64,000 nucleotides of DNA from Christiangramia gaetbulicola. Lineage in GTDB: Bacteria; Bacteroidota; Bacteroidia; Flavobacteriales; Flavobacteriaceae. Below are positions 1-64,000 of the stretch, piece by piece (positions within the stretch are counted from its first letter, which is position 1; each line of letters starts with the position of its first letter). The notes under the pieces were generated by a model, which made no database searches, was not told the origin of the DNA, and was given only the letters and a program-made list of their open reading frames with translations. The DNA is taken from positions 1 to 64,000 of the forward strand of contig NZ_QBKQ01000005.1 in NCBI RefSeq assembly GCF_003054225.1, written 5' to 3'. A program made the position numbers and the translations under genes.

Positions 1-1272
1 GATGATGCAGCAACTAATATTGACACCTGTGAAAATCCTGGAGAGGGTTATGCTACCCAGGCTGGAGATTGTAATGATAATGATCTTTCGATCAATCCAG
101 GAGCCACTGAAGTCTGTGATGGCATTGATAATGATTGTGATAGTCTTATCGATGATGATGATCCGGATGTAACCGGTCAGTCTACCTGGTATGCAGATGC
201 TGATGGAGATGGATTTGGTGATCCAAATACGACCTTAGAATCCTGTGGCCAACCAGAGGGATATGTAGCAGATAATACCGATTGTAATGATGATTGGAAT
301 AATGGAGGAGCTGCGATCAACCCAGGAGCTACTGAAATCTGTGATGGCATCGATAACAACTGTGATGGCCAGATCGATGAAGGAGTCAGCACGACCACTT
401 ATTATGTAGACAATGATGGTGATGGTTATGGAGTGGATGATGCAGCAACTAATATTGACACCTGTGAAAATCCTGGTGCGGGTTATGCTACCCAGGCTGG
501 AGATTGTGACGATACAAACAATTCAATTTATCCCGGAGCTGTTGAAATTGCAGATGATGGTATAGATCAGGATTGCGACGGCAAGGATTTAGTAACTGGC
601 GATAATTTTACCGGTTGTACCACAGGCTTCTGGAAAAATACCGATACCTGGTGTAATTCATACTCTAAAACAGATAATTTCTTCACGGTATTCAATATAG
701 GCATAGATGATTATCATAACCTGAAGAAATCTGGAAATCTAAATCTTCAGGAAGCTCTTGAAATAAAAGGTGGAGGATTTAGCAAATTAGCCCGTCAGGC
801 AACTACCGCTTTGTTGAATGCTTGTAATAATGAAATTAATTATGCCTATTCTCTTACCTATATAATAGAGTCAGTTCAGGAAGTGTTTGCAAGTGGAAGT
901 AAATTCGATGCAAATAGATTGGGTAATCTGTTCGAAGAAGCTAATAAAGCTGGATGTCCTCTTGACAATTCAAATATGATGCCTTCCAATTCTAAATATC
1001 TTGAAATAGATTATTCACAACTCACTATTTATCCAAACCCACTGGAACCAGAAGGAGTTTGGCTTGAATTCTCTGCAAGAGAAATTAATGAGGATTTCGA
1101 GATCAGGGTTTATGATCTTTACGGAAGACAGTTAACCCAAACCTCAATCTCAGTAAGTAAAGAAGGAGGATCATATTTCTGGCCACTTGATCATAGTGGA
1201 TGGGAACAGGGAATTTATATCCTGAGAGCAACAAGTAATAGTCAGGAGTTCAGGAGAAAGCTGATGAAATAA
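1..1272 (+). CDS. Secreted MopE-type metal-motif repeat protein with T9SS sorting domain (5' partial)
   Basis: The reading frame is open from base 1, so the gene begins upstream of the window. The first ~195 residues carry repeats of the MopE-type putative metal-binding motif: DxDGDGFG, then a DCND segment, then INPGA and CDGIDNNCDG. Aspartate-rich loops of this kind are calcium-binding-like. A middle domain opens with the CTTGFWK signature seen in other bacterial surface proteins and has no assigned role. The last ~80 residues (from LTIYPNP to RRKLMK) match the type A sorting domain that sends proteins through the type IX system of Bacteroidota, so the protein should be exported and attached to or released from the surface. 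Segments starting at bases 1 and 436 are nearly identical over about 78 bp, a sign of recent internal duplication. The ligand and role are unknown; adhesion is possible. Confidence 0.85.
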   Translation, partial: DDAATNIDTCENPGEGYATQAGDCNDNDLSINPGATEVCDGIDNDCDSLIDDDDPDVTGQSTWYADADGDGFGDPNTTLESCGQPEGYVADNTDCNDDWNNGGAAINPGATEICDGIDNNCDGQIDEGVSTTTYYVDNDGDGYGVDDAATNIDTCENPGAGYATQAGDCDDTNNSIYPGAVEIADDGIDQDCDGKDLVTGDNFTGCTTGFWKNTDTWCNSYSKTDNFFTVFNIGIDDYHNLKKSGNLNLQEALEIKGGGFSKLARQATTALLNACNNEINYAYSLTYIIESVQEVFASGSKFDANRLGNLFEEANKAGCPLDNSNMMPSNSKYLEIDYSQLTIYPNPLEPEGVWLEFSAREINEDFEIRVYDLYGRQLTQTSISVSKEGGSYFWPLDHSGWEQGIYILRATSNSQEFRRKLMK

Positions 1273-1295
1273 TTTTTTCTAACTATTTAAAAATT

Positions 1296-1325
1296 AAAAA
1301 CCCGATCCACATGGATCGGGTTTTT
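1296..1325. terminator. Bidirectional rho-independent terminator
   Basis: A perfect hairpin, AAAAACCCGATCC with loop ACAT, is flanked by A-runs on the left and T-runs on the right. It lies between the convergent repeat protein and the ABC permease and can serve both strands. Confidence 0.85.
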
Positions 1326-1330
1326 GTTTG

Positions 1331-3889
1331 TTAGCTTAGCTCTTTCCTCAAAACCACCAGCGGCGGACTCTTAATCACACTCAGGCTGTTTCCTAATCCA
1401 ATACCCATTACCAGTAAAATAATTCCTGGTAAGAGGACTACAAAGGGTATCCATGATGGAATAAAAGTGGTTTCAAAAACAAAATAGCCCAGGAGCAGGC
1501 TACTGATTAGCGATAATAGTATTCCTGAAAGTGCTCCTAATATCCCCAGGTAGAAATATTCCAGTGCCAGGATCTTTAAGATCTGCTCGCTTCTTGCGCC
1601 CAGAGTTCTTAACAGGACGCTTTCTCTAATTCGCTGATATTTACTGGTTCGCACCGCGCCTATAAGAACAATGATGCCAGTAAGTATACTAAAGAAGGCC
1701 ATGAAATTGATAAGCCAGGAGATTTTTGTAAGGATCTTTTCGATCAAGGTTAAAACCTGTCGCAGGTCTATGATCGTAAGGTTTGGAAATTTCTCTACCA
1801 GGCTTTGCTGCAGGTCGGCAGATTTTGTTTCGTCTGGAACCTTTGTAGTAAGCACTCTAAATTGCGGAGCATCTTCCAGCACACCTGTTGGAAAAACAAT
1901 AGAAAAATTCAGTTGCATCCTGCTCCAGTCTACGGCCCTGATGCTTCCCACAACGGTATTCAGCAATACTCCCTGAACATTAAAATCAATTTTATCTCCT
2001 ACGCTTACTTTGGCGTCTTCAGCAAAATTATTACTTATGGAAATTGGGATGATCTCGCTTTCGGGTTTTTCACCTGTGAACTCACCTTGTTCCAGAACTT
2101 CAGAATCTATCAAAGAATCCCGGTAGGTCGTCCTGAACTCATGATCCAGAATCCAGCCGTTTACCCTGGAAGTGGTGTCTTCCCTTATCTCGTTGACTGA
2201 CTTTCCCTTAAGACTTTCAACCCTCATACTTACTATCGGAATGTTTTCCAGAACAGGTAATTGTTGTGAAGAAATAGTCCGGGCAACTTTTTCCTGTTGA
2301 TCTGTTTGCACGTCCAACAGAATCATATTGGGACTATTTGCCTGTTCGTCCAGGCTTGCCTGCGCCAATAGTAAATCCTTGGTAAAATAAAGGGTGCTTA
2401 TTAAAAATGTTCCTATGCCTATGGCCAGCACCAGGATGAGGGTTTGGTTTTGAGGCCTGAAAAGATTCAGCAGACTTTGTCTCGGAATAAAGCCCCAACT
2501 GTTAGGAAAGTATTTTTTGATCGCCTTCATGAACAAATTCGCAACTCCGGCCAGCAGAGAAAAAGTAATAACGATGCCAAGAACAAAGAACACAGAGTAT
2601 TTCCAGTCTTCAAGCAGCCAGAATGCAAAGAGGAAAATGAAAAGAAAAATAGAAGTTAATACCAGAATACCAGCTTTTTTAGAACTGGAGCTTTCCGTAT
2701 TCTGAACTCTTAAAGTTTGCAGAGGTGATACATATAAGGTCCCGATCAATGGGTATAATGCGAATAGTACAGACATTAATACACCCAGCAGAATTCCCAT
2801 AAAGATAACCCTGGAATCGAACGATATTTCCACATCAACCGGTAATATATCCTGTAAAATTAAAGGGAATAGTTGCTGAAGTAATAATCCCAGTACGGTT
2901 CCGGCAACTCCTCCAATGAGTCCGATAATTGCGATCTGAATGAGATATATGGAAAAGGTTTGCTTTTTAGTGGCTCCCAGGCATTTTAATACAGCTATGG
3001 ATCTCAGTTTTTCCTTGATATAAATATGGATCGCGCTGGCGATACCCACGCATCCCAATAGCAGGGCAATAAAGGCCACCAGGTTCAAGAATTTCCCGAA
3101 ATTTTCATAGCGCCGTCCCAGCCTTTCGCTGGTAGAAGTATGAGTATCCAGATCTGCATCATTAGCATCCAGAATAGGATCTATTTTTTCATCAAACTTT
3201 TCCAGATCCAGTTTAGGATCGGCACGAAAATAATAATTGTAACCTATTCTGCTTCCCGTTTGAATAAGGCCAGTTTTTTCAATAAACCTATGTGGAATGA
3301 TCACCGGTGGAGCGATAGAACTAAAAAGAGCAGCGCTGCCCGGAACCGATTTTAAAGCTCCACCTACGGGTAGTTCTATGTTCCCTATTTTGATCTTATC
3401 TCCCTTTTCAATACCTAACTGAAGCATCAAAGTAGCATCTACCAGAGCAACTCCATTCTCCTGATAATCATTCGCAGCTGAAACAGGTTCGGTTTCAAGG
3501 TCTCCATAAAAAGGGAAACCGCCTTTAATGCCACGTACGCGAACCAGTTTGGTTCCTTCTTTTCCAGGAAAGGCAGCCATGGAGGCAAAGCTTATCTCTT
3601 CAGCTTCAGGACCTCCCAGGGAGTCCATAATAAAGGAAACTCTTTCGTTAGGCAGTTTTTCGGCATCAATTATATAATCTGCTCCCATCAGGGATTTAGA
3701 CTGAAGGGCAATATTTTCTTTGAGGCTATTGCTGAAGGACTGAATGGAAACTACTGCAGCGATCCCGAGCACTATGGAAGCCATAAACAAAAGCAGCTTT
3801 CTGCTGCTGGCCTTTCCATCCCTGATGGCCATTTTTAAGAGCCAGCTGAAACCTGCTTTTCCTGAACTTTTGAAATTTGATGCAGCCAT
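1331..3889 (-). CDS. FtsX-family ABC transporter permease, YbbP-like
   Basis: This 852-residue membrane protein has the architecture of YbbP-type exporters. A transmembrane helix lies near residues 30-50 and is followed by a large extracytoplasmic domain. Two FtsX blocks follow, one starting around residue 260 (LVAFIALLLGCVGIASAI) and a C-terminal one (LINFMAFFSILTGIIVLIGA). An extra pair of helices lies between them. Its stop-to-start spacing with the upstream ATPase is 2 bp, so the two form a transporter operon. In Proteobacteria the equivalent pair neighbours tesA, as here, and is thought to handle lipophilic substrates or envelope lipids. The substrate is unproven. Confidence 0.88.
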   Translation of the reverse strand: MAASNFKSSGKAGFSWLLKMAIRDGKASSRKLLLFMASIVLGIAAVVSIQSFSNSLKENIALQSKSLMGADYIIDAEKLPNERVSFIMDSLGGPEAEEISFASMAAFPGKEGTKLVRVRGIKGGFPFYGDLETEPVSAANDYQENGVALVDATLMLQLGIEKGDKIKIGNIELPVGGALKSVPGSAALFSSIAPPVIIPHRFIEKTGLIQTGSRIGYNYYFRADPKLDLEKFDEKIDPILDANDADLDTHTSTSERLGRRYENFGKFLNLVAFIALLLGCVGIASAIHIYIKEKLRSIAVLKCLGATKKQTFSIYLIQIAIIGLIGGVAGTVLGLLLQQLFPLILQDILPVDVEISFDSRVIFMGILLGVLMSVLFALYPLIGTLYVSPLQTLRVQNTESSSSKKAGILVLTSIFLFIFLFAFWLLEDWKYSVFFVLGIVITFSLLAGVANLFMKAIKKYFPNSWGFIPRQSLLNLFRPQNQTLILVLAIGIGTFLISTLYFTKDLLLAQASLDEQANSPNMILLDVQTDQQEKVARTISSQQLPVLENIPIVSMRVESLKGKSVNEIREDTTSRVNGWILDHEFRTTYRDSLIDSEVLEQGEFTGEKPESEIIPISISNNFAEDAKVSVGDKIDFNVQGVLLNTVVGSIRAVDWSRMQLNFSIVFPTGVLEDAPQFRVLTTKVPDETKSADLQQSLVEKFPNLTIIDLRQVLTLIEKILTKISWLINFMAFFSILTGIIVLIGAVRTSKYQRIRESVLLRTLGARSEQILKILALEYFYLGILGALSGILLSLISSLLLGYFVFETTFIPSWIPFVVLLPGIILLVMGIGLGNSLSVIKSPPLVVLRKELS

Positions 3890-3891
3890 AC

Positions 3892-4572
3892 TTAAACGTT
3901 TACCGTTTCCATGATCCTGCCACCTTTCAATCTCAGAATGCGCTGTGTTTTCTGGGCCAGTTCCATATCGTGAGTTACAATGACCAGGGTAGTGCCGGAT
4001 TCTTCATTTAATTCGATGAGTAGTTCTATAACTTTTTTTCCGGTCTCTTCATCAAGGTTTCCGGTTGGTTCATCTGCGAAAAGTATTTCGGGTTTATTGC
4101 TGAAAGCCCGGGCTACGGCTACACGTTGTTGTTCCCCTCCAGATAACTGCGAGGGATAATGATCATAGCGATCTCCCAGGCCAACTTTTTCCAGCAGTTC
4201 CTTTCCAATTCTGGTGGCGTCAGCATCACCTCTTAATTCCAGTGGGACGGCTACATTCTCCAGAGCTGTAAGCGTAGGGATCAGTTGAAAATCCTGGAAC
4301 ACAAACCCTACTTTCTTATTTCTTAAGATCGCTCTTTGATCTTCATTAAGATCGTTTATCAGTGTTCCGCAAAGTTCTATGCTGCCGGAATCTGGCTGGT
4401 CCAAACCGGCGCATAGCCCTAAAAGAGTTGTTTTTCCGCTTCCGGAAGGACCTACAATGGCAAAGGTTTCCTTCTCCTGGATTTCAAAACTGATATCTTC
4501 CAGTACCGTAAGTTCTTTTGAACCGCTGCGATAACTTTTCTTCAGATTTTGAATACTTAATATTTTTGCCAT
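3892..4572 (-). CDS. ABC transporter ATP-binding protein, YbbA/LolD-like
   Basis: This cytoplasmic ATPase should energise the FtsX-type permease encoded 2 bp downstream. It shows a Walker A (GPSGSGKTT), a Q-loop (FVFQDFQL), the signature LSGGEQQR, a Walker B ending ILFADEPTGNLD and the H-loop VTHD. I place the start at the ATG giving MAKILSIQNLKKSY, which matches the usual N-terminus of the family. An in-frame ATG at 4626 would add 18 residues that look non-family. The gene is divergent from the GDSL esterase gene at 4643, so regulation is probably shared in the short gap between them. Confidence 0.92.
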   Translation of the reverse strand: MAKILSIQNLKKSYRSGSKELTVLEDISFEIQEKETFAIVGPSGSGKTTLLGLCAGLDQPDSGSIELCGTLINDLNEDQRAILRNKKVGFVFQDFQLIPTLTALENVAVPLELRGDADATRIGKELLEKVGLGDRYDHYPSQLSGGEQQRVAVARAFSNKPEILFADEPTGNLDEETGKKVIELLIELNEESGTTLVIVTHDMELAQKTQRILRLKGGRIMETVNV

Positions 4573-4642
4573 CTTCTTTCTTTTAGGTTTCTTTATCAAT
4601 TCAAACAAAATAAAGAAAGATTTCAATAAAATCTACTGAACC

Positions 4643-5347
4643 ATGAGAAGCTTCACCTTATTTTTATCATTGTTTATGTTCCTGTTATTCAATTCTTGTG
4701 GCGAGAACACTAAAAAAGAAGATCAGAAGGATATTGAGGAAGCTACAGATAGTGAAGTAGCCAATGAAGATAATAACAAGGTCATACTTTTCTTTGGAGA
4801 TAGTCTTACTGCGGGTTACGGGCTCGAGCAGGGGGAAGCATTTCCCGCGATCATTCAGCAAAAGATAGATTCTCTGGGACTTTCTTACCAGGTGGTGAAT
4901 GCTGGATTAAGCGGAGAAACAACTTCCGGAGGGAAGAACAGAATAGATTGGGTGCTTAAACAAAATGTAGATGTTTTTATACTCGAGCTGGGAGCGAATG
5001 ATGGTTTACGCGGAATCCAACTTTCAGAAACTCGGGCAAACCTTCAGGAGATCATAGATTTTGTTCGTGAAAAAAATCCCGATATCGAGATCATTCTTGC
5101 CGGAATGCAAATCCCGCCGAATATGGGGCAGGACTATACTACCGGATTCAGAAATATCTTTCCTGAGCTTGCTGAGAAAAATAATGTTCAGCTTATCCCA
5201 TTCTTACTCGAAGGAGTAGCCGGAGATCCTGAACTTAATCAACAGGACGGGATACATCCAACCGCTGAAGGCCAGAAGATCCTTGCCGAAAATGTCTGGG
5301 AAGTTTTAAAACCTGTTCTTATGGAAGAAATGGAGACTGCAGAATAG
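4643..5347 (+). CDS. tesA: TesA-like GDSL esterase/lysophospholipase, lipoprotein
   Basis: This SGNH hydrolase of the TesA/acyl-CoA thioesterase I type should cleave acyl esters, thioesters or lysophospholipids in the periplasm. The N-terminus is hydrophobic and ends in FNSCG, a lipobox, so a lipid anchor is likely. The catalytic block I FGDSL places the serine at residue 54. Block III is GAND, and the catalytic Asp and His lie in DGIHPTAEG near the C-terminus. At 234 residues it is slightly longer than E. coli TesA because of an acidic linker after the lipobox. Its divergent arrangement with the YbbAP-like transporter is the same as in E. coli and supports the identification. The exact substrate is open. 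Confidence 0.85.
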   Translation: MRSFTLFLSLFMFLLFNSCGENTKKEDQKDIEEATDSEVANEDNNKVILFFGDSLTAGYGLEQGEAFPAIIQQKIDSLGLSYQVVNAGLSGETTSGGKNRIDWVLKQNVDVFILELGANDGLRGIQLSETRANLQEIIDFVREKNPDIEIILAGMQIPPNMGQDYTTGFRNIFPELAEKNNVQLIPFLLEGVAGDPELNQQDGIHPTAEGQKILAENVWEVLKPVLMEEMETAE

Positions 5348-5353
5348 TATTGA

Positions 5354-6157
5354 TTACTCTGGCCATTCCAGGAAGATCGTGATATCCACATCTGCATCTT
5401 CCTTAATAATATGAACTTCAGAGGGTTTTTCACTTTGCAAAGGATACAAGTTCACGGTCATTCCGGAGGCATCACGCGCAAGGTCAGAACCTATTCCACC
5501 TTCATCATGATCTCCAATACCTACTTCAAAATTAGCATAAGGAGCGATGAATAATTGTTCATCCCTTAGATCAAATTCCAGTTTTTCTTCGTTTGGATAG
5601 ATCTCAGAAACGAACCAGCGCCCTTTATTGCTATCTTCATTGGTGAAATTCCAGCTGAAAGCCTTGTTTATGGCGAAGATAATATCGGCTAGTCTTTCAG
5701 GATCATTTTCTGCATACTGCTCATCATAAGTGCCATGAATATTGTAAAAAGAATTGATCTTTAATCCTGTTATCTGCACAGCATCTCCGCGATTAACGGT
5801 TACGTCGATAGATTTAGTGACCTGCTTCCCGTTAATATCAGTAAAAACATAGTTCATTTTTTCTAAGCCCGTATTAGGAAGCTGATAGTGCAGGGTTTCG
5901 AACTGGCTATCTATAGCTCCGCTTTCACCATCTCCACCAACAGATACGCTACCATTTTCGAAGATCTGCTTGATCTCATGAATCTGGAAATTAGAACTTA
6001 CCTTTATAGAAAATGGCTTGTCTACCAAAGCAAATTCAGCAGAAGGGGTAAGGGTAACTTCAAAATTAATTTCAGGTTCATTTTCAATGATTTCTGAAGA
6101 ATCTGAGGAGCAGGATAGCATCCCGAAAAGGGCTATCAGCAATAAAAGTCTTTTCAT
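5354..6157 (-). CDS. Hypothetical lipoprotein
   Basis: The 267-residue product has a lipoprotein signal peptide ending LSCSSDSS. The mature part is rich in beta-forming residues. An Ig-like segment spans about residues 30-120, with a FEVTLTP start and an SIDVTVNRG end, followed by an unassigned C-terminal half ending DVDITIFLEWPE. I do not recognise a family or catalytic motif. It converges on the GDSL esterase gene with a 6-bp gap and no hairpin. It should be an envelope protein of unknown role. Confidence 0.7.
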   Translation of the reverse strand: MKRLLLLIALFGMLSCSSDSSEIIENEPEINFEVTLTPSAEFALVDKPFSIKVSSNFQIHEIKQIFENGSVSVGGDGESGAIDSQFETLHYQLPNTGLEKMNYVFTDINGKQVTKSIDVTVNRGDAVQITGLKINSFYNIHGTYDEQYAENDPERLADIIFAINKAFSWNFTNEDSNKGRWFVSEIYPNEEKLEFDLRDEQLFIAPYANFEVGIGDHDEGGIGSDLARDASGMTVNLYPLQSEKPSEVHIIKEDADVDITIFLEWPE

Positions 6158-6180
6158 TTAATTAAAATGGATTGTAGATC

Positions 6181-6188
6181 CAAATGTA
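6181..6188 (-). promoter_or_regulatory. Candidate -7 promoter element (TACATTTG)
   Basis: Read on the minus strand, TACATTTG fits the Bacteroidota -7 consensus TAnnTTTG and lies 23 bp upstream of the lipoprotein start at 6157. I see no clear TTG at the -33 position, so this is a weak call. Confidence 0.3.
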
Positions 6189-6193
6189 AATAT

Positions 6194-6601
6194 TTATGCC
6201 TTCGGTTTTGAAATTTTTTTCCTGGTCAGAAATCTTTTAAGAACATAAGCCGAGCATAAGGAAATGGCTGCGGTGGAACCCAAACCACCCCCAAAGCCTT
6301 CAAAGAATGAACCGGTAGAGAGGTATAAAACTGAAAATATGAATCCTGAAATTCCAATGATCCAGTATTGCCTGACGACTTTTGAGGTTGCCATACCAAT
6401 AAAGGATGCGCCCATGACGACCAAGGGAATATTGGTAGTATAATAATCACTGAGCAGGTTGGGATATAAATAGAAAAATCCACCTACGAGAACCGATATG
6501 GCTGCAGAAGCCATCACTCCACCAAGCTGAAGGCGGTTATTCAGGTAAAAAGTGACGAGAGCCGCAATAAAGCCGGAAATTATAATGATCGCTATCTGCA
6601 T
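6194..6601 (-). CDS. Small integral membrane protein, paralog of its upstream neighbour
   Basis: The 135-residue protein has about four predicted transmembrane helices and a basic C-terminal tail (RFLTRKKISKPKA). Its sequence aligns with the C-terminal two thirds of the protein encoded immediately upstream. Shared positions include FYLN/YWLN, GVMASA/GIVLSA, SFIGM/AFAGM and EGFGGGLG/HGFGGKLG. The pair probably arose by duplication and may form a heteromeric membrane complex. Only one base separates the upstream TAA from this ATG, which suggests translational coupling. I do not recognise a functional family. Confidence 0.7.
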   Translation of the reverse strand: MQIAIIIISGFIAALVTFYLNNRLQLGGVMASAAISVLVGGFFYLYPNLLSDYYTTNIPLVVMGASFIGMATSKVVRQYWIIGISGFIFSVLYLSTGSFFEGFGGGLGSTAAISLCSAYVLKRFLTRKKISKPKA

Positions 6602-6602
6602 T

Positions 6603-7157
6603 TTAGAAAAATAAGTATAGGATTAGGGACATCAATGAAACTCCGCCGAAGGCAACAGTACCCAGTTTACCACCAAAACCATGTAAAGTGCTTTTGGAAA
6701 TAATAAGGATATGACCGGTGAAAAGACCAGCGAAAAAAATGAAAATATATCCTTTGGCTATGAATGGGGCGGTCATTCCGGCAAATGCTCCACAATAAAT
6801 AGCTGCCGGTAATTCTCTAAGGATATCAGATCTTCTATTTATAAATGGAATAAAAGAACTCAAAAGTCCTGTAATTCCAGCGGAAAGAACAATTCCCAAA
6901 CCAAACTCCAAATTTAACCAGTAAGTGATCACAGCACCAATGATCGTTAGAACCACTAGTAAAATGTCCAGGCGTCTAAAAACAGATCTTTCAGGTTTAT
7001 GATTTTTATAATAGAAACTGGCTAATAGAAATCCAGTAATACTCAAAAAAATAAGGACATATAGGTTAGCCTTGTTTTCCCAGAACGCAGCGGAGACAAA
7101 AGAAAAGTGCAGGATTATAAATATTAGAACCGGTAATTTTTTCAGGACTTTATGCAC
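6603..7157 (-). CDS. Integral membrane protein, paralog of its downstream neighbour
   Basis: The 184-residue product has five or six predicted transmembrane helices. An N-terminal helical pair is absent from the shorter downstream paralog. The shared core runs from YWLNLEFGLG to GFGGKLGTVAFGG. The glycine-rich HGFGGKLG loop near the C-terminus is the best conserved point between the two copies and may be functional. The genes form a two-gene operon. I cannot assign a transported substrate or activity. Confidence 0.7.
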   Translation of the reverse strand: MHKVLKKLPVLIFIILHFSFVSAAFWENKANLYVLIFLSITGFLLASFYYKNHKPERSVFRRLDILLVVLTIIGAVITYWLNLEFGLGIVLSAGITGLLSSFIPFINRRSDILRELPAAIYCGAFAGMTAPFIAKGYIFIFFAGLFTGHILIISKSTLHGFGGKLGTVAFGGVSLMSLILYLFF

Positions 7158-7251
7158 AACTCGAGATTAAAGATTTCATCAGATTTCGATGTTTGCAAAA
7201 GTGAGAAATTTTGTGCTGCTTTTCAGAACTTGGGGATCTAATAAAGGAGAA

Positions 7252-7286
7252 AATCAAACGGCTACTCTTTAAGCAGCCGTTTGATT
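7252..7286 (-). terminator. Terminator of the M49-type peptidase gene
   Basis: A 12-bp perfect stem AATCAAACGGCT/AGCCGTTTGATT with an 11-nt loop begins directly after the peptidase stop codon at 7288. The U-tract on the minus strand is short. Confidence 0.7.
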
Positions 7287-7287
7287 A

Positions 7288-8958
7288 TTAAAGTCCAAGG
7301 ACACTTGGTCCCTGTTTAAATACAATATCTACCGGAATATTCTTTTCAGATAATTTATCCAGAGACGCCTGTAGGTCGCTGTCTATCTGCCCCGATTCAT
7401 TCAGTAATTTTCCGGTGCCTTCGTAATCACCCTCACCCTGAAGTACAAGAATATCATTGGAAAGCGCATCAATTGCCTCCCTGAATTTCTCCATATCTAC
7501 TTTGTAAAGCCCGTCTTCATTCTGCGTAAAAGCGCCTTTATCCTTAAAATAATTGAAACGAACCATATTTGCTTTTCCATGGGCACTGGAGGCTCCAAAC
7601 CGGATAGATCTGAAAATACTGGCCAGGAAGGTCACATAATAATCCTGTAATTCAGCATCTTTTAGTTCACTTTTATCATGAAGTTTCGTGATCATATAGA
7701 TTCCCAAAACATCTGCTTTTCCTTCTTCCAGTGCACCCGCATGTTCTTTCAGGGCTTCTCTCACCGTTCCTTTGTTGTTGATGGTATTCTTGATACCAAG
7801 GCCGTGAGCAACCTCATGGAACATCGTATTTGCAAAGAACGCATCAAAAGTGATATTTTTTTTTTGCTCAGGAACGATCAATTGCTCTGAAATCGGCAGC
7901 AGGATCTGGTCATATTTTGCTTTCATTGCATTTTTTAACTGTAGTCTTCTACTACCATACTGCTCCTGAACCTTCTCATCATTCGGCAGGTTAATGGCGA
8001 TGGTCTTACTTCCGGAATTACAATCCCCTGCATAATAAACCACATCATAGGCATTAAGATCTGATTCTGTTCCCGGGCTATCTTTTTTATATTTTGCCTC
8101 TACAGGCAGTTCTTTTTGAAGCATAGGCAGGAAGGAAACATATTTCTCCAGCCTTTTGCTCCATTCCTTATCCTTGATCAAAACATAAGATTCATAGGCA
8201 GCTTTGAATCCGTACAAACGGTCTTCATAGGTTTCGATTGGCCCGGTAACCATATCTATGGAATTGTTCTTCATCTGCATCCATGCAACATCACTTTCAT
8301 AGTATTTATCAGTGATAAAAGCTTCCGCTCTGAGGTTCAGGTATTTTTTAAAGCCAGGATCCTCGGCCAGCTCTGCCGCCTGTTTCAAAAGGTCTGATGC
8401 CTTTTTTAGTTTTTCGGGAAACTGTTCATGATACCAAACAGAGGTAAGTTCCCCATTATCATTTCTCCTGATAAAGGTGTACAGACTTTCCTTATTCTGA
8501 ATTTCGGAATTTTCGAATTCCTCTTTTGTCATATCGGCAGGGTAAAAATTGGCTGCTTCAGGTTTTGGTCCATAACCCGCAATAAAAGGCTCAAGATTGT
8601 TCAAACGGTCCCAGGGACCATAGTTTATCTGAACATATTCTACAGATTTGTCATCAAGTTTCGGCATTAGACTGTCACGCCCGCCAAAGGCCTGATACCA
8701 GAAAAGCTCATCGGTAATTTTCGCGACCTCGATTAAAAGCGGGATGATCTTCTTTTGATCCTCAGAGAGGGCAGACATATCTGCTGTAAGTTCCACTTCG
8801 GCATATTGATCTACCAGTTTGCTAATATCTTTACCGGTAGCAACCATAGAATCCTGGGTTTCATTTTCAGGATTTTCTTTAGTTTCATTCTTGCAACCCG
8901 TAAAAATAAGTGCTCCCAGGAGTACAAAGGATAAAAGGGATTTATTCATTTTCATCAA
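7288..8958 (-). CDS. Dipeptidyl-peptidase III-like (M49) zinc peptidase, lipoprotein
   Basis: The 556-residue protein starts with a lipoprotein signal ending FTGCKNE, so it is probably envelope-anchored. Around residue 380 the zinc motif reads HEVAHGLG, and about 30 residues later comes EEGKAD, matching the second M49 motif (EExxAE/D) that supplies the third zinc ligand. Classical dipeptidyl-peptidase III has a hexapeptide HExxGH. Here the motif is a pentapeptide HExxH, a form known from a few bacterial M49 members. The family removes dipeptides from the N-terminus of short peptides. The gene is monocistronic with a hairpin right after the stop. The family call rests on both motifs and the overall length; the activity of this variant is less certain. 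Confidence 0.78.
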   Translation of the reverse strand: MMKMNKSLLSFVLLGALIFTGCKNETKENPENETQDSMVATGKDISKLVDQYAEVELTADMSALSEDQKKIIPLLIEVAKITDELFWYQAFGGRDSLMPKLDDKSVEYVQINYGPWDRLNNLEPFIAGYGPKPEAANFYPADMTKEEFENSEIQNKESLYTFIRRNDNGELTSVWYHEQFPEKLKKASDLLKQAAELAEDPGFKKYLNLRAEAFITDKYYESDVAWMQMKNNSIDMVTGPIETYEDRLYGFKAAYESYVLIKDKEWSKRLEKYVSFLPMLQKELPVEAKYKKDSPGTESDLNAYDVVYYAGDCNSGSKTIAINLPNDEKVQEQYGSRRLQLKNAMKAKYDQILLPISEQLIVPEQKKNITFDAFFANTMFHEVAHGLGIKNTINNKGTVREALKEHAGALEEGKADVLGIYMITKLHDKSELKDAELQDYYVTFLASIFRSIRFGASSAHGKANMVRFNYFKDKGAFTQNEDGLYKVDMEKFREAIDALSNDILVLQGEGDYEGTGKLLNESGQIDSDLQASLDKLSEKNIPVDIVFKQGPSVLGL

Positions 8959-9071
8959 TTTAAGATTTAGAACTATAAATTTAAACTTTTTGTGATAGAT
9001 GAAAAGACGGAGATTCTGAATGCTGGGTTTAAGAGGATTTATTCCTTAGGATCAAAAAATCAACAATAAAA

Positions 9072-9097
9072 AAAGCCACTTGTAGGGAAGTGGCTTT
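9072..9097 (-). terminator. Terminator of the fasciclin gene
   Basis: The stem AAAGCCACTT/AAGTGGCTTT has a 6-nt loop. On the minus strand it runs into a T-rich tract. It lies 25 bp beyond the fasciclin stop codon. Confidence 0.8.
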
Positions 9098-9122
9098 ATT
9101 AATAGAATTGGGGGCTTAACAA

Positions 9123-9761
9123 TTATTCAGCAGGTAAAAGAACAGCATCAATTACGTGAATTACGCCATTGGTTGCAGCAATATCAAATAGTTTTGGATC
9201 ATCTTCTTCTATTGGAAGAACGATATTGGCATTAATTTCCATCCCTTCATCATTAGTATCTATTCCACCGCCACTATTCACATAGATCATAGCTTCATTC
9301 AGCATTTCGATCTTTTTAGGGTTCTTATTACCAAGAACACTATTGCTGAATCTTCTTCCATCTGTTACGTGATATAGTAACACGTTTGTAAGAAATGCTT
9401 TGGTATCATCATCGATATTATCAAAATCGAAATCTTCACCTAATGCGGCGATAAAGGCAGCATCGGTTGGTGCAAAAACAGTATAATTATCTTCGCCTGC
9501 GAATACACCGGCCAGATCTGTAGCTACAAGCGCTTTAAGTAAGTAGGTAAATTGTGGGTCTTCTTCATCTGTTGCGTTAGCGATAACAATTTCTACGATT
9601 GTAAGCTCACCTTGTTGAGCAGCTGGTGAAGATTTTGCGCTGGCATCGACAGCAGTAACATTTTCTGATAGTGATTCTTTTTCACACGCACTGAATACTA
9701 TTAAAAGTGCGAAAATGAATGACTTTAAAAACAAATTCTGAATTTTAGTGGTAGTTTTCAT
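9123..9761 (-). CDS. Fasciclin (FAS1) domain lipoprotein
   Basis: The 212-residue product has a signal peptide ending FSACEKES, a lipobox. One FAS1 domain covers roughly residues 50-210. It shows the conserved H1 block YTVFAPTDAAF and the H2-like end NGVIHVIDAVLLP, with a YH element (LLYHVTDGR) between. FAS1 proteins are cell-surface adhesion or matrix-binding modules. The gene stands alone, with a terminator after it and an AT-rich upstream region. Its ligand cannot be predicted. Confidence 0.9.
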   Translation of the reverse strand: MKTTTKIQNLFLKSFIFALLIVFSACEKESLSENVTAVDASAKSSPAAQQGELTIVEIVIANATDEEDPQFTYLLKALVATDLAGVFAGEDNYTVFAPTDAAFIAALGEDFDFDNIDDDTKAFLTNVLLYHVTDGRRFSNSVLGNKNPKKIEMLNEAMIYVNSGGGIDTNDEGMEINANIVLPIEEDDPKLFDIAATNGVIHVIDAVLLPAE

Positions 9762-9903
9762 TATATATAAATTTTTGATTACCAGATAAATATATAAACA
9801 AAAACTATTTTGTTTAATAAAATTAACTAAACTTTAAACAAAGTTAATTTTTGGTTTTGGAAATTGCTAAGCCAATTCTAGGTAAACTGATATAATAGAA
9901 AAA

Positions 9904-9922
9904 GCCACTCCTATAGAGTGGC
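9904..9922 (-). terminator. Terminator at the end of the SusCD-hydrolase operon
   Basis: The stem GCCACTC/GAGTGGC has a 5-nt loop. On the minus strand it is followed by TTTTTCTAT. It lies about 30 bp after the stop of the alpha/beta hydrolase gene. Confidence 0.75.
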
Positions 9923-9954
9923 CTTATCAAATTAAGCATTCCAACTGCCGAGAA

Positions 9955-11319
9955 TTAATCTCTACTTAAAATACTCTTGAATTCATCTGAGTTAAACATT
10001 GCATCTGCATCGTGACCTACATTTGGAACTTCAATCTTCTCCTGGTTGTTTTCAGCATAGAAGGTTTCAAAAAACGTAAATATGTTCCTTCCTCTTTCGA
10101 GCCTGTTAGAACCTAAAAGGATAGCGGCGCAATCTGTGGTGTTCAAGGTCCCTTCGGTATTTGTATCATCGCTACCTAATAGATATATAGTATTCCGCGT
10201 TATTTGTTGCTGTAACAGGTCTTCCTGGGTCATCCCATCTAAATATGCCGGAGCGGTTTCATAACCATAAGGCCAGAAATCATATCCTGTGCAATCTGTA
10301 GGGGTATAGAATTCACTGCTGCTTTCATTGTAGCGCCTGCCATCAGGATAATAGAAATACTGGTTATTGGCCACTACATATTGAAATTCATAATCGGGAT
10401 AAGCCGCTTCAGAAGTATTTGCAAATGCATAATGTTGTACCATAGCGGCACCAGAACTATGCCCGGCAAACTTTATCTCCTTCAGGTTAGGGAATTTTTC
10501 CGTATTCGTAAGATAGTCTACCATTTCATCCAGAACGCTAAAGGAACTAATAGCATTACCGCTATTGCCAGAATTAGCTCCTTCGCGCCAGTTATTGTCC
10601 CAGAACAATTCCCCATCTGCGGCATTGACCTCTTCTTTAAATTCCGGAGAAATAATAAGAGTGTTGTTAAGTTTTCCCAGCTCTCCAACAGCATTGGTCA
10701 TATATCTGAAATATTCATCTGCATCCCGGTTTTGTCCATGGATCACGATCACTACTTCTTCGATCTCCTCCCAGGTAAATTCCTGGTCTGAAACAATATC
10801 ATAAGAACTATAAAATTCAACAGCAGCTCCTTCGGCAACTTCAATCTTCTCCATGCAATCTGCCGTAGCCGAGGTACAGGGAACTTTGGTTTCTTCAACT
10901 TCACTGGTAGTGCTGAAACTACCCGAAAAACCGGTATCCAGAGATTCTCCGTTTTCACCCAAGGCAATTTGACCTACCGTAATGGTATAGGTTGATCCGG
11001 GATTTAAACCAGAATAGGAAATCACCGCCTTGGAGCCTGCATTACCCAGGCTGCTGGTATAATTTGCTTCTCCCTGACCATCTGAAAGCGAAAGTGCTTC
11101 CTCAAAAGCTTCTGAGTCCAACGTATGGGAAAATGCAATTTCGATAGTACCTGTTAAAGCCACATTAGACAATCCATCGCTAAGGTTACTGCCATTCACC
11201 GTCGCAGAAAAAACATTTAAGGTGTCTATAGAGTCATCATCATTGCTACAACTGCTTAGGAATAAAGTAAGAACTAAGGCAGTTAATATTTGTATGCTAT
11301 ATTTCATTCTTTTCATCAT
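9955..11319 (-). CDS. Surface lipoprotein alpha/beta hydrolase with N-terminal Ig-like (Big_5) domain
   Basis: The 454-residue protein has a lipobox (LSSCSNDDD). A Big_5-type Ig-like domain covers roughly residues 30-140. An alpha/beta hydrolase domain starts at VVIVIHGQNRD, which gives the oxyanion-hole HG. The nucleophile elbow is GHSSGA and the probable catalytic His lies in VPNVGHDADAM near the C-terminus. The reaction should be ester or peptide-like hydrolysis outside the outer membrane or in the periplasm. It is the last gene of the run that starts with susC at 20152 and lies 75 bp behind another Big_5 lipoprotein. Together with the SGNH hydrolase upstream it suggests that esters are processed by this locus. 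The true substrate is unknown. Confidence 0.8.
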   Translation of the reverse strand: MMKRMKYSIQILTALVLTLFLSSCSNDDDSIDTLNVFSATVNGSNLSDGLSNVALTGTIEIAFSHTLDSEAFEEALSLSDGQGEANYTSSLGNAGSKAVISYSGLNPGSTYTITVGQIALGENGESLDTGFSGSFSTTSEVEETKVPCTSATADCMEKIEVAEGAAVEFYSSYDIVSDQEFTWEEIEEVVIVIHGQNRDADEYFRYMTNAVGELGKLNNTLIISPEFKEEVNAADGELFWDNNWREGANSGNSGNAISSFSVLDEMVDYLTNTEKFPNLKEIKFAGHSSGAAMVQHYAFANTSEAAYPDYEFQYVVANNQYFYYPDGRRYNESSSEFYTPTDCTGYDFWPYGYETAPAYLDGMTQEDLLQQQITRNTIYLLGSDDTNTEGTLNTTDCAAILLGSNRLERGRNIFTFFETFYAENNQEKIEVPNVGHDADAMFNSDEFKSILSRD

Positions 11320-11394
11320 AATCTTTTTTATGGAGGCGGCATGAAATAAAATCAGACCTATCTGATACTTACTTCAAGCAACCTCCAGCTAATT

Positions 11395-13182
11395 CTATTC
11401 ACAAATTGGATAAACACAGGCTGAACTCTGAGTAGAGGTAGAGCTATCTGCACAGTCAATTCCACCAGTGGTCCAGTCGCCATTTATCTTATAGGCCCAC
11501 GATCCGGAGTATTCCCATACTTCGCCAGTCCCGTCTACGTCTGCATCACCATAGGTTTCAATAACATTATCGCCATTGAAAAGTTCTACGCCATCATCCC
11601 CATTCTGATTCATAGAATCTGACTCAAAAACATGCTCAAATTCATCTGTACAATCTCCAAAATAAGCAGCAATAGTTCCCGGTTCTCTGGCTAATAAGAT
11701 ATCGTCACCTTCTTCAACAGAAATTTGAGGGAAGTTATATTCAACTCCGTCTGTTCCACCACCATTATTGGTGATACCAACACCGTAGATACTTAAATCC
11801 TCAATATCCTTATTGGCTCTAAAATGAACAGCTTTTCCACCATTGGTTCCGCTGCCATCCCAAAGCAAGGCGAGAACCCCTTTAATTTCCAGAGCTTCCT
11901 TACAAATTGGGTATGGGCATGGTGAATTGCTATTTAATGTTCCGCCTACGGTACAATCCACACCCCCGGTACTCCATTCTCTACCTACTTTATAAGCCCA
12001 CGATCCTGAATATTCCCAAGCCTCGCCGGTACCGTCTACATCTGAATCTCCGTAAACCTCTATTATGGTATCACCACTATACAATTCTATCGCATCATCA
12101 CCATTCTGGCTTATAGAGTTATTGGATTCAAGGATCTGCGTAAACTCACTTCCGCAGTCTTCAAAATAAGCGGTCAATGCTGCCGGGTTACGGGCAACTA
12201 ATACGTTATCACCTTCTGAAAGTGAAATGGCAGGGAAAGTATATTCCGGTCCGTCTGTTCCGCCACCATTATTGGCGACCCCAAGACTATAGATACTAAG
12301 ATCTGCAATATCTGCATTGGCAACTACGTGAACCGCTTTACCATCGTTGGTATCTGAACCATCCCAGGTAAGTGCAAGTACTCCTTTTAGAGAAAGCGGA
12401 GGTAATTCCTCGGTAATATTGATCTCGGCCAAGGTATTATCATTATCTGTTGCATTCTCTATGGAAGCAATTGAAACAATAATAGATTCATTATCGTCAT
12501 TTTCCTGGTCTGGAATAGAAGTGATCTCGAAAGTTGTGGAAAGTTCACCCGCCGGGATAGTTAATTCTGAACTACTGGCGGTGTAGTCTGTATCAAGTAC
12601 AGCAGATCCTGAAAAATCAAGATTTATGATCACATCATCTTCAGTATCCTTATCCAGTTCGGCAGTTACGATTACGGTCTCCGCACTTTCCTTGATTACA
12701 TCTGAAGCAGCGCTAAGCTTGATCACCGGTGGAACGTAAGCTGCGGTCTTAAAGTTGAAATTGATGGGACTCGTTAAGGCCTCACCATTGGCCCCATAAG
12801 CACCCTCAGGTATATTTAAGGTATAAGTAGTTTCATAATCGAAACGCGCACCCGGGGTGATAATAACCGTAGAATTCGAATTAGTGAATTCAAGGTCATA
12901 GTCTGCCGCTCCATTAGGGGAACTAAGTTGTAGGGCAGCGCTTAATTCATCTGTGTTCAAACTATGAGAAAAGATGAGCGTTAATGGAGATTCTACAGGA
13001 ATATTGTCTGCACCTTCTTCCAGGGCGTCTTCACCAATATTTTGTTTAAGCAGGCGAAGAACTCCGTCATCTGTGATCGTTACATCATCATCATTAGAGC
13101 ATGCAGCCAGTGCGATGATAATAAATATCAAAACCCCTGAACTCAAAAGCGCTCTTGTTTTAGATTTTATGAATGTTTCCAT
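11395..13182 (-). CDS. Lipoprotein with Big_5, Calx-beta and two tandem lamin-tail-like domains
   Basis: The 595-residue product has a lipobox (LAACSNDDD). A Big_5 Ig-like domain covers about residues 35-150 and a Calx-beta domain about 155-255 (DTDYTASSS, TIPAGE). Two copies of a ~165-residue unit fill the rest, each starting KGVLAL(T/L)WDGS and containing NNGGGTDG, QNGDD and DVDGTGE(A/V)WEYSGSWAYK. The repeat resembles the lamin-tail-like domains found in secreted flavobacterial nucleases and esterases; I am not sure of the family name. No catalytic motif is visible, so surface binding of substrate is the likeliest role. The gene follows the DASS symporter gene by 28 bp in the same operon. 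Confidence 0.75.
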   Translation of the reverse strand: METFIKSKTRALLSSGVLIFIIIALAACSNDDDVTITDDGVLRLLKQNIGEDALEEGADNIPVESPLTLIFSHSLNTDELSAALQLSSPNGAADYDLEFTNSNSTVIITPGARFDYETTYTLNIPEGAYGANGEALTSPINFNFKTAAYVPPVIKLSAASDVIKESAETVIVTAELDKDTEDDVIINLDFSGSAVLDTDYTASSSELTIPAGELSTTFEITSIPDQENDDNESIIVSIASIENATDNDNTLAEINITEELPPLSLKGVLALTWDGSDTNDGKAVHVVANADIADLSIYSLGVANNGGGTDGPEYTFPAISLSEGDNVLVARNPAALTAYFEDCGSEFTQILESNNSISQNGDDAIELYSGDTIIEVYGDSDVDGTGEAWEYSGSWAYKVGREWSTGGVDCTVGGTLNSNSPCPYPICKEALEIKGVLALLWDGSGTNGGKAVHFRANKDIEDLSIYGVGITNNGGGTDGVEYNFPQISVEEGDDILLAREPGTIAAYFGDCTDEFEHVFESDSMNQNGDDGVELFNGDNVIETYGDADVDGTGEVWEYSGSWAYKINGDWTTGGIDCADSSTSTQSSACVYPICE

Positions 13183-13210
13183 TATTTAGTTTTTATAGAG
13201 TTAATCTGGT

Positions 13211-14689
13211 TTATGGTTGTTCTATTGAGAATTGTTCGCTAAATCCAAAAGGATCGAAATCCCAAATAAATGGCAGCATGAAATAAACCATGGCTGTTAG
13301 GAATATGATCGAGATAAGGTTCATCCAGATCCCTGTTCTCACCATATCCGGGATCCTTAAGTATCCCGAGCCAAATACCACTGCATTTGGAGGAGTTGCC
13401 ACCGGGAGCATAAATGCGCAGGAAGCAGCCACCGTAGTTGCTACTAAAAGCATATAGGGATTCAGGTCAAGTTTAAGGGCGATAGGAGCCAGGATAGGCA
13501 GTAACATCGCCGTAGTCGCTAAATTTGAGGTTAACTCTGTAATAAAGTTAACGCTAAAAATTACGATAAGGATCAACAGTAATAATGGTAATGCCTGTAA
13601 CAATGTCATTTGCATGCCGAACCACTGGGCCAGGCCTGTAACTTCAAATCCAGATGCCAGGGCCATACCACCTCCAAATAGAAGGATGATCCCCCAGGGC
13701 ATTTTTACGGCTTCTTTCCAGTGGATAATACGTTTTCCTTCCTTGCCAGAGCTTAAGGTGAAAAGGGTAATTCCCGCGACCATCGCGATAATCGTATCGT
13801 CTATACCCGGCAGGAACTTTTCCAGGATAAAAGACCTGGAGATCCAGCAGATAGCCGTGATCACAAAAACGCTCAATACTATTTTCTCTTCACGTTTCAT
13901 TGGGCCCAGTTCCGCGATCAATTTTTGGATTTCCTTCTTACCTCCGGGAAATTCTTTCTGTTTAAAATTGAAAGCGATATGGGTGATATAGAACCAGGAA
14001 ACGATCAATAAGGTTATGGAAATTGGTAAACCGAATTTCAACCATTGAAAAAAGCTGATGTCTATATCATAGATCTCCTGTATATAACCTGCAAAAACCA
14101 GGTTAGGAGGAGTACCAATTAAAGTGGCTATACCTCCAATGGAAGCACTATATGCAATACTTAACATCAGTGCTTTTCCGAAGATCTTATTCTCATCCTT
14201 TGCAGTTGAAGGATTATCCTTTAGCTGGGATACTATAGACATACCAATAGGCAACATCATTACCGAGGTGGCCGTATTCGAGATCCACATAGATAAGAAT
14301 GCGGTTGCCACCATAAACCCAAGAATAATGTTCCTCACATTGGTTCCTATGAGTTTGATGATATGCAGGGCTATTCTTTTATGGAGATTCCATTTTTCTA
14401 TAGCAATGGCCAGGATAAATCCGCCCATGTATAGGAAGATATATTTATGACCATAGGATGCCGTCGTCGTTGAGAGGTCTAAGGCTCCGGTTAAAGGGAA
14501 TAGCACAATGGGTAATAACGCGGTAACAGCTATAGGGACTGCTTCGGTTACCCACCATAATGCTATCCACAGGGTTGCGCTTAAAACATCCCAGGCTGGC
14601 GCCGGCATTCCTTCTGGTCCACCTATGCTTTGTAAAATTATGAATAGTAAAGGGCCAAGGATCAGAAATATGTTTTTGTTCATTTTCAT
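13211..14689 (-). CDS. DASS/SLC13 family sodium:dicarboxylate or sulfate symporter
   Basis: This 492-residue inner-membrane protein has about 11-12 helices. It carries the two SNT-type signatures of the DASS family: SNTATSVMMLPIG near residue 140 and ELTSNLATTAMLLPI near residue 390. Members take up succinate, malate, citrate or sulfate with sodium. The start overlaps the stop of the SGNH hydrolase gene as ATGA, so the two are translationally coupled. Placed in a SusCD operon with two hydrolases, it probably imports a carboxylate released from the substrate. Sulfate is the alternative. Confidence 0.88.
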   Translation of the reverse strand: MKMNKNIFLILGPLLFIILQSIGGPEGMPAPAWDVLSATLWIALWWVTEAVPIAVTALLPIVLFPLTGALDLSTTTASYGHKYIFLYMGGFILAIAIEKWNLHKRIALHIIKLIGTNVRNIILGFMVATAFLSMWISNTATSVMMLPIGMSIVSQLKDNPSTAKDENKIFGKALMLSIAYSASIGGIATLIGTPPNLVFAGYIQEIYDIDISFFQWLKFGLPISITLLIVSWFYITHIAFNFKQKEFPGGKKEIQKLIAELGPMKREEKIVLSVFVITAICWISRSFILEKFLPGIDDTIIAMVAGITLFTLSSGKEGKRIIHWKEAVKMPWGIILLFGGGMALASGFEVTGLAQWFGMQMTLLQALPLLLLILIVIFSVNFITELTSNLATTAMLLPILAPIALKLDLNPYMLLVATTVAASCAFMLPVATPPNAVVFGSGYLRIPDMVRTGIWMNLISIIFLTAMVYFMLPFIWDFDPFGFSEQFSIEQP

Positions 14690-15477
14690 TTACCTGCTCC
14701 TTTTAAAGTTTCCATATCATATTCTTCGACTAATTGCCTCAGGAATTTTCCTGTTTCAGGCAAAACAAAATTCAGGTATAGTAGATCCCCATCTGCATCT
14801 TTGGTAGTAAGACGGTTTGGAATTTCCAATACAGATCTACCGGTGAAATATTTGTAATAAATTAGGGAGATGAGATAAGATCCATCTGAAGAAGGATGCT
14901 TGTCATCGAAATACATTTTAAGGTCTGGTCTCGCTTTCTGTGCTTTCATAAAGATGGAACCTACGGGAACTACCTTTGTCCCGGTCTTTTCTGCCAGGGC
15001 CAGGTAAGCTGAAGTAATGGTTTCCTGCATCAAAGGATTTGAATCATAAGCCCAGGTCATCGATAATAGGGGCTGTGCGTTTTTCTCTTTAACAAGTTCT
15101 ATCAAATTAGTAGCGTAGGTCTTAAATCTTTCAGCATGGTCTATGGTACTGGTACTGTGATCTTGTAATACCACGTAATCCCAGTTACCATTATCCAGAA
15201 GCTGTCTTGTTTTTGTTTCTTTCTCTTCTTTCCAGTGTTGTTCCAGGTTGCTGCCACCCACTGTAGACTGAGCGGTTTCAAGAGCAACGCCCTGATCTTT
15301 TGCCATTGCTTCTACCATTTGCGGCATATTCCAGAAAAAGGTGAAACTGTTGCCTACAAAAAGGACCTTTTCAGTTTTCTGCTCCTGTCCTAGTAAAAAG
15401 GCCGGGAGCAGTAATAATATTAGGGATAGACTTCGAAGTCTTCTCGCCATAGGATTATTCGGTTTTTTTAGGTTCAT
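14686..15477 (-). CDS. SGNH/GDSL-like hydrolase, secreted
   Basis: The 263-residue protein has an N-terminal hydrophobic signal ending LLGQEQ. Its block I motif is GNSFT in place of GDSL, block II is a glycine in VGGSN, and the C-terminal Asp-His pair lies in DDKHPSSDG. This is an SGNH esterase fold with the less common GNSFT start, as in DUF4886-type proteins. The start at 15477 overlaps the susD stop as ATGA. A second Met ten codons in (MARRLRS) is an alternative start with a better signal-peptide n-region. The role is probably deacylation or ester cleavage of the material imported by SusCD. Confidence 0.8.
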   Translation of the reverse strand: MNLKKPNNPMARRLRSLSLILLLLPAFLLGQEQKTEKVLFVGNSFTFFWNMPQMVEAMAKDQGVALETAQSTVGGSNLEQHWKEEKETKTRQLLDNGNWDYVVLQDHSTSTIDHAERFKTYATNLIELVKEKNAQPLLSMTWAYDSNPLMQETITSAYLALAEKTGTKVVPVGSIFMKAQKARPDLKMYFDDKHPSSDGSYLISLIYYKYFTGRSVLEIPNRLTTKDADGDLLYLNFVLPETGKFLRQLVEEYDMETLKGAGK

Positions 15478-16892
15478 GAGTTGATATCTGTAGGTTCAAA
15501 AAAGTCAGGTATTGGAGTAGGGGTATTCTCATTCCTGTCTATTTCGGTTTGTGGATATAGGAATCGCTGAGGTAACTGGTTACCAGCTGACGGTTCCACC
15601 GGAACTCTAACGTTAGTTTCGTTCAGTGTTCTTCTTAGATCATTAAAAGGTTGTATTAGCCCAAAAAGAGTCACATATCTTTCTTCAAGGATCTCCTTTA
15701 GCAGAGCATCTTCCTGGCTTAACCCGTTTGTATTTTCAATTCCTCCGGAAGCAAAATCTGCAGCGACGTAGGGATCGTATTGCAGATTGGCAGGGTCGAT
15801 ATTCGTTAAGTAGCCACCGTTATTCATAAAGGCTCTGAAATCGTTAAGTGCATCCAGTCCAGCCTGGAATCCTTGTGAGCGAAGGGCAGCTTCGGCAAGG
15901 ATCAATAAGTTTTCCTGATAGGTCACCAATGGAGCAGGAGCTGTTTGTGCAGCGAATCCATCTTCGGTATTTGGCTGTACTCCAACACTGGTAATGTTGA
16001 ACATATAGTAGAACCTGGCGGTTTCATTTGTTTTACTATTTCCGCGGTAATTTGCAGGAATAGGGTTGGTACTGCCGGGTTGCATAAGGCTGGTCATAAA
16101 TTCGGAAACCACCACATCTGCCTGTCTAACCTCTACCGCGAAGAACTGGTAGTTCAAATTCGAGTTTTCAGCGGCATCTCCATGAGGTGCATACATACTA
16201 TTTTCGAAAGAACTTATCCCATTCTGGGCAGCCTGTAAGGCAAGGTCATATTGTTTGGTCTGTAAATAAAAACGTGCTTTTAAAGTATAGGCAGTTTCGA
16301 TCCATTTAGCCGGTGCGCCATCAAAATATATTTCGGCTCCACCCACAGGACGCCCACTTCCCATTTGTAAATTTGCGATTGCTTCATCCAGACGATCCTG
16401 GACCTTGGCATAAACAGCTGGCTGATCTTCATAAACCGGATCTGTATTTTCAATATTCGCTGCTTCATCGTAAGGAACATCTCCATATAAAGAAGCTGTT
16501 GTTCCAATGATGTAGGCTTGAAGCGCCTGAGCAATTCCCTGACTTACCGGGCCAATGTTATTATCTATAATTGCCTGTTCTGCAACTACCGCGTTTCTAA
16601 AAGCGTTTACATAAATGTCATACCAAAGGGCGTCAAAATCACTCGTGGTAACATTATACTGGGTAAAACCAAGATGTTGACGATCTATCCCGGTATACTG
16701 TCCCGCGAATAGAGCCGATCTTCTGGCAGATTCCCCGGTTTGTACGATGATATTTCCAACTTCGGCACCGGTAAGAATACTACCATAAGTACTTTGAGTA
16801 AGACTGTTTGGGTCGTCATTGATCCCGTCTACAACATCGCTACACGAAGTTTGAAGAGCTATGATTAATAAAAGAATTATATATCGTTTCAT
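15474..16892 (-). CDS. SusD/RagB-family outer-membrane lipoprotein (SusD_2 type)
   Basis: The 472-residue product has a lipoprotein signal ending LQTSCSDVVDG, followed by the typical NDDPNS segment. Helical TPR-like repeats hold the ligand site in this family. The C-terminal segment includes KEILEERYVTLFGLIQPFND, typical of SusD-like proteins. It should cap the SusC-like receptor encoded 11 bp upstream and deliver substrate to it. Not all SusD proteins bind glycans. The hydrolase and DASS partners here hint at another class of ligand, but that is inference. Confidence 0.9.
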   Translation of the reverse strand: MKRYIILLLIIALQTSCSDVVDGINDDPNSLTQSTYGSILTGAEVGNIIVQTGESARRSALFAGQYTGIDRQHLGFTQYNVTTSDFDALWYDIYVNAFRNAVVAEQAIIDNNIGPVSQGIAQALQAYIIGTTASLYGDVPYDEAANIENTDPVYEDQPAVYAKVQDRLDEAIANLQMGSGRPVGGAEIYFDGAPAKWIETAYTLKARFYLQTKQYDLALQAAQNGISSFENSMYAPHGDAAENSNLNYQFFAVEVRQADVVVSEFMTSLMQPGSTNPIPANYRGNSKTNETARFYYMFNITSVGVQPNTEDGFAAQTAPAPLVTYQENLLILAEAALRSQGFQAGLDALNDFRAFMNNGGYLTNIDPANLQYDPYVAADFASGGIENTNGLSQEDALLKEILEERYVTLFGLIQPFNDLRRTLNETNVRVPVEPSAGNQLPQRFLYPQTEIDRNENTPTPIPDFFEPTDINS

Positions 16893-16903
16893 TTTGGGTG
16901 ATT

Positions 16904-19900
16904 TTAAAATTTGACGTTTAGGTTAACCAGGTAAGATTTTGTACTTGGGTTGTTGAAATAATCTATCCCTCTCGCTGCACTAATTCCTGAAAGGTTGGTA
17001 TCAGGATCATTTCCTTCAAATTCTGTCCAAAGGAAAAGGTTTCTTCCGGTAAGGGTAAGCTCAATAGATTGTAGTTTCGTAGTGTTCTTCAGCCATTGTG
17101 AATTCCACAGGTAACCTACACTTAGTTCTCTAAGCCTGGTCCATGAACCATCTTCGATATAAAGTTCATCATTACCTCCGCTAAAGAACCCTCCTTCGCC
17201 ATTATACCATGATTCTGTAAGGGCTACTGGACCTGCACCAAAATCCTGGATATTACCCCTGAAGGTTTCTCCAATATTTATTACCTGTCCTTCTGAAGTT
17301 AGATAATTTCTTTCTGCGGTCACCTGGTTGGCAGTATCATACCATCTACCCAGGTCACGAAGTACAGATTTTGTACCCGCGTATATATCAGCTCCCTGGA
17401 AGGTTTCTACCAATGCTGAAAATCTGAAATTCTTGAATTTTATAGAAGTAGATACAGATCCCTGCCAATCTGGGTTAGGATCACCTATCACTCCTTCTAC
17501 CTGATCCTGAACCGGGAAACCGTTCTCATCAAGTACAATGCTTCCATCTTCATTTCTTAGTGTTCGTGAACCCCAAAGTACTCCTAAAGGCTCTCCTTCA
17601 ACAGCTCTTGAACTAACTGCAGAGAGACCTCCCAGATTAAAGGATTCGATACCAGCCAGATCCGTCACTTCGTTCTCTATGGAAGTGAAGTTGGTATTTA
17701 CGCTCCAGGAGAAATTATCGGTTAGGAAGATCTGGTATCCAAGATCAAGCTCGATCCCTTTGTTCTCAATCTCGGCACCGTTTGCGTAAATAGAGCTATA
17801 TCCTGTTGAATTCGCTACCGGGAAATCCAGTAATACATCCTCGGTCTTATTATAGAAATAGGTTCCGCTTAAACGCAAGCGATCTTCCAGGAACCTAAGG
17901 TCTGTACCAATTTCGATCTCTTTCTTTCTCTCTGGTCTAAGCGCTGTATTTCCTCTGCTCGCGCTAGGAACGAATGCTCCGTTTCCGTATAAAGTAAGGT
18001 CAAGGTCACCTCCATAGCTATCACCAAAGGATGGAGATACATAGGTATTGGAAGTATTGTATCTTGACGGTTGCACCCCAACTTCACCGTAAGAGGCCCT
18101 CAGTTTACCAAAGGAAAGGAAATCATCATTAATATCCAGTAATTTGGTGAATTGCCACGCCAGGGAAGCCGAAGGGAATGCAAAGGTATTGTCTACATTA
18201 TTCCCAAAGGTTGATGCCGATTCAACGCGTATAGTTCCATTGAAAAAGAACATATCTAAAGCCGAAAGCGACAATGAGGAATAAACCGCAGCTGTACGCT
18301 CACTACCTTCTGTACTGGTAACCTGCCTGTTCTCTGGCAATGCGTTATCTATATCTCTTATCCCGCTGGCTACATCTACGAACTGAATGAAATTGGAAGC
18401 CTCAGAACCTTCAACACTTCTTGATTTAGAATTATAGTTAAATCCGGCAAGAAAGGAACCGCTGAAATCTTCATTTACCGTAAACTGAGTTTTTGCGATG
18501 TAATCCATATTGAATATGGTATTGGTTGCAAGTGAATTATCAATAAATCCGGAACGGTAAGCACCGGCGGCAGATCCCGGGGTAAAAAATTCACCTCTTT
18601 CTTCACTATAATGATCAAGTCCAACTCTGGCGATAAGGTCTAACCAGTCTGTTGGTTCTGCCGTTAACTCGAAATTGGTGATAAAACGATCTACTTTAGA
18701 TTCGTTCTCCTGCTCGTTGATCGTCCATAAAGGATTATTATAGGTCGGTGTGCCGTCTGCTCCCAAAGGTTCACGGTAAGACCTGTGTCTGTCTGACACC
18801 GGAGAAGCGTCTGGGCCTGAATAATAATTCCCTCTGTATCCGGAAATATCAAAATCGGCCGGATTTCTTAAAAGCCCAAGATATAATCCCGAAGAACTAG
18901 CTCCTTTACGAATCCTGTTAGAACTTGTTCGGGCATAGGTTGAGCTGAAATCCAGGCTTAATACTTCGTTGAATTTATGTCTTGCATTTAAACGTGTGGT
19001 CGTTCTTCTATAATCTGAATTATTAATGATAATTCCTTGTTGGTCCAAATCACTTATACTGAAGAAAACTGAACTCTTTTCATTACCCCCGCTTAAGCTG
19101 ATATTGTTTTCCCAGAAATACCCGTTATTGAAGATCTGATCGAAATTTGAATCGTCATAGATCTCTCTGGAATTCTTATTTACGATAGGGTAGTAGATAC
19201 GTCCATCCTGGTCCTGGTAAAATTCTCCCGAGGTGTCGAAGTCATCTGTTCCTCCGGGACGGTCTGCAATTAGGTCTCCGTAAGAATCCCTGGCTCTTTG
19301 ATCGTATACACCATCATCACCCTGGCCAAATTTGGTCTGTAAGGGATATTTTTGGTTGATCTCATCATAAGAGAATGTGGAGGAATAATTGATCTGAAGT
19401 CCCTGGTTGTAACTACCGTCTTTAGTAGTAATGATAATAACACCACCAAGCGCCTGAGTTCCCCAAAGTGCTGCAGCTGAAGCACCTTTTAATACCGAAA
19501 TAGATTCAATATCATTTGGGTTAATATCATTAAGCCTTGATTCCTGGCTAACTCCACTATCATCTGAATTTCCCCGTACGTCATTACTAATAGGTACACC
19601 ATCTACTACGATAAGAGGCTGGCTATTCCTGGTAATAGAGGATAATCCCCTTATCTGGATGTAAGCACCAGCTCCAGGGTCACCTGAATTCCTGGTAATA
19701 CGAACTCCAGAGGATTTTCCCGAAAGACCATTTAAAAGCGTACTTTCTCCAGATTCACTTACCGTTTCACCGTCTACAGTAGAACTGGCATAACCTAATT
19801 CATCCCGTTTTTCTTTAAAACCAAGAGAGTTGATCACTACGCTTTCTAATGATTCTACATCTTCTTCCAGAACTACATCGATTGAGTTCTGGCCATTAAC

Positions 19901-20152
19901 ATTAATTAGCTTTTGTTTAAAACCTAGGTATCTAAATGTAAGAGAACCATCCTCATTCGAAATCGTTATCGTAAATTTACCATCGAAATTGGTTGCGGTT
20001 CCATTTTGAGTATCTGTTTCCAGGACGGTAACCCCGGCTAGAGGAACACCATATTCATCCTTAACGATTCCCGATACCTCATGCTGACTAATAGCAAATT
20101 GAGAATAGGAAAAGAGTAAGATGAAAAAGGTTTTAGTAATTAAATATTTCAT
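16904..20152 (-). CDS. SusC/RagA-family TonB-dependent outer-membrane transporter
   Basis: The 1082-residue protein has a signal peptide ending FAISQHEV. A carboxypeptidase-regulatory-like domain (GIVKDEYGVPLAGVTV) comes next, then a plug domain with the SusC signature LVVDGVPI and the GGVIIITTK segment. A long beta-barrel ends in an aromatic-containing strand (SYLVNLNVKF). It imports substrate across the outer membrane with TonB energy together with the SusD lipoprotein downstream. It heads a six-gene operon reaching 9955. Its 171-bp upstream gap is shared with a divergent, membrane-anchored putative regulator. Confidence 0.93.
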   Translation of the reverse strand: MKYLITKTFFILLFSYSQFAISQHEVSGIVKDEYGVPLAGVTVLETDTQNGTATNFDGKFTITISNEDGSLTFRYLGFKQKLINVNGQNSIDVVLEEDVESLESVVINSLGFKEKRDELGYASSTVDGETVSESGESTLLNGLSGKSSGVRITRNSGDPGAGAYIQIRGLSSITRNSQPLIVVDGVPISNDVRGNSDDSGVSQESRLNDINPNDIESISVLKGASAAALWGTQALGGVIIITTKDGSYNQGLQINYSSTFSYDEINQKYPLQTKFGQGDDGVYDQRARDSYGDLIADRPGGTDDFDTSGEFYQDQDGRIYYPIVNKNSREIYDDSNFDQIFNNGYFWENNISLSGGNEKSSVFFSISDLDQQGIIINNSDYRRTTTRLNARHKFNEVLSLDFSSTYARTSSNRIRKGASSSGLYLGLLRNPADFDISGYRGNYYSGPDASPVSDRHRSYREPLGADGTPTYNNPLWTINEQENESKVDRFITNFELTAEPTDWLDLIARVGLDHYSEERGEFFTPGSAAGAYRSGFIDNSLATNTIFNMDYIAKTQFTVNEDFSGSFLAGFNYNSKSRSVEGSEASNFIQFVDVASGIRDIDNALPENRQVTSTEGSERTAAVYSSLSLSALDMFFFNGTIRVESASTFGNNVDNTFAFPSASLAWQFTKLLDINDDFLSFGKLRASYGEVGVQPSRYNTSNTYVSPSFGDSYGGDLDLTLYGNGAFVPSASRGNTALRPERKKEIEIGTDLRFLEDRLRLSGTYFYNKTEDVLLDFPVANSTGYSSIYANGAEIENKGIELDLGYQIFLTDNFSWSVNTNFTSIENEVTDLAGIESFNLGGLSAVSSRAVEGEPLGVLWGSRTLRNEDGSIVLDENGFPVQDQVEGVIGDPNPDWQGSVSTSIKFKNFRFSALVETFQGADIYAGTKSVLRDLGRWYDTANQVTAERNYLTSEGQVINIGETFRGNIQDFGAGPVALTESWYNGEGGFFSGGNDELYIEDGSWTRLRELSVGYLWNSQWLKNTTKLQSIELTLTGRNLFLWTEFEGNDPDTNLSGISAARGIDYFNNPSTKSYLVNLNVKF

Positions 20153-20323
20153 TGGTTTGGGTTTTTTTAAAGTACTGATTGATTGAATGTACCTTTAAGG
20201 ACTATTGTTGTAACCGTAAAATTTTGCATCATTTGTTAGCAATTATATAAATTTTAAGACGTATGATTGCCACTTTAATAATTTTTAATGAATTTTATCA
20301 ATTTTTAGCGATTAAAATCTAAT

Positions 20324-21466
20324 ATGAGTCAGGAAAATACCACCTCTTATCATAAAGAATTTGTTTCAAAACTAGAATCTCTATATGGAAGTTTCGATCC
20401 CGATAAGAAGAAATTTGAATCTACCAGTAATTCGAAGATCGCCAGGGATCTTTGTTATAGTGATTCGCAGTTCTCAAGACTTATAAATAATACAGCGTCA
20501 GAAGGTGAATTCAAGAGAACATTAAGAAACGTTAACCGCTTATTGAATGAAACCCGGCTTCAAAAAGAGCATGGTTCAAAAGAGGATTCAAAACCAGTTA
20601 GTAAAAACAACTCGCTTTTATACATACTGGGCATCATCATCCTGGGGCTTTTGGCATTTATAGTTTTTAATCTTTTTGATGAACCTAAAGAAAAGGAGAT
20701 TGCCAAAGAGGACTCCAGGTACGAAATGCTCAAGTGGAGCTTCGAGAATAAATACATCAAGCCTTACGTAAAATTAAAGGAGTTGCCGGCAGATTGTGAC
20801 TATCCTTCATATAAATACCAGGGAAAATGGACTTTAAAAAATGAATATAAAATTCCATTTTTCAGGGAAAGAAATGGGTTTCATTATGTAGCTAAGGAGG
20901 CTGTGATGTTCGCAAGAAGCATGGAAGAAAGCAGCGCAGACGGGAAACAGTTTGAAGGTTATGAATATCAAATGCATGAGATCTGGTATGATAAAAGGGA
21001 ACTGCCTATAGATTCATTTCTCATTCCCAATAACAGGACAAAACTTAAAGAGTCCTATAACAGATCAGACCTGGCGCAGAATGACAATTTTGTCAAGATT
21101 GCGAATGTGCATACATTCTTTAGAAATGAATTCAGTATAGATAGCACGATTGTAGATAGAAAGGGAAAAGCCATCGGCAGGGATATTACATTCCTTTCAG
21201 AAGAAGAACTTCTTAAAAATGTTGGAGACAAAAAGCTGGTAGAGGAGCTTAAAAGTGAAATCAATTCCATAGCCAAGAATAGACTGGAGGATTTTTCAAA
21301 ACCTGTAAGTTGCCAGCCGGCACAGGTGCCTAACGTAGATTTTCATTATATAAATGAAGGTGATGAACTGAGTTTTAAATGTCAGTTCACCACCGGTAGA
21401 TTTTTAGTTGATTATGAAAAGGTCTTTGTTTTAGAGGATCAGTATATAAACAATATCTGCAGGTAA
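20324..21466 (+). CDS. Membrane-anchored protein with putative N-terminal HTH
   Basis: I do not recognise a named family. Residues 1-90 are polar and helical, and the stretch SKIARDLCYSDSQFSRLINN looks like a helix-turn-helix (IARDLC, then QFSRLIN as the recognition helix). One transmembrane helix follows at about residues 98-118 (LLYILGIIILGLLAFIVF). A ~260-residue domain then lies on the other side of the membrane. This layout fits a one-component membrane-bound regulator that senses an envelope signal. It is divergent from susC with 171 bp between, the usual place for a SusCD regulator. It ends one base short of the convergent pckA stop. DNA binding is inferred only. Confidence 0.6.
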   Translation: MSQENTTSYHKEFVSKLESLYGSFDPDKKKFESTSNSKIARDLCYSDSQFSRLINNTASEGEFKRTLRNVNRLLNETRLQKEHGSKEDSKPVSKNNSLLYILGIIILGLLAFIVFNLFDEPKEKEIAKEDSRYEMLKWSFENKYIKPYVKLKELPADCDYPSYKYQGKWTLKNEYKIPFFRERNGFHYVAKEAVMFARSMEESSADGKQFEGYEYQMHEIWYDKRELPIDSFLIPNNRTKLKESYNRSDLAQNDNFVKIANVHTFFRNEFSIDSTIVDRKGKAIGRDITFLSEEELLKNVGDKKLVEELKSEINSIAKNRLEDFSKPVSCQPAQVPNVDFHYINEGDELSFKCQFTTGRFLVDYEKVFVLEDQYINNICR

Positions 21467-21467
21467 T

Positions 21468-23045
21468 TTAAAAATCAAATCTTTGAGGTCCGCCTCTTCT
21501 AATGTCTTCATTAGCATAATCTTCGAATTTCTCGAAATTCTTTCTAAAAGAATTAGATAATTTAAAGGCCATAGTATAATATTTCTGATCATCATTCCAG
21601 GTTGCTCTCGGGCTCAAAACCTTGTCTGGGACTCCAGGGCAGGTTCTAGGCTGGGCAACTCCAAATACTGAATGAATGTGATATTTCTCGTAAGAATATT
21701 TCGAACCTAATTTACCTTCCAGGATCGCATTCACCATGGCACGGGTATATTTCAATTTTATCCTTGTACCAACGCCATAAGGTCCGCCCGTCCATCCGGT
21801 ATTGATAAGCCATACATTCGCCCCGCTTTTATCGATCTTGTCGCTCAGCATTTCGGCATATTTAGTTGGATGTAAGGGCATGAACGGAGCTCCAAAACAG
21901 GCCGAAAAAGAAGGCACTGGATCTACAATTCCAGCTTCAGTTCCTGCAATTTTAGAAGTATAACCAGAAATGAAATGATAGGCCGCCTGGCTGGAAGTTA
22001 ATTTTGATACCGGGGGTAATACTCCAAAGGCATCCGCAGTAAGGAAAAAGATATTCTTTGGGTTTTTCCCTACAGAAGGGGTCTGAATATTATTTATATG
22101 ATTTATGGGATAACTTACCCTGGTATTTTGAGTTATGGAAGTATCGGCAAAATCCACTTTTCCGTCTTTAATAATAACGTTCTCGAGTAAAGATCCTTTT
22201 TTAATGGCGTTGTAGATATCTGGTTCAGACTCCTTATCCAGGTTGATCACCTTGGCGTAGCAACCTCCTTCAAAATTAAAGATGCGATCATCTGGAGTCC
22301 AGCCGTGTTCATCATCACCAATAAGTTTTCTATCTGGGTCTGCAGACAAGGTCGTTTTTCCTGTACCTGAAAGACCAAAGAAAATTGCGGTGTCTTCATC
22401 TTTACCAACGTTCGCAGAACAATGCATGGGAAGAACATTATGCTCTACCGGTAGAATGAAATTAAGCGCAGAAAATATTCCTTTTTTAATTTCACCGGTA
22501 TAACCGGTTCCTCCAATTAAAACGGTCTTTTCACTGAAATTAAGCACAGCGAAATTTTCCTGGCGCGTACCATGAACTTTAGGATCTGCCATAAATCCCG
22601 GTGCATCTATTACCGTCCAGTCCTTTTTGAAGTTCTCCAGTTCAGACTTTTCGGGTCTTAGGAACATATTGTATGCAAAAAGGTTGGACCAGGCATATTC
22701 GGTAATGACTTCAAGCTTTAAACGATATTTTTCCAAAGCTCCGGCATAGGCAAATCTTTTAAAAAGATCCTTTCCGTCCAGGTACTCAAGAACATCTTCT
22801 TTGAGCTTGTTAAAATTTTCGGTAGTGAAAGGAAGGTTTATATCTCCCCAGTTCACTTTTTCTTCGGTAATCTCGTCCCTGACTATAAATCGATCTTTAG
22901 GAGACCTACCGGTAAACTTCCCGGTATTTATAGCCAGGCTTCCAGAATCTGTTAATTCACCCTGATTATTTTTTAGAGTTATATCAGTCAATTCTTCGGG
23001 GTCTAACTGAAAATAGACTTTGGATTTTGAATTATCGATATCCAT
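21468..23045 (-). CDS. pckA: Phosphoenolpyruvate carboxykinase (ATP)
   Basis: This cytosolic enzyme decarboxylates and phosphorylates oxaloacetate to PEP with ATP, the entry step of gluconeogenesis. The 525-residue length is normal for the ATP-type family. Visible motifs are GRSPKDRFIV near the N-terminus, the PEPCK signature with metal ligands around LPMHCSANVG, the kinase-1a P-loop GLSGTGKTTLS, the kinase-2 LIGDDEHGW and NTGWTGGPYG with the Arg GTRIKL. It is monocistronic. The convergent neighbour stops one base away with no terminator between. Confidence 0.96.
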   Translation of the reverse strand: MDIDNSKSKVYFQLDPEELTDITLKNNQGELTDSGSLAINTGKFTGRSPKDRFIVRDEITEEKVNWGDINLPFTTENFNKLKEDVLEYLDGKDLFKRFAYAGALEKYRLKLEVITEYAWSNLFAYNMFLRPEKSELENFKKDWTVIDAPGFMADPKVHGTRQENFAVLNFSEKTVLIGGTGYTGEIKKGIFSALNFILPVEHNVLPMHCSANVGKDEDTAIFFGLSGTGKTTLSADPDRKLIGDDEHGWTPDDRIFNFEGGCYAKVINLDKESEPDIYNAIKKGSLLENVIIKDGKVDFADTSITQNTRVSYPINHINNIQTPSVGKNPKNIFFLTADAFGVLPPVSKLTSSQAAYHFISGYTSKIAGTEAGIVDPVPSFSACFGAPFMPLHPTKYAEMLSDKIDKSGANVWLINTGWTGGPYGVGTRIKLKYTRAMVNAILEGKLGSKYSYEKYHIHSVFGVAQPRTCPGVPDKVLSPRATWNDDQKYYTMAFKLSNSFRKNFEKFEDYANEDIRRGGPQRFDF

Positions 23046-23269
23046 ATTTTTAAGTTTTTATAACTAACGCTAAGCAATATGTGTAAATTATTACGAAAAC
23101 CTTGTAGTTTAAAGTTTTTTAATAAATTTTATTGAAATTTATTGGAACCACCTTATGCATCTTAATTGAAATTTTCTCTATTAAGATCCATATTTTTAAA
23201 GCATATTTAGAGGTTCTTAGCAGGATGAGATTTAGAAAGAAATAACAATTGTAATTATTAAAACATAGT

Positions 23270-23491
23270 ATGTCTAAAACAAAACTTACAGTATTAAGCA
23301 ACGGATCTTTAAAGGTTCAGGGAGATTTTGAGATCGTAGATAAGGACGGTAATGTCTATGACCTCGGCGGTAGAGACCTGGTTTCTCTTTGTCGTTGTGG
23401 ATTATCCAACAACAAACCATTTTGTGATGGTTCACATAGAAATCATTTTGAGCACACGGCGGAAGCTTTTGATCTGCCTCCTAAAAAATAA
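23270..23491 (+). CDS. CDGSH iron-sulfur domain protein
   Basis: The 73-residue product contains one CDGSH motif, CRCGLSNNKPFCDGSHRNHF. It supplies the three-Cys, one-His ligand set of a [2Fe-2S] cluster of the mitoNEET type. Such small proteins are linked to iron-sulfur or redox handling. It has no signal or membrane helix and should be cytoplasmic. A strong bidirectional terminator follows. Confidence 0.9.
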   Translation: MSKTKLTVLSNGSLKVQGDFEIVDKDGNVYDLGGRDLVSLCRCGLSNNKPFCDGSHRNHFEHTAEAFDLPPKK

Positions 23492-23516
23492 TTGGAAACC
23501 TGATCTGAAGGAATTA

Positions 23517-23550
23517 AAAAAAGCAACATCTAAAAGGTGTTGCTTTTTTA
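23517..23550. terminator. Bidirectional terminator
   Basis: The stem AAGCAACATC/GGTGTTGCTT, with one G-T pair and a 5-nt loop, is flanked by A-runs and T-runs. It lies between the convergent CDGSH gene and a small membrane-protein gene. Confidence 0.85.
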
Positions 23551-23787
23551 TTTAGTTCTGAAATATTTTATGAGCGCGATCAAAGAAACGATTGCCCAAA
23601 CAGCTTCAAGGATTATAAAAGGCAGGTAGTTCATTAGAATTGAAGCCAGGCAAGCCATAGCGGCTCCAATTAAATTCAATAAAATAAAAGCGAGACTTTC
23701 ATTGGAGATCTTTTTGCTAACATTTAAAATATAAGCCAGTAAGATCTGAAAGACTCCGGCAAAACCTACCCAGTCAACTAAATCCAT
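23548..23787 (-). CDS. CBU_0592-like small membrane protein
   Basis: The 79-residue protein has three predicted transmembrane helices (start to LAYIL, FILLNLIGAAMACLASIL, AVWAIVSLIALI). The pattern GFAGVFQILLAYIL with NLIGA resembles the CBU_0592 family of small membrane proteins, whose function is unknown. It overlaps the edge of the shared terminator. Confidence 0.7.
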   Translation of the reverse strand: MDLVDWVGFAGVFQILLAYILNVSKKISNESLAFILLNLIGAAMACLASILMNYLPFIILEAVWAIVSLIALIKYFRTK

Positions 23788-23840
23788 GAAAATTGGAAAA
23801 TTTGATGATTCAAAGGAAATTCTGCTTAGGTTGAAATATT

Positions 23841-24047
23841 CTAAAGATCGGGGATCTCCTTAAACTTACCGTTTTTTAAATGCCCCAAAACGATCACCTC
23901 TTTACTTTCCTTATATTCTTCGATAGCTAACTTCAGTTGTTCTTTAGTGTCACGGTGTATCTTCACCCCACTTTTTTGATTCTTGTTGCGGACCTCTATA
24001 TAGTATCCGTCCCTTAATTCTTTTGGTTTTGTCGATGGCCTTCCCAT
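23841..24047 (-). CDS. Small conserved-type basic protein, function unknown
   Basis: The 68-residue product begins MGRPSTKPKELRDGYYIEVR and is rich in lysine and glutamate. It has no membrane segment. The N-terminal GRPSTKPK is reminiscent of small DNA-binding tails, and similar short proteins occur in flavobacteria, but I cannot name a family. A strong purine-rich site (GAGGAGG) lies about 20 bases upstream of the ATG, unusual for this AT-rich, SD-poor sequence. Confidence 0.6.
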   Translation of the reverse strand: MGRPSTKPKELRDGYYIEVRNKNQKSGVKIHRDTKEQLKLAIEEYKESKEVIVLGHLKNGKFKEIPDL

Positions 24048-24455
24048 AGTTATCTTTTTTTACCTCCTCGTGCAATATAAATCCTTATTTCGGAAAAAAT
24101 TGACATTTCTTGTATCTAATATAAAAAAAAGACTAAGGGTTTTATGAATTTCTTGAGAGAGGATATACTTTTTAGGTAATCCTAATCGAAAAATATGAGA
24201 TGAGGAAAATCTATTCTCATGGTATTTAAGAACTGATTTCAACGTATTCTTTATTTCTTAAATACTATCTGGAATCAGTAATTCCGCTACTTTTTCAGGT
24301 TTATGTGAGGAATTTGATCTCCTCATTAATTTTTAACGTCCCGATTAAAAGTTTTGTTCTAATGAATTAATTACGGTAAATTCATTTAATATTCTGAAAA
24401 ACAAATACTTGTAAGTTTCAACTGTTCTTTATTAAGTTACCAATATTAGGATATT
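24048..24455. other. Gene-free 408-bp intergenic region with inverted repeats
   Basis: I see no credible gene. The short minus-strand frame at 24060-24242 has no family features. The region holds a perfect 11-bp inverted repeat (GTATTTAAGAA at 24222-24232, complement at 24255-24265, 22-nt loop). A smaller hairpin TGAGGA/TCCTCA at 24306-24325 is followed by a T-rich stretch. It should include the promoters of the divergent small-protein and porin genes. Confidence 0.45.
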
Positions 24456-25580
24456 ATGAAAATCATATTTACTGTTTTACTCTCTATTCTTTTTCAAATG
24501 GCCTTTAGTCAGAATTCAGATTCTTTAAAAGTAGAGCTTGCGCCATACACCAGTTTACGTGGTCATTTCGGAGTTTATAATGAAGAGATCGAGGTGCAGG
24601 AGAATGCCTCGAGGCTTGGTTTTGAAGTTTCGGTTTCCAAAAATGATATAAGGTACTTCGCCGTGGTAGAATTAGGAATTAGCCTTTTTAAAAGCAATCA
24701 GCAATTCAATACAGATGCCAATACCAATAGCGGATTTCTCGCTATAGATAATTCTCAGGAAAACCAGGTTTTTGGTAACAGGCTTGGATTTTTAGGTGCC
24801 GACTTTGGTAAATATGGTATTATCTCGGTAGGGAAGCAGTGGAGCGTTTATTATGATATCACTGGTTACACAGATAAATTCAATGTATTTGGGGGGAAGG
24901 GAAGTGCAACCTATGTGGCTAATTCAGATGGAGGGGAAACGGGAACCGGTCGTGCTTCACAATCTCTTATCTACAGGAATAGCTTTGGAAATTTGAAGAT
25001 CGGTGGTCAATTACAATTTCGTACTACCCTCAATGATCATTTGTTCGATGGATATGGGTTTAGCGCGCAATATGAATTGCTCAAGGGATTAAAGCTTGGA
25101 GGCGCTTATAATCGAACGCTGCTGGCAGATTTAGTGATAGATAATTTCCTGGGAATGGATGATCATCCAGAATATTATACGTTTGGCTTAAATTTCAATA
25201 ATGAAACCTGGGATATTGGGTTGGTATATGCCAACCAGACCAATGGAGATCTTTCTGAAATAGTGGTAGAGGATGAATTGATCGCTGAAGTTTATGATGC
25301 TGATGGATTTGAAGCTTTTGTAAAATTCATGAAACCAAAATATGCTTTTCTACTGGGGTACAATCAGTATGATCCAGATCTGAATGACCTTCCCTTGCAG
25401 GGTGAATTTAATACCCGCGATATTGTTTTTGGAGCAGAATTCAAACCCACCAAAAGAGCATATCTATATGGAGAATACAGGATTGCTGCCGGGGATAGCA
25501 GGTTAGAATTAAGAGAAACCGACGTCTTTACCCTTGGTATACGTATCGATCTAAGCAATACGTACAGCAAAAATTTCTAA
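24456..25580 (+). CDS. Outer-membrane porin
   Basis: The 374-residue protein has a cleavable signal peptide ending MAFSQ. The rest has the alternating pattern of a 16-strand-like beta barrel, with the common porin elements RLGF, GKQWSVYYDITG and YLYGEYRIA. It ends in NTYSKNF, an outer-membrane C-terminal strand ending in Phe. It should form a passive diffusion pore. The gene is monocistronic and the solute is unknown. Confidence 0.85.
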   Translation: MKIIFTVLLSILFQMAFSQNSDSLKVELAPYTSLRGHFGVYNEEIEVQENASRLGFEVSVSKNDIRYFAVVELGISLFKSNQQFNTDANTNSGFLAIDNSQENQVFGNRLGFLGADFGKYGIISVGKQWSVYYDITGYTDKFNVFGGKGSATYVANSDGGETGTGRASQSLIYRNSFGNLKIGGQLQFRTTLNDHLFDGYGFSAQYELLKGLKLGGAYNRTLLADLVIDNFLGMDDHPEYYTFGLNFNNETWDIGLVYANQTNGDLSEIVVEDELIAEVYDADGFEAFVKFMKPKYAFLLGYNQYDPDLNDLPLQGEFNTRDIVFGAEFKPTKRAYLYGEYRIAAGDSRLELRETDVFTLGIRIDLSNTYSKNF

Positions 25581-25673
25581 TTCTTTTAATTTCAGGTTCA
25601 GATTTCACCTGAATAAGTAATCTTGCCGTAATGATTCTTTTCGAAAAACTCGAACCCTCGTAAAAGAAAAAAA

Positions 25674-25690
25674 CCGGGATTTATACCCGG
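25674..25690 (-). terminator. Probable terminator of the GH13/FAD oxidoreductase operon
   Basis: A short stem CCGGG/CCCGG with a 7-nt loop is followed on the minus strand by TTTTTTTCTTTT. The stem is short but the U-tract is strong. It begins 8 bases beyond the oxidoreductase stop. Confidence 0.6.
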
Positions 25691-25697
25691 GCTTAGC

Positions 25698-26900
25698 TTA
25701 TCTCCCAAATTTATAATACTCCAGGAATTCATGAGGTTCATTCTTTAAGATCGGTAAGATACAGTCCATGGCCATTACGCTAAACGTAATCCCGTTGCCA
25801 CCGAAGCCCAGAATATAGGATTCATTTTTCTGAAGATCTGGCTTTCCCAGGTATGGGAGCCCGTCTTTGGTCTCGCCAAATGTACCGGCCCAGGAATAAT
25901 CTGGGATATAGTCAATTTCGGGAAAGGTTTTTCTAAATGATTTGAGCAGTGCTTTTTCCTTTTTGGGCAATAATGCGTCTCGACCTTTAGCATTTTTAAA
26001 ATTTTCGTCCCCGCCACCCATAATGATCCGGTTATCTGCCGTAGCCCTGAAATAGAGGTAAGGCTCTTCGGTATTCCAGAATATATGATCTTTAAATCCC
26101 GGCGGTATTTTTTTGAAGGCTTCACTGGCCATAGCATAGGTGCTTTTCAGTTTCACCACATCTTCCTTCAGGGTCTTAGTACTTTCATAACCGGTGCAGT
26201 GGATCACATGCTCTGTTTTTATGCTGAAGTTCGAGTTGGTTGTTAATTCCATCCCGTCTTCGGTACTTTTAAATTCCACGATCTCGTTTCTATCAAAAAT
26301 TCTAAGTCCCTTATCGGTACAATAATTTAATAGGTCCTTGGAGAGTTCGTATGGATCCATCACCGCACCAGACCTGGACCTTATTCCTAGTAATCCTTTC
26401 TGGATGCCTAGTTCTTGTAGCTGATTATTCTCCAGTAATTCTACATCAAAACCATGTTCTTTCCTCGCCTCGAATTCTTTCCTGATGAAATCCAGATCAG
26501 ATTTACTTGAAGTGAAATAAACGCTTTTCTTTTTCCGGAATTCGCAATCACTATTTATACTCTTCACGATCTTCTCCAGATCGAATATGGCCTTTTCGCA
26601 GTTCTTGTAACTGCTAACCGCATTGGTGATGCCTACTTTTTCTATAAGCAGATGCAAGGGTTCATCTATCTCGTACTGAAGCATGGCGGTACTGGCGGCA
26701 CTGCTACCGTTAAAGACATCTCTACGTTCCACCATTACCACCTTATAGCCTTCATTTCCCAGTTTATAGGCGATTAATGCGCCAGTGATGCCACCGCCAA
26801 TAATTACAACCGGTGAGCTTATGTTTTCCTGAAGTGAAGGGTAGCTGGTTCCCAGGCTGTTCTTTATAAGCCAGTAAGGCTCGTTAGATCTAATATCCAT
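25698..26900 (-). CDS. FAD-dependent oxidoreductase (DAO family)
   Basis: The 400-residue enzyme has the N-terminal Rossmann dinucleotide motif VVIIGGGITGALIAYKLG, followed by MVERRD, whose glutamate would bind the adenosine ribose. The C-terminal FAD segment reads LGFGGNGITFSVMA. This is the D-amino-acid oxidase/glycine oxidase-like fold, which oxidises amines or amino acids. The substrate is not evident. The gene lies 2 bp behind the GH13 gene in the same direction, so the two are cotranscribed. Confidence 0.85.
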   Translation of the reverse strand: MDIRSNEPYWLIKNSLGTSYPSLQENISSPVVIIGGGITGALIAYKLGNEGYKVVMVERRDVFNGSSAASTAMLQYEIDEPLHLLIEKVGITNAVSSYKNCEKAIFDLEKIVKSINSDCEFRKKKSVYFTSSKSDLDFIRKEFEARKEHGFDVELLENNQLQELGIQKGLLGIRSRSGAVMDPYELSKDLLNYCTDKGLRIFDRNEIVEFKSTEDGMELTTNSNFSIKTEHVIHCTGYESTKTLKEDVVKLKSTYAMASEAFKKIPPGFKDHIFWNTEEPYLYFRATADNRIIMGGGDENFKNAKGRDALLPKKEKALLKSFRKTFPEIDYIPDYSWAGTFGETKDGLPYLGKPDLQKNESYILGFGGNGITFSVMAMDCILPILKNEPHEFLEYYKFGR

Positions 26901-26902
26901 TG

Positions 26903-28714
26903 CTATAGCGTGTATATTTGTGCGCCATAGGCAGGAAGATTGATCTTTCCTGTCCAGGAGTTGTTATCGGTTTCTATTGCTTCCTTGATCATTCCCGTTA
27001 CTTCCAGATCAGATAGATCCTCATCGTAGCCTTTCCAGGTACTGTTAAACCTGAGCTTCCAGTGTATGCCTTCGTCGATGCCTATTCCGTAATTTTCATA
27101 ATCCTGATGTCCGAAATTCAACACTACCAGTACCGGTTCATGGTTTTCACCATGATTGATTCTTTTATAGGCCATAACTTTTGTTTCCTGGTTTTGATGA
27201 ACAATCTGAGTTTCCTGTCCTCTTAGTCCTTCAGTCATTCCATATTCTCCTGTTCTAAGCTTAATCAGGTCTGTAGTTAATCTGTGTATTCCCTGCAGCT
27301 TCTCAAATTTTCCCCAATCGAGACCTTCATGATCTTTGAAATATTCATCCTCTAGAAATTCCTGACCCTGGAAGATCATAGGTATTCCGGGAGAAGTTGT
27401 AACCAGGACTAATCCCAGGATCGCTCTTTTTTTAGCAAAAGCACTTTCAGCATCACCGGGATGTATTTCCTCTGGAACACGGGCTTTGCCATTGGCTACT
27501 TCGTCGTGCGATTCTGTATAGATCACCCTGCAGAAAGCATCATCGCTGTAGCGATAAGTTATTGCTTCAACGATACTATCCAGGTTACGATCATCATCAT
27601 GGGTGGTGATCAATGCTTCCCGCACAGGATGCACAAATTTCATATCCCATTGAGTTCCATAGCCAATTCCGCTATGTTCCGGATTATTGGTCATAATATC
27701 ATCTCCTTTAAGATCTTCGGCGATAGTTAGAACATTCGGGTATTTACTTCTTATTTCTGAATTGATATCCCGCATAAGAATGATTCCTTCAAGGATCTCT
27801 GTGTCAAAACCTAAACCTCCACCTTCATATCGTATATAAGAAGTGGCGTCCATGCGCAAACCATCACAATGGTATTTTTCAAGCCACATTAGTGCATTGT
27901 CCCTTAAATACTGTCGTACTTCGGGACGGCCGTAATCTGGCCTGGTATCACCCCAGGGAGTTTCGCTCCTGTGATCATTATAAAAATATATACCCCCTTT
28001 ATCATTTTCGCTCCAGCCATCAAATTGCCAAAGGTCTACGTCTGAAGGTCCCAGGTGATTATAGACCACATCCATGATAATACCAATCCCAAGTTTATGA
28101 GCTTCTTTTACCAGCCTGAATAAACCTTGCGGACCGCCATAATCCTGCTCGATTGCAAATAGATGTGCGGGGTTATATCCCCAGGAAATACCTCCTGCAA
28201 ACTCCGCTACCGGTAAAAGTTCGATACAATTTATCCCCAAATCCTTTAGATATGGAAGCTTTTCTATCACCTCTTCAAAAGTGCCCACCTGTTCGGGATC
28301 TTTTCTGAAAAAGGTGCCTACATGTAGTTCATAGATCACCAGTGAATTCCATGCCGGCAAAGTATAATTGTCATCTTCCCAATCGAATTCCATTTTCCTG
28401 ATGATCGAATTTCCATCAGAATTAGTTACCTCAAAGGCATAGGGGTCATTACGATGAAAGCTATCTTTCCCATTTTTTATATGGTATTTATATTGATGAC
28501 CTTCTTTGGCCAATTCTGAGGTTCCTGCCCAGTAACCATTTTCCTCTTTTTCCAATGGAAAAGAATATTCATTCCAGTCATTAAAATCTCCTATAACATA
28601 TACCTCATCGGCGTGAGGAGCCCAAACCCTGAAGGTGGTATGTGTGTCTTCAACTATAGAACCCATCCCTGGGGAAGGTACAATAGTAAGTTTAATTTGT
28701 TCTGCATTTCTCAT
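26903..28714 (-). CDS. GH13 alpha-glucan-active enzyme with CBM48 (branching-enzyme-like)
   Basis: With the start I choose (MRNAEQIKL) the protein is 603 residues. An N-terminal CBM48 domain (FRVWAPHADEVYVIGDFNDW) precedes a GH13 barrel. The four GH13 regions are visible: DVVYNH, GLRMDATS with the nucleophile Asp, IAEDLK with the acid Glu, and ESHDE. The combination is closest to glycogen branching enzymes and malto-oligosyltrehalose trehalohydrolases; I cannot decide between transfer and hydrolysis. The frame stays open to an ATG at 28951, but the extra 79 residues are AT-rich, precede the domain start and look non-coding. It is cotranscribed with the FAD oxidoreductase. Confidence 0.85.
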   Translation of the reverse strand: MRNAEQIKLTIVPSPGMGSIVEDTHTTFRVWAPHADEVYVIGDFNDWNEYSFPLEKEENGYWAGTSELAKEGHQYKYHIKNGKDSFHRNDPYAFEVTNSDGNSIIRKMEFDWEDDNYTLPAWNSLVIYELHVGTFFRKDPEQVGTFEEVIEKLPYLKDLGINCIELLPVAEFAGGISWGYNPAHLFAIEQDYGGPQGLFRLVKEAHKLGIGIIMDVVYNHLGPSDVDLWQFDGWSENDKGGIYFYNDHRSETPWGDTRPDYGRPEVRQYLRDNALMWLEKYHCDGLRMDATSYIRYEGGGLGFDTEILEGIILMRDINSEIRSKYPNVLTIAEDLKGDDIMTNNPEHSGIGYGTQWDMKFVHPVREALITTHDDDRNLDSIVEAITYRYSDDAFCRVIYTESHDEVANGKARVPEEIHPGDAESAFAKKRAILGLVLVTTSPGIPMIFQGQEFLEDEYFKDHEGLDWGKFEKLQGIHRLTTDLIKLRTGEYGMTEGLRGQETQIVHQNQETKVMAYKRINHGENHEPVLVVLNFGHQDYENYGIGIDEGIHWKLRFNSTWKGYDEDLSDLEVTGMIKEAIETDNNSWTGKINLPAYGAQIYTL

Positions 28715-29014
28715 TTCAATTTTTTTTATAAAAACCATTAAAATTACCTCAGGATCGAATGCTAAAATTTTATTTGTGAGGAAATTAACTCGGAATCTAT
28801 TAGGATTCTTAAAGCAGTAAAAAGGCGGTTTTATTTCTATTAGTTCAGGCTCCTGTTTCGGAAAAATGCAGACATTTAAGAAGAGATATTTATTTATGAA
28901 ACTGAAAAAATTGAAGCTCAGGGTGATAGGTGAAAAACTGATATTTTTCAATTAAATGTTTAGGTAGCCGCCATATTAGGAAAGAAATTATTAAATTTTA
29001 GAAAAATTTAGACC
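28715..29014. other. 300-bp divergent intergenic region
   Basis: This gap separates the GH13 gene from the IorA-like gene and must hold promoters for both. I see no hairpin, operator-like palindrome or convincing TAnnTTTG box in it. Confidence 0.4.
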
Positions 29015-29479
29015 ATGGCAGAATTCACGATAACTATCAACGGAAAAAAGCAGACCCTGGATGTAGATCCAACTACTCCTTTGCTTTGGGTTTTAAGAGA
29101 CCATCTCAAAATGGTTGGAACAAAATATGGCTGCGGAATTGCTCAATGCGGAGCCTGTACAGTGCATTTTAATGGTTCTGCCGTAAGATCCTGCCAGTTG
29201 CCCATTTCATCGGCTGCGGGTAACGAAATAACGACTATCGAAGGACTTTCTGAAAACGGGGATCACCCGGTTCAAAAGGCCTGGCTGGAACATGATGTTC
29301 CCCAATGTGGTTATTGCCAGGCGGGACAGATCATGTCGGCTTCAGCATTGCTGAAAAAGAATCCGAGCCCCAGCGATGAAGAAATTGAAAATGCCATGAA
29401 TGGTAATATTTGCCGCTGCGGAACCTATACCAGAATTAAGGCTGCTATCAAAACAGCTTCAGATTCCCAAATAGCCTAA
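29015..29479 (+). CDS. [2Fe-2S] subunit of a molybdenum hydroxylase, IorA-like
   Basis: The 154-residue protein is the small electron-transfer subunit of a xanthine-oxidase-family enzyme. A plant-type ferredoxin cluster is ligated by [12 protein letters not shown] plus a Cys in VRSCQLP. The second cluster lies in the helical domain, CGYCQAGQ and NICRCGTY. It has no signal of its own and may be carried across the membrane with the large subunit. The large subunit follows 26 bp downstream. Two-subunit IorAB-type enzymes lack an FAD subunit and usually pass electrons to a cytochrome c. Confidence 0.92.
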
Positions 29480-29505
29480 TCTTAGTTGAATTTAAATCGA
29501 GAAAA

Positions 29506-31782
29506 ATGAGTAAAGTAAAAACAGGAATAGGCAGAAGATCTTTTATAAAAAGCGTTGGAGTTGCCAGTGGCGGATTGATCATCGGTTTCAACTGGCTGGC
29601 GTGTAAAAGAGCTACAGAAGAAGGTGGAGAGGAAATGGCTATGCAAATGCCAGATGAGTGGTTCGAACTTAACGGTTATTTAAAGATTGGTGATAATGGA
29701 ATTGTAACCATCTATTCTCCAAATCCTGAAATTGGTCAGAACGTAAAGACTTCCATGCCCATGATCGTGGCTGAGGAACTTGACGTGGACTGGAATAATG
29801 TCATCGTAGAACAGGCACCTTTAAACACCGATATTTTCACCAGGCAGCTTGCCGGTGGTAGTCAGTCTATCCGTCAGGGATGGGAATCATTGAGAACAGC
29901 TGGTGCGACAGCCAGACAAATGCTTCTTACCGCTGCTGCTAAACAATGGGAAGTTCCGGCTTCTGAACTAACTGTTGAAGAAGGAGTGATAAAACATAAG
30001 GGAAGCGATAAGACCATGGGATATGGCGAGATCGCGAAAGCCGCCGCCCAGGTTGAAGTTCCGGAAGAAGTGGAATTAAAGGATAATGACAATTTTAAAA
30101 TAATAGGGACTTCCCGAAAGAATGTAGACGCGAAGAAAATTGTGACCGGACAGCCTCTTTATGGCCTGGATACTTATAAAGACGGAATGCTCATCGCGAT
30201 GCTTGTACAACCACCAGCTTTCGGGATGGAGTTTAAATCCATGGATGCCGATAAGGTTAAGGAAATGCCCGGTATCGTCGACGTTTTTACCATAGATACC
30301 TATCCGGAGGATATGGAAAAAGAATGGAGTGATGTGGCAGCCTTTTCAAAACTAGTGGTAGTGGTTGGTGAATCTACCTGGCAGGTGATGCAGGCTAAGA
30401 AAGAATTAAAGGTAGAATGGGACTTAAATCCAAAATTGACCGAACAGATACAGATTCTGGAGAAATCGGCTGGTATGGCTGGAGCAACCGGCCTCGAAAG
30501 CAGTGATATTCATAATACGCTGATGGCTGAGGTCGGTGAGAAAAAATCTGAAGTGGTAAGAAAGGATGGCGATCCGGAAAAAGCATTTAAAAATGCCGCC
30601 CGGGTTATCGAGCGTTCTTACACTTGCCCGTTCCTTGCGCATAATTGCATGGAACCTATGAACTTTTTCGCTGATGTTACCGGTGATAAGGCCTTGTTAT
30701 TAGGTCCTATTCAAACACCTGAATATGCTGAAAAGAGTGTAAATAAACGCCTTGGCTTCGATCTTGAAGATATCGATATACAGATGACTAGAATGGGAGG
30801 TGGTTTTGGCCGTAGACTTTATGGTCACTTCCTGGTGGAAGCTGCCGTCATTTCTCAGAAAATGGGAAAACCGATCAAACTGGTATATTCTCGTGAAGAT
30901 GATATGACCAATGGTGTATATCGCCCGGCTTATCATGTAAAATATCGTGCGGCGCTGGATGCGAACAATAAGCTAACAGCTTTTCATGTGAATGCGGGAG
31001 GAATTCCGGAAAGTCCGCTTTTCGCCAATCGTTTTCCGGCAGGAGCTATCGACAATTATCTTGCAGAAAGCTGGAGCCTTGAATCAAATATTTCAACGGG
31101 AGCTTTCAGAGCTCCACGTTCTAATTTCATTGCGGGGGCAGAGCAGTCATTTCTAGATGAACTGGCAGAAGAAATGGGACAGGACCCAATTCAGTTCAGG
31201 CTGGATATGCTAAAACGGGCAGAATCTGATCCTGTTGGTGAAGAGAATGATTACGATGCTAAAAGATATGCCGGTGTTCTTAAGGTCGCTAGGGATAAAG
31301 CTGGATGGAATAATGGCAGTTCTTCTCAAAGTCGCGGGGTTTCGGCATATTACTGCCATAATTCATACGTGGCGCAGATCCTTGATATGACGGTGAAAAA
31401 TAATGAACCCTTGATAGATAAGGTTACCTGTGTGGTAGACTGCGGAATCGTGGTGAATCCAGATGCTGCTAAAAATATGGTGGAAGGTGGAACCATCGAT
31501 GGAATTGGTCACGCACTTTATAGTGAGATGACCTTTAAAGATGGAGCTCCGCAGAAAAGCAATTTCGACACTTATAATTTAATTCGTCACAAACAGGCAC
31601 CGAAAAAGATCGATGTGCATTTTATAGATAATGGTATAGATCCTACCGGTTTGGGAGAGCCGCCATTTCCACCTGTTCAGGGTGCCTTGGCTAATGCCCT
31701 TTATAAAGCGACCGGTAAAAGATTCTATAAACAACCTTTTATTAATGAATTGAAAAATGCGGGTAGCGATTTGAAAACCTAA
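29506..31782 (+). CDS. Molybdopterin-binding large subunit of a molybdenum hydroxylase, IorB-like
   Basis: The 758-residue protein starts with a twin-arginine signal (GRRSFIKSVGVASGG) ending near NWLAC, so it is exported folded and may be lipid-anchored. It carries the xanthine-oxidase-family molybdopterin domains: GGGFGRR in the first cofactor loop, GAFRAPRSN in the second, and GLGEPP with the base-catalytic Glu near the C-terminus. The enzyme should hydroxylate an N-heterocycle or aldehyde in the periplasm. The isoquinoline 1-oxidoreductase name is only the nearest type; the substrate is unknown. Its cofactor is expected to be the MCD form, which fits the MocA-like gene downstream. Confidence 0.9.
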   Translation: MSKVKTGIGRRSFIKSVGVASGGLIIGFNWLACKRATEEGGEEMAMQMPDEWFELNGYLKIGDNGIVTIYSPNPEIGQNVKTSMPMIVAEELDVDWNNVIVEQAPLNTDIFTRQLAGGSQSIRQGWESLRTAGATARQMLLTAAAKQWEVPASELTVEEGVIKHKGSDKTMGYGEIAKAAAQVEVPEEVELKDNDNFKIIGTSRKNVDAKKIVTGQPLYGLDTYKDGMLIAMLVQPPAFGMEFKSMDADKVKEMPGIVDVFTIDTYPEDMEKEWSDVAAFSKLVVVVGESTWQVMQAKKELKVEWDLNPKLTEQIQILEKSAGMAGATGLESSDIHNTLMAEVGEKKSEVVRKDGDPEKAFKNAARVIERSYTCPFLAHNCMEPMNFFADVTGDKALLLGPIQTPEYAEKSVNKRLGFDLEDIDIQMTRMGGGFGRRLYGHFLVEAAVISQKMGKPIKLVYSREDDMTNGVYRPAYHVKYRAALDANNKLTAFHVNAGGIPESPLFANRFPAGAIDNYLAESWSLESNISTGAFRAPRSNFIAGAEQSFLDELAEEMGQDPIQFRLDMLKRAESDPVGEENDYDAKRYAGVLKVARDKAGWNNGSSSQSRGVSAYYCHNSYVAQILDMTVKNNEPLIDKVTCVVDCGIVVNPDAAKNMVEGGTIDGIGHALYSEMTFKDGAPQKSNFDTYNLIRHKQAPKKIDVHFIDNGIDPTGLGEPPFPPVQGALANALYKATGKRFYKQPFINELKNAGSDLKT

Positions 31783-31797
31783 CAGATCCTTTCAATT

Positions 31798-32136
31798 ATG
31801 AAAAAGATCAAAGTTAAATGCTGGGTTGAAGATGAAGGAGAGAAGTTTTATGGTCCCGGGCCTAACGAACTTTTGAAAAGAATACAGGAAGAAGGATCTC
31901 TTTCCAGGGCGGCTAGTAAGATGGAAATGTCCTATAAAAAAGCCTGGGAATTGGTTCAGAGATTGAATCAGCATACTGAGGAGCCTTTGGTTATTCTGAA
32001 AAAAGGAGGTCAGCACGGTGGAGGAGCAGAAGTCACTCCACAGGGTTTGGAAATAATGCGTGAGTTTGAGAATTTACAGATAAAGATCGATGAACTGGTA
32101 GACCAGCAAACCGATCTTATCAAAGTTTTAAAATAA
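31798..32136 (+). CDS. ModE-like winged-helix protein without molybdate-binding domain
   Basis: The 112-residue product matches the N-terminal DNA-binding domain of ModE/LysR-type molybdate regulators. A GPGPNELLKRIQEEGSLSRAA start is followed by the recognition helix MSYKKAWELVQRLN, then the wing GGQHGGGAEVTPQG. Full ModE also has a pair of MOP domains that bind molybdate; these are absent. It follows iorB by 15 bp and ends in a terminator. A ModE-box-like palindrome lies just beyond it, at 32179-32206. It probably controls the cofactor operon. How it senses molybdenum, if it does, is unknown. Confidence 0.85.
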   Translation: MKKIKVKCWVEDEGEKFYGPGPNELLKRIQEEGSLSRAASKMEMSYKKAWELVQRLNQHTEEPLVILKKGGQHGGGAEVTPQGLEIMREFENLQIKIDELVDQQTDLIKVLK

Positions 32137-32137
32137 G

Positions 32138-32172
32138 AATTTAAGGCTTCGGATAGTCCTGAGCCTTAAATT
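32138..32172 (+). terminator. Terminator after the ModE-like gene
   Basis: An 11-bp stem AATTTAAGGCT/AGCCTTAAATT with a 13-nt loop starts two bases after the stop codon. The following T-tract is short (TTAAAT), so some readthrough into the cofactor operon is possible. Confidence 0.65.
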
Positions 32173-32178
32173 TTAAAT

Positions 32179-32206
32179 AGCGATATATACGTTTATACAT
32201 AACGCT
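32179..32206. promoter_or_regulatory. ModE-box-like palindromic operator
   Basis: The 28-bp site is an interrupted palindrome of the form AGCGnTATnTA-N6-TAnATAnCGCT (20 of 28 positions match their complement). It resembles the ModE box of Proteobacteria (CGnTATATA-N6-TATATAnCG as I recall it). It ends three bases before the ATG of the cysteine desulfurase gene that heads the cofactor operon and lies 42 bp after the stop of the ModE-like gene. Binding there would block either transcription or translation initiation. Operator function is inferred from symmetry and context. Confidence 0.65.
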
Positions 32207-32209
32207 TAG

Positions 32210-33364
32210 ATGGCAGTAAAAAAGAAAATATATCTGGATTATAATGCAACCACCCCGACAGATCAACGGGTGGTTGAAGCGATGTTGCCTTATTTTACCG
32301 AGAAATTCGGGAATGCCAGTAGTGATCATGTTTTTGGGTGGGATGCCAATGAAGCTGTTGAAAATTCCAGGGAACAGGTCGCCAGATTGATAAACTGTAA
32401 GCCAACCGGAATTACTTTTACTTCAGGTGCCACCGAAGCGGCAAACCTTGCGATATTTGGTTTTTGTAAAAGGAACAGGTCAAAAGGGAAACATATCATC
32501 ACTTGCAAAACGGAACATAAAACCATTCTAGATACTTTAAAAGCTCTGGAGAATGAAGGTTTTGAGGTCACTTATCTGGATGTAGATCTTGATGGTAATA
32601 TTGATCTTAGCGAGCTGGAGAGTGCTATTACTTCAGAAACGATTCTGGTTTGCCTGATGCTGGCAAATAATGAAACTGGCCTAATTCATCCTATGTATGA
32701 GATCGAAAAAATTGTTCATTCAAAAGGGGTGAAGCTAATGAGTGACATTACCCAGGCCGTGGGTAAAATACCTGTTGATCTCAAAGCTCTGAATTTGGAT
32801 ATAGCGATCTTCTCTTCTCATAAGATCTACGGACCAAAAGGAGTTGGCACATTATATATCAACAAGAAAAATAATATCGAAATTGAACCTCAGGTTTTTG
32901 GAGGCGGACAGGAAAAAGGAATGCGCCCGGGAACCCTGAATGTTCCGGGTATCGTAGGATTTGGAAAGGCTGCCGAAATTGCTTTTTCTGAAATGGAAGA
33001 AGAGTCAGTAAGAATCTCGAAACTGAGAGATAAACTGGAAGGACTTTTAATGGAATCATGTGTTTGTAAAGTCAATTCCATGAAAGCAAATCGATTACCA
33101 AATACGACCAATATCTCCTTTGAGAATATTGACTGCAACCAACTTCTCAGAAAATTGAATAGCCTGGCGGTTTCACGTGGGTCGGCCTGTACATCTAATA
33201 TTATTAAACCTTCGCATGTTTTAAAAGCGATGGGTTTAAGTGATGAACAGGCGTTATCCTCTTTAAGGATCAGTTTAGGAACAAATACCAGCCTTTCAGA
33301 CATTGAATTCGCAGCTGAAGAAATCAAGAAAACCGCAAACCAGTTAAAAAGAGCTGAGGTATGA
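32210..33364 (+). CDS. NifS-like cysteine desulfurase of the molybdenum cofactor operon
   Basis: The 384-residue PLP enzyme takes sulfur from L-cysteine onto its own active-site cysteine as a persulfide. The PLP lysine is K205 in FSSHKIYGPKG and the active cysteine is C327 in SRGSACTSN. Family features TSGATEAAN and NNETG are present. It is the first gene of the operon and overlaps xdhC by four bases. In Rhodobacter capsulatus a NifS-type protein provides the terminal sulfur of the cofactor for xanthine dehydrogenase via XdhC. The same role is the best guess here, together with supplying sulfur to MoaD. General Fe-S assembly is less likely given the context. Confidence 0.88.
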   Translation: MAVKKKIYLDYNATTPTDQRVVEAMLPYFTEKFGNASSDHVFGWDANEAVENSREQVARLINCKPTGITFTSGATEAANLAIFGFCKRNRSKGKHIITCKTEHKTILDTLKALENEGFEVTYLDVDLDGNIDLSELESAITSETILVCLMLANNETGLIHPMYEIEKIVHSKGVKLMSDITQAVGKIPVDLKALNLDIAIFSSHKIYGPKGVGTLYINKKNNIEIEPQVFGGGQEKGMRPGTLNVPGIVGFGKAAEIAFSEMEEESVRISKLRDKLEGLLMESCVCKVNSMKANRLPNTTNISFENIDCNQLLRKLNSLAVSRGSACTSNIIKPSHVLKAMGLSDEQALSSLRISLGTNTSLSDIEFAAEEIKKTANQLKRAEV

Positions 33365-34515
33365 GAGAACTGGATACCATCATAAATCAATATGAACTTC
33401 TTAAAAATGAAGGGACGCAAAGCGTTCTGGCTACCGTGGTTCATGTGGAGGGATCATCCTATCGTAGAGCCGGTGCACGAATGCTGGTTGATGAATTTGG
33501 GAATATCACAGGTGCCATAAGTGGCGGATGCCTGGAAGGGGATGCGCTGCGCAAGGCACTGCACGCATTGCACCAGGAGAAAAATAAACTGATCACTTAT
33601 GATACCAGTGATGAAGATGACGCGATAATTGGAGCCCAGTTGGGCTGCAATGGTATCATCCAGGTGCTGTTCGAACCTTTAGATTATCAGGATACATTGA
33701 ATCCCTGCGAGTTGCTGAAAAAGGTGATTGCTCAAAAGGATGCTTTGGCGATCGTAATTCAGTTCAATTTGGATAAAAACAAAGTGCAGCATGGAACTTC
33801 TCTATTAATTGATGAAAAATCAAACATTTGGGGTAAGAAACTGAAGCAGGAATTACTGAAACAAATTCTGAAACAATCTCAATTGGTGCTGAAGGAAAAC
33901 CGATCTGCTTTTGCGGAGCTAATATCAGACAAGGAGGCGAGCCATATTTTTATTCAGAATTATCAGCCTCCGGTAAAGCTCGTTATTGTTGGAGCCGGGA
34001 ATGATGCTCAGATCCTGGCACAACAAGCCGATCTGCTTGGCTGGGATGTGATCGTGACCGATGGCAGGCCCACTCACGCGAATAAAGAACGGTTTACCAG
34101 TTTCTGCCAGGTAATAGTCTCGAAACCTGAGAAAACACTGGAGAATATCAAAATAGACCAACGCAGTTGTTTTGTACTGATGAGTCATAATTACAATTAC
34201 GATCTCGCAGTTTTAAAACTTTTGCTTAATGAGCAAAAAGTACCTTATATCGGGATCCTTGGTCCTTTGAAGAAATACCAGAGAATGCAGGGTGATCTTA
34301 AGGAAGATGGATTTGAATTAAAAGATGAGATTCTGAAAAAGATCCATGCTCCGGTAGGACTGGAGGTTGGAGCGGAAACCCCTGCGGAGATCGGATTATC
34401 GATCTTATCTGAAATCCAATCAGTTCTAACAGGGAAAAGTGCAAGACCACTTAAGGAGAAGTCTACGCCAATTCATGAAAAAATTCATTCTCAGTTTAAG
34501 GAAATAAAGATTTGA
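33361..34515 (+). CDS. xdhC: XdhC-family molybdenum cofactor insertion protein
   Basis: The 384-residue protein has the N-terminal XdhC/CoxI domain (SVLATVVHVEGSSYRRAGA, followed by GAISGGCLEGD). A C-terminal Rossmann domain begins VKLVIVGAGNDAQILAQQA and includes YIGILGP. XdhC proteins bind the finished cofactor, hold it during sulfuration and pass it to the hydroxylase apoenzyme. The start overlaps the desulfurase stop as ATGA, which fits the known XdhC-desulfurase partnership. It is probably shared by the IorAB-type and PaoABC-type enzymes on either side. Confidence 0.92.
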   Translation: MRELDTIINQYELLKNEGTQSVLATVVHVEGSSYRRAGARMLVDEFGNITGAISGGCLEGDALRKALHALHQEKNKLITYDTSDEDDAIIGAQLGCNGIIQVLFEPLDYQDTLNPCELLKKVIAQKDALAIVIQFNLDKNKVQHGTSLLIDEKSNIWGKKLKQELLKQILKQSQLVLKENRSAFAELISDKEASHIFIQNYQPPVKLVIVGAGNDAQILAQQADLLGWDVIVTDGRPTHANKERFTSFCQVIVSKPEKTLENIKIDQRSCFVLMSHNYNYDLAVLKLLLNEQKVPYIGILGPLKKYQRMQGDLKEDGFELKDEILKKIHAPVGLEVGAETPAEIGLSILSEIQSVLTGKSARPLKEKSTPIHEKIHSQFKEIKI

Positions 34516-35120
34516 GGAATTATAAAAAAATAGGAGTTGTAATTCTTGCTGCCGGTTCTTCGAGTCGGCTTGGGTATCCTAAGCAATTGGTGGAGTTCAA
34601 AGGAAAACCAATGCTGCAGCATATTATAGATGTGGCAGATTCTTTTGAATTTGAGACCGAAGTGCTGGTGCTTGGTGCCGCCTCAGATGAAATAAAAGAA
34701 AAGATCGAACCGAAAAAGTTTGAAATCCTTTTTAATGAAAACTGGCAGGAAGGAATGGCTTCAAGTATCAGGACAGGTCTGGAGAGGTCTCTGGAAAAGG
34801 AACAAGATCTGGAGCATTTACTTATCCTGCTTTCAGATCAGCCGTTTGTAAGTAAGGAAAGAATTGATGCCTTGATAAAAGAACAATTAGCCGGGAACAG
34901 TGAGGCGACTTTTTCAGAATACGACGGAGATGTTGGTGTTCCTGCGATTTTTTCAAGTTCGGTTTTCCCGTATTTGAAAGAATTGAAAGGAGATCTTGGA
35001 GCTAAAAAACTGATCTATGATAAGAAAATTGAGTTCAGGACGGTAAAATTTGAAAAAGGGAATTTTGATGTGGATACTAAAGAAGATGTGGAATTATTAA
35101 AGAAGCTAGAGAAAGAATGA
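34512..35120 (+). CDS. mocA: MocA-like molybdenum cofactor cytidylyltransferase
   Basis: The 202-residue enzyme has the nucleotidyltransferase start VVILAAGSSSRLGYPKQL and the metal-binding LLSDQPFV. The LAAG-RLG-PKQL pattern is that of MocA (CTP, giving molybdopterin cytosine dinucleotide). MobA (GTP) usually reads GGxSxRMGxDK. MCD is the cofactor of PaoABC- and IorAB-type hydroxylases, which agrees. The start is a TTG overlapping the xdhC stop; the next in-frame ATG would remove the P-loop. GTP specificity is the alternative, but motif and context favour CTP. Confidence 0.87.
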   Translation: MRNYKKIGVVILAAGSSSRLGYPKQLVEFKGKPMLQHIIDVADSFEFETEVLVLGAASDEIKEKIEPKKFEILFNENWQEGMASSIRTGLERSLEKEQDLEHLLILLSDQPFVSKERIDALIKEQLAGNSEATFSEYDGDVGVPAIFSSSVFPYLKELKGDLGAKKLIYDKKIEFRTVKFEKGNFDVDTKEDVELLKKLEKE

Positions 35121-35353
35121 AAGTGACGGTAAAATATTTTGGAATGATTGCCGAACTTGCGGGAAAAACCGAAGAGTTGTTGGAGGTTCCTTCAGGAACA
35201 TCGGCTATAGAGCTTAAAGATCGACAAGTTCGTAGATATCAGATTCAGGATCCTGAATCTGTACAGCTGGCGGTGAACCAGAATTTAGATAACAAAGTAG
35301 AATTAAATGAAGGCGATGAGGTGGCTTTTTTGCCGCCATTCGCAGGAGGATAA
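35117..35353 (+). CDS. moaD: Molybdopterin synthase small subunit MoaD
   Basis: The 78-residue ubiquitin-fold sulfur carrier ends in FLPPFAGG. The terminal Gly-Gly is adenylated by MoeB and then carries a thiocarboxylate that MoaE uses to sulfurate precursor Z. The start overlaps the mocA stop (ATGA) and the stop overlaps the moeB start (TAATG). It lies directly before its activating enzyme. Confidence 0.92.
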   Translation: MKVTVKYFGMIAELAGKTEELLEVPSGTSAIELKDRQVRRYQIQDPESVQLAVNQNLDNKVELNEGDEVAFLPPFAGG

Positions 35354-36363
35354 TGAGATACGACCGACAAATAAAATTAGATGAAGTTGGAGTTCCGGGT
35401 CAGGAAAAACTCCGCAATGCCAGTGTACTTATTGTTGGCGTTGGCGGACTGGGTTGTCCTGCCGCGCAAAATCTTGTTGGAGCCGGGATTGGCAGGCTCG
35501 GGCTTATAGATCACGACCGGGTTTCGCTTTCAAATCTTCATCGGCAGTTATTGTTTACTGAGGAAGACCTTGGAAAATCTAAAGCTTTGGTGGCTAAATC
35601 AAGACTTCAGCAGATCAATTCAGAAGTTGAAATTGATGTTTTTGAGGAACCTTTAAGTATAGATAATGCGGAAAACCTGTTTCAACTTTATGATATTATC
35701 ATTGATGGAACCGATAATTTTGAAACAAAATACCTGATAAACGATGCCTGTATTCTAACCGAAAAACCATGGGTCTATGCTTCGATCTATAAAAATGAAG
35801 GCCAGCTCTCAGTATTTAATTATCAGGAGGGACCTTCTTACCGATGCCTTTTTCCGAAGACTACCAGGCAGAATATAAGTTGTGAAGCAACCGGAGTACT
35901 TGGCGTTACCCCGGGGATCCTGGGAACCATGCAGGCCGCTGAAGTTTTAAAAATGATACTTGGTGCCGGAAATGTACTTTCGGGAAAATTGAAACTGATA
36001 AATATTCTATCCGGGCAGGATCAATTATTAAATATTTCAAAGAGAGTAGAAGAGATCGAAAAGATCAAAAATGAAGGAATTATTCCGGTGAGGATAGAAT
36101 GCAAAATTTCTGACGAGTCAAAGCTCTACCTGGATATCCGGGAAATATTTGAACAACCAAGGGTCAATTCTGGAAAGGTTCTTCAAATTCCGCTTAGTGA
36201 GCTGGAAGACCGTTTAGAAGAAATTCCGAAGCAGGAAGAGGTATTGGTTTTTTGCCAGTCGGGAAAAAGAAGCAAGAAAGTAGTGGATTTATTAAAAGCA
36301 CAATTCGAATTCAATAACCTTATAAATGTTGAAGGAGGAGTAGAAACAATAATTGATGGTTAA
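35353..36363 (+). CDS. moeB: MoeB-type MoaD-activating enzyme with C-terminal rhodanese domain
   Basis: The 336-residue E1-like enzyme adenylates the MoaD C-terminus. The nucleotide site is VGVGGLGCPAAQNLVGAGIG, and SNLHRQLLF, the DGTDNF loop and CEATGVLGVTPGILG follow. Residues ~255-336 form a rhodanese-like domain with active-site loop CQSGKR, so it may load sulfur onto MoaD itself, as MOCS3 and MoeZ do. The zinc CxxC pair of E. coli MoeB is not intact: the first pair reads SYRC, and only one Cys is seen at the second site. The desulfurase in the same operon is a likely sulfur donor. Confidence 0.88.
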   Translation: MRYDRQIKLDEVGVPGQEKLRNASVLIVGVGGLGCPAAQNLVGAGIGRLGLIDHDRVSLSNLHRQLLFTEEDLGKSKALVAKSRLQQINSEVEIDVFEEPLSIDNAENLFQLYDIIIDGTDNFETKYLINDACILTEKPWVYASIYKNEGQLSVFNYQEGPSYRCLFPKTTRQNISCEATGVLGVTPGILGTMQAAEVLKMILGAGNVLSGKLKLINILSGQDQLLNISKRVEEIEKIKNEGIIPVRIECKISDESKLYLDIREIFEQPRVNSGKVLQIPLSELEDRLEEIPKQEEVLVFCQSGKRSKKVVDLLKAQFEFNNLINVEGGVETIIDG

Positions 36364-36370
36364 AATTAAA

Positions 36371-36484
36371 TCCTGAACCAAGTTCTGGGGGACGTTAAGA
36401 AAGCACTACGTCATGCTGAACTCGTTTCAGCATCTAATAGAAGTTAATATAATCGTCAGACCCTGAAATAAATTCAGGGTGACG
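36371..36484. repeat. Composite intergenic hairpin repeat (REP-like)
   Basis: Three short imperfect palindromes lie in the only sizeable gap inside the cofactor operon. They are a CCTGAAC/GTTCTGG element, ATGCTGAA/TTCAGCAT at 36413-36433, and CGTC-ACCCTGAA/TTCAGGGT-GACG at 36454-36484. Sequences of the type GTCATGCTGAAC and ACCCTGAAATAAATTCAGGGT are, to my knowledge, dispersed intergenic repeats in Flavobacteriaceae. They may attenuate or stabilise the operon mRNA. Confidence 0.65.
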
Positions 36485-36514
36485 CTAAATGAGTATGAGG
36501 TTAAATAGCATTTA

Positions 36515-36958
36515 ATGGATAAGAAAAAACCGAAAAAAGTATTTGTACAGGGTGCCATTCCGCCGGAAAAGATCGCTAACTCAATTGCGAATCATCAGTC
36601 CAAAACCAATATTGGAGCACATAGTATTTTTCTGGGCCAGATCAGGGCCGATGAAATTGATGGGAAAACAGTGAGCGCGATAGACTATTCAGCATATGAA
36701 GAAATGGCTGAAAATGTTTTTCATGAGATCAGGGAGGCGGCATTTGCGAAATTCGACATTACCTGCGCGCATATTTATCATAGCCTGGGCGAGGTAAAAA
36801 CCGGGGAAATTTGCCTTTTCGTTTTCACTTCTTCGGCGCACAGAAAGATTGCCATAGAGGCCTGCAACTATTTTGTAGAAGAAATTAAGGCCAATGTGCC
36901 CATTTTCGGAAAAGAGATTTTCGAAGATGAAACTCATCAATGGAAAGTGAATAAATAG
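36515..36958 (+). CDS. moaE: Molybdopterin synthase catalytic subunit MoaE
   Basis: The 147-residue protein has the MoaE pattern: GAHSIFLGQIR near the start, then IDYSAYEEMAENVF, HIYHSLGEVKTGE, and the C-terminal EIKANVPIFGKEIFE. This last carries the catalytic lysine region (VPIFGKE; MoaE usually reads VPIWKKE). With MoaD it inserts two sulfurs into precursor Z to form molybdopterin. It is separated from moeB by the hairpin-rich 150-bp gap and directly abuts the moaC fusion gene. Confidence 0.92.
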   Translation: MDKKKPKKVFVQGAIPPEKIANSIANHQSKTNIGAHSIFLGQIRADEIDGKTVSAIDYSAYEEMAENVFHEIREAAFAKFDITCAHIYHSLGEVKTGEICLFVFTSSAHRKIAIEACNYFVEEIKANVPIFGKEIFEDETHQWKVNK

Positions 36959-37855
36959 ATGGTTGATATAACGCATAAAATAAGTACACTTCGGGAAGCC
37001 ACCGCCATTGCTGTGGTACGGACTTCCAGCGAAGAGACGGTTAAAGCGATCAGGGAAAATAAAGTTCCGAAAGGGAATGTCTTTGAAATGGCGAAAGCCG
37101 CAGGATTATTGGGAGTAAAGAAAACGCCTGAGTTGCTTCCGGACTGTCATCCGTTACCAATCGAGTACACCGGAATTGATTACGAAATTAACGGACTCGA
37201 GATACAGATCTCGGTTAGGGTTAAGACGATCTATAAGACCGGAGTTGAGGTGGAGGCGATGCACGGCGCCAGTATTGTAGCCCTTACGATGTATGATATG
37301 CTGAAACCTATCGATAAAAATGTAGAGATCGGGACCATCCGGCTTCAGAATAAAAAAGGTGGAAAATCATCTTTTAAGGTCAATTCTGAAGGCTTAAATG
37401 CAAAAATCGTGGTGTGTTCAGATACCATTTCAAAAGGTCAGGGAGAAGATAAAGCCGGCAAGGCCATCGCTTCAAAACTGAAAGAACAGGGAATTGAATC
37501 TGAAATTAGCATTATTCCAGATGAACCTGAAGAAATAAGATTGGCTCTGAAGAATGCCGGAACTGATATGGTCATTTTCACCGGAGGAACAGGAGTCGGC
37601 CCTCGTGATTTAACTCCGGAGACTATAGAACCCTTGCTGGATCTAAAGTTGAAAGGGGTAGAGGAGCAAATGAGAAATTATGGTCAGCAGCGTATGCCAT
37701 ATGCGATGTTATCAAGGTCTGTAGCTGGGTTAATGGACGGAAAAGTAATACTGGCATTGCCAGGATCAACCAAAGGAGCAGCAGAATGCATGGATGCGAT
37801 ATTTCCGCATGTATTGCACGTTTTTAAAGTGATAGAAGGAAAGAGACATGATTGA
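36959..37855 (+). CDS. moaC: Bifunctional MoaC-MogA/MoaB fusion
   Basis: The 298-residue protein joins two steps of cofactor synthesis. Residues 1-~140 are MoaC, which forms cyclic pyranopterin monophosphate with MoaA: MVDITHK, KGNVFEMAKAAGLLGVKKT, CHPLPI and EVEAMHGAS. From about residue 147 (KIVVCSDTISKGQGEDKAG) it is a MogA/MoaB domain, which adenylates molybdopterin: FTGGTGVGPRD and LPGSTKGAAEC. The fusion joins an early and a late step and is known from other Bacteroidota. It abuts moaE and overlaps moaA by 8 bp. Confidence 0.92.
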   Translation: MVDITHKISTLREATAIAVVRTSSEETVKAIRENKVPKGNVFEMAKAAGLLGVKKTPELLPDCHPLPIEYTGIDYEINGLEIQISVRVKTIYKTGVEVEAMHGASIVALTMYDMLKPIDKNVEIGTIRLQNKKGGKSSFKVNSEGLNAKIVVCSDTISKGQGEDKAGKAIASKLKEQGIESEISIIPDEPEEIRLALKNAGTDMVIFTGGTGVGPRDLTPETIEPLLDLKLKGVEEQMRNYGQQRMPYAMLSRSVAGLMDGKVILALPGSTKGAAECMDAIFPHVLHVFKVIEGKRHD

Positions 37856-38840
37856 AGAAAAGAAGAAAATAGTAGATAATTTTGGACGGCCGCATACCTA
37901 TCTCAGGATCTCCCTGACCGACAGGTGCAATCTTCGTTGCTTTTACTGCATGCCTGAAGAAGGGATCGAACTCATGGAGAAATCCAATATCATGACTCTG
38001 GAAGAGATCATTGATCTGGCGAGGACATTCCGTGACCTTGGGGTGGATACGATCCGACTCACCGGCGGGGAGCCTTTGGTGCGAAAGAATTTTGGCTACC
38101 TGTTAGAAGAACTGGCAAAACTGGGCGTCACTTTAAAGATCACCACCAACGGTATCATGCTGGATAAATATCTTGATCTTTTTCAGAAGATTGGCTTAAA
38201 AAAGATCAATCTCAGCCTGGATACTCTGGATAAAGCAAAGTCGGTTTTTATAACTAAGCGTGATTATTTTGACCGGATCTGGAAGAATATTCAGCAGGCT
38301 TTAGAGATGGATATGGAAGTCAAACTGAATATCGTACTTATCAAAGGCGTTAATGACAACGAGATCAATGATTTTATAGAGCTTACCAAAAACAAGAAGC
38401 TTAAGGTCAAATTTATCGAGTTTATGCCTTTTAAGGGCAATAAATGGGACTGGAGCAAGGGAGTTTCGGAAAAGGAAATTCTTGATATAGTTTCAGAAAA
38501 ATTCGGGAAAGTTGAGGAATTGAAAAACCCGAAGCATAGCACATCCAATAATTTTAAGGTGAAAGGGCATACAGGAAGTTTCTCGATCGTGAGTACGATT
38601 ACCAATCCGTTCTGTTCTGAGTGCAATAGAATTAGGGTTACGGCTGATGGGAAAATGAAGAACTGCCTTTTCGCTAATTCTGAAACCGATCTGCTTACAC
38701 CACTTAGAAATGGTGAGGAAATGGATAATATTATCATTAATGCGATCAAAACCAAGAAATATTCCCGGGATGGAATGGATGTGAAAATGGATCCCGAGCA
38801 TTACGAAAAGAACAGGTCAATGATATCAATAGGAGGCTAA
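37848..38840 (+). CDS. moaA: GTP 3',8-cyclase MoaA
   Basis: The 330-residue radical-SAM enzyme starts the pathway by cyclising GTP. The N-terminal cluster is at C27, C31 and C34 (CNLRCFYC), followed by the SAM-binding LTGGEP. The C-terminal cluster is in CSECNRIRV with a third Cys in MKNCLF. The protein ends in the Gly-Gly (SIGG) needed by MoaA. It overlaps the moaC fusion gene by 8 bp and its stop overlaps the moeA start (TAATG). Confidence 0.96.
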   Translation: MIEEKKKIVDNFGRPHTYLRISLTDRCNLRCFYCMPEEGIELMEKSNIMTLEEIIDLARTFRDLGVDTIRLTGGEPLVRKNFGYLLEELAKLGVTLKITTNGIMLDKYLDLFQKIGLKKINLSLDTLDKAKSVFITKRDYFDRIWKNIQQALEMDMEVKLNIVLIKGVNDNEINDFIELTKNKKLKVKFIEFMPFKGNKWDWSKGVSEKEILDIVSEKFGKVEELKNPKHSTSNNFKVKGHTGSFSIVSTITNPFCSECNRIRVTADGKMKNCLFANSETDLLTPLRNGEEMDNIIINAIKTKKYSRDGMDVKMDPEHYEKNRSMISIGG

Positions 38841-40006
38841 TGGTAACAATCGAAGAAGCGTTAAAGATCATTCAGGATCAATCTGTAAATCTAAAAACTG
38901 AAAACCGTCATCTTGAGAATTGTCTCGGATTTTCCCTTTCCGAAAATATCACTGCTCCATTTGATATGCCTTCATTCGACAATTCCGCGATGGACGGTTA
39001 TGCTCTCTGTGGAATCCATTCAGAATATAAAATTGTAGGGGAGGTTGCTGCCGGTGATATGAGCGAGATTGAATTGAAAGAAGGGGAGGCCGTTCGCATT
39101 TTTACCGGGGCAAAAGTACCTGGAAAAACTACCGCGGTAATAATGCAGGAAAAGGTCTCTATTCATGGAGATAAACTACTTCTTGAGACAGAACCAAAAG
39201 AGGGCCAGTGTATTCGCAGAAAAGGAGAAGAATTAAAAGAAGGTCAGCTTGTATTTGAAAAAGGCTATAGCATTACTCCCGCAGGAATCGGTTTGATTGG
39301 AAGCCTGGGAATTGAAAAAGTTGAGGTCTTTAAAAAGCCGGTCATAAATTTAATTACTACCGGGAATGAATTGATACAACCCGGAAAGCCAAAAGCCGTA
39401 GGCCAGATCTTTGAATCCAATAGCTATGCGCTTACTGCTGCCTGTGAGAATTTCGGTTTTCACTGCAAGGATAAAAAACAGATCGCAGATGATTTTGAAC
39501 CTATAAAATCAGGGGTCATAGAATCCCTGGAAACTGCAGATGTACTGATCCTTTCCGGAGGAATTTCGGTTGGAGATTATGATTTTGTGAAACAGGCGCT
39601 GGAAGAAAATGGAGTAGAGGAACAATTCTATAAAGTTTTTCAGAAACCGGGAAAACCGCTGTATTTTGGAAAGAAAGGAGATAAGTTTGTCTTTGCCTTA
39701 CCGGGAAATCCTGCATCTTCACTTAGTTGTTTTTATGTTTATGTACTTCCTTTTCTTTATCAGTTAAGTGGTTCAGATAAAAATGGGCTCGAAAGATATT
39801 CTTTTCCTATTTCGCATGATTTTGAGAACAGGGGAGACCGGCCTTCATTTTTAAAAGCGAAGATCAGTAATTCTAAGGTGGAAATTTTGAACGGGCAGGG
39901 TTCTTCGATGATACAATCGATGGCGCTGGGGAATGCCCTGGCATTTATTGATGCTGAAACTTCGGTTAAAAAAGGGGATCCTATAGAATGTCTTCTAATT
40001 TCATAA
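38840..40006 (+). CDS. moeA: Molybdopterin molybdenumtransferase MoeA
   Basis: The 388-residue enzyme inserts molybdate into adenylated molybdopterin. Features are MPSFDNSAMDGYAL near the start, RIFTGAKVP, the molybdopterin-domain GISVGDYDFV and LPGNPASS, and a C-terminal beta-barrel domain IV. It follows moaA with overlapping stop and start and precedes a TauE/SafE permease gene by one base. With the MogA domain it completes the insertion step in this operon. Confidence 0.95.
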   Translation: MVTIEEALKIIQDQSVNLKTENRHLENCLGFSLSENITAPFDMPSFDNSAMDGYALCGIHSEYKIVGEVAAGDMSEIELKEGEAVRIFTGAKVPGKTTAVIMQEKVSIHGDKLLLETEPKEGQCIRRKGEELKEGQLVFEKGYSITPAGIGLIGSLGIEKVEVFKKPVINLITTGNELIQPGKPKAVGQIFESNSYALTAACENFGFHCKDKKQIADDFEPIKSGVIESLETADVLILSGGISVGDYDFVKQALEENGVEEQFYKVFQKPGKPLYFGKKGDKFVFALPGNPASSLSCFYVYVLPFLYQLSGSDKNGLERYSFPISHDFENRGDRPSFLKAKISNSKVEILNGQGSSMIQSMALGNALAFIDAETSVKKGDPIECLLIS

Positions 40007-40007
40007 T

Positions 40008-40763
40008 ATGCCCTTAGAATACCTCCCATTTATCTTTTTTCTGATTGCTTTATTCTACAGTTCTGTTGGCTTCGGGGGAGGTTCCAGTTACCTGGCAATT
40101 CTTAGCCTGGTGATAACCGATTTCTTTGAAATTCGCTCTACCGCGCTTATCCTGAATATTTGTGTGGTTACGATAGGCACCATCATTTATATTAAAAATG
40201 GGGTTTTAAAACCAAAACTGATCTGGCCATTTTTTGTTCTAAGTATTCCAATGGCATATTTAGGAGCACAGATTAAGCTATCTCAAACCATATTTTTCCT
40301 CATCCTGGGAAGCGCTCTGATCTTGGCTGGGATCTTTATGAGCTTAAGATTTGTAAAGGGTAAACTTGAATCTCAGGAGTTCTCTAAACCCAAGAAATTC
40401 ATTCTCGGAGGAAGCATTGGTCTATTGTCAGGAATTTCAGGAATTGGTGGAGGTATTTTTCTTTCACCGGTATTAAATCTTCTGAAATGGAAGGATCCCA
40501 GGATCATCGCTTCTCTGGCTTCGGTTTTTATCCTGGTGAATTCCGTAGCAGGACTTATTGGTCTCAATGTTGCCGGAACTTTTCGACTGGATCTTGATCT
40601 TGTAATAAAACTTATTATTGCAGTAGTACTTGGCGGAAGCCTCGGTTCATATCTTTCCAATAAGAAGTTCAACCTGAAATTCCTGGGAATCCTTACCGCC
40701 ATTCTTGTTATCTATGTTGGCTTAAGACTTATCCTATTAAATGGATTCGGAATCAGGATATAA
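40008..40763 (+). CDS. TauE/SafE family anion permease
   Basis: The 251-residue inner-membrane protein has about eight helices and the two repeated glycine-rich motifs of the family, GFGGGSSYLAIL and SGISGIGGGIFLSPVLNL. Family members move sulfite, sulfoacetate and other organosulfur anions. It begins one base after the moeA stop, so it belongs to the cofactor operon, and the window has no modABC-type transporter. A role with molybdate or a sulfur oxyanion is a reasonable inference, but no substrate motif is visible. Confidence 0.87.
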   Translation: MPLEYLPFIFFLIALFYSSVGFGGGSSYLAILSLVITDFFEIRSTALILNICVVTIGTIIYIKNGVLKPKLIWPFFVLSIPMAYLGAQIKLSQTIFFLILGSALILAGIFMSLRFVKGKLESQEFSKPKKFILGGSIGLLSGISGIGGGIFLSPVLNLLKWKDPRIIASLASVFILVNSVAGLIGLNVAGTFRLDLDLVIKLIIAVVLGGSLGSYLSNKKFNLKFLGILTAILVIYVGLRLILLNGFGIRI

Positions 40764-40917
40764 CTTCCAATATTTTTAAAATCTTAAATGTTTGAGTATC
40801 AATAAGATTTTTAACGAGGTCTCTTCAAATATTCTTTCTGATTAACATAATGCTAACGCTTTACAAGATTTTAATCTTTAATTTTAGGAGCCTACTTACT
40901 TCCCTAATACATTTTTT

Positions 40918-41718
40918 ATGAAAGATATTGATAAATGGAAAAAGAACGCTGATCTAGAGAATCTCAGCGATGACGAAAAAATGATCCTTGACGAAATGGG
41001 GTTGAGTGGGAGTTCCCGGAGAAAATTCTTAAAACAGGTTTCTGCAGCCAGTTTAAGTATCTGGGCTTCTTCATATTTTACTTCAGAACTATTTGCCAGC
41101 AATATGAAAGATCTTCCAGATAATCCACAAGTACTACTTAACGAAGTTAAAGTGAATCTTAGGGTAAATGAAATGGTAAAACAATTGACATTAGACTCCA
41201 GAATGAGTCTGCTTGATGCCTTAAGAGAAAGACTGGCCCTTACCGGGACCAAAAAGGGATGTGATCATGGTCAATGTGGTGCATGTACGGTAATAATTGA
41301 CGGTAAGCGGAACCTTTCCTGTTTAACCTTAGCGGCAACCTGCGAAGGCAAGGAGATCACTACCGTGGAAGGTCTTGTTAAGAATGGAGAGATGCACCCT
41401 ATGCAAAAAGCCTTTTTAAAACATGACGGATTCCAGTGTGGTTACTGTACGCCGGGACAGATCTGTTCTTCAGTAGCCTTATTAGAAGAAGCTAAAAATG
41501 GAGAAGCCAGTTATGTGACGGAAGATTTTAAAAAGATAGAGGAGAATTTAAATCTTTCTGAAGAGGAGATCAGGGAAAGAATGTCTGGAAACATCTGCCG
41601 TTGCGGTGCCTATAATAATATTGTTCAGGCCTTTAAAGAAGTTCATTCCGGAAATGATGAGATGCCGACCTGGGAATTCGCTACCCAGGAACAAATGGAG
41701 AAAGCTAAAAAAGCTTAG
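40918..41718 (+). CDS. paoA: Periplasmic aldehyde oxidoreductase [2Fe-2S] subunit, PaoA-like
   Basis: The 266-residue protein has a ~32-residue cytoplasmic lead, then a twin-arginine signal (SSRRKFLKQVSAASLS). Two [2Fe-2S] domains follow. The first is GCDHGQCGACTV with a later Cys in LSCLTL. The second is CGYCTPGQ and NICRCGAY, with a long insertion between them as in PaoA. As in E. coli PaoABC, only this subunit carries the export signal, so the trimer should be exported already folded. It heads its own transcription unit 154 bp after the permease gene. Confidence 0.9.
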   Translation: MKDIDKWKKNADLENLSDDEKMILDEMGLSGSSRRKFLKQVSAASLSIWASSYFTSELFASNMKDLPDNPQVLLNEVKVNLRVNEMVKQLTLDSRMSLLDALRERLALTGTKKGCDHGQCGACTVIIDGKRNLSCLTLAATCEGKEITTVEGLVKNGEMHPMQKAFLKHDGFQCGYCTPGQICSSVALLEEAKNGEASYVTEDFKKIEENLNLSEEEIRERMSGNICRCGAYNNIVQAFKEVHSGNDEMPTWEFATQEQMEKAKKA

Positions 41719-41748
41719 ACCTGAGAATTAAACTTAATTGAACTGAAC

Positions 41749-42735
41749 ATGAGACCATTCACCTATACAAGTGCAATAAATAAGGAACAGGCGCTAAAGG
41801 CTACCACTAAAACTTCACATTATCTCGCCGGGGGAACTAACCTGGTAGACCTAATGAAAGAAGATGTAGAGCGACCAGACCAGTTAATAGACGTAAACAA
41901 GCTTGAATATAAAAAGATCACCAAAAACGATAATGGTGGACTAAGCCTGGGTGCCATGCTTAGTAATTCTGAGACTGCGAATCATCCAGACATTAGAAAG
42001 CAATATCCACTGCTTAGTATGGCAATGCTTTCTGCAGCTACTGCCCAGATACGGAATATGGCTAGTAACGGAGGCAATTTATTACAGCGCACGCGCTGTC
42101 CATATTTTTTCGAGACCTCCATGCCTTGTAATAAAAGGCAACCTGGTTCCGGATGTGGCGCTTTGAACGGAATGAATTCCCTGCACGCTATTTTTGGTTA
42201 TAGTGATAGCTGTATCGCTACCAATCCTTCAGATATGTGTGTAGCTCTAGCTGCACTTGGTGCTAAGGTAGAATTAGAGCAACCTGGAGGTTCCTCCAGA
42301 ATGATAGAATTTACAGATTTTCACCGTTTGCCGGGAGATAAACCGGAGAAGGACACTAACCTGGAAGAGGGTGAATTGATAACGGGTATTCACCTTAGCG
42401 AACCCGTATTTGCAGATCACTATTACTATTTAAAGATCCGGGAGCGATCCAGTTATGCTTTTGCTTTGATTTCGGTTGCGGCCGGACTTCAGGTAAAAAG
42501 CGGAACTATCACTAAGGCAGGTTTGGCTATGGGCGGTGTTGCTCATAAGCCATGGAAACTTTATGGTTCTGAAGAATTCCTGAAAGGCAAAAAACCTAAC
42601 CAGTCCAACTTTGAGGAGGCGGCAGAGATCGCAATGAAAGACGCCAAACCATTTGAAGCTAATAAATGGAAAGTAGATATGGGTAAAAAAGCGATCGTAA
42701 GAGCGCTTACCCAGGCATTCGAAAGGGAAGTATAG
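41749..42735 (+). CDS. paoB: Aldehyde oxidoreductase FAD subunit with [4Fe-4S] insert, PaoB-like
   Basis: The 328-residue protein has the FAD-binding fold of the xanthine-oxidase medium subunit: AGGTNLVDLMKE, QIRNMASNGGNLLQRTRC and SDMCVALAALGA. The insertion RTRCPYFFETSMPCNKRQPGSGC provides cysteines like those that hold an extra [4Fe-4S] cluster in PaoB and 4-hydroxybenzoyl-CoA reductase. It passes electrons from the iron-sulfur subunit to an acceptor. It lies between the other two subunit genes with 30- and 26-bp gaps. Confidence 0.9.
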   Translation: MRPFTYTSAINKEQALKATTKTSHYLAGGTNLVDLMKEDVERPDQLIDVNKLEYKKITKNDNGGLSLGAMLSNSETANHPDIRKQYPLLSMAMLSAATAQIRNMASNGGNLLQRTRCPYFFETSMPCNKRQPGSGCGALNGMNSLHAIFGYSDSCIATNPSDMCVALAALGAKVELEQPGGSSRMIEFTDFHRLPGDKPEKDTNLEEGELITGIHLSEPVFADHYYYLKIRERSSYAFALISVAAGLQVKSGTITKAGLAMGGVAHKPWKLYGSEEFLKGKKPNQSNFEEAAEIAMKDAKPFEANKWKVDMGKKAIVRALTQAFEREV

Positions 42736-42761
42736 TCCAACCTCAAAATCAAAAAATCATT

Positions 42762-44945
42762 ATGAATACAGTAAAAAAATCGGGAGTTGGGCAAGCCATA
42801 GATAGAGTAGAAGGCCATCTTAAAGTTACGGGAAAGGCCAAATATGCTTCTGAATTTCCAGTAGAAAATAAGGTTTACGCACAGGGTATCAACAGCACGA
42901 TCGCTAAAGGAGAGATCGTTTCTATAGATACTTCTGAAGCCGAAAAACTAGACGGGGTTCTAAAAGTAATTACCTATAAGAATGCCGAAAAGCTGAAGAC
43001 CTTTGATAAAGAAATGACCGCTATTGGAACAGATAGCATTGCACCGGTATTACAGAGCAATAAAGTAAATTATTACGGTGAATATGTGGGACTGGTGGTT
43101 GCCGAAACTTTTGAACAGGCACAGTATGCGGCACGTTTAGTAAAATTTGAATATAAAAAAGATCCTTCGGCCGTGATTAAATTTGAGGAGTCGAGATCTA
43201 AAGCCTATACTCCAGATAATGGATCTAATTATTCCCGCGGGGATATGCAGAAAGGCCTTTCTGAAGCAGATGTGGTGGTAGAGCAAACTTATAATACCCC
43301 TATTGAGCATCATCATCCTATGGAATTGCATGCGATCATCGCCTCTTGGGAAAATGGAAAAGTAATGGCCTACGCGAGCCAGCAGATGGTGGATGATGCC
43401 ACGATCGCTATTTCTTCTACTTTTCAAATTCCGAAGAAGGACGTTAGGGTCGTTTCTGCATTTGTCGGTGGAGGCTTCGGCTCAAAACTAAACCTGGAAC
43501 GGCACGCGATCATGGCGGTGATGGCAGCTAAAATGGTGGGCAGACCTGTACAGGTTACGGTTACCAGGACGCAGATGTTTACAAATACAGGAATGCGCCA
43601 GCAAAATGAGCAAAAAATGCGGATTGGAGCTAAAAATGACGGGATGCTAACGGCGCTCTCTCATGAAACGCTGTCCCACACCTCTACAAATATGGAATAC
43701 CAGGAACCCTGCGGAATGGTTTCAAAAATGCTTTATAAAGTGCCCCATAACGAGGTTACCTATAAGCTGATTCCCATGAACATTCAAACGCCTTTTGCGA
43801 TGAGAGCACCGGGCGAAGCCACGGGAAGTTTCGCCCTGGAATCTGCAATGGATGAAATGGCCTGGAAACTGAAAATGGACCCGATAGATTTCCGTATAAA
43901 AAATGACACGCAGACAGACCTTCATGAAAACCGACCTTTTTCATCGAGACTTCTGGTAGAATGTTTAAGGATAGGCGCAGATAAATTTGGTTGGAAAGAC
44001 CGAAAGATGGAGCCCGGAACGAACAAAAAAGGTAACTGGCTTATTGGCTATGGTGTGAGTGCGGCTTCCAGAAATTCACCATATCAAAGAACATATTCCA
44101 AAGTAATTCTGGACCTGGAGGATGATGGGAAAGTACATGCTACCATACAAATGGATGGGACAGATATTGGCACAGGTAGTTATACCATTATCGCGCAAAC
44201 CGCATCAGAATATTTAAAGATTCCTGTCGAGCAGGTTAGTGTGGAATTGGGGGATTCAAATTTCCCAGTTACTCCGGGTTCCGGCGGATCCTGGGGAGCG
44301 GCTTCCTATTGTAATGGAGCTAGAGCTGCCTGTGAAAATGCTGTAAAAGGTTTAAAAGATAATAGAAACATTCCCCAGGATGAAAACGTGGCTTTGGCTG
44401 AACTTCTGAAAAGAAACCAGATCAAAACTTTTGAAGCTGAGGGAATGGCAGAACCATCTAAAGAATTTGAAGAATATTCAGTCTTTTCTTTCGGCGCCAA
44501 CTTTTGTGAAGTTTGGGTAGATAAAGATACGGGAATGTACAGGATCAAAAGGATGGTAAATGTTGGTTCAGCAGGGAAGATCCTGAATCCAAAAACCGCC
44601 TACGGGCAGATCATAGGTGGTCTTACCATGGGTGCAGGAATGGTGATTGCTGAAAAAACACAGGTGGAGCCTAATTTCGGGAATTTTATCACCCGTTCTT
44701 TTGCAGATTATCATGTGCCGGTGAACCTGGATCTGGCCAATATAGATGTGGTGTTTCTACCTGAGGAAGATAAGATCGCCAATAAAATGGGAATAAAAGG
44801 GATTGGTGAACTGGGAATTACCAGTGTGGCGGCTTCTATTGCGAATGCGATATTCAACGCAACGGGTAAACGAATGAGGGACCTGCCTATCACACCGGAA
44901 AAACTAATTGAAGCCGAGGTAGAAGAAGGGGTTGCTATTTCCTGA
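42762..44945 (+). CDS. paoC: Aldehyde oxidoreductase molybdenum-binding subunit, PaoC-like
   Basis: The 727-residue catalytic subunit opens with GQAIDRVEGHLKVTGKAKYASE, the usual large-subunit start, without a signal peptide. Cofactor loops are FVGGGFGSKL, RAPGEATGSFALESAMDEM and GSGGSWGAASYC. The catalytic glutamate is in GIKGIGELGITS. It should oxidise aldehydes, aromatic ones in E. coli, to carboxylic acids in the periplasm using the MCD cofactor built by the operon upstream. Its natural substrate here is unknown. Confidence 0.92.
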   Translation: MNTVKKSGVGQAIDRVEGHLKVTGKAKYASEFPVENKVYAQGINSTIAKGEIVSIDTSEAEKLDGVLKVITYKNAEKLKTFDKEMTAIGTDSIAPVLQSNKVNYYGEYVGLVVAETFEQAQYAARLVKFEYKKDPSAVIKFEESRSKAYTPDNGSNYSRGDMQKGLSEADVVVEQTYNTPIEHHHPMELHAIIASWENGKVMAYASQQMVDDATIAISSTFQIPKKDVRVVSAFVGGGFGSKLNLERHAIMAVMAAKMVGRPVQVTVTRTQMFTNTGMRQQNEQKMRIGAKNDGMLTALSHETLSHTSTNMEYQEPCGMVSKMLYKVPHNEVTYKLIPMNIQTPFAMRAPGEATGSFALESAMDEMAWKLKMDPIDFRIKNDTQTDLHENRPFSSRLLVECLRIGADKFGWKDRKMEPGTNKKGNWLIGYGVSAASRNSPYQRTYSKVILDLEDDGKVHATIQMDGTDIGTGSYTIIAQTASEYLKIPVEQVSVELGDSNFPVTPGSGGSWGAASYCNGARAACENAVKGLKDNRNIPQDENVALAELLKRNQIKTFEAEGMAEPSKEFEEYSVFSFGANFCEVWVDKDTGMYRIKRMVNVGSAGKILNPKTAYGQIIGGLTMGAGMVIAEKTQVEPNFGNFITRSFADYHVPVNLDLANIDVVFLPEEDKIANKMGIKGIGELGITSVAASIANAIFNATGKRMRDLPITPEKLIEAEVEEGVAIS

Positions 44946-45016
44946 ACCGGGTAGCAACAATTGAATTGATTAAGTAAAAAAGGTATTTTTAGTATTCAAT
45001 TTTTTCAAGTCTAAGG

Positions 45017-45616
45017 ATGAAACCGGCAGTCAAAAATAACAAGCTTTTGAAATTGATATTCTTAGCTATCATTTCATTTTCTTTAACCTATTGTCAGGAG
45101 AATAAGGATAAAGGAGATGAAAAGGAAACTGCCAAAGTTGAAGAGCCTTCAGAAAATAAAAGCACCAAAAAGGCTATTCCGAATTATTATACCAGCGGTA
45201 TCCCAGTATATGAGAAGTTTGAAGATCTGGAACCTTTATTAAATATAGAAAACGATACCACTTATGTGCTTAATTTCTGGGCAACCTGGTGTAAACCTTG
45301 TATCAAGGAACTCCCACATTTTAAAGAACTGGATTCAATTTATAAGAAGGAAAAGATGAAGATCGTTCTGGTAAGCCTGGATTTCCCAAAAGATGTAGAT
45401 ACCAAACTTGTAGAATATGCCAAAGAAAATCAAATTGAAGATAAAGTGGTGGTCCTGCTCGATGGTAAGTATAATAACTGGATAGATAAGGTTTCTCCGG
45501 AATGGTCTGGTGCTATCCCCGCTACCTATATTTACAACCGGGAGCGTAATGAATTATTTCAGGGTGCTTTTGAAAATACCAAAGACCTTATAGACGTGAT
45601 TGAACCATTTTTATAA
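45017..45616 (+). CDS. TlpA-like thioredoxin-fold lipoprotein
   Basis: The 199-residue product has a membrane-targeting start ending SLTYCQEN, a probable lipobox, and a charged linker. A thioredoxin domain follows with the active site FWATWCKPCIKELP. TlpA-like proteins reduce disulfides in the periplasm. It lies 71 bp after paoC with AAGG close to the ATG, and is followed 17 bp later by a second thioredoxin-fold gene. The two may protect or assemble exported cysteine-rich enzymes, though that link is only positional. Confidence 0.85.
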   Translation: MKPAVKNNKLLKLIFLAIISFSLTYCQENKDKGDEKETAKVEEPSENKSTKKAIPNYYTSGIPVYEKFEDLEPLLNIENDTTYVLNFWATWCKPCIKELPHFKELDSIYKKEKMKIVLVSLDFPKDVDTKLVEYAKENQIEDKVVVLLDGKYNNWIDKVSPEWSGAIPATYIYNRERNELFQGAFENTKDLIDVIEPFL

Positions 45617-45633
45617 ACTAAATATATCTAATT

Positions 45634-46263
45634 ATGAAAAAGACATTTTTGCTGATAGCAGCCGCGATATTCCTGATGTCCTTTATAGGTTCCGGGCTAT
45701 CCGATCTGTCAAATGTATCGGGAATAGAGGTAGGAGATAAAGCGCCGGAATTCAAACTTAAGAACATCGACGGCAAGACTTATTCTTTTGACAATATAAA
45801 AGATGCCAACGGGAATACTCCTAAAGGTTACATCGTCGTATTCACCTGTAATACCTGTCCTTATGCAATCGCGAATGAGCAGCGTCTTATTGAGCTTCAT
45901 AACAAATATGCTCCAAAGGGATATCCAGTGGTCGCTATCCAGCCAAATGATCCTTCAGTTCAGCCTGGGGACAGCTTTGAGGCCATGAAAGAAAATGCCA
46001 AGGAAAAGGGCTTTCCTTTTTTATATCTTTTTGATGAAGGGCAGGAGGTGTATCCAAAGTATGGCGCTACAAAGACACCTGAGGTATATTTAGTAGATTC
46101 AAAAAGAATTCTACGTTATCATGGAGCGATAGATGATAGTCCTCGTGATGAAACTTCTGTAGATCAAAAGTTCGTGGAGGAGGCTATAAAAGCACTGGAT
46201 GCCGGGAAAGATCCTGAAAATAAAACCACCAAGGCAGTGGGTTGCAGCATTAAGACAGCTTAA
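45634..46263 (+). CDS. Exported AhpC/TSA-type thioredoxin family protein
   Basis: The 209-residue protein has a signal peptide (FLLIAAAIFLMSFIGSG). An AhpC/TSA-like domain follows with VGDKAPEFKLKNIDGK and the redox motif FTCNTCPYA. A cis-Pro loop lies at TKTPEVYLVD. This CNTCP form is typical of a thioredoxin subgroup in Bacteroidota; the peroxidase or reductase role is unclear. It ends the run of plus-strand genes and has a terminator. Confidence 0.85.
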   Translation: MKKTFLLIAAAIFLMSFIGSGLSDLSNVSGIEVGDKAPEFKLKNIDGKTYSFDNIKDANGNTPKGYIVVFTCNTCPYAIANEQRLIELHNKYAPKGYPVVAIQPNDPSVQPGDSFEAMKENAKEKGFPFLYLFDEGQEVYPKYGATKTPEVYLVDSKRILRYHGAIDDSPRDETSVDQKFVEEAIKALDAGKDPENKTTKAVGCSIKTA

Positions 46264-46283
46264 ATATCAGATAAATTTAAAAT

Positions 46284-46336
46284 AAGGCCAGATCATGCTC
46301 AGTGCTAGTAGTATTGAATTTGACCTGGCTTTTTTA
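46284..46336 (+). terminator. Terminator of the thioredoxin genes
   Basis: A long stem, AAGgCCAGaTCA with TGAcCTGGCTT (one bulge and one mismatch), is followed by TTTTTATTATTTT. It lies about 20 bp after the stop codon. Confidence 0.7.
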
Positions 46337-46383
46337 TTATTTTCAGATCTGGTCATTCAATTTTAATATTGCATATTATCGGT

Positions 46384-46728
46384 TTATTGGTTTTGGATCA
46401 ACCGAAAAAGAACCAGAATTACTCCTACCAGGAAGATCGAAGTGAAAATAAGCTTATTGTATTTTGCCAGCCAGTTGGGTAGGAAGATATCGAAGTTATC
46501 CTTTTGAGAATCGGAGTATTTTCTGGCAATTAGCGTTAAAGGACAAAATTTATTAAAGATCATTAATAACATACCTTCTCCAATGACCATTCCTATACCG
46601 ATCCAGGTAAGGGTAGTAATTTGGTTGAATACTCCGGAATATAAGACATAGAAGATCACCAGCACAAAAATCATCCAGATGATAGTATGGATCAGTTTGA
46701 TTGCCAGAAGCTTGTTTGCTTTATTCAT
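46384..46728 (-). CDS. Small membrane protein, DUF2784-like
   Basis: The 114-residue protein has three or four predicted transmembrane helices. The middle segment FCPLTLIARKYSDSQ, followed by NFDIFLPNWLAKY, resembles the conserved CPLT region of DUF2784-type membrane proteins. No function is known. It stands alone between the thioredoxin genes and a lipoprotein gene. Confidence 0.6.
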   Translation of the reverse strand: MNKANKLLAIKLIHTIIWMIFVLVIFYVLYSGVFNQITTLTWIGIGMVIGEGMLLMIFNKFCPLTLIARKYSDSQKDNFDIFLPNWLAKYNKLIFTSIFLVGVILVLFRLIQNQ

Positions 46729-46894
46729 TATTGTCAGTTTGCTTATTTAAAGCCATGAGGCCATATTATTTTCAATAAGTAATTCCCGTGGTTTTATGTA
46801 AATAAGTGTTGTCATTTAACTGTCTCAGCATAAAGTCGGCAAAATCTGCAAGGAAGATAACCTGTAACCATCAAAATAAAAGTATCATAAATTA

Positions 46895-46919
46895 AAATCG
46901 CCCCTAAAAGAGGCGATTT
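46895..46919 (-). terminator. Terminator of the 464-residue lipoprotein gene
   Basis: The stem AAATCGCC/GGCGATTT has a 9-nt loop. It lies 24 bp beyond the stop and is T-rich on the minus side. Confidence 0.7.
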
Positions 46920-46942
46920 CGTATTATATATTTTTTCCAGAT

Positions 46943-48337
46943 CTAATTTGGCTGCATCTTTATTTTTGGATCTATGGTAAAAGTACGTTCTGTTTCGCCA
47001 TAAATCGTAAAGACAAGATTATAGAATTCGAATCCTTCTATATAATCTGATCTCACATCGCCAATTAAAAATCCTTCCAGATCTGGTTCTGTATAGGTCC
47101 TGGTAAGGATCATTTCGCCGCCTTCTTCTTTTCGGTATACCTCTGTAATTATTATTGTTTCTCCGGTATCACTCTCTAAAGTTGTTCCACTCCAGAATAT
47201 TCTTCTGTTCGGGTTTACCAGCGCGATATGATTCTCAGGTACTGCTGAATTAGATGCAGTTGAGCTCCTGTTATCGGTAAAAAATACGGTCTCATTAAGG
47301 TTATCTGCCGTGATATTCCTGGTATCAACAGTGACCGTTACATAAGTATCTTCACCATCGTCGTTAGATTCTTCACAGTTAAGATAAATATGTTTGTATT
47401 CAGCGGTAGTGCCATCTGGATTCAATAGTTCCTGTACCTGGAGCCAGCTTAAAGTTCCAGCCTCGATATAATTTCCTGCAGTACCATAATTATCTGGCCA
47501 GTCTGTTAAGGTAATTTCATAATACAGATAAGGTTCAGACGCATCTATACCATCTTCGGGTGCAGGAACAGTAAGACATACCGGATCTGCATAGAATTGC
47601 CCGTCATTTCCTGTTTCTGGTGTTTGATCAAGATATAAAGGAGTTCCTAAACTTGAGGTTCCCAGATAAAGATCAAGGCTATAATTCGCGGTATAATGTC
47701 TGCCTGATTCTGTACAGTAATTCGCAAAGAAGCAAAGCGTTGAAAGTTCTTTCGGAGTAATATCAAAAAATAAATAACCATATAGATTAACCTGCCTGTC
47801 ATCAAAACAAAGCACGGGCACATCTACATAAGTTTTGGAACCAGCCCTGAGATCCCAGGTAAGAGGGAGGGGTGTTTCTACAAATACGGCATACTCACTA
47901 TCCATCTTCGGCGCTGCCCAGATCACATCTCCCGGAATTCCTCCATTATCGCTTAGCACCAGGAAATCGGTTAAAGTAACAGATACCGTGGTAGATCCAG
48001 ACGGAATAGGTATTTCTAATTCTTCATCGTAAGCAGTAAATAATCCATTCTCATCACTTAAGATCTCCACCACGAGATCAATTGGAGTATCTGATTCCCC
48101 GTAAGTAAGGGATAATTGTGCAAAAGCCGGGGTGGCATCAGAACATTCAGGCAGATCATCTATTTGTTGCCTTACCGCAGCCCTGTTAACCATTTCATTA
48201 AGTACGGGACCAAATGATAAAACGGCTATATCCTGGGAAATTTCAGGTTCGTTCGGAACAGATTCATCCTTATTACAGGAATAGAATAACAGCCCGATCA
48301 CAGCCATTAATACGAGGTGTAATTTTAATTTTCTCAT
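46943..48337 (-). CDS. Hypothetical lipoprotein
   Basis: The 464-residue product has a lipoprotein signal ending LFYSCNKDES and a beta-rich mature sequence with several Cys pairs (for example CFFANYC). Acidic loops are common. No catalytic motif or named domain is recognised. It should be an outer-membrane or surface lipoprotein. It is transcribed alone, away from the sensor kinase at 49135. Confidence 0.65.
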   Translation of the reverse strand: MRKLKLHLVLMAVIGLLFYSCNKDESVPNEPEISQDIAVLSFGPVLNEMVNRAAVRQQIDDLPECSDATPAFAQLSLTYGESDTPIDLVVEILSDENGLFTAYDEELEIPIPSGSTTVSVTLTDFLVLSDNGGIPGDVIWAAPKMDSEYAVFVETPLPLTWDLRAGSKTYVDVPVLCFDDRQVNLYGYLFFDITPKELSTLCFFANYCTESGRHYTANYSLDLYLGTSSLGTPLYLDQTPETGNDGQFYADPVCLTVPAPEDGIDASEPYLYYEITLTDWPDNYGTAGNYIEAGTLSWLQVQELLNPDGTTAEYKHIYLNCEESNDDGEDTYVTVTVDTRNITADNLNETVFFTDNRSSTASNSAVPENHIALVNPNRRIFWSGTTLESDTGETIIITEVYRKEEGGEMILTRTYTEPDLEGFLIGDVRSDYIEGFEFYNLVFTIYGETERTFTIDPKIKMQPN

Positions 48338-49134
48338 GAATTCAGATTTTTGTTACTAAACAGTACCTGTTCTCAATAAATCCTATGCATATTGATATAG
48401 ATCCTGCCTCGCAGCTTATTCCTATGGAATAAGTTTTTAAACGGATTGTATAGAGCCTTTTTCTATTTTAGAAAAACGCTAATACCTTTTTAATTCTTCG
48501 GGGGGATGCAATCGGGGGGAACCAATAAGTTTAAATCAAATCAACCTTTTCTAATAACTGTTTCTGAACGGGAAACGGCCAGAATTTAATACTTCTTTGT
48601 TATTTTAAAAGTCTGTAATTGAAATGTTTAAGCTAATAGTTTTATGAATTTAGCGAAGAAGAACTTCTTAGGGAAATTTTTTAGACCAACTCCCCACTAA
48701 ATCGCTATAATACTGAAAATGAGGGATTAGAAATGTATCTGGTCTCATAACTACAACTATCTTATAGCATAAGAGCTAATTATATATCGGCACCTTATAT
48801 TCCCGACGAACCTTAATACTGCATCTGAAAAATTAACTGGGACTTATATATTTGGCTCTTTTTAAAAAATGATAAATAAATAAATTATCATCGACGATGA
48901 AATTTTACACAAAGAATAACTGACAAGACTATGCAACTCTAGAGATAAATATTTCATCTAAATATCAGGTTTAATTCGTACCTTTTCTTTTGTTTTTTTG
49001 ACGTGACATATGTCAGGAAAATAAGTGAAGTCTTCAAAAATATAATATCCTGAAGAAGGATATATTCCCTCCCGGTGGTTTAGTTATTAGGTTAAAATAT
49101 TTTATAGCAAGGACATTTTAATTGTATCGATATC
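48338..49134. other. 797-bp gene-free intergenic region
   Basis: No credible open frame or RNA gene is seen. The region is strongly AT-rich except for two G6 tracts at 48500-48505 and 48514-48519, eight bases apart. It separates the divergent lipoprotein and LytS-type kinase genes and is longer than needed for two promoters. Confidence 0.4.
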
Positions 49135-50190
49135 GTGGGTAAAAAGTTAAGAAGCGTTGGCCTGCATATCCTCTTCTGGATTCTGGTCGTTTTGTATTTC
49201 GCCTGGGGATTTGGGTTTGGTCTGGATCCCATGAAATCTATTTATAACGCCATGTTTTTTATCCCGGGGCACCTTATCATGGTATACAGCCTTTTATATT
49301 TCCTGGTTCCTAAATTCCTTTTAAACCGGAAATACTGGCAGTTCTTCCTCGGGCTTATCATTCTGGTAGTTATCTGTGGATTTTATACGGTGGTTGCTCA
49401 ACTTTCCATCGCTTCAGATCCAAGGATGCAGGGAGCTACTTTTTCAGTAGGTAGAAATATTCTTCCATTCATACATATTGCAGCTATCGCGGCTTCCATT
49501 AAACTTCTTAAATACTGGTATATTCAAAGAAAACAAACCCAGGAGGCAGAGCAGCAAAGAACTATTGCCGAATTAAAATTATTGAAAGCGCAGCTTCATC
49601 CTCATTTTCTTTTTAATACGCTCAATAACCTGTATTCGCTTACCCTGGAATATTCACCAAATGCTCCGGAGATCGTCCTTAAATTATCGGCCCTGCTCAG
49701 GTTTATGATCTATGAAAGTAATTCCCCAAGGATCCCTTTATCTAAAGAGATCGACCTTTTACAAAACTATATAGCACTGGAAAAACTACGTTACGGGGAC
49801 AGGTTAGATATTTCTGTAAATATAAGTGGAGAAGTAGAAAAGTTCCAGATCGCTCCCTTATTGCTACTACCATTCCTGGAAAACGCTTTTAAGCATGGTA
49901 CCAGCAAACAGATCGACCAATGCTGGATAAGTTTTAACCTGGTTCAAAAAGGCGATATGTTGCGTTTTAAGCTGGTAAATAGCATAGATCCTGAATATTC
50001 TGAAAACACAAAGTTACCCTGTGGCCTAGGGCTGGAGAATGTAAGGAAAAGGCTTGATATCTATTATAAGGACAAATTCGAACTGGATTGTCAAAAACTG
50101 GAAGAAGTGTTCGTGATCAATTTAAAAGTTGAACTGGAACAATTAGAAGAACAGTACCTGGATAAATTACAACTAACCAAAATCGTTTAA
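49135..50190 (+). CDS. LytS-type sensor histidine kinase (module 1)
   Basis: The 351-residue protein has four predicted N-terminal helices, a short coiled linker and a His_kinase domain. The phosphoacceptor is H157 in QLHPHFLFNTLNNLYS. The ATPase half has LLLLPFLENAFKHG and CGLGLENVRKRLDIYY. It should phosphorylate the LytTR regulator encoded 2 bp downstream. The start is a GTG with no clear SD. A paralogous kinase lies at 57336. There is no obvious extracellular sensor domain, so the signal may be sensed in the membrane. Confidence 0.9.
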   Translation: MGKKLRSVGLHILFWILVVLYFAWGFGFGLDPMKSIYNAMFFIPGHLIMVYSLLYFLVPKFLLNRKYWQFFLGLIILVVICGFYTVVAQLSIASDPRMQGATFSVGRNILPFIHIAAIAASIKLLKYWYIQRKQTQEAEQQRTIAELKLLKAQLHPHFLFNTLNNLYSLTLEYSPNAPEIVLKLSALLRFMIYESNSPRIPLSKEIDLLQNYIALEKLRYGDRLDISVNISGEVEKFQIAPLLLLPFLENAFKHGTSKQIDQCWISFNLVQKGDMLRFKLVNSIDPEYSENTKLPCGLGLENVRKRLDIYYKDKFELDCQKLEEVFVINLKVELEQLEEQYLDKLQLTKIV

Positions 50191-50192
50191 AA

Positions 50193-50921
50193 ATGTCTTG
50201 CAAATGTATCATAGTAGATGATGAGCCTCCTGCCATTAAAGTGCTGGAGAATTATATAGCTTCTATAGCTCAGCTGGAGCTAATTTCGACCTGTAAGAAT
50301 GCTTTTGAAGCTCTTGATGAAATGCGTATTCACCGGCCCGATCTCATATTTTTAGATATCAATATGCCTAAACTTACCGGCACCGAGTTATTAAAGACGC
50401 TTTCTTATACTCCCAAGGTGATCTTTACGACTGCCCATAAGGATTTCGCTATTGAAGCTTTTGAACTTGATGCGGTAGACTATTTGCTTAAACCAATCTC
50501 TTTTGAGAGATTTCTGAAAGCCGTGAATAAAGTTCTTCAGATAAACTATCCCTTGCCTGAATCTCCAAATTTCGGGCTCAACTTTGTATACTTCAGGTCT
50601 GATAGAAAGATGGTTAAAGTTTTTATAGATGAGGTTCTGTATATTGAGAGTTTCAGGGATTATGTTATCATTCACATGGATGGGAACAGGGAGCTGCGGG
50701 TAAAACTGAGTCTTAACCAGGTAGATGAAATGCTTCCGGAAAATAAGTTCCTTAGAATACACAGGTCTTACATAGTTTCTATAGAAAAGATCACGGCATT
50801 TACCAAGACCGATGTTGAAATAGGCAAAATAGAATTACCTATTGGCAAGAGCTATTCGTATTCCTTTTTGAAATTGGTCCCGCAGAATTCAAATCTGCCT
50901 AACGGAGTGCCTGAAAGGTAA
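50193..50921 (+). CDS. LytTR-family response regulator (module 1)
   Basis: The 242-residue protein has a receiver domain with IIVDDEPP and the phosphorylated D55 in LIFLDINMP. The T and K positions are seen in IFTTAHKD and YLLKPISFERF. The LytTR DNA-binding domain covers about residues 125-235 (VLYIESFRDYVIIH, FLRIHRSYIVS). It is paired with the kinase just upstream and convergent with a haloperoxidase-like gene. It is paralogous to the regulator at 58486. Confidence 0.92.
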   Translation: MSCKCIIVDDEPPAIKVLENYIASIAQLELISTCKNAFEALDEMRIHRPDLIFLDINMPKLTGTELLKTLSYTPKVIFTTAHKDFAIEAFELDAVDYLLKPISFERFLKAVNKVLQINYPLPESPNFGLNFVYFRSDRKMVKVFIDEVLYIESFRDYVIIHMDGNRELRVKLSLNQVDEMLPENKFLRIHRSYIVSIEKITAFTKTDVEIGKIELPIGKSYSYSFLKLVPQNSNLPNGVPER

Positions 50922-50980
50922 TTACTGGATTCGCTGTTTTCCTGAAAACAGTATTTAAAGTCTATATCTCCCCGAATACA

Positions 50981-51012
50981 AAACCAGTCCGGTTTTGATG
51001 CCGGACTGGTTT
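50981..51012. terminator. Bidirectional terminator (module 1)
   Basis: A perfect 12-bp stem AAACCAGTCCGG/CCGGACTGGTTT with an 8-nt loop lies between the convergent LytTR regulator and haloperoxidase-like genes. Confidence 0.85.
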
Positions 51013-51028
51013 AAAAATTTTATGATGA

Positions 51029-52420
51029 TCATTTAAGTTTTTTGATCTCCCTAAGATTGTTTTCGAATACATACTGTCCAAGTTCCTTACCCTGTCTTTC
51101 TCCAACAACGATCGCATTTCTAAAGTGATAGCCTATATAGATCCTTGAGAGTGCGTTATCACGTGACATTTGCGAAAAGCTACTGATATGCCTGGTTCTA
51201 TCTGGTAGATTATAAGGACTGGTTAGATCCAGGTCACAATGGTCTGTATTAAAATAAGACTTGAACACTGCTGCGGCAGCACCACCATTATAAGCATGAG
51301 TTGAAGGATATTCGGGTGTTGGTGGAGTAGTGAAGGTTGGTGTCCATGTGGCATCACCTTCGGTTTCTGCTACACCATCTGAATCTCCTAAACGAATAGC
51401 GCTTATTGGTCTCCAGAAATTATAATAATACTTTCCGTCAAAGGAAGCAATATAGGCATCCATCTGAGACATTTGGATAAGACCGATAAGTCTTGCGGCT
51501 TCCCATCCGTCAAGTTTTTTCTGAACAATCAGGCTTCTGGCCATCCTGTTGTTAAAGCTTGAAGTATTTTCAACATAGAAAGCTCCAATCTCGGTTTGTT
51601 CGTCGGTCCTGTCTGGACAGGCTGTACAACCCAGGGCTTTTACTTCATTATAATCCTTTATGTATTCAGCAGAATTCAAAGGGAAGGGAGCCTGGTCACG
51701 AAACTGGTCTCCAGATTCTATACCGAAAGGAGCAAGGCTTCCCAGGTTAGGAGCATAAACCGCATTCGCTGGCCATATTGGAGGATTTGCCATCATCCAG
51801 GGCATAAAGTCAGATCTGAATTGTCCTGGCTCACTATAGTTTGGATAAGCAGCGAAACCTAAAGGGAAATCGCTGGACCGTTTTTGCAAAACTGCCTGGG
51901 TAGCTTGCTGGCCTATAGTGATCCCTCTGGATTTAAGATCAGAATCTTCTATTCCACTTAAAATTGAAGTCAGTAGTGCATCTGCGGCAGTGGTAGAGGC
52001 GGGGAATACCTGTGCCATCATATCCCTGGCTGCTTTAGAAACAGCAGCATCTGCAATAGAATGAATATTCTTTTTTGAAATACCGCTAACATCAACATTT
52101 GTATTATCCCCGGCATAGGTCTCATATTTTGGGACTACATTGTTAAGCGCGTCATGCATGGCCAGGGTGACCATCACGTAGATCTTCACTTCGGCTGGCT
52201 GAGGTAACCGGTTGTCTATAGATTGGCTTAACAATTCGTTCCACTGAATTACTACATCGCTACTGTATGAATTGATCATACCATTATTGAAGTTATCTGT
52301 AGCCTTACTGTTTGCAGAATTCAGTAGATCAGGATCGGTTGATTCCAGTTCATCCTTTTCACAGGAAACCAGAATAAAGAGGATTAATAATCCGTTTAAA
52401 ATTTTGGCAGTTGTTTTCAT
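51029..52420 (-). CDS. Vanadium-haloperoxidase/PAP2-like lipoprotein (module 1, motifs intact)
   Basis: The 463-residue protein has a lipoprotein signal ending LVSCEKDE. The three motifs of vanadium haloperoxidases and class C acid phosphatases are present: K330-x6-R337-P (KYYYNFWRP), PSTH with H375, and SR-x5-H with R426 and H432 (SRIYIGYH). These residues bind vanadate or phosphate and act as acid-base. The enzyme could oxidise halides with peroxide or act as a phosphatase; sequence alone does not decide. The gene is convergent with the LytS/LytTR pair and has a paralog at 59288. Confidence 0.85.
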   Translation of the reverse strand: MKTTAKILNGLLILFILVSCEKDELESTDPDLLNSANSKATDNFNNGMINSYSSDVVIQWNELLSQSIDNRLPQPAEVKIYVMVTLAMHDALNNVVPKYETYAGDNTNVDVSGISKKNIHSIADAAVSKAARDMMAQVFPASTTAADALLTSILSGIEDSDLKSRGITIGQQATQAVLQKRSSDFPLGFAAYPNYSEPGQFRSDFMPWMMANPPIWPANAVYAPNLGSLAPFGIESGDQFRDQAPFPLNSAEYIKDYNEVKALGCTACPDRTDEQTEIGAFYVENTSSFNNRMARSLIVQKKLDGWEAARLIGLIQMSQMDAYIASFDGKYYYNFWRPISAIRLGDSDGVAETEGDATWTPTFTTPPTPEYPSTHAYNGGAAAAVFKSYFNTDHCDLDLTSPYNLPDRTRHISSFSQMSRDNALSRIYIGYHFRNAIVVGERQGKELGQYVFENNLREIKKLK

Positions 52421-52443
52421 GATCTTGAATTAATTGATTTGAT

Positions 52444-52451
52444 CAAATGTA
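52444..52451 (-). promoter_or_regulatory. Candidate -7 promoter element (TACATTTG)
   Basis: On the minus strand TACATTTG fits TAnnTTTG and lies 23 bp upstream of the haloperoxidase-like gene start. No clear -33 element is seen. The same octamer at the same distance precedes the lipoprotein gene at 6157. Confidence 0.3.
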
Positions 52452-52615
52452 GACTGATAATCAACTGATTAATTTTTTAATCGGTAAAGAGAGGATTAAG
52501 GATGTTAAAGGATCGATCTGTGAGGACTAAAAATTTGACGGAAAATCTGTGGTATAAGATCCTGATCATTTTTGTGATCAGATCCTGAAATTAGTCTCCT
52601 TTAAAATGGAAAGTT

Positions 52616-54847
52616 TCAATTAGATATTTTTATACTGGCCATAGCCAGTCTGCCAATAGAAGGGGAGCCTACAAATTCGATTTGCCGAGTATTAAAGATG
52701 TTGGTCATGTTAAAATTGAATACCACATTCTTGCTGTAGAGATATTCCGCTCCAAAATTGAAGGTAGTGAATCCTCCTAAGGGTCCATAATTGAAATTGT
52801 TAGGTGGAGTCCTGGTTCCTGCTCCAATTGAACTTCCTACCTGGTTGCCGCTATAAAAATCATATTCCTGCACCATCCTCGCTCCCAGGGAAAGGCTTAG
52901 ACGTTCTTTCAGAAGATCTTCCACGGTTAATTGAGCTACTCCGCGATGATTGGGTGCATTGAGACTTTTTTCATTATCAGATATCTGTCCATCCTTGTTC
53001 GCATCATTTTCTTCAAATTCAGCATTTAGCCAAGAATATTTCAGGGCTAAATTAACCGAAGGTGTTATATAGTAACTGATGCCGAGATCCAAACCATACA
53101 CCTGGGCTTTGCCATAATTAAAGAAAGTAAAGAAACTGGCTCCTCTTAGGGTATCATTGCTTACCGTGCCTGCAAAGACCGGGTTATGTTCTACTTCGAT
53201 CTCGTTTACAGAAATAGCTCTACCGCCAACTGGCATTGCCGGTGTAATAAAGTTCTTGCTCGAGCCATAAAAAGCATTGGCATCTATCCAGACCTTCTGG
53301 ATAGGTTGCCCTTTATAGCCGATCTCCCAGGTGTTTACTTCTTCAGGCTTTAGCGGGTTGGTAGTAAGTATGGCTCCTGGATCACTTACCAGGGCATTGT
53401 TCGGTATATAGTTTATCCCTTCCCCGCCATTCCCGAAAAAGAAATCCCGGATACTGGCATATTGATTTTGGATGGAGGGCAGGGCATAAGCCTTAGCCCA
53501 ACCCAACCGGATATTGCCCATGTCAAGATCTTTTACCAGGGTAAATTTTGGCGCGAATAGATCGTCAAAGTTATCATTGTGATCATACCTCAATGCGCCA
53601 ATAAGGCGGAATTCTTCCAGAAGTTTTTTCTCGAGCTGCAAGACGGCACCTATTTGTGAGATAGAGATATCCCCTGCCTCTCCAACCAGGGTGGTCCCAT
53701 CTGTGGTATTAGGGCGTGAATTCTCGAAATCCAGACCTGCCACTAAGAACAATCCTGCTTCCTCAAAGTTTTTGTGATATTGAAGATCTGCATTAAATCT
53801 TCTGCTTTTTTCCTCAAAACCTGCTCCATTTAAAGCTGCCTGTTCTGCTTCTTCCGGTGGTAGATATAAAGCGCCGGGCTGCGATCTCATCCAGAAGATC
53901 TGGGTATAACCGGCAATAGTATAACTATCACCCAGGGTTCCCCAGGTATTATAAATATTCGCATAAAAATGAGGACTCTTATATCTGGCCTGTAAAAAGC
54001 TATATCCTAAACCTCTCATTTGATTACGACCACTGGTGGTAACCTGTAAAAAATCATTGTTGCTGGCACCTCCAGAAATAACAATTTCGGCTTCAGGGTT
54101 GAAGTTGTAGTACAGATGGGCTTCTCCTCGAAAATGTTTAAAATCAAAATCTACGTTATGCTCGGGGATAGCTTCTGAAGGATTACCCACATATACGCTG
54201 TCTATAAACTGAAATTCGCGTCCGCTTGCATACTCACCGGTCACTTTCCAGGCCCAGCGATCATCTATTTTCTGGGCATGTCTAAAACGACCGCTAAACT
54301 GGTATTGATTTCCCGCGCTCAGCGAAACAGATGTTCCGGGATAAAGGCGCGCATCTTTGGTGATAGTATTGAATACGCCGTTATGGGCATTTGGACCAAA
54401 TAGAGCCGATTGAGGACCAACAACTACTTCAATTTGCTGGATATCATCTTTAATCGTAGAGCCATTATTAAATACAGGTAGCCCGCCGCTAAGGGCTGCG
54501 GTACTAATACGACCATCCACGATCTGTAGTATCTTATTGTTAAAAGCGCTGTTCAAACCCCGGGCGTTAAAAGTAATTCCATCTACCCCATACCTGGTAA
54601 ATTCCACTCCTTGTAGCCTGGCAATAAGTTCACCGGTATTGGAACCAGCAAAACGATCGAGATCATTTTTTGTTAATACCTGTACTGAAGCAGGGGCGCG
54701 GGTGATCTTTTGGGGACGAAGAAGGGACATGACCATAACTTCAGGGAGAGTATCGCTTAATACCTCCTTGTCCTGATCTTCATTTTGCGCTGTAATAAAC
54801 AGCGTTGAAAGGAAGGATACAAAGAAAAAAACAGCTGATATTTTCAT
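52616..54847 (-). CDS. TonB-dependent outer-membrane receptor
   Basis: The 743-residue protein has a signal peptide ending LFITAQNED. A plug domain follows (LPEVMVMSLLRPQKITRAPASVQVLTKNDL) with the GPQSALFGPNAHNGVFNTITK segment. A 22-strand barrel ends IGRLAMASIKISN. It lacks the N-terminal CarboxypepD-like domain of SusC proteins and has no SusD partner, so it is a classic TonB receptor for a siderophore, vitamin or metal complex. It shares direction with the haloperoxidase-like gene 195 bp downstream. A short TGATCA hairpin at 52558-52584 lies between them. Confidence 0.9.
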   Translation of the reverse strand: MKISAVFFFVSFLSTLFITAQNEDQDKEVLSDTLPEVMVMSLLRPQKITRAPASVQVLTKNDLDRFAGSNTGELIARLQGVEFTRYGVDGITFNARGLNSAFNNKILQIVDGRISTAALSGGLPVFNNGSTIKDDIQQIEVVVGPQSALFGPNAHNGVFNTITKDARLYPGTSVSLSAGNQYQFSGRFRHAQKIDDRWAWKVTGEYASGREFQFIDSVYVGNPSEAIPEHNVDFDFKHFRGEAHLYYNFNPEAEIVISGGASNNDFLQVTTSGRNQMRGLGYSFLQARYKSPHFYANIYNTWGTLGDSYTIAGYTQIFWMRSQPGALYLPPEEAEQAALNGAGFEEKSRRFNADLQYHKNFEEAGLFLVAGLDFENSRPNTTDGTTLVGEAGDISISQIGAVLQLEKKLLEEFRLIGALRYDHNDNFDDLFAPKFTLVKDLDMGNIRLGWAKAYALPSIQNQYASIRDFFFGNGGEGINYIPNNALVSDPGAILTTNPLKPEEVNTWEIGYKGQPIQKVWIDANAFYGSSKNFITPAMPVGGRAISVNEIEVEHNPVFAGTVSNDTLRGASFFTFFNYGKAQVYGLDLGISYYITPSVNLALKYSWLNAEFEENDANKDGQISDNEKSLNAPNHRGVAQLTVEDLLKERLSLSLGARMVQEYDFYSGNQVGSSIGAGTRTPPNNFNYGPLGGFTTFNFGAEYLYSKNVVFNFNMTNIFNTRQIEFVGSPSIGRLAMASIKISN

Positions 54848-55273
54848 AATAAATAACCTTATAAATCATAATACCAAAATGCTCTCAGTTATTATCTAAA
54901 TGCTGTTTCAGGTTAAAACCGTCAATGCTTCCAAGACCAAAATCGCATAAAAACAAACCCAAATTGAACATTTCAATGTGCTTTACACAATCGAAGGATC
55001 AATTTGGGTTTTATTCTATTTATACTAATGTAGGCTTAGCGCTAACAATTTATCTTAATTCCTATTATGAAAACTATATTAAATGTATGCTTTTTTTCGT
55101 CATAAAATACATCGAATATTTATTTTAACTACTGAAAATCAGTTATTTGTGTTTTTAATATGATACCTCGTGCATACTTTGAGTTTTAAGATCCATAGAA
55201 GGACGTAAGTCTTTCAACAACAAGGGTTTTTTGTTATTAGATATTAGTATGTAAGGTCATTTTTACCTTCCAT
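54848..55273. other. 426-bp intergenic region with a long perfect inverted repeat
   Basis: I see no credible gene; a short plus-strand frame at 54925-55128 has no family features. A 13-bp perfect inverted repeat AAACCCAAATTGA (54955-54967) and TCAATTTGGGTTT (54999-55011) encloses 31 nt. It could be a terminator for the minus-strand lipoprotein gene, a regulatory structure before the TonB receptor gene, or a small RNA. Confidence 0.45.
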
Positions 55274-55972
55274 CTATTCCTGCTGACCGGCTAGAATAGG
55301 CGTCTTAGGTGTCGCATTAAAAGCAAAATCTTTAACGATCCATTCAGAGGCGCTGGTAATCTCCATCCGTATCCATCCATAATGCATCTTACGATCAATC
55401 AGCATACGTACAGCAAGGTATTTATCACCTTTAAGCTCCCAGTTTATTGAACAATCAGGATCACCTCCAAAACAGTCTCCAATAGTGAAAAGACTTCCGT
55501 TGGCATAAGATTCACCATTTCTAAAACCACCAACGAAAATTTTATATCCTTCATCTACTGGGACTGTGTTCGTATACCATGGAGATACAGATAAAATACC
55601 ATCATCTGTTTGGTACGCGCCTATGCCCAGCCATTCATAACCTCCTTCATTATTATATTGTATAGAAAAATCGACAGTTCCATCCTGGTTGAGATCGATA
55701 TCATAGCCGTCTGCCAGGTTGGTCGAGCTGAAATCTGGTTCAATATCTGTATAGATGATCACAGATTCTTCATAGACGGTTGAACCATCATCTACTGGGT
55801 CATCATTTACAACCGGTGCATCGTCATCTGCCGGAGGTTCATTTTGTATAGGCGGATCTTCATCTATAGCGTTAACTGGTGCTACGAAATCATCTGAATT
55901 AGAACAGGAGATAAAAATCCACAAACCGGTAATAAGCAATATGCGCCAATTCTGTTGACATCGATATAGCAT
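55274..55972 (-). CDS. Hypothetical lipoprotein
   Basis: With the start at MLYRCQQNWRILL the protein has 232 residues and a lipoprotein signal ending IFISCSNSDD. The frame extends to an ATG at 56050, but those 26 extra residues would bury the signal peptide. AGGA lies 9 bases before the chosen ATG. An acidic linker is followed by a beta-rich domain with a DLNQDGTVDFSI calcium-loop-like element and a Cys pair (CFGGDPDC). No known family is recognised. Confidence 0.65.
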   Translation of the reverse strand: MLYRCQQNWRILLITGLWIFISCSNSDDFVAPVNAIDEDPPIQNEPPADDDAPVVNDDPVDDGSTVYEESVIIYTDIEPDFSSTNLADGYDIDLNQDGTVDFSIQYNNEGGYEWLGIGAYQTDDGILSVSPWYTNTVPVDEGYKIFVGGFRNGESYANGSLFTIGDCFGGDPDCSINWELKGDKYLAVRMLIDRKMHYGWIRMEITSASEWIVKDFAFNATPKTPILAGQQE

Positions 55973-56145
55973 TTGAAATTTTCCTGCATAAAGGGTTGCC
56001 ACCCAATTTGTTTTCATTTCGTATTTTATTAAAGCCGATAAATACTTCAAGTTATTTAAAGATCTGGGTCGTTTATAAGCTGATTCTATTGTGAATTCTC
56101 TGATTTTTAAAATTTGAGACTTCAGCAGCTACTTCTTCTCGATGA

Positions 56146-56961
56146 TTAATAATACTGGTAGACTACCTTGTTATTACCGAAAGTTTTCTCGATTACCCTG
56201 CCCCTGGAATCATGTTTATAATCATAAGTTTCATAACTATCATAACCAGATTCGGTTAGATGTTTAAATTCCATCGCGGTGGGATAAAAGTTTTGTGCGG
56301 TTTGCCGTGGAATGATCTCTAATTCCAGGAAGAAATTTCTATCTGCCGTGTATCCTTCAAATTTGGTCACGAAGTACAGGGTATAAACTTTGCTTCCATT
56401 ATAATCCCCATATTGCTCGATCATCTTTAAATTTCCATCATCGAAATAGGAATAGATGATCTTTTCCTTTTCCTGAAAGTCCAGGTTCACTTCAGTCTTT
56501 TGGGTTATCTGGCCCTTGGTATTATATTCATATTGAATTTTAGATCTGCCATTCCACATTCCGTTATATCTGATTATTTCTACAATGCGATCGTCTTCCC
56601 AATAGAAGTCATAAACATCATGACCATCGATTTTAAGTAGAACTCCGGCGCTATTGTAATAGAAAGTATCGGTATAAATCTCAGAACCAGAATCTGGATA
56701 ACTATAAATGATCTTCAGTAATTGTCCATCAGGTCTGTAATAATACTGCGCCCAGTAATTAAGTTCACCATTCTGGTATTTTTTAATGATGCCGGGATAT
56801 CCCGGTAATTCCACAGCGGTACTACTAGGTGCGGGGCCAGGAGGGAGATCTTTGTCCTTAGAATTTACATTTACTGTCCTGGGAATCCCATCATCACTGG
56901 AACAGTTTGTAAAAAATATTGACATAGTCATCAACAACAGGAATGTTACAATTGTTTTCAT
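56146..56961 (-). CDS. Lipoprotein with YD/RHS-like repeat strands
   Basis: From the start MKTIVTFLLLMTM the protein has 271 residues and a lipoprotein signal ending FTNCSSDD. An upstream ATG at 57024 would add 21 residues before the signal and is less likely. The mature part has repeated short strands of the YD/RHS type: YYRPDGQLLKIIYSYPD, YYNSAGVLLKI, YEYNTKGQITQK, YDYKHDSRGRVIEK. These form beta-sheet surfaces in secreted proteins. It is followed in the same direction by another lipoprotein gene. The function is unknown. Confidence 0.65.
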   Translation of the reverse strand: MKTIVTFLLLMTMSIFFTNCSSDDGIPRTVNVNSKDKDLPPGPAPSSTAVELPGYPGIIKKYQNGELNYWAQYYYRPDGQLLKIIYSYPDSGSEIYTDTFYYNSAGVLLKIDGHDVYDFYWEDDRIVEIIRYNGMWNGRSKIQYEYNTKGQITQKTEVNLDFQEKEKIIYSYFDDGNLKMIEQYGDYNGSKVYTLYFVTKFEGYTADRNFFLELEIIPRQTAQNFYPTAMEFKHLTESGYDSYETYDYKHDSRGRVIEKTFGNNKVVYQYY

Positions 56962-57024
56962 CTCAATAAAATATTCCATCTTAATTTCTAACTGAAAACA
57001 CCATTCGATCATGGTTTTTAGCAC

Positions 57025-57335
57025 TTCTGTTTATCCTTATAATTAGCAGGAAAACAGCAATTTGAGGAGTGTTCTTATTTATAATTTATATCAAATATTA
57101 CTTACTGATTATCAGTAAATTAGATTGATAATTATCACTAAATTTAATCTATACTTAAGAAGGAAATTCATTAAGGAGACAGAGAGCTGATCAAAGGAGA
57201 CAAAGGAAGAAAAACTGTCGACCAAAATATTTCATAGCATTTAAGGTGATTTATGTCTCAGGAAAATGCGTTTATGTAGAAGAAGCCTAAAGCCTGTTTT
57301 ATAAATCAATACATTTAATTAAAATACTGGTATGG
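57025..57335. other. 311-bp divergent intergenic region
   Basis: This AT-rich gap lies between the YD-repeat lipoprotein and the second LytS kinase. No hairpin, gene or clear promoter element stands out. Confidence 0.35.
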
Positions 57336-58496
57336 ATGCTACTCAGGGAATTTATACTATCTGATAAGAAATGGTATCGCTTCTGGCGTCATTTATTTTT
57401 CTGGCTTCTATGGGGCGGATATTTTACCATTACCCGTTATTTCAATCCAATGGTGTACCAGACCACAGGAAAATTTCCTGATTTCTGGAAAACAGTGGTC
57501 GAGACTTTCTTTTTCCTTTTTCCGCAGACATTTATTGTTTATCCCGCGCTATATTTTATTCTACCGAAATTCGTCTTTAAGCAAAAATTCGGTCTCGCTT
57601 TTCTATGGTTCTGTGTCTTTTACCTGATCGGGATTACCGTGAACGCCTTTTTTTTAATATTCGTTCCCTGGTCTAAAATGCCCTGGATCCCTAATGCCGA
57701 TCTGTTTTTAACCACCAGTACCTTTCCGCAAAAGATTTTTATGGCTTACCTGGGCAGTGTCCTGGGCTTGCTCACAGCCATCTCTTTAGCCTCAAGTTTT
57801 AAAATGTTCAAACATTATTATTTAAAATCCCTGCGGAACCAGCAGTTACATAAAGAAAATTCAGAGGCACAATTACGGCTTCTTATGGCCCAGGTACAAC
57901 CTCATTTTATGTTCAATACCCTGAATAATATTTACTCGCAAGCCCAGGAAGAGTCTCCTAAAAGCGCCAAAATGATCATGGAACTTGCGCATATCTTAAG
58001 ATATATTCTTGACGAGGGCAAGAAGGACCGGGTACCTTTAGAGAATGAATTGCAAATGGTGGTAGATTATCTCAATCTTGAAAAGATAAGGTATGACCAG
58101 AAGCTGGATCTGCATTATTCCTTTCCAGAGAATGTTAGTGATAAGGTCATTGCTCCGTTACTTCTGCTTCCTTTAGTTGAAAACTGTTTTAAGCATGGTG
58201 CCAGCAAAATGATCCATAAACCCTGGATCAATATCAAAGCTGAACTTAATAAGAATAGTTTTCATATAAAAATGATGAACGGCCGAAGGGACAAAAATAT
58301 ATCTGTTGAGGAAAGAAAGGGGACAGGCATTGAAAATGTACGCCGAAGATTGGAGCTTTTATACAAAGACAGCCACTCTCTGGAAATAAAAGAAGATACA
58401 GATGTGTTTATCGTAGATCTTAAAATAGATCTTAAACCTTTGAAGTCTGAGGCTACCTTTATAGAGACAGAAACTCTACTGGCATATGAAACTTAA
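57336..58496 (+). CDS. LytS-type sensor histidine kinase (module 2)
   Basis: The 386-residue protein has four predicted helices in the N-terminal half. The His_kinase domain carries H190 in QVQPHFMFNTLNNIYS. The ATPase half has LLLLPLVENCFKHG and GTGIENVRRRLELLY. It is paralogous to the kinase at 49135 across the catalytic half, while the membrane part differs more. It overlaps the regulator gene by 11 bp. An ATG four bases upstream is out of frame. Confidence 0.9.
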   Translation: MLLREFILSDKKWYRFWRHLFFWLLWGGYFTITRYFNPMVYQTTGKFPDFWKTVVETFFFLFPQTFIVYPALYFILPKFVFKQKFGLAFLWFCVFYLIGITVNAFFLIFVPWSKMPWIPNADLFLTTSTFPQKIFMAYLGSVLGLLTAISLASSFKMFKHYYLKSLRNQQLHKENSEAQLRLLMAQVQPHFMFNTLNNIYSQAQEESPKSAKMIMELAHILRYILDEGKKDRVPLENELQMVVDYLNLEKIRYDQKLDLHYSFPENVSDKVIAPLLLLPLVENCFKHGASKMIHKPWINIKAELNKNSFHIKMMNGRRDKNISVEERKGTGIENVRRRLELLYKDSHSLEIKEDTDVFIVDLKIDLKPLKSEATFIETETLLAYET

Positions 58497-59226
58497 CGAA
58501 AACCATAAGCCAAGATGTCTCGTTGTAGACGATGAACCGCTCGCAAGAGATGTGATAAGGCGGTATATTGAAAAATTGCCTTTTTTACATTTAGTGGGAG
58601 AATGCAGCAATGCTATAGATGCTTTCGTATTTCTCCAGGCAAACGAAATCGATATACTTTTTCTGGACATCAGGATGCCTGAATTGCTCGGGACAGAACT
58701 GATGCAATCTATCAAGGAACCACCAAAAGTGATTTTCACAACCGCATACAAAGAATATGCCTGGGATGGTTTTGAATTGGACGCCGTAGATTATTTGCTT
58801 AAACCCATAAGATTTGACCGTTTTCTGAAAGCAGTGAATAAAGCCTTGCCGGGCTATGAAAATGTTTTGCTTTCTTCAGAAACTATGGATTCTGAAAGGA
58901 AATCTGGGGTAGACTCTATCTATCTTCGAATAGACCGAAGACAGGTAAGGATAATCCTTGATGAGATCCTGTATATAGAGAGCGCGAAAGATTATGTAAA
59001 GATTTATACCAATGATAAGATGCACCTTTGCAGACAGACGATCACCTCTATTGAAGACATCATCGATAAAAATGAATTTGTGCGTATCCACAGGTCCTTC
59101 ATTGTTCCTCTGAATAAGATCAGATCTTATACCCATGAACTGGTCGAGATCAATAAAAAGGAACTGCCCATAGGAAAGTTTTACCTGAATCATTTTTTGA
59201 AAATAATGGAATCCAGGGTTTCCTGA
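58486..59226 (+). CDS. LytTR-family response regulator (module 2)
   Basis: The 246-residue protein has a receiver domain with VVDDEPLA, D61 in ILFLDIRMP, and IFTTAYKE with YLLKPIRFDRF. The LytTR DNA-binding domain is C-terminal (ILYIESAKDYVKIY, FVRIHRSFIVP). It closely follows the module 1 regulator in layout. The start overlaps the kinase gene. It is convergent with the second haloperoxidase-like gene. Confidence 0.92.
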   Translation: MKLNENHKPRCLVVDDEPLARDVIRRYIEKLPFLHLVGECSNAIDAFVFLQANEIDILFLDIRMPELLGTELMQSIKEPPKVIFTTAYKEYAWDGFELDAVDYLLKPIRFDRFLKAVNKALPGYENVLLSSETMDSERKSGVDSIYLRIDRRQVRIILDEILYIESAKDYVKIYTNDKMHLCRQTITSIEDIIDKNEFVRIHRSFIVPLNKIRSYTHELVEINKKELPIGKFYLNHFLKIMESRVS

Positions 59227-59233
59227 ATAAAAG

Positions 59234-59264
59234 TGAACCTGCCTATTTTTAAAAGGCAGGTTCA
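59234..59264. terminator. Bidirectional terminator (module 2)
   Basis: A perfect 11-bp stem TGAACCTGCCT/AGGCAGGTTCA has a 9-nt T/A-rich loop. It occupies the same place as the module 1 terminator. Confidence 0.8.
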
Positions 59265-59287
59265 GTATTAATAAGTTTTTCAAAATA

Positions 59288-60682
59288 CTATTTGATCTTC
59301 TTTAATTCCCGAAGATTATTTTCAAAAACATATCTTCCCAGTTCTATACCATTTTCTTCTCCAACATTTGAAGAATGTCTGTAATGATGACCTAGGAATA
59401 TTCTTGAAAGTCCCTGCTCATAAGAGATCTGTGAAAAGCTCTTCATAGTCCTTTCAACACCTGGCACATAATAGGGGCTGGTTACGGTTAGGGTATAATT
59501 ATCGGTACCAAAGAACTGCCTTAGGATTTCTGCAGAAGCACCCGCGGCATAGGAAGCAGTAGACGGAAATTCATAGATTGGTGGAGTTGGTCGAAGTGTA
59601 GCCCAACTTGCATCCCCTACAGTGTTTGGGTTTCCGTCTGCATCGCCACGCCTGATTGCAGTAAATGGCGCCCAGTATTTAAAATGGTCTTTTTCTTCAA
59701 AAGAGGCAATATAAGAATCGAACTGGCTCATTTCTATTAAAGCGATCAAACGGGCAGCCTCCCAACCATTTAGATCTTCCCTATCTATTAATGTTCTGGC
59801 GATACGGTTAAAAGAACTGGCAGTATGCTCGAACCAGAAATCACGAATTTGGGTTTGTTCCTCTGTTCTTGCAGGACAGTTAATACATCCCAGGCTTTTA
59901 ATTTCATTGTAATCATCTGTATATTCCTGGGTATATACAGCGTAAGGAACACCAGCAAGGAATTGATCGCTGCTTTTTATTCCAAAAGGTTGCAGGTCAC
60001 CAAGGTTAGCCGTAAAAATAGCGTTAGCGGGCCAGATAGGTGGATTTGGAAAAGCGTAGGGAGGATAATCTGCCTGATAAATACCTGGTTCATTACTTGG
60101 AGCCGTATAAGCGCTAAAAACAAAAGCAAAATCACCTTGCCTTTTTTGTAAAATTGCAGAAGCCGCGGCTTTCCCTATTTCTATCCCTTTTTCTTTTGAT
60201 GCCTCATCCTCGATGGCCATTACTATTTGTGTTAACAAAGCATCTGCAGAAGTGGCTGATGCTGGAAACATAGCTACCATTACATCCCTGGCAGCTTGTG
60301 ATACAGCTGCATCTGCCAAAGCCGTGATATTTTTTTTAGAAACATATGAGGCATCAGTCATGGTATTATTCAATGCATAGGTTTCGTATTTTGGAACCAC
60401 ATTATTAAGAGCATCATGTATAGCTAATGTGACCATAGCATAAATTTTTGACTCTGGTGGCGGGGGCATTTTTTCATCAACCATGGAACCTAAAAGTACA
60501 TTCCATTTTACAAGTGTCTCACTGCTATAGGATTTGATCATCCCGTTATTATAGTTCTTCAGCGCAAGATCTTCAGCAATGGAGGATTCATCCATTACAT
60601 CGGGTGATAGCTCATCTTTGGTGCACGATAATAAGATCGTAAAGGCACCCAGGGCTAACAGAAACTTTAATTTTGTTTTCAT
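59288..60682 (-). CDS. Vanadium-haloperoxidase/PAP2-like lipoprotein with missing catalytic residues (module 2)
   Basis: The 464-residue lipoprotein (signal ending LLSCTKDE) aligns along its whole length with the protein at 51029. The first motif reads K331-x6-A338-P, so the arginine of RP is replaced by alanine. The second reads PSTA, so the acid-base histidine (H375 in the paralog) is A376. The third motif SR-x5-H is kept, with H433 (SRIFLGHH). The reading frame is intact, so it is not a simple pseudogene. It may bind an oxyanion without catalysis or have a different role. Confidence 0.82.
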   Translation of the reverse strand: MKTKLKFLLALGAFTILLSCTKDELSPDVMDESSIAEDLALKNYNNGMIKSYSSETLVKWNVLLGSMVDEKMPPPPESKIYAMVTLAIHDALNNVVPKYETYALNNTMTDASYVSKKNITALADAAVSQAARDVMVAMFPASATSADALLTQIVMAIEDEASKEKGIEIGKAAASAILQKRQGDFAFVFSAYTAPSNEPGIYQADYPPYAFPNPPIWPANAIFTANLGDLQPFGIKSSDQFLAGVPYAVYTQEYTDDYNEIKSLGCINCPARTEEQTQIRDFWFEHTASSFNRIARTLIDREDLNGWEAARLIALIEMSQFDSYIASFEEKDHFKYWAPFTAIRRGDADGNPNTVGDASWATLRPTPPIYEFPSTASYAAGASAEILRQFFGTDNYTLTVTSPYYVPGVERTMKSFSQISYEQGLSRIFLGHHYRHSSNVGEENGIELGRYVFENNLRELKKIK

Positions 60683-61072
60683 AATTGGTTAAATTTTATC
60701 CTGAAAAGGAATGTTTATCTGTATAAAATTAAAGCAGGGATACCCGCTTAAAATACTATTGAGGCCAATGAGGGCGGTCTTCAGATAGAAAGTCGTTTTA
60801 TGTAGATAAACATGATATGTCGGATATTCAGATCTTTTTCACAAAGATCAGATCGTACTTATATCATGAATAATTTTGAATTTACTGGGAGATATAAAAT
60901 GATAAAGACTGAAAAGTTAATTTTCCGGGCGGGTAAGAGTTGTTCCAGGTTTGAGAGTAGGGGAAGGCTTTAAGCTTAATGAGCGACGAGATTCACTATT
61001 AGTATAAAAAAATGGATGCTTTACCGATTATCCCTGGATGTTCAGTAAAGCATCAAAAATGTAAATGAGCTA
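60683..61072. other. 390-bp intergenic region
   Basis: No gene is seen. It contains the upstream region of the haloperoxidase-like gene on the left and the terminator of the small coiled-coil protein gene on the right. Confidence 0.4.
61015..61054 (-). terminator. Terminator of the Lacal_2735-like gene
   Basis: The 10-bp stem GATGCTTTAC/GTAAAGCATC has a 20-nt loop. On the minus strand it is followed by CATTTTTTTATACT. It starts 18 bp beyond the stop. Confidence 0.7.
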
Positions 61073-61258
61073 TTATTTTGCGTTTTTTTCCTGCTCTTTG
61101 ATCTTATCTATTTCTTTTAAAATTTCATTGGCTTCATAGGCCTTTTCATCACTAAGGCTACGATTAGAAGTAGACAATCTGTGAGCTTCCTCGAGGAGTT
61201 TTTTGTATTCTATTTGCAGTTTTTCAACTTTCGATTTTTTCTTGAATAATCCAAACAT
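61073..61258 (-). CDS. Lacal_2735 family small protein
   Basis: The 61-residue protein begins MFGLFKKKSKVEKLQ and is almost wholly helical and charged, likely a coiled coil. It contains the LSTSNRSLSDEKAYEA segment typical of this flavobacterial family. The function is unknown. It is expressed alone, with its own terminator. Confidence 0.8.
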   Translation of the reverse strand: MFGLFKKKSKVEKLQIEYKKLLEEAHRLSTSNRSLSDEKAYEANEILKEIDKIKEQEKNAK

Positions 61259-61507
61259 ATCTTTTTTTTCTTAAGATACGCAATAGCCACTTAATTGTCT
61301 ATAGATCCTGTTGTTCTTTTCTCTCATAATTGTCTCAGTATAATATTTTCAGGCATCTATGGAAGAGAAAACTCAGTAAAGATTTGGTCATTGTTCTGTT
61401 GGAATATTCGATTTAAACATGATTTAAATCATATTTAATGAGGTAATAAATAGATAACTTAAAAGACAAGTTGAGGTTCTTTTAAATATTAATCAAAAAA
61501 TAAGGTC

Positions 61508-62008
61508 ATGAAAAAATTATTGATTGGATTGTTGGTCTTAGGACTTTCTCCACAGCTATTCGCGCAGATCGAGAAGTTATCTGAAGTAACGATCTATGCG
61601 ACAAACTACAAATACCTGAATGATGTTAACTCTCAAGAGATCGCATCAATTCCGGTTAAAGAACTAGAGCAGAAAGTGGCTAATTTTGATGTTAAGGAAT
61701 CTGAGATGTATCATGATGATTACAACGAATATATCGTGAGTTTCTATATTCCACAGGGTAAGATCCTGGCTGCTTATGACAGGGATGGTAAAATTTTACG
61801 TACCGCCGAAAGATTTGAAAACGTCAATCTTCCATTAGCCGTTAAAGAGGCAGTAGTAGGAAGATTTCCAGGCTGGAGCATCACTGAAGATATTTACGCG
61901 GTTACCTTCTATGATAACCGTGGTACTTATAAAAAGTATAAACTAAAACTTGAAAATGGTGAAAAAACCCTTCGGGTAAAATTAGATGAAAAGGGAAACT
62001 TTCTTTAA
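61508..62008 (+). CDS. Secreted PepSY-like protein
   Basis: The 166-residue product has a signal peptide ending LFAQIE. Two segments resemble the beta-alpha-beta units of PepSY-like (DUF2874) domains: EYIVSFYIPQGKILAAYDRDGKIL and KEAVVGRFPGWSITEDIY. Such proteins lie in the periplasm, and a role in inhibiting proteases or binding the envelope has been proposed. AAGG lies close to the ATG. It is monocistronic with a strong terminator. Confidence 0.7.
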   Translation: MKKLLIGLLVLGLSPQLFAQIEKLSEVTIYATNYKYLNDVNSQEIASIPVKELEQKVANFDVKESEMYHDDYNEYIVSFYIPQGKILAAYDRDGKILRTAERFENVNLPLAVKEAVVGRFPGWSITEDIYAVTFYDNRGTYKKYKLKLENGEKTLRVKLDEKGNFL

Positions 62009-62042
62009 TTGATTTAAATTGAGTTTTCCTCTTTCTTAAGGA

Positions 62043-62085
62043 CATCTGGAAGATCTGATATTTTGAGATCTTTCAGATGTTTTTT
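62043..62085 (+). terminator. Terminator of the PepSY-like gene
   Basis: A 14-bp stem CATCTGGAAGATCT/AGATCTTTCAGATG with one G-U pair is followed directly by TTTTTTT. Confidence 0.88.
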
Positions 62086-62198
62086 TGTGACCGGGTATTT
62101 TAGAGAAAATGTTTAAAGTTCTAATCGATATAAAAACAGGGACTTTTGGGTGCATCTTCTTTTTCAGAATATCTGAAAAATTCAGGTTTACAAAAAAA

Positions 62199-62864
62199 TT
62201 AAATTAGTTGCAGGTCTTTCATGATAGAAACCAAATGAGGATTTGTATTGGCATTGAATTCTTCACGTAGCTCCTTCAGTTTTTTTTCAATGGCACTTTT
62301 ACTACTTGGCTTGATGTTCTGACTTTTTAATTCCTGCTCTATTTGATCCTGGGTAAGACCATTGGCCAGGAACTTCACAATATTGATCTCAAAATCGTTT
62401 AAAGTCAGCACGTTATTCTGTTTCAGTATTTTGTCTATAGAAGGAGAATTATAAGTTTCACCTTTGCTCAAATGCAGGATTGCTTCTTTTAGCTCTCTTA
62501 GTCCGTTACGATCCTTGCAGACATAAGCATCTATGTTTCCAGAACCCCATAAATCTTTTACCGTTTGTGGATGATCTTCTATAGAATTCACAATTATTTT
62601 CAGCTCAGGAAATTCAGTTTTTAAAATGCTGATTAGTTCCTGTCCAGATTTAATCTTCTCTTCCCGGTGATCTTCTTTAAAAGAAAGATCACAGATAAGC
62701 AGATCGAAAGGTTCTTCATCCAGGGATGCTTTCTTGGCCAGGAGCCAGGCTTTGTCGCAATATTGCGCATGGACAGCTTCAGCAATATCGAGATCTTTCA
62801 ATACCGATGCTACAGCATGATTAATACTGTCCATATCTTCAGCCACTAATACTTTTTTAAACAT
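62199..62864 (-). CDS. NarL-type response regulator
   Basis: The 221-residue protein has a receiver domain (VLVAEDMDSIN; phosphorylated D59 in LLICDLSF). A C-terminal helical region follows from about residue 150, with LTLNDFEINIVKFLANGLTQDQIEQEL. This is a diverged LuxR-type HTH. It lies 8 bp after its likely kinase gene and is transcribed with it. Confidence 0.85.
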   Translation of the reverse strand: MFKKVLVAEDMDSINHAVASVLKDLDIAEAVHAQYCDKAWLLAKKASLDEEPFDLLICDLSFKEDHREEKIKSGQELISILKTEFPELKIIVNSIEDHPQTVKDLWGSGNIDAYVCKDRNGLRELKEAILHLSKGETYNSPSIDKILKQNNVLTLNDFEINIVKFLANGLTQDQIEQELKSQNIKPSSKSAIEKKLKELREEFNANTNPHLVSIMKDLQLI

Positions 62865-62872
62865 ACTGAAAG

Positions 62873-64000
62873 TTATAACGGAATCTGGATCAATATTTTA
62901 AATCCTTTACCCGGTTCTGTTTCAAAATTAAGTTTTCCTTTTATTGAAAAAATACGGTTTTCCATATTCTGGATCCCATTCCCCGATCTCAGGCTCTCAT
63001 TTGAAACCCCAACCCCGTTATCGGAATATTGAATTTTCAATAAATTCTTTTCTTCAGAAAATATGATGGCCACGAAACTTGCCTTGCTGTGTTTATTCAT
63101 ATTGATCATCATCTCCTGCAGAACCCTATAAAGAATGATCTTTTTCTCGGGACTAATGTTATTCCAGTTTATAGTTTCTTCACCCCTGAGAATAAGTCTC
63201 GTATTTTCTGAAATTGAAGAACTAAGCGTAGATACTAAATGAGGCAAATAATTAACTCCCATGGGAATACTGCTGTTCTCCCTGGAAATATTACGGGTAC
63301 GTTTATAAATATTTTCCAGTTTATCCATGGTATCATTTGGTGCAATATCCTGTATTCCGCTCATCACATTATAAACGTCATTGGCCAGCTCATCGTGGAT
63401 CTTTTTAGAGATACGTGTTTCTGTACGATGGGCTTCTAGGATCTTTTCTCTTTTATGCCTCTGCCTTAAATAGTAAAATCCGAATCCGCCGCTAACCAGG
63501 ATCAGCATTCCGCCCAGGGATAAAATGATGGTCTGGTTTTTTAATTTTTCAGATTCTAATTGTTGTTTTACAGACTCTGCCTGAAGCTGATCAATTTCTT
63601 GCTGTTTTTGTTCTTCATCTAGTTTGATCTTTGCAAAGAAATTCTTGGCCTTTAATTCAGCTACCCTTATACTGTCATTTAAATGGAGATATCTTTGGAT
63701 ATATTTTTCAGACTCCATTGGTTCTGAAATCCTTAACAGCTTTTCCAGAGCATTTAATTCCGAATTTTTACTATCATTTTGCCTGGCGGCCTCCAGAGCT
63801 TTTTTGGCATATTCTTTAGCCAGGGAAGGGGCTTTACTCAGGTAATATTCAGAAAGATGATTGTAACTAGAGGTTAGGCCATTTAGATCATTGTTTTTCA
63901 GTCTAATATCCAGTGATGTACTTAAATCATCTAATATATTAGCCGTTGAATCCTGCATCCATTTCGTGTAGGCCAGGTTGTCTATAAATCTAGCACGCGA
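62873..64000 (-). CDS. NarX-type sensor histidine kinase with TPR region (5' partial)
   Basis: The frame remains open to the window edge (reading SRARFIDNLAYTKW before the Met at 63958), so the N-terminus lies outside. The visible part has helical TPR-like segments (SLAKEYAKKALEAARQND), a coiled coil, one transmembrane helix (IILSLGGMLILVSGGFGFYYL) and a HisKA_3-like domain with the phosphoacceptor in ISKKIHDELANDVYN. A HATPase domain has NGVGVSNESLRSGNGIQNMENR. TPR-kinases of this type are common in Bacteroidota and probably sense envelope or protein signals. The partner regulator follows 8 bp downstream. Confidence 0.9.
   Translation of the reverse strand, partial: SRARFIDNLAYTKWMQDSTANILDDLSTSLDIRLKNNDLNGLTSSYNHLSEYYLSKAPSLAKEYAKKALEAARQNDSKNSELNALEKLLRISEPMESEKYIQRYLHLNDSIRVAELKAKNFFAKIKLDEEQKQQEIDQLQAESVKQQLESEKLKNQTIILSLGGMLILVSGGFGFYYLRQRHKREKILEAHRTETRISKKIHDELANDVYNVMSGIQDIAPNDTMDKLENIYKRTRNISRENSSIPMGVNYLPHLVSTLSSSISENTRLILRGEETINWNNISPEKKIILYRVLQEMMINMNKHSKASFVAIIFSEEKNLLKIQYSDNGVGVSNESLRSGNGIQNMENRIFSIKGKLNFETEPGKGFKILIQIPL

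Follow-up and report, generated by a model that had tools for sequence, protein, structure and literature searches.

In the stretch of DNA from the marine flavobacterium Christiangramia gaetbulicola analysed here (64,000 nucleotides of contig NZ_QBKQ01000005.1, hereafter the window), an interrupted palindrome lies between a gene for a short ModE-type protein and a presumed molybdenum-cofactor (Moco) operon that opens with a cysteine desulfurase gene (csd). This arrangement raises the question of whether the palindrome is a ModE operator, and of how such a site could work when it ends almost at a start codon.

The palindrome and its gene setting

The 28-bp palindrome, AGCGATATATACGTTTATACATAACGCT, starts 42 bp past the modE stop codon. 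Three bases separate its end from the ATG at 32210, exactly as the original prediction had described it. Its symmetry is imperfect, with A/A and A/C at two mirrored positions, which that prediction had implied by writing 'n' at these places. Its occurrence is far beyond chance, since a scan of the window allowing up to three mismatches gave the palindrome as the sole match, and dinucleotide shuffles gave an average of 0.01. From the same kind of scan, the claim that no further copy is present upstream of iorA, modE or paoA was also found to hold (Table 1). Its layout had been called very close to that of the ModE operator, and it indeed agrees with the published ModE consensus, ATCGNTATATA-N6-TATATANCGAT (PMC545781, PMC2700814). 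A palindrome of the CGNTATAT-N8-ATATANCG form thus precedes molybdenum genes, and adjoins the gene for a ModE-type DNA-binding protein.

We have extended the scan to the whole 3.64 Mb genome, where the 28-bp palindrome is again the sole perfect match, with one other place found at three mismatches. The 24-bp core also has one perfect site only; the five sites with one mismatch are all situated within coding frames, and the sites with two mismatches (153, against 164 for a reversed control) are no commoner than expected from the control. These one- and two-mismatch sites were therefore rejected as second genomic copies, and the genome appears, as judged from its sequence, to contain a single putative operator of this kind.

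Table 1. Features of the modE-csd region in the window.
Feature	Position	Strand	Basis
iorA and iorB (two-subunit molybdenum hydroxylase), 5' of modE, no box before them	29015..31782	+	ORFs, domains, motif scan
Short ModE-type winged-helix protein, 112 aa, presumed operator ligand, without the Mop/TOBE half	31798..32136	+	Pfam HTH_1, TIGR00637, PDB sequence matches
A+T-rich hairpin past the modE stop, possible iorAB-modE terminator	32138..32172	+	Strong in closest relatives only
Candidate -7 promoter element, TAAATTTT(A)	32167..32175	+	Conserved columns; consensus PMC9723704; inferred
ModE-box-like putative operator, 28-bp interrupted palindrome	32179..32206	.	Motif scans and csd-type conservation
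24-bp core of the palindrome, CGNTATNT-N8-ANATANCG	32181-32204		
Alternative -7 candidate within the box, TACGTTTA	32188..32195	+	Few csd-type members; leader would be ~10 nt
Cysteine desulfurase (csd), opening gene of the operon presumed to be controlled	32210..33364	+	ORF and domain matches
Rest of the presumed operon: xdhC, mobA, moeB-like (ThiF), moaE, moaC/B-like, moaA, moeA, TauE/SafE-family transporter	33361..40763	+	ORFs, domain matches, order kept in relatives

The hairpin listed in Table 1 was not called by a simple terminator scan.

Conservation of the box and its co-occurrence with modE

The original prediction had proposed to judge the palindrome by its conservation in relatives that share the gene order. 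The core box is located 0-10 bp 5' of the first Moco gene in all 18 csd-type loci, and every genome with the iorAB-modE-csd order, plus one from another genus (G031), has the core without mismatch 0-10 bp upstream of csd. The spacing between modE and the box varies, as does the hairpin, and in one locus (L069) about 270 additional bases are found between modE and an unmoved box. The palindrome is thus kept in every examined relative of the same gene order despite its variable surroundings, and passes the proposed test. Across this set, the ModE identity goes down to 57%, and TTG or GTG starts are apparent in five members. Within Christiangramia, the short modE is present in 19 of 24 genomes. 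Two members of the genus (G252 and G257, loci L119 and L120) possess a moeA-type operon together with its own box variant instead of the csd type, which looks like a replacement of the entire operon; a third (G250) is devoid of modE, and its rearranged operon retains a perfect box close to moaA (L208:11103-11126).

The rest of the Flavobacteriaceae exhibit the gene order box-moeA-modE-...-moaA. These moeA-first loci comprise 78 distinct sequences, in which the gap between the box and the first ATG is mostly 6-10 nt. Since an initial family-wide pattern was too loose, with the control as frequent as the motif, a strict box pattern was used instead. Over 248 genomes, it was found in 76 of the 88 with a short modE and in 8 of the 160 without one (Fisher p 4e-41, with no correction for phylogeny, nearly all genomes being from different genera), and the reversed-pattern control was found in 15/88 and 13/160, respectively. 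The box therefore co-occurs with the ModE-type protein across genomes. Among the 12 modE-positive genomes lacking the strict box, eight have a box with one mismatch in the same place, one is of the csd type, one is truncated at the end of a contig, and in the remaining two modE is broken. In one genome (G118) the Moco operon is apart from modE, and still has a box 4 bp 5' of moeA. For the modE-negative, Moco-positive genomes checked, seven of eight have no box before the Moco genes, and among the nine Moco loci without modE in eight genomes, a box is found only in the above-mentioned G250. None of the five other boxes examined, namely those in the modE-negative G129, G060, G247 and G191 and one far from modE in G127, precedes a Moco gene.

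The box comes in two variants (T/C or A at position 3), which go with two modE subfamilies. G059 was also observed to have an additional short modE (L100:5614-8699), which possesses a box of its own and is divergent from a molybdopterin oxidoreductase gene.

Predicted promoter overlap and proposed mode of action

The -7 element of Bacteroidota is TAnnTTTG at -12 to -5 (PMC9723704). At box positions 4-11, TAnnTTT(G/A) is present in 71 of the 78 moeA-type boxes, 60 of them with the exact TTTG form; it always points gene-ward, and the mirrored reading was never found (0/78). Positions 8-11 are also far more conserved than the spacer that follows them. Such one-sidedness would not be expected from a purely symmetric operator, and the moeA-type box therefore seems to be operator and promoter in one, with a predicted leader of median 17 nt.

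In the csd-type loci, the stretch of the box that holds the -7 element in the moeA type has changed. All members but one have TTT(A/G) at -9 to -6 before the box, and the flanking bases and the hairpin vary. In the window, the TTT at 32172-32174 falls in these conserved columns (T 94%, 100% and 100%, then A 94%), and the -7 candidate itself is imperfect, being TTTT or TTTA, not TTTG. From this upstream candidate, transcription is predicted to start at about 32179-32180, at the edge of the box, giving a leader of ~30 nt. The alternative candidate inside the box is not conserved in Christiangramia. With the -7-like element situated just upstream of the box in Christiangramia and within it in the rest of the family, transcription is predicted to begin at the box or inside it, giving leaders of ~10-31 nt. 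A -33 element was not recognisable in the loci examined; it was likewise not identified in F. johnsoniae (PMC7366714).

How ordinary, then, is an operator this close to a start codon? The 5' leaders of F. psychrophilum have a median length of 24 nt, with 5.5% of them leaderless (PMC9723704), and those of B. thetaiotaomicron have a median of 32 nt (PMC7366714). Because 5' leaders are short, a box near the start codon is ordinary for this group. The view that the position is odd, with a bound protein covering the ribosome-loading region, is thus not supported, given the short leaders (PMC9723704) and the -7-like element just upstream of or inside the box. The leaderless mRNA suggested along with it can also be dispensed with, since short leaders account for the position of the box and the predicted start is at or inside it. 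Flavobacterial leaders do not rely on a Shine-Dalgarno sequence.

On computational evidence, the box is present and conserved, accompanies modE, and keeps a fixed position and orientation. We consider it very likely that the adjacent short ModE-type protein has its DNA operator in this palindrome, which would overlap the promoter of the Moco operon or the point where its transcription starts. Due to this location, a ModE-type dimer bound on the box would lie across the -7 region or the earliest transcribed nucleotides and obstruct RNA polymerase, so that the box would act as a repressor site much like the lac operator. The left half of the box would include the -7 element TAnnTTTG in most of the family, and in Christiangramia this element would be situated just upstream, with the box extending over about +1 to +25. 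Negative autoregulation would result in moeA-type operons, where modE is the second gene behind the box; in the type seen in the window, modE would have been relocated downstream of iorAB, where it would no longer control itself. We infer that the short ModE binds the box and represses the operon, and that this repression is lifted when Moco or molybdate runs short.

The same box could in principle serve activation, as molybdate-ModE does activate the moa operon moaABCDE in E. coli (PMC2408646). Yet the box overlaps the predicted -7 element in the moeA type, or covers about +1 to +25, and these are normally polymerase-blocking positions, making an activating site improbable here. We hold it to be quite improbable, too, that the box is read by another regulator or is promoter sequence only, with the adjoining modE being incidental. 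Genomes with a short modE and no close box do exist, since in G127 and several others of its genus (loci L148, L223-L226, L228 and L231) the short modE is intact but the flanks examined contain no box. However, the presence or absence of the box tracks modE across genomes, no box is found where modE is broken (G214 and G218), and a promoter element would account for one side of the palindrome only.

The palindrome may also be imagined to act as RNA, in the form of a leader hairpin that controls translation or binds a metabolite, because it would be transcribed from an upstream start and could form a weak hairpin (-3.2 kcal/mol). Against this, pairing is not kept in the csd-type loci (positions 3/22 are paired in 8% and positions 7/18 in 23%) and no compensatory changes are seen, while in the moeA type the predicted start lies inside the box, so that the left arm would not be part of the transcript. 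Neither a Moco riboswitch nor any other RNA family was found at the site when Rfam covariance models were searched nearby, the one match elsewhere being at chance level. With pairing lost without compensation and no RNA family matched, the hairpin or riboswitch was rejected as highly improbable, and the DNA operator is the reading we retain.

A ModE-type regulator without the molybdate-binding half

The 112-aa protein has the winged-helix DNA-binding half of ModE. HTH_1 is the only Pfam domain found in it, and its match to TIGR00637 (76.2 bits, E 1.6e-21) is under the curated cut-off of 98.5. Among PDB sequences, similarity was found to 2ijl (7e-16) and, at 1e-9, to E. coli ModE (1b9m/1o7l), and SYKKAW and GGxxGGG are conserved. 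The C-terminal tandem Mop (TOBE) molybdate-binding domains are absent from this protein, and a TOBE/Mop domain search gave no match in its own and 13 related genomes (n=14), compared with matches in 12 of 14 control genomes. The regulator is thus without the known sensor half, a point missed in the original prediction. Since the sensor domain was sought and not found, we do not count the protein as a full member of the ModE family that senses molybdate, and regard the case as a variant of the ModE system. ModA was found in one of nine genomes searched.

Tentatively, Moco synthesis in Flavobacteriaceae may be under a ModE devoid of any known domain for molybdate sensing, with molybdenum status sensed another way: molybdate or Moco could be bound directly by the DNA-binding half, the protein could contact a Moco enzyme such as MoeA, or simple autorepression could operate. 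The MoeA gene is the operon neighbour of modE in most of the family. A TauE/SafE-family gene (40008-40763 in the window) is common to the Moco operons of both types, in genomes where the searches gave mostly no ModA and no TOBE domain at all; its product is a candidate oxyanion (molybdate or sulfur) transporter.

The E. coli-type ModE regulon of Proteobacteria, green sulphur bacteria and Archaea shares with the present system the core palindrome, targets in molybdenum metabolism, and a homologous winged-helix half, and the box described here corresponds to the E. coli/Geobacter ModE consensus (PMC545781, PMC2700814). It differs in that the regulator here is devoid of the two Mop domains, that the target is one Moco operon and not modABC, and that the box, near the start codon, seems to be fused to a Bacteroidota -7 element. 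DNA-binding-only ModE proteins of Desulfovibrio and D. psychrophila (PMC545781) and of Agrobacterium (2ijl) share the single ModE DNA-binding domain and an unclear sensing mechanism, called so for Desulfovibrio in 2004 (PMC545781). The Desulfovibrio sites have the consensus CGGTCACG-N14-CGTGACCG, stand before mod transport operons, and are accompanied by separate Mop proteins (PMC545781), whereas the present system retains the E. coli-type box, and the search of 14 genomes gave no TOBE/Mop domain. What sets this case apart is that a DNA-binding-only protein goes together with the classical box, that there is a single Moco target, and that the box seems to be merged with the promoter. Our literature search found no description of a ModE regulon in Bacteroidetes.

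Short modE genes are also present in other Bacteroidota, some adjoining a TonB-dependent receptor gene (L254:8013-10073, L256:8988-11639 and L252:134-2182); in L256, a ModE box with one mismatch is located ~9 bp 5' of the receptor gene. Such modE-linked receptors possibly serve outer-membrane molybdate uptake. Another locus (L258) encodes a full-length ModE with an HTH and two TOBE domains (8029-8880), and a perfect box stands ~9 bp before a gene for a 749-aa product (10983-13265) that has the look of an outer-membrane receptor and no Pfam match.

Taken together, these results give the Flavobacteriaceae a candidate molybdenum regulon that has one clearly defined target site, within a phylum whose promoters are unusual. 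The putative operator and the -7 element would be merged in a single 24-bp sequence that is kept across dozens of genera. The system also makes testable how a ModE without its molybdate-binding half reads molybdenum status, a question that dates from the Desulfovibrio study of 2004 (PMC545781).
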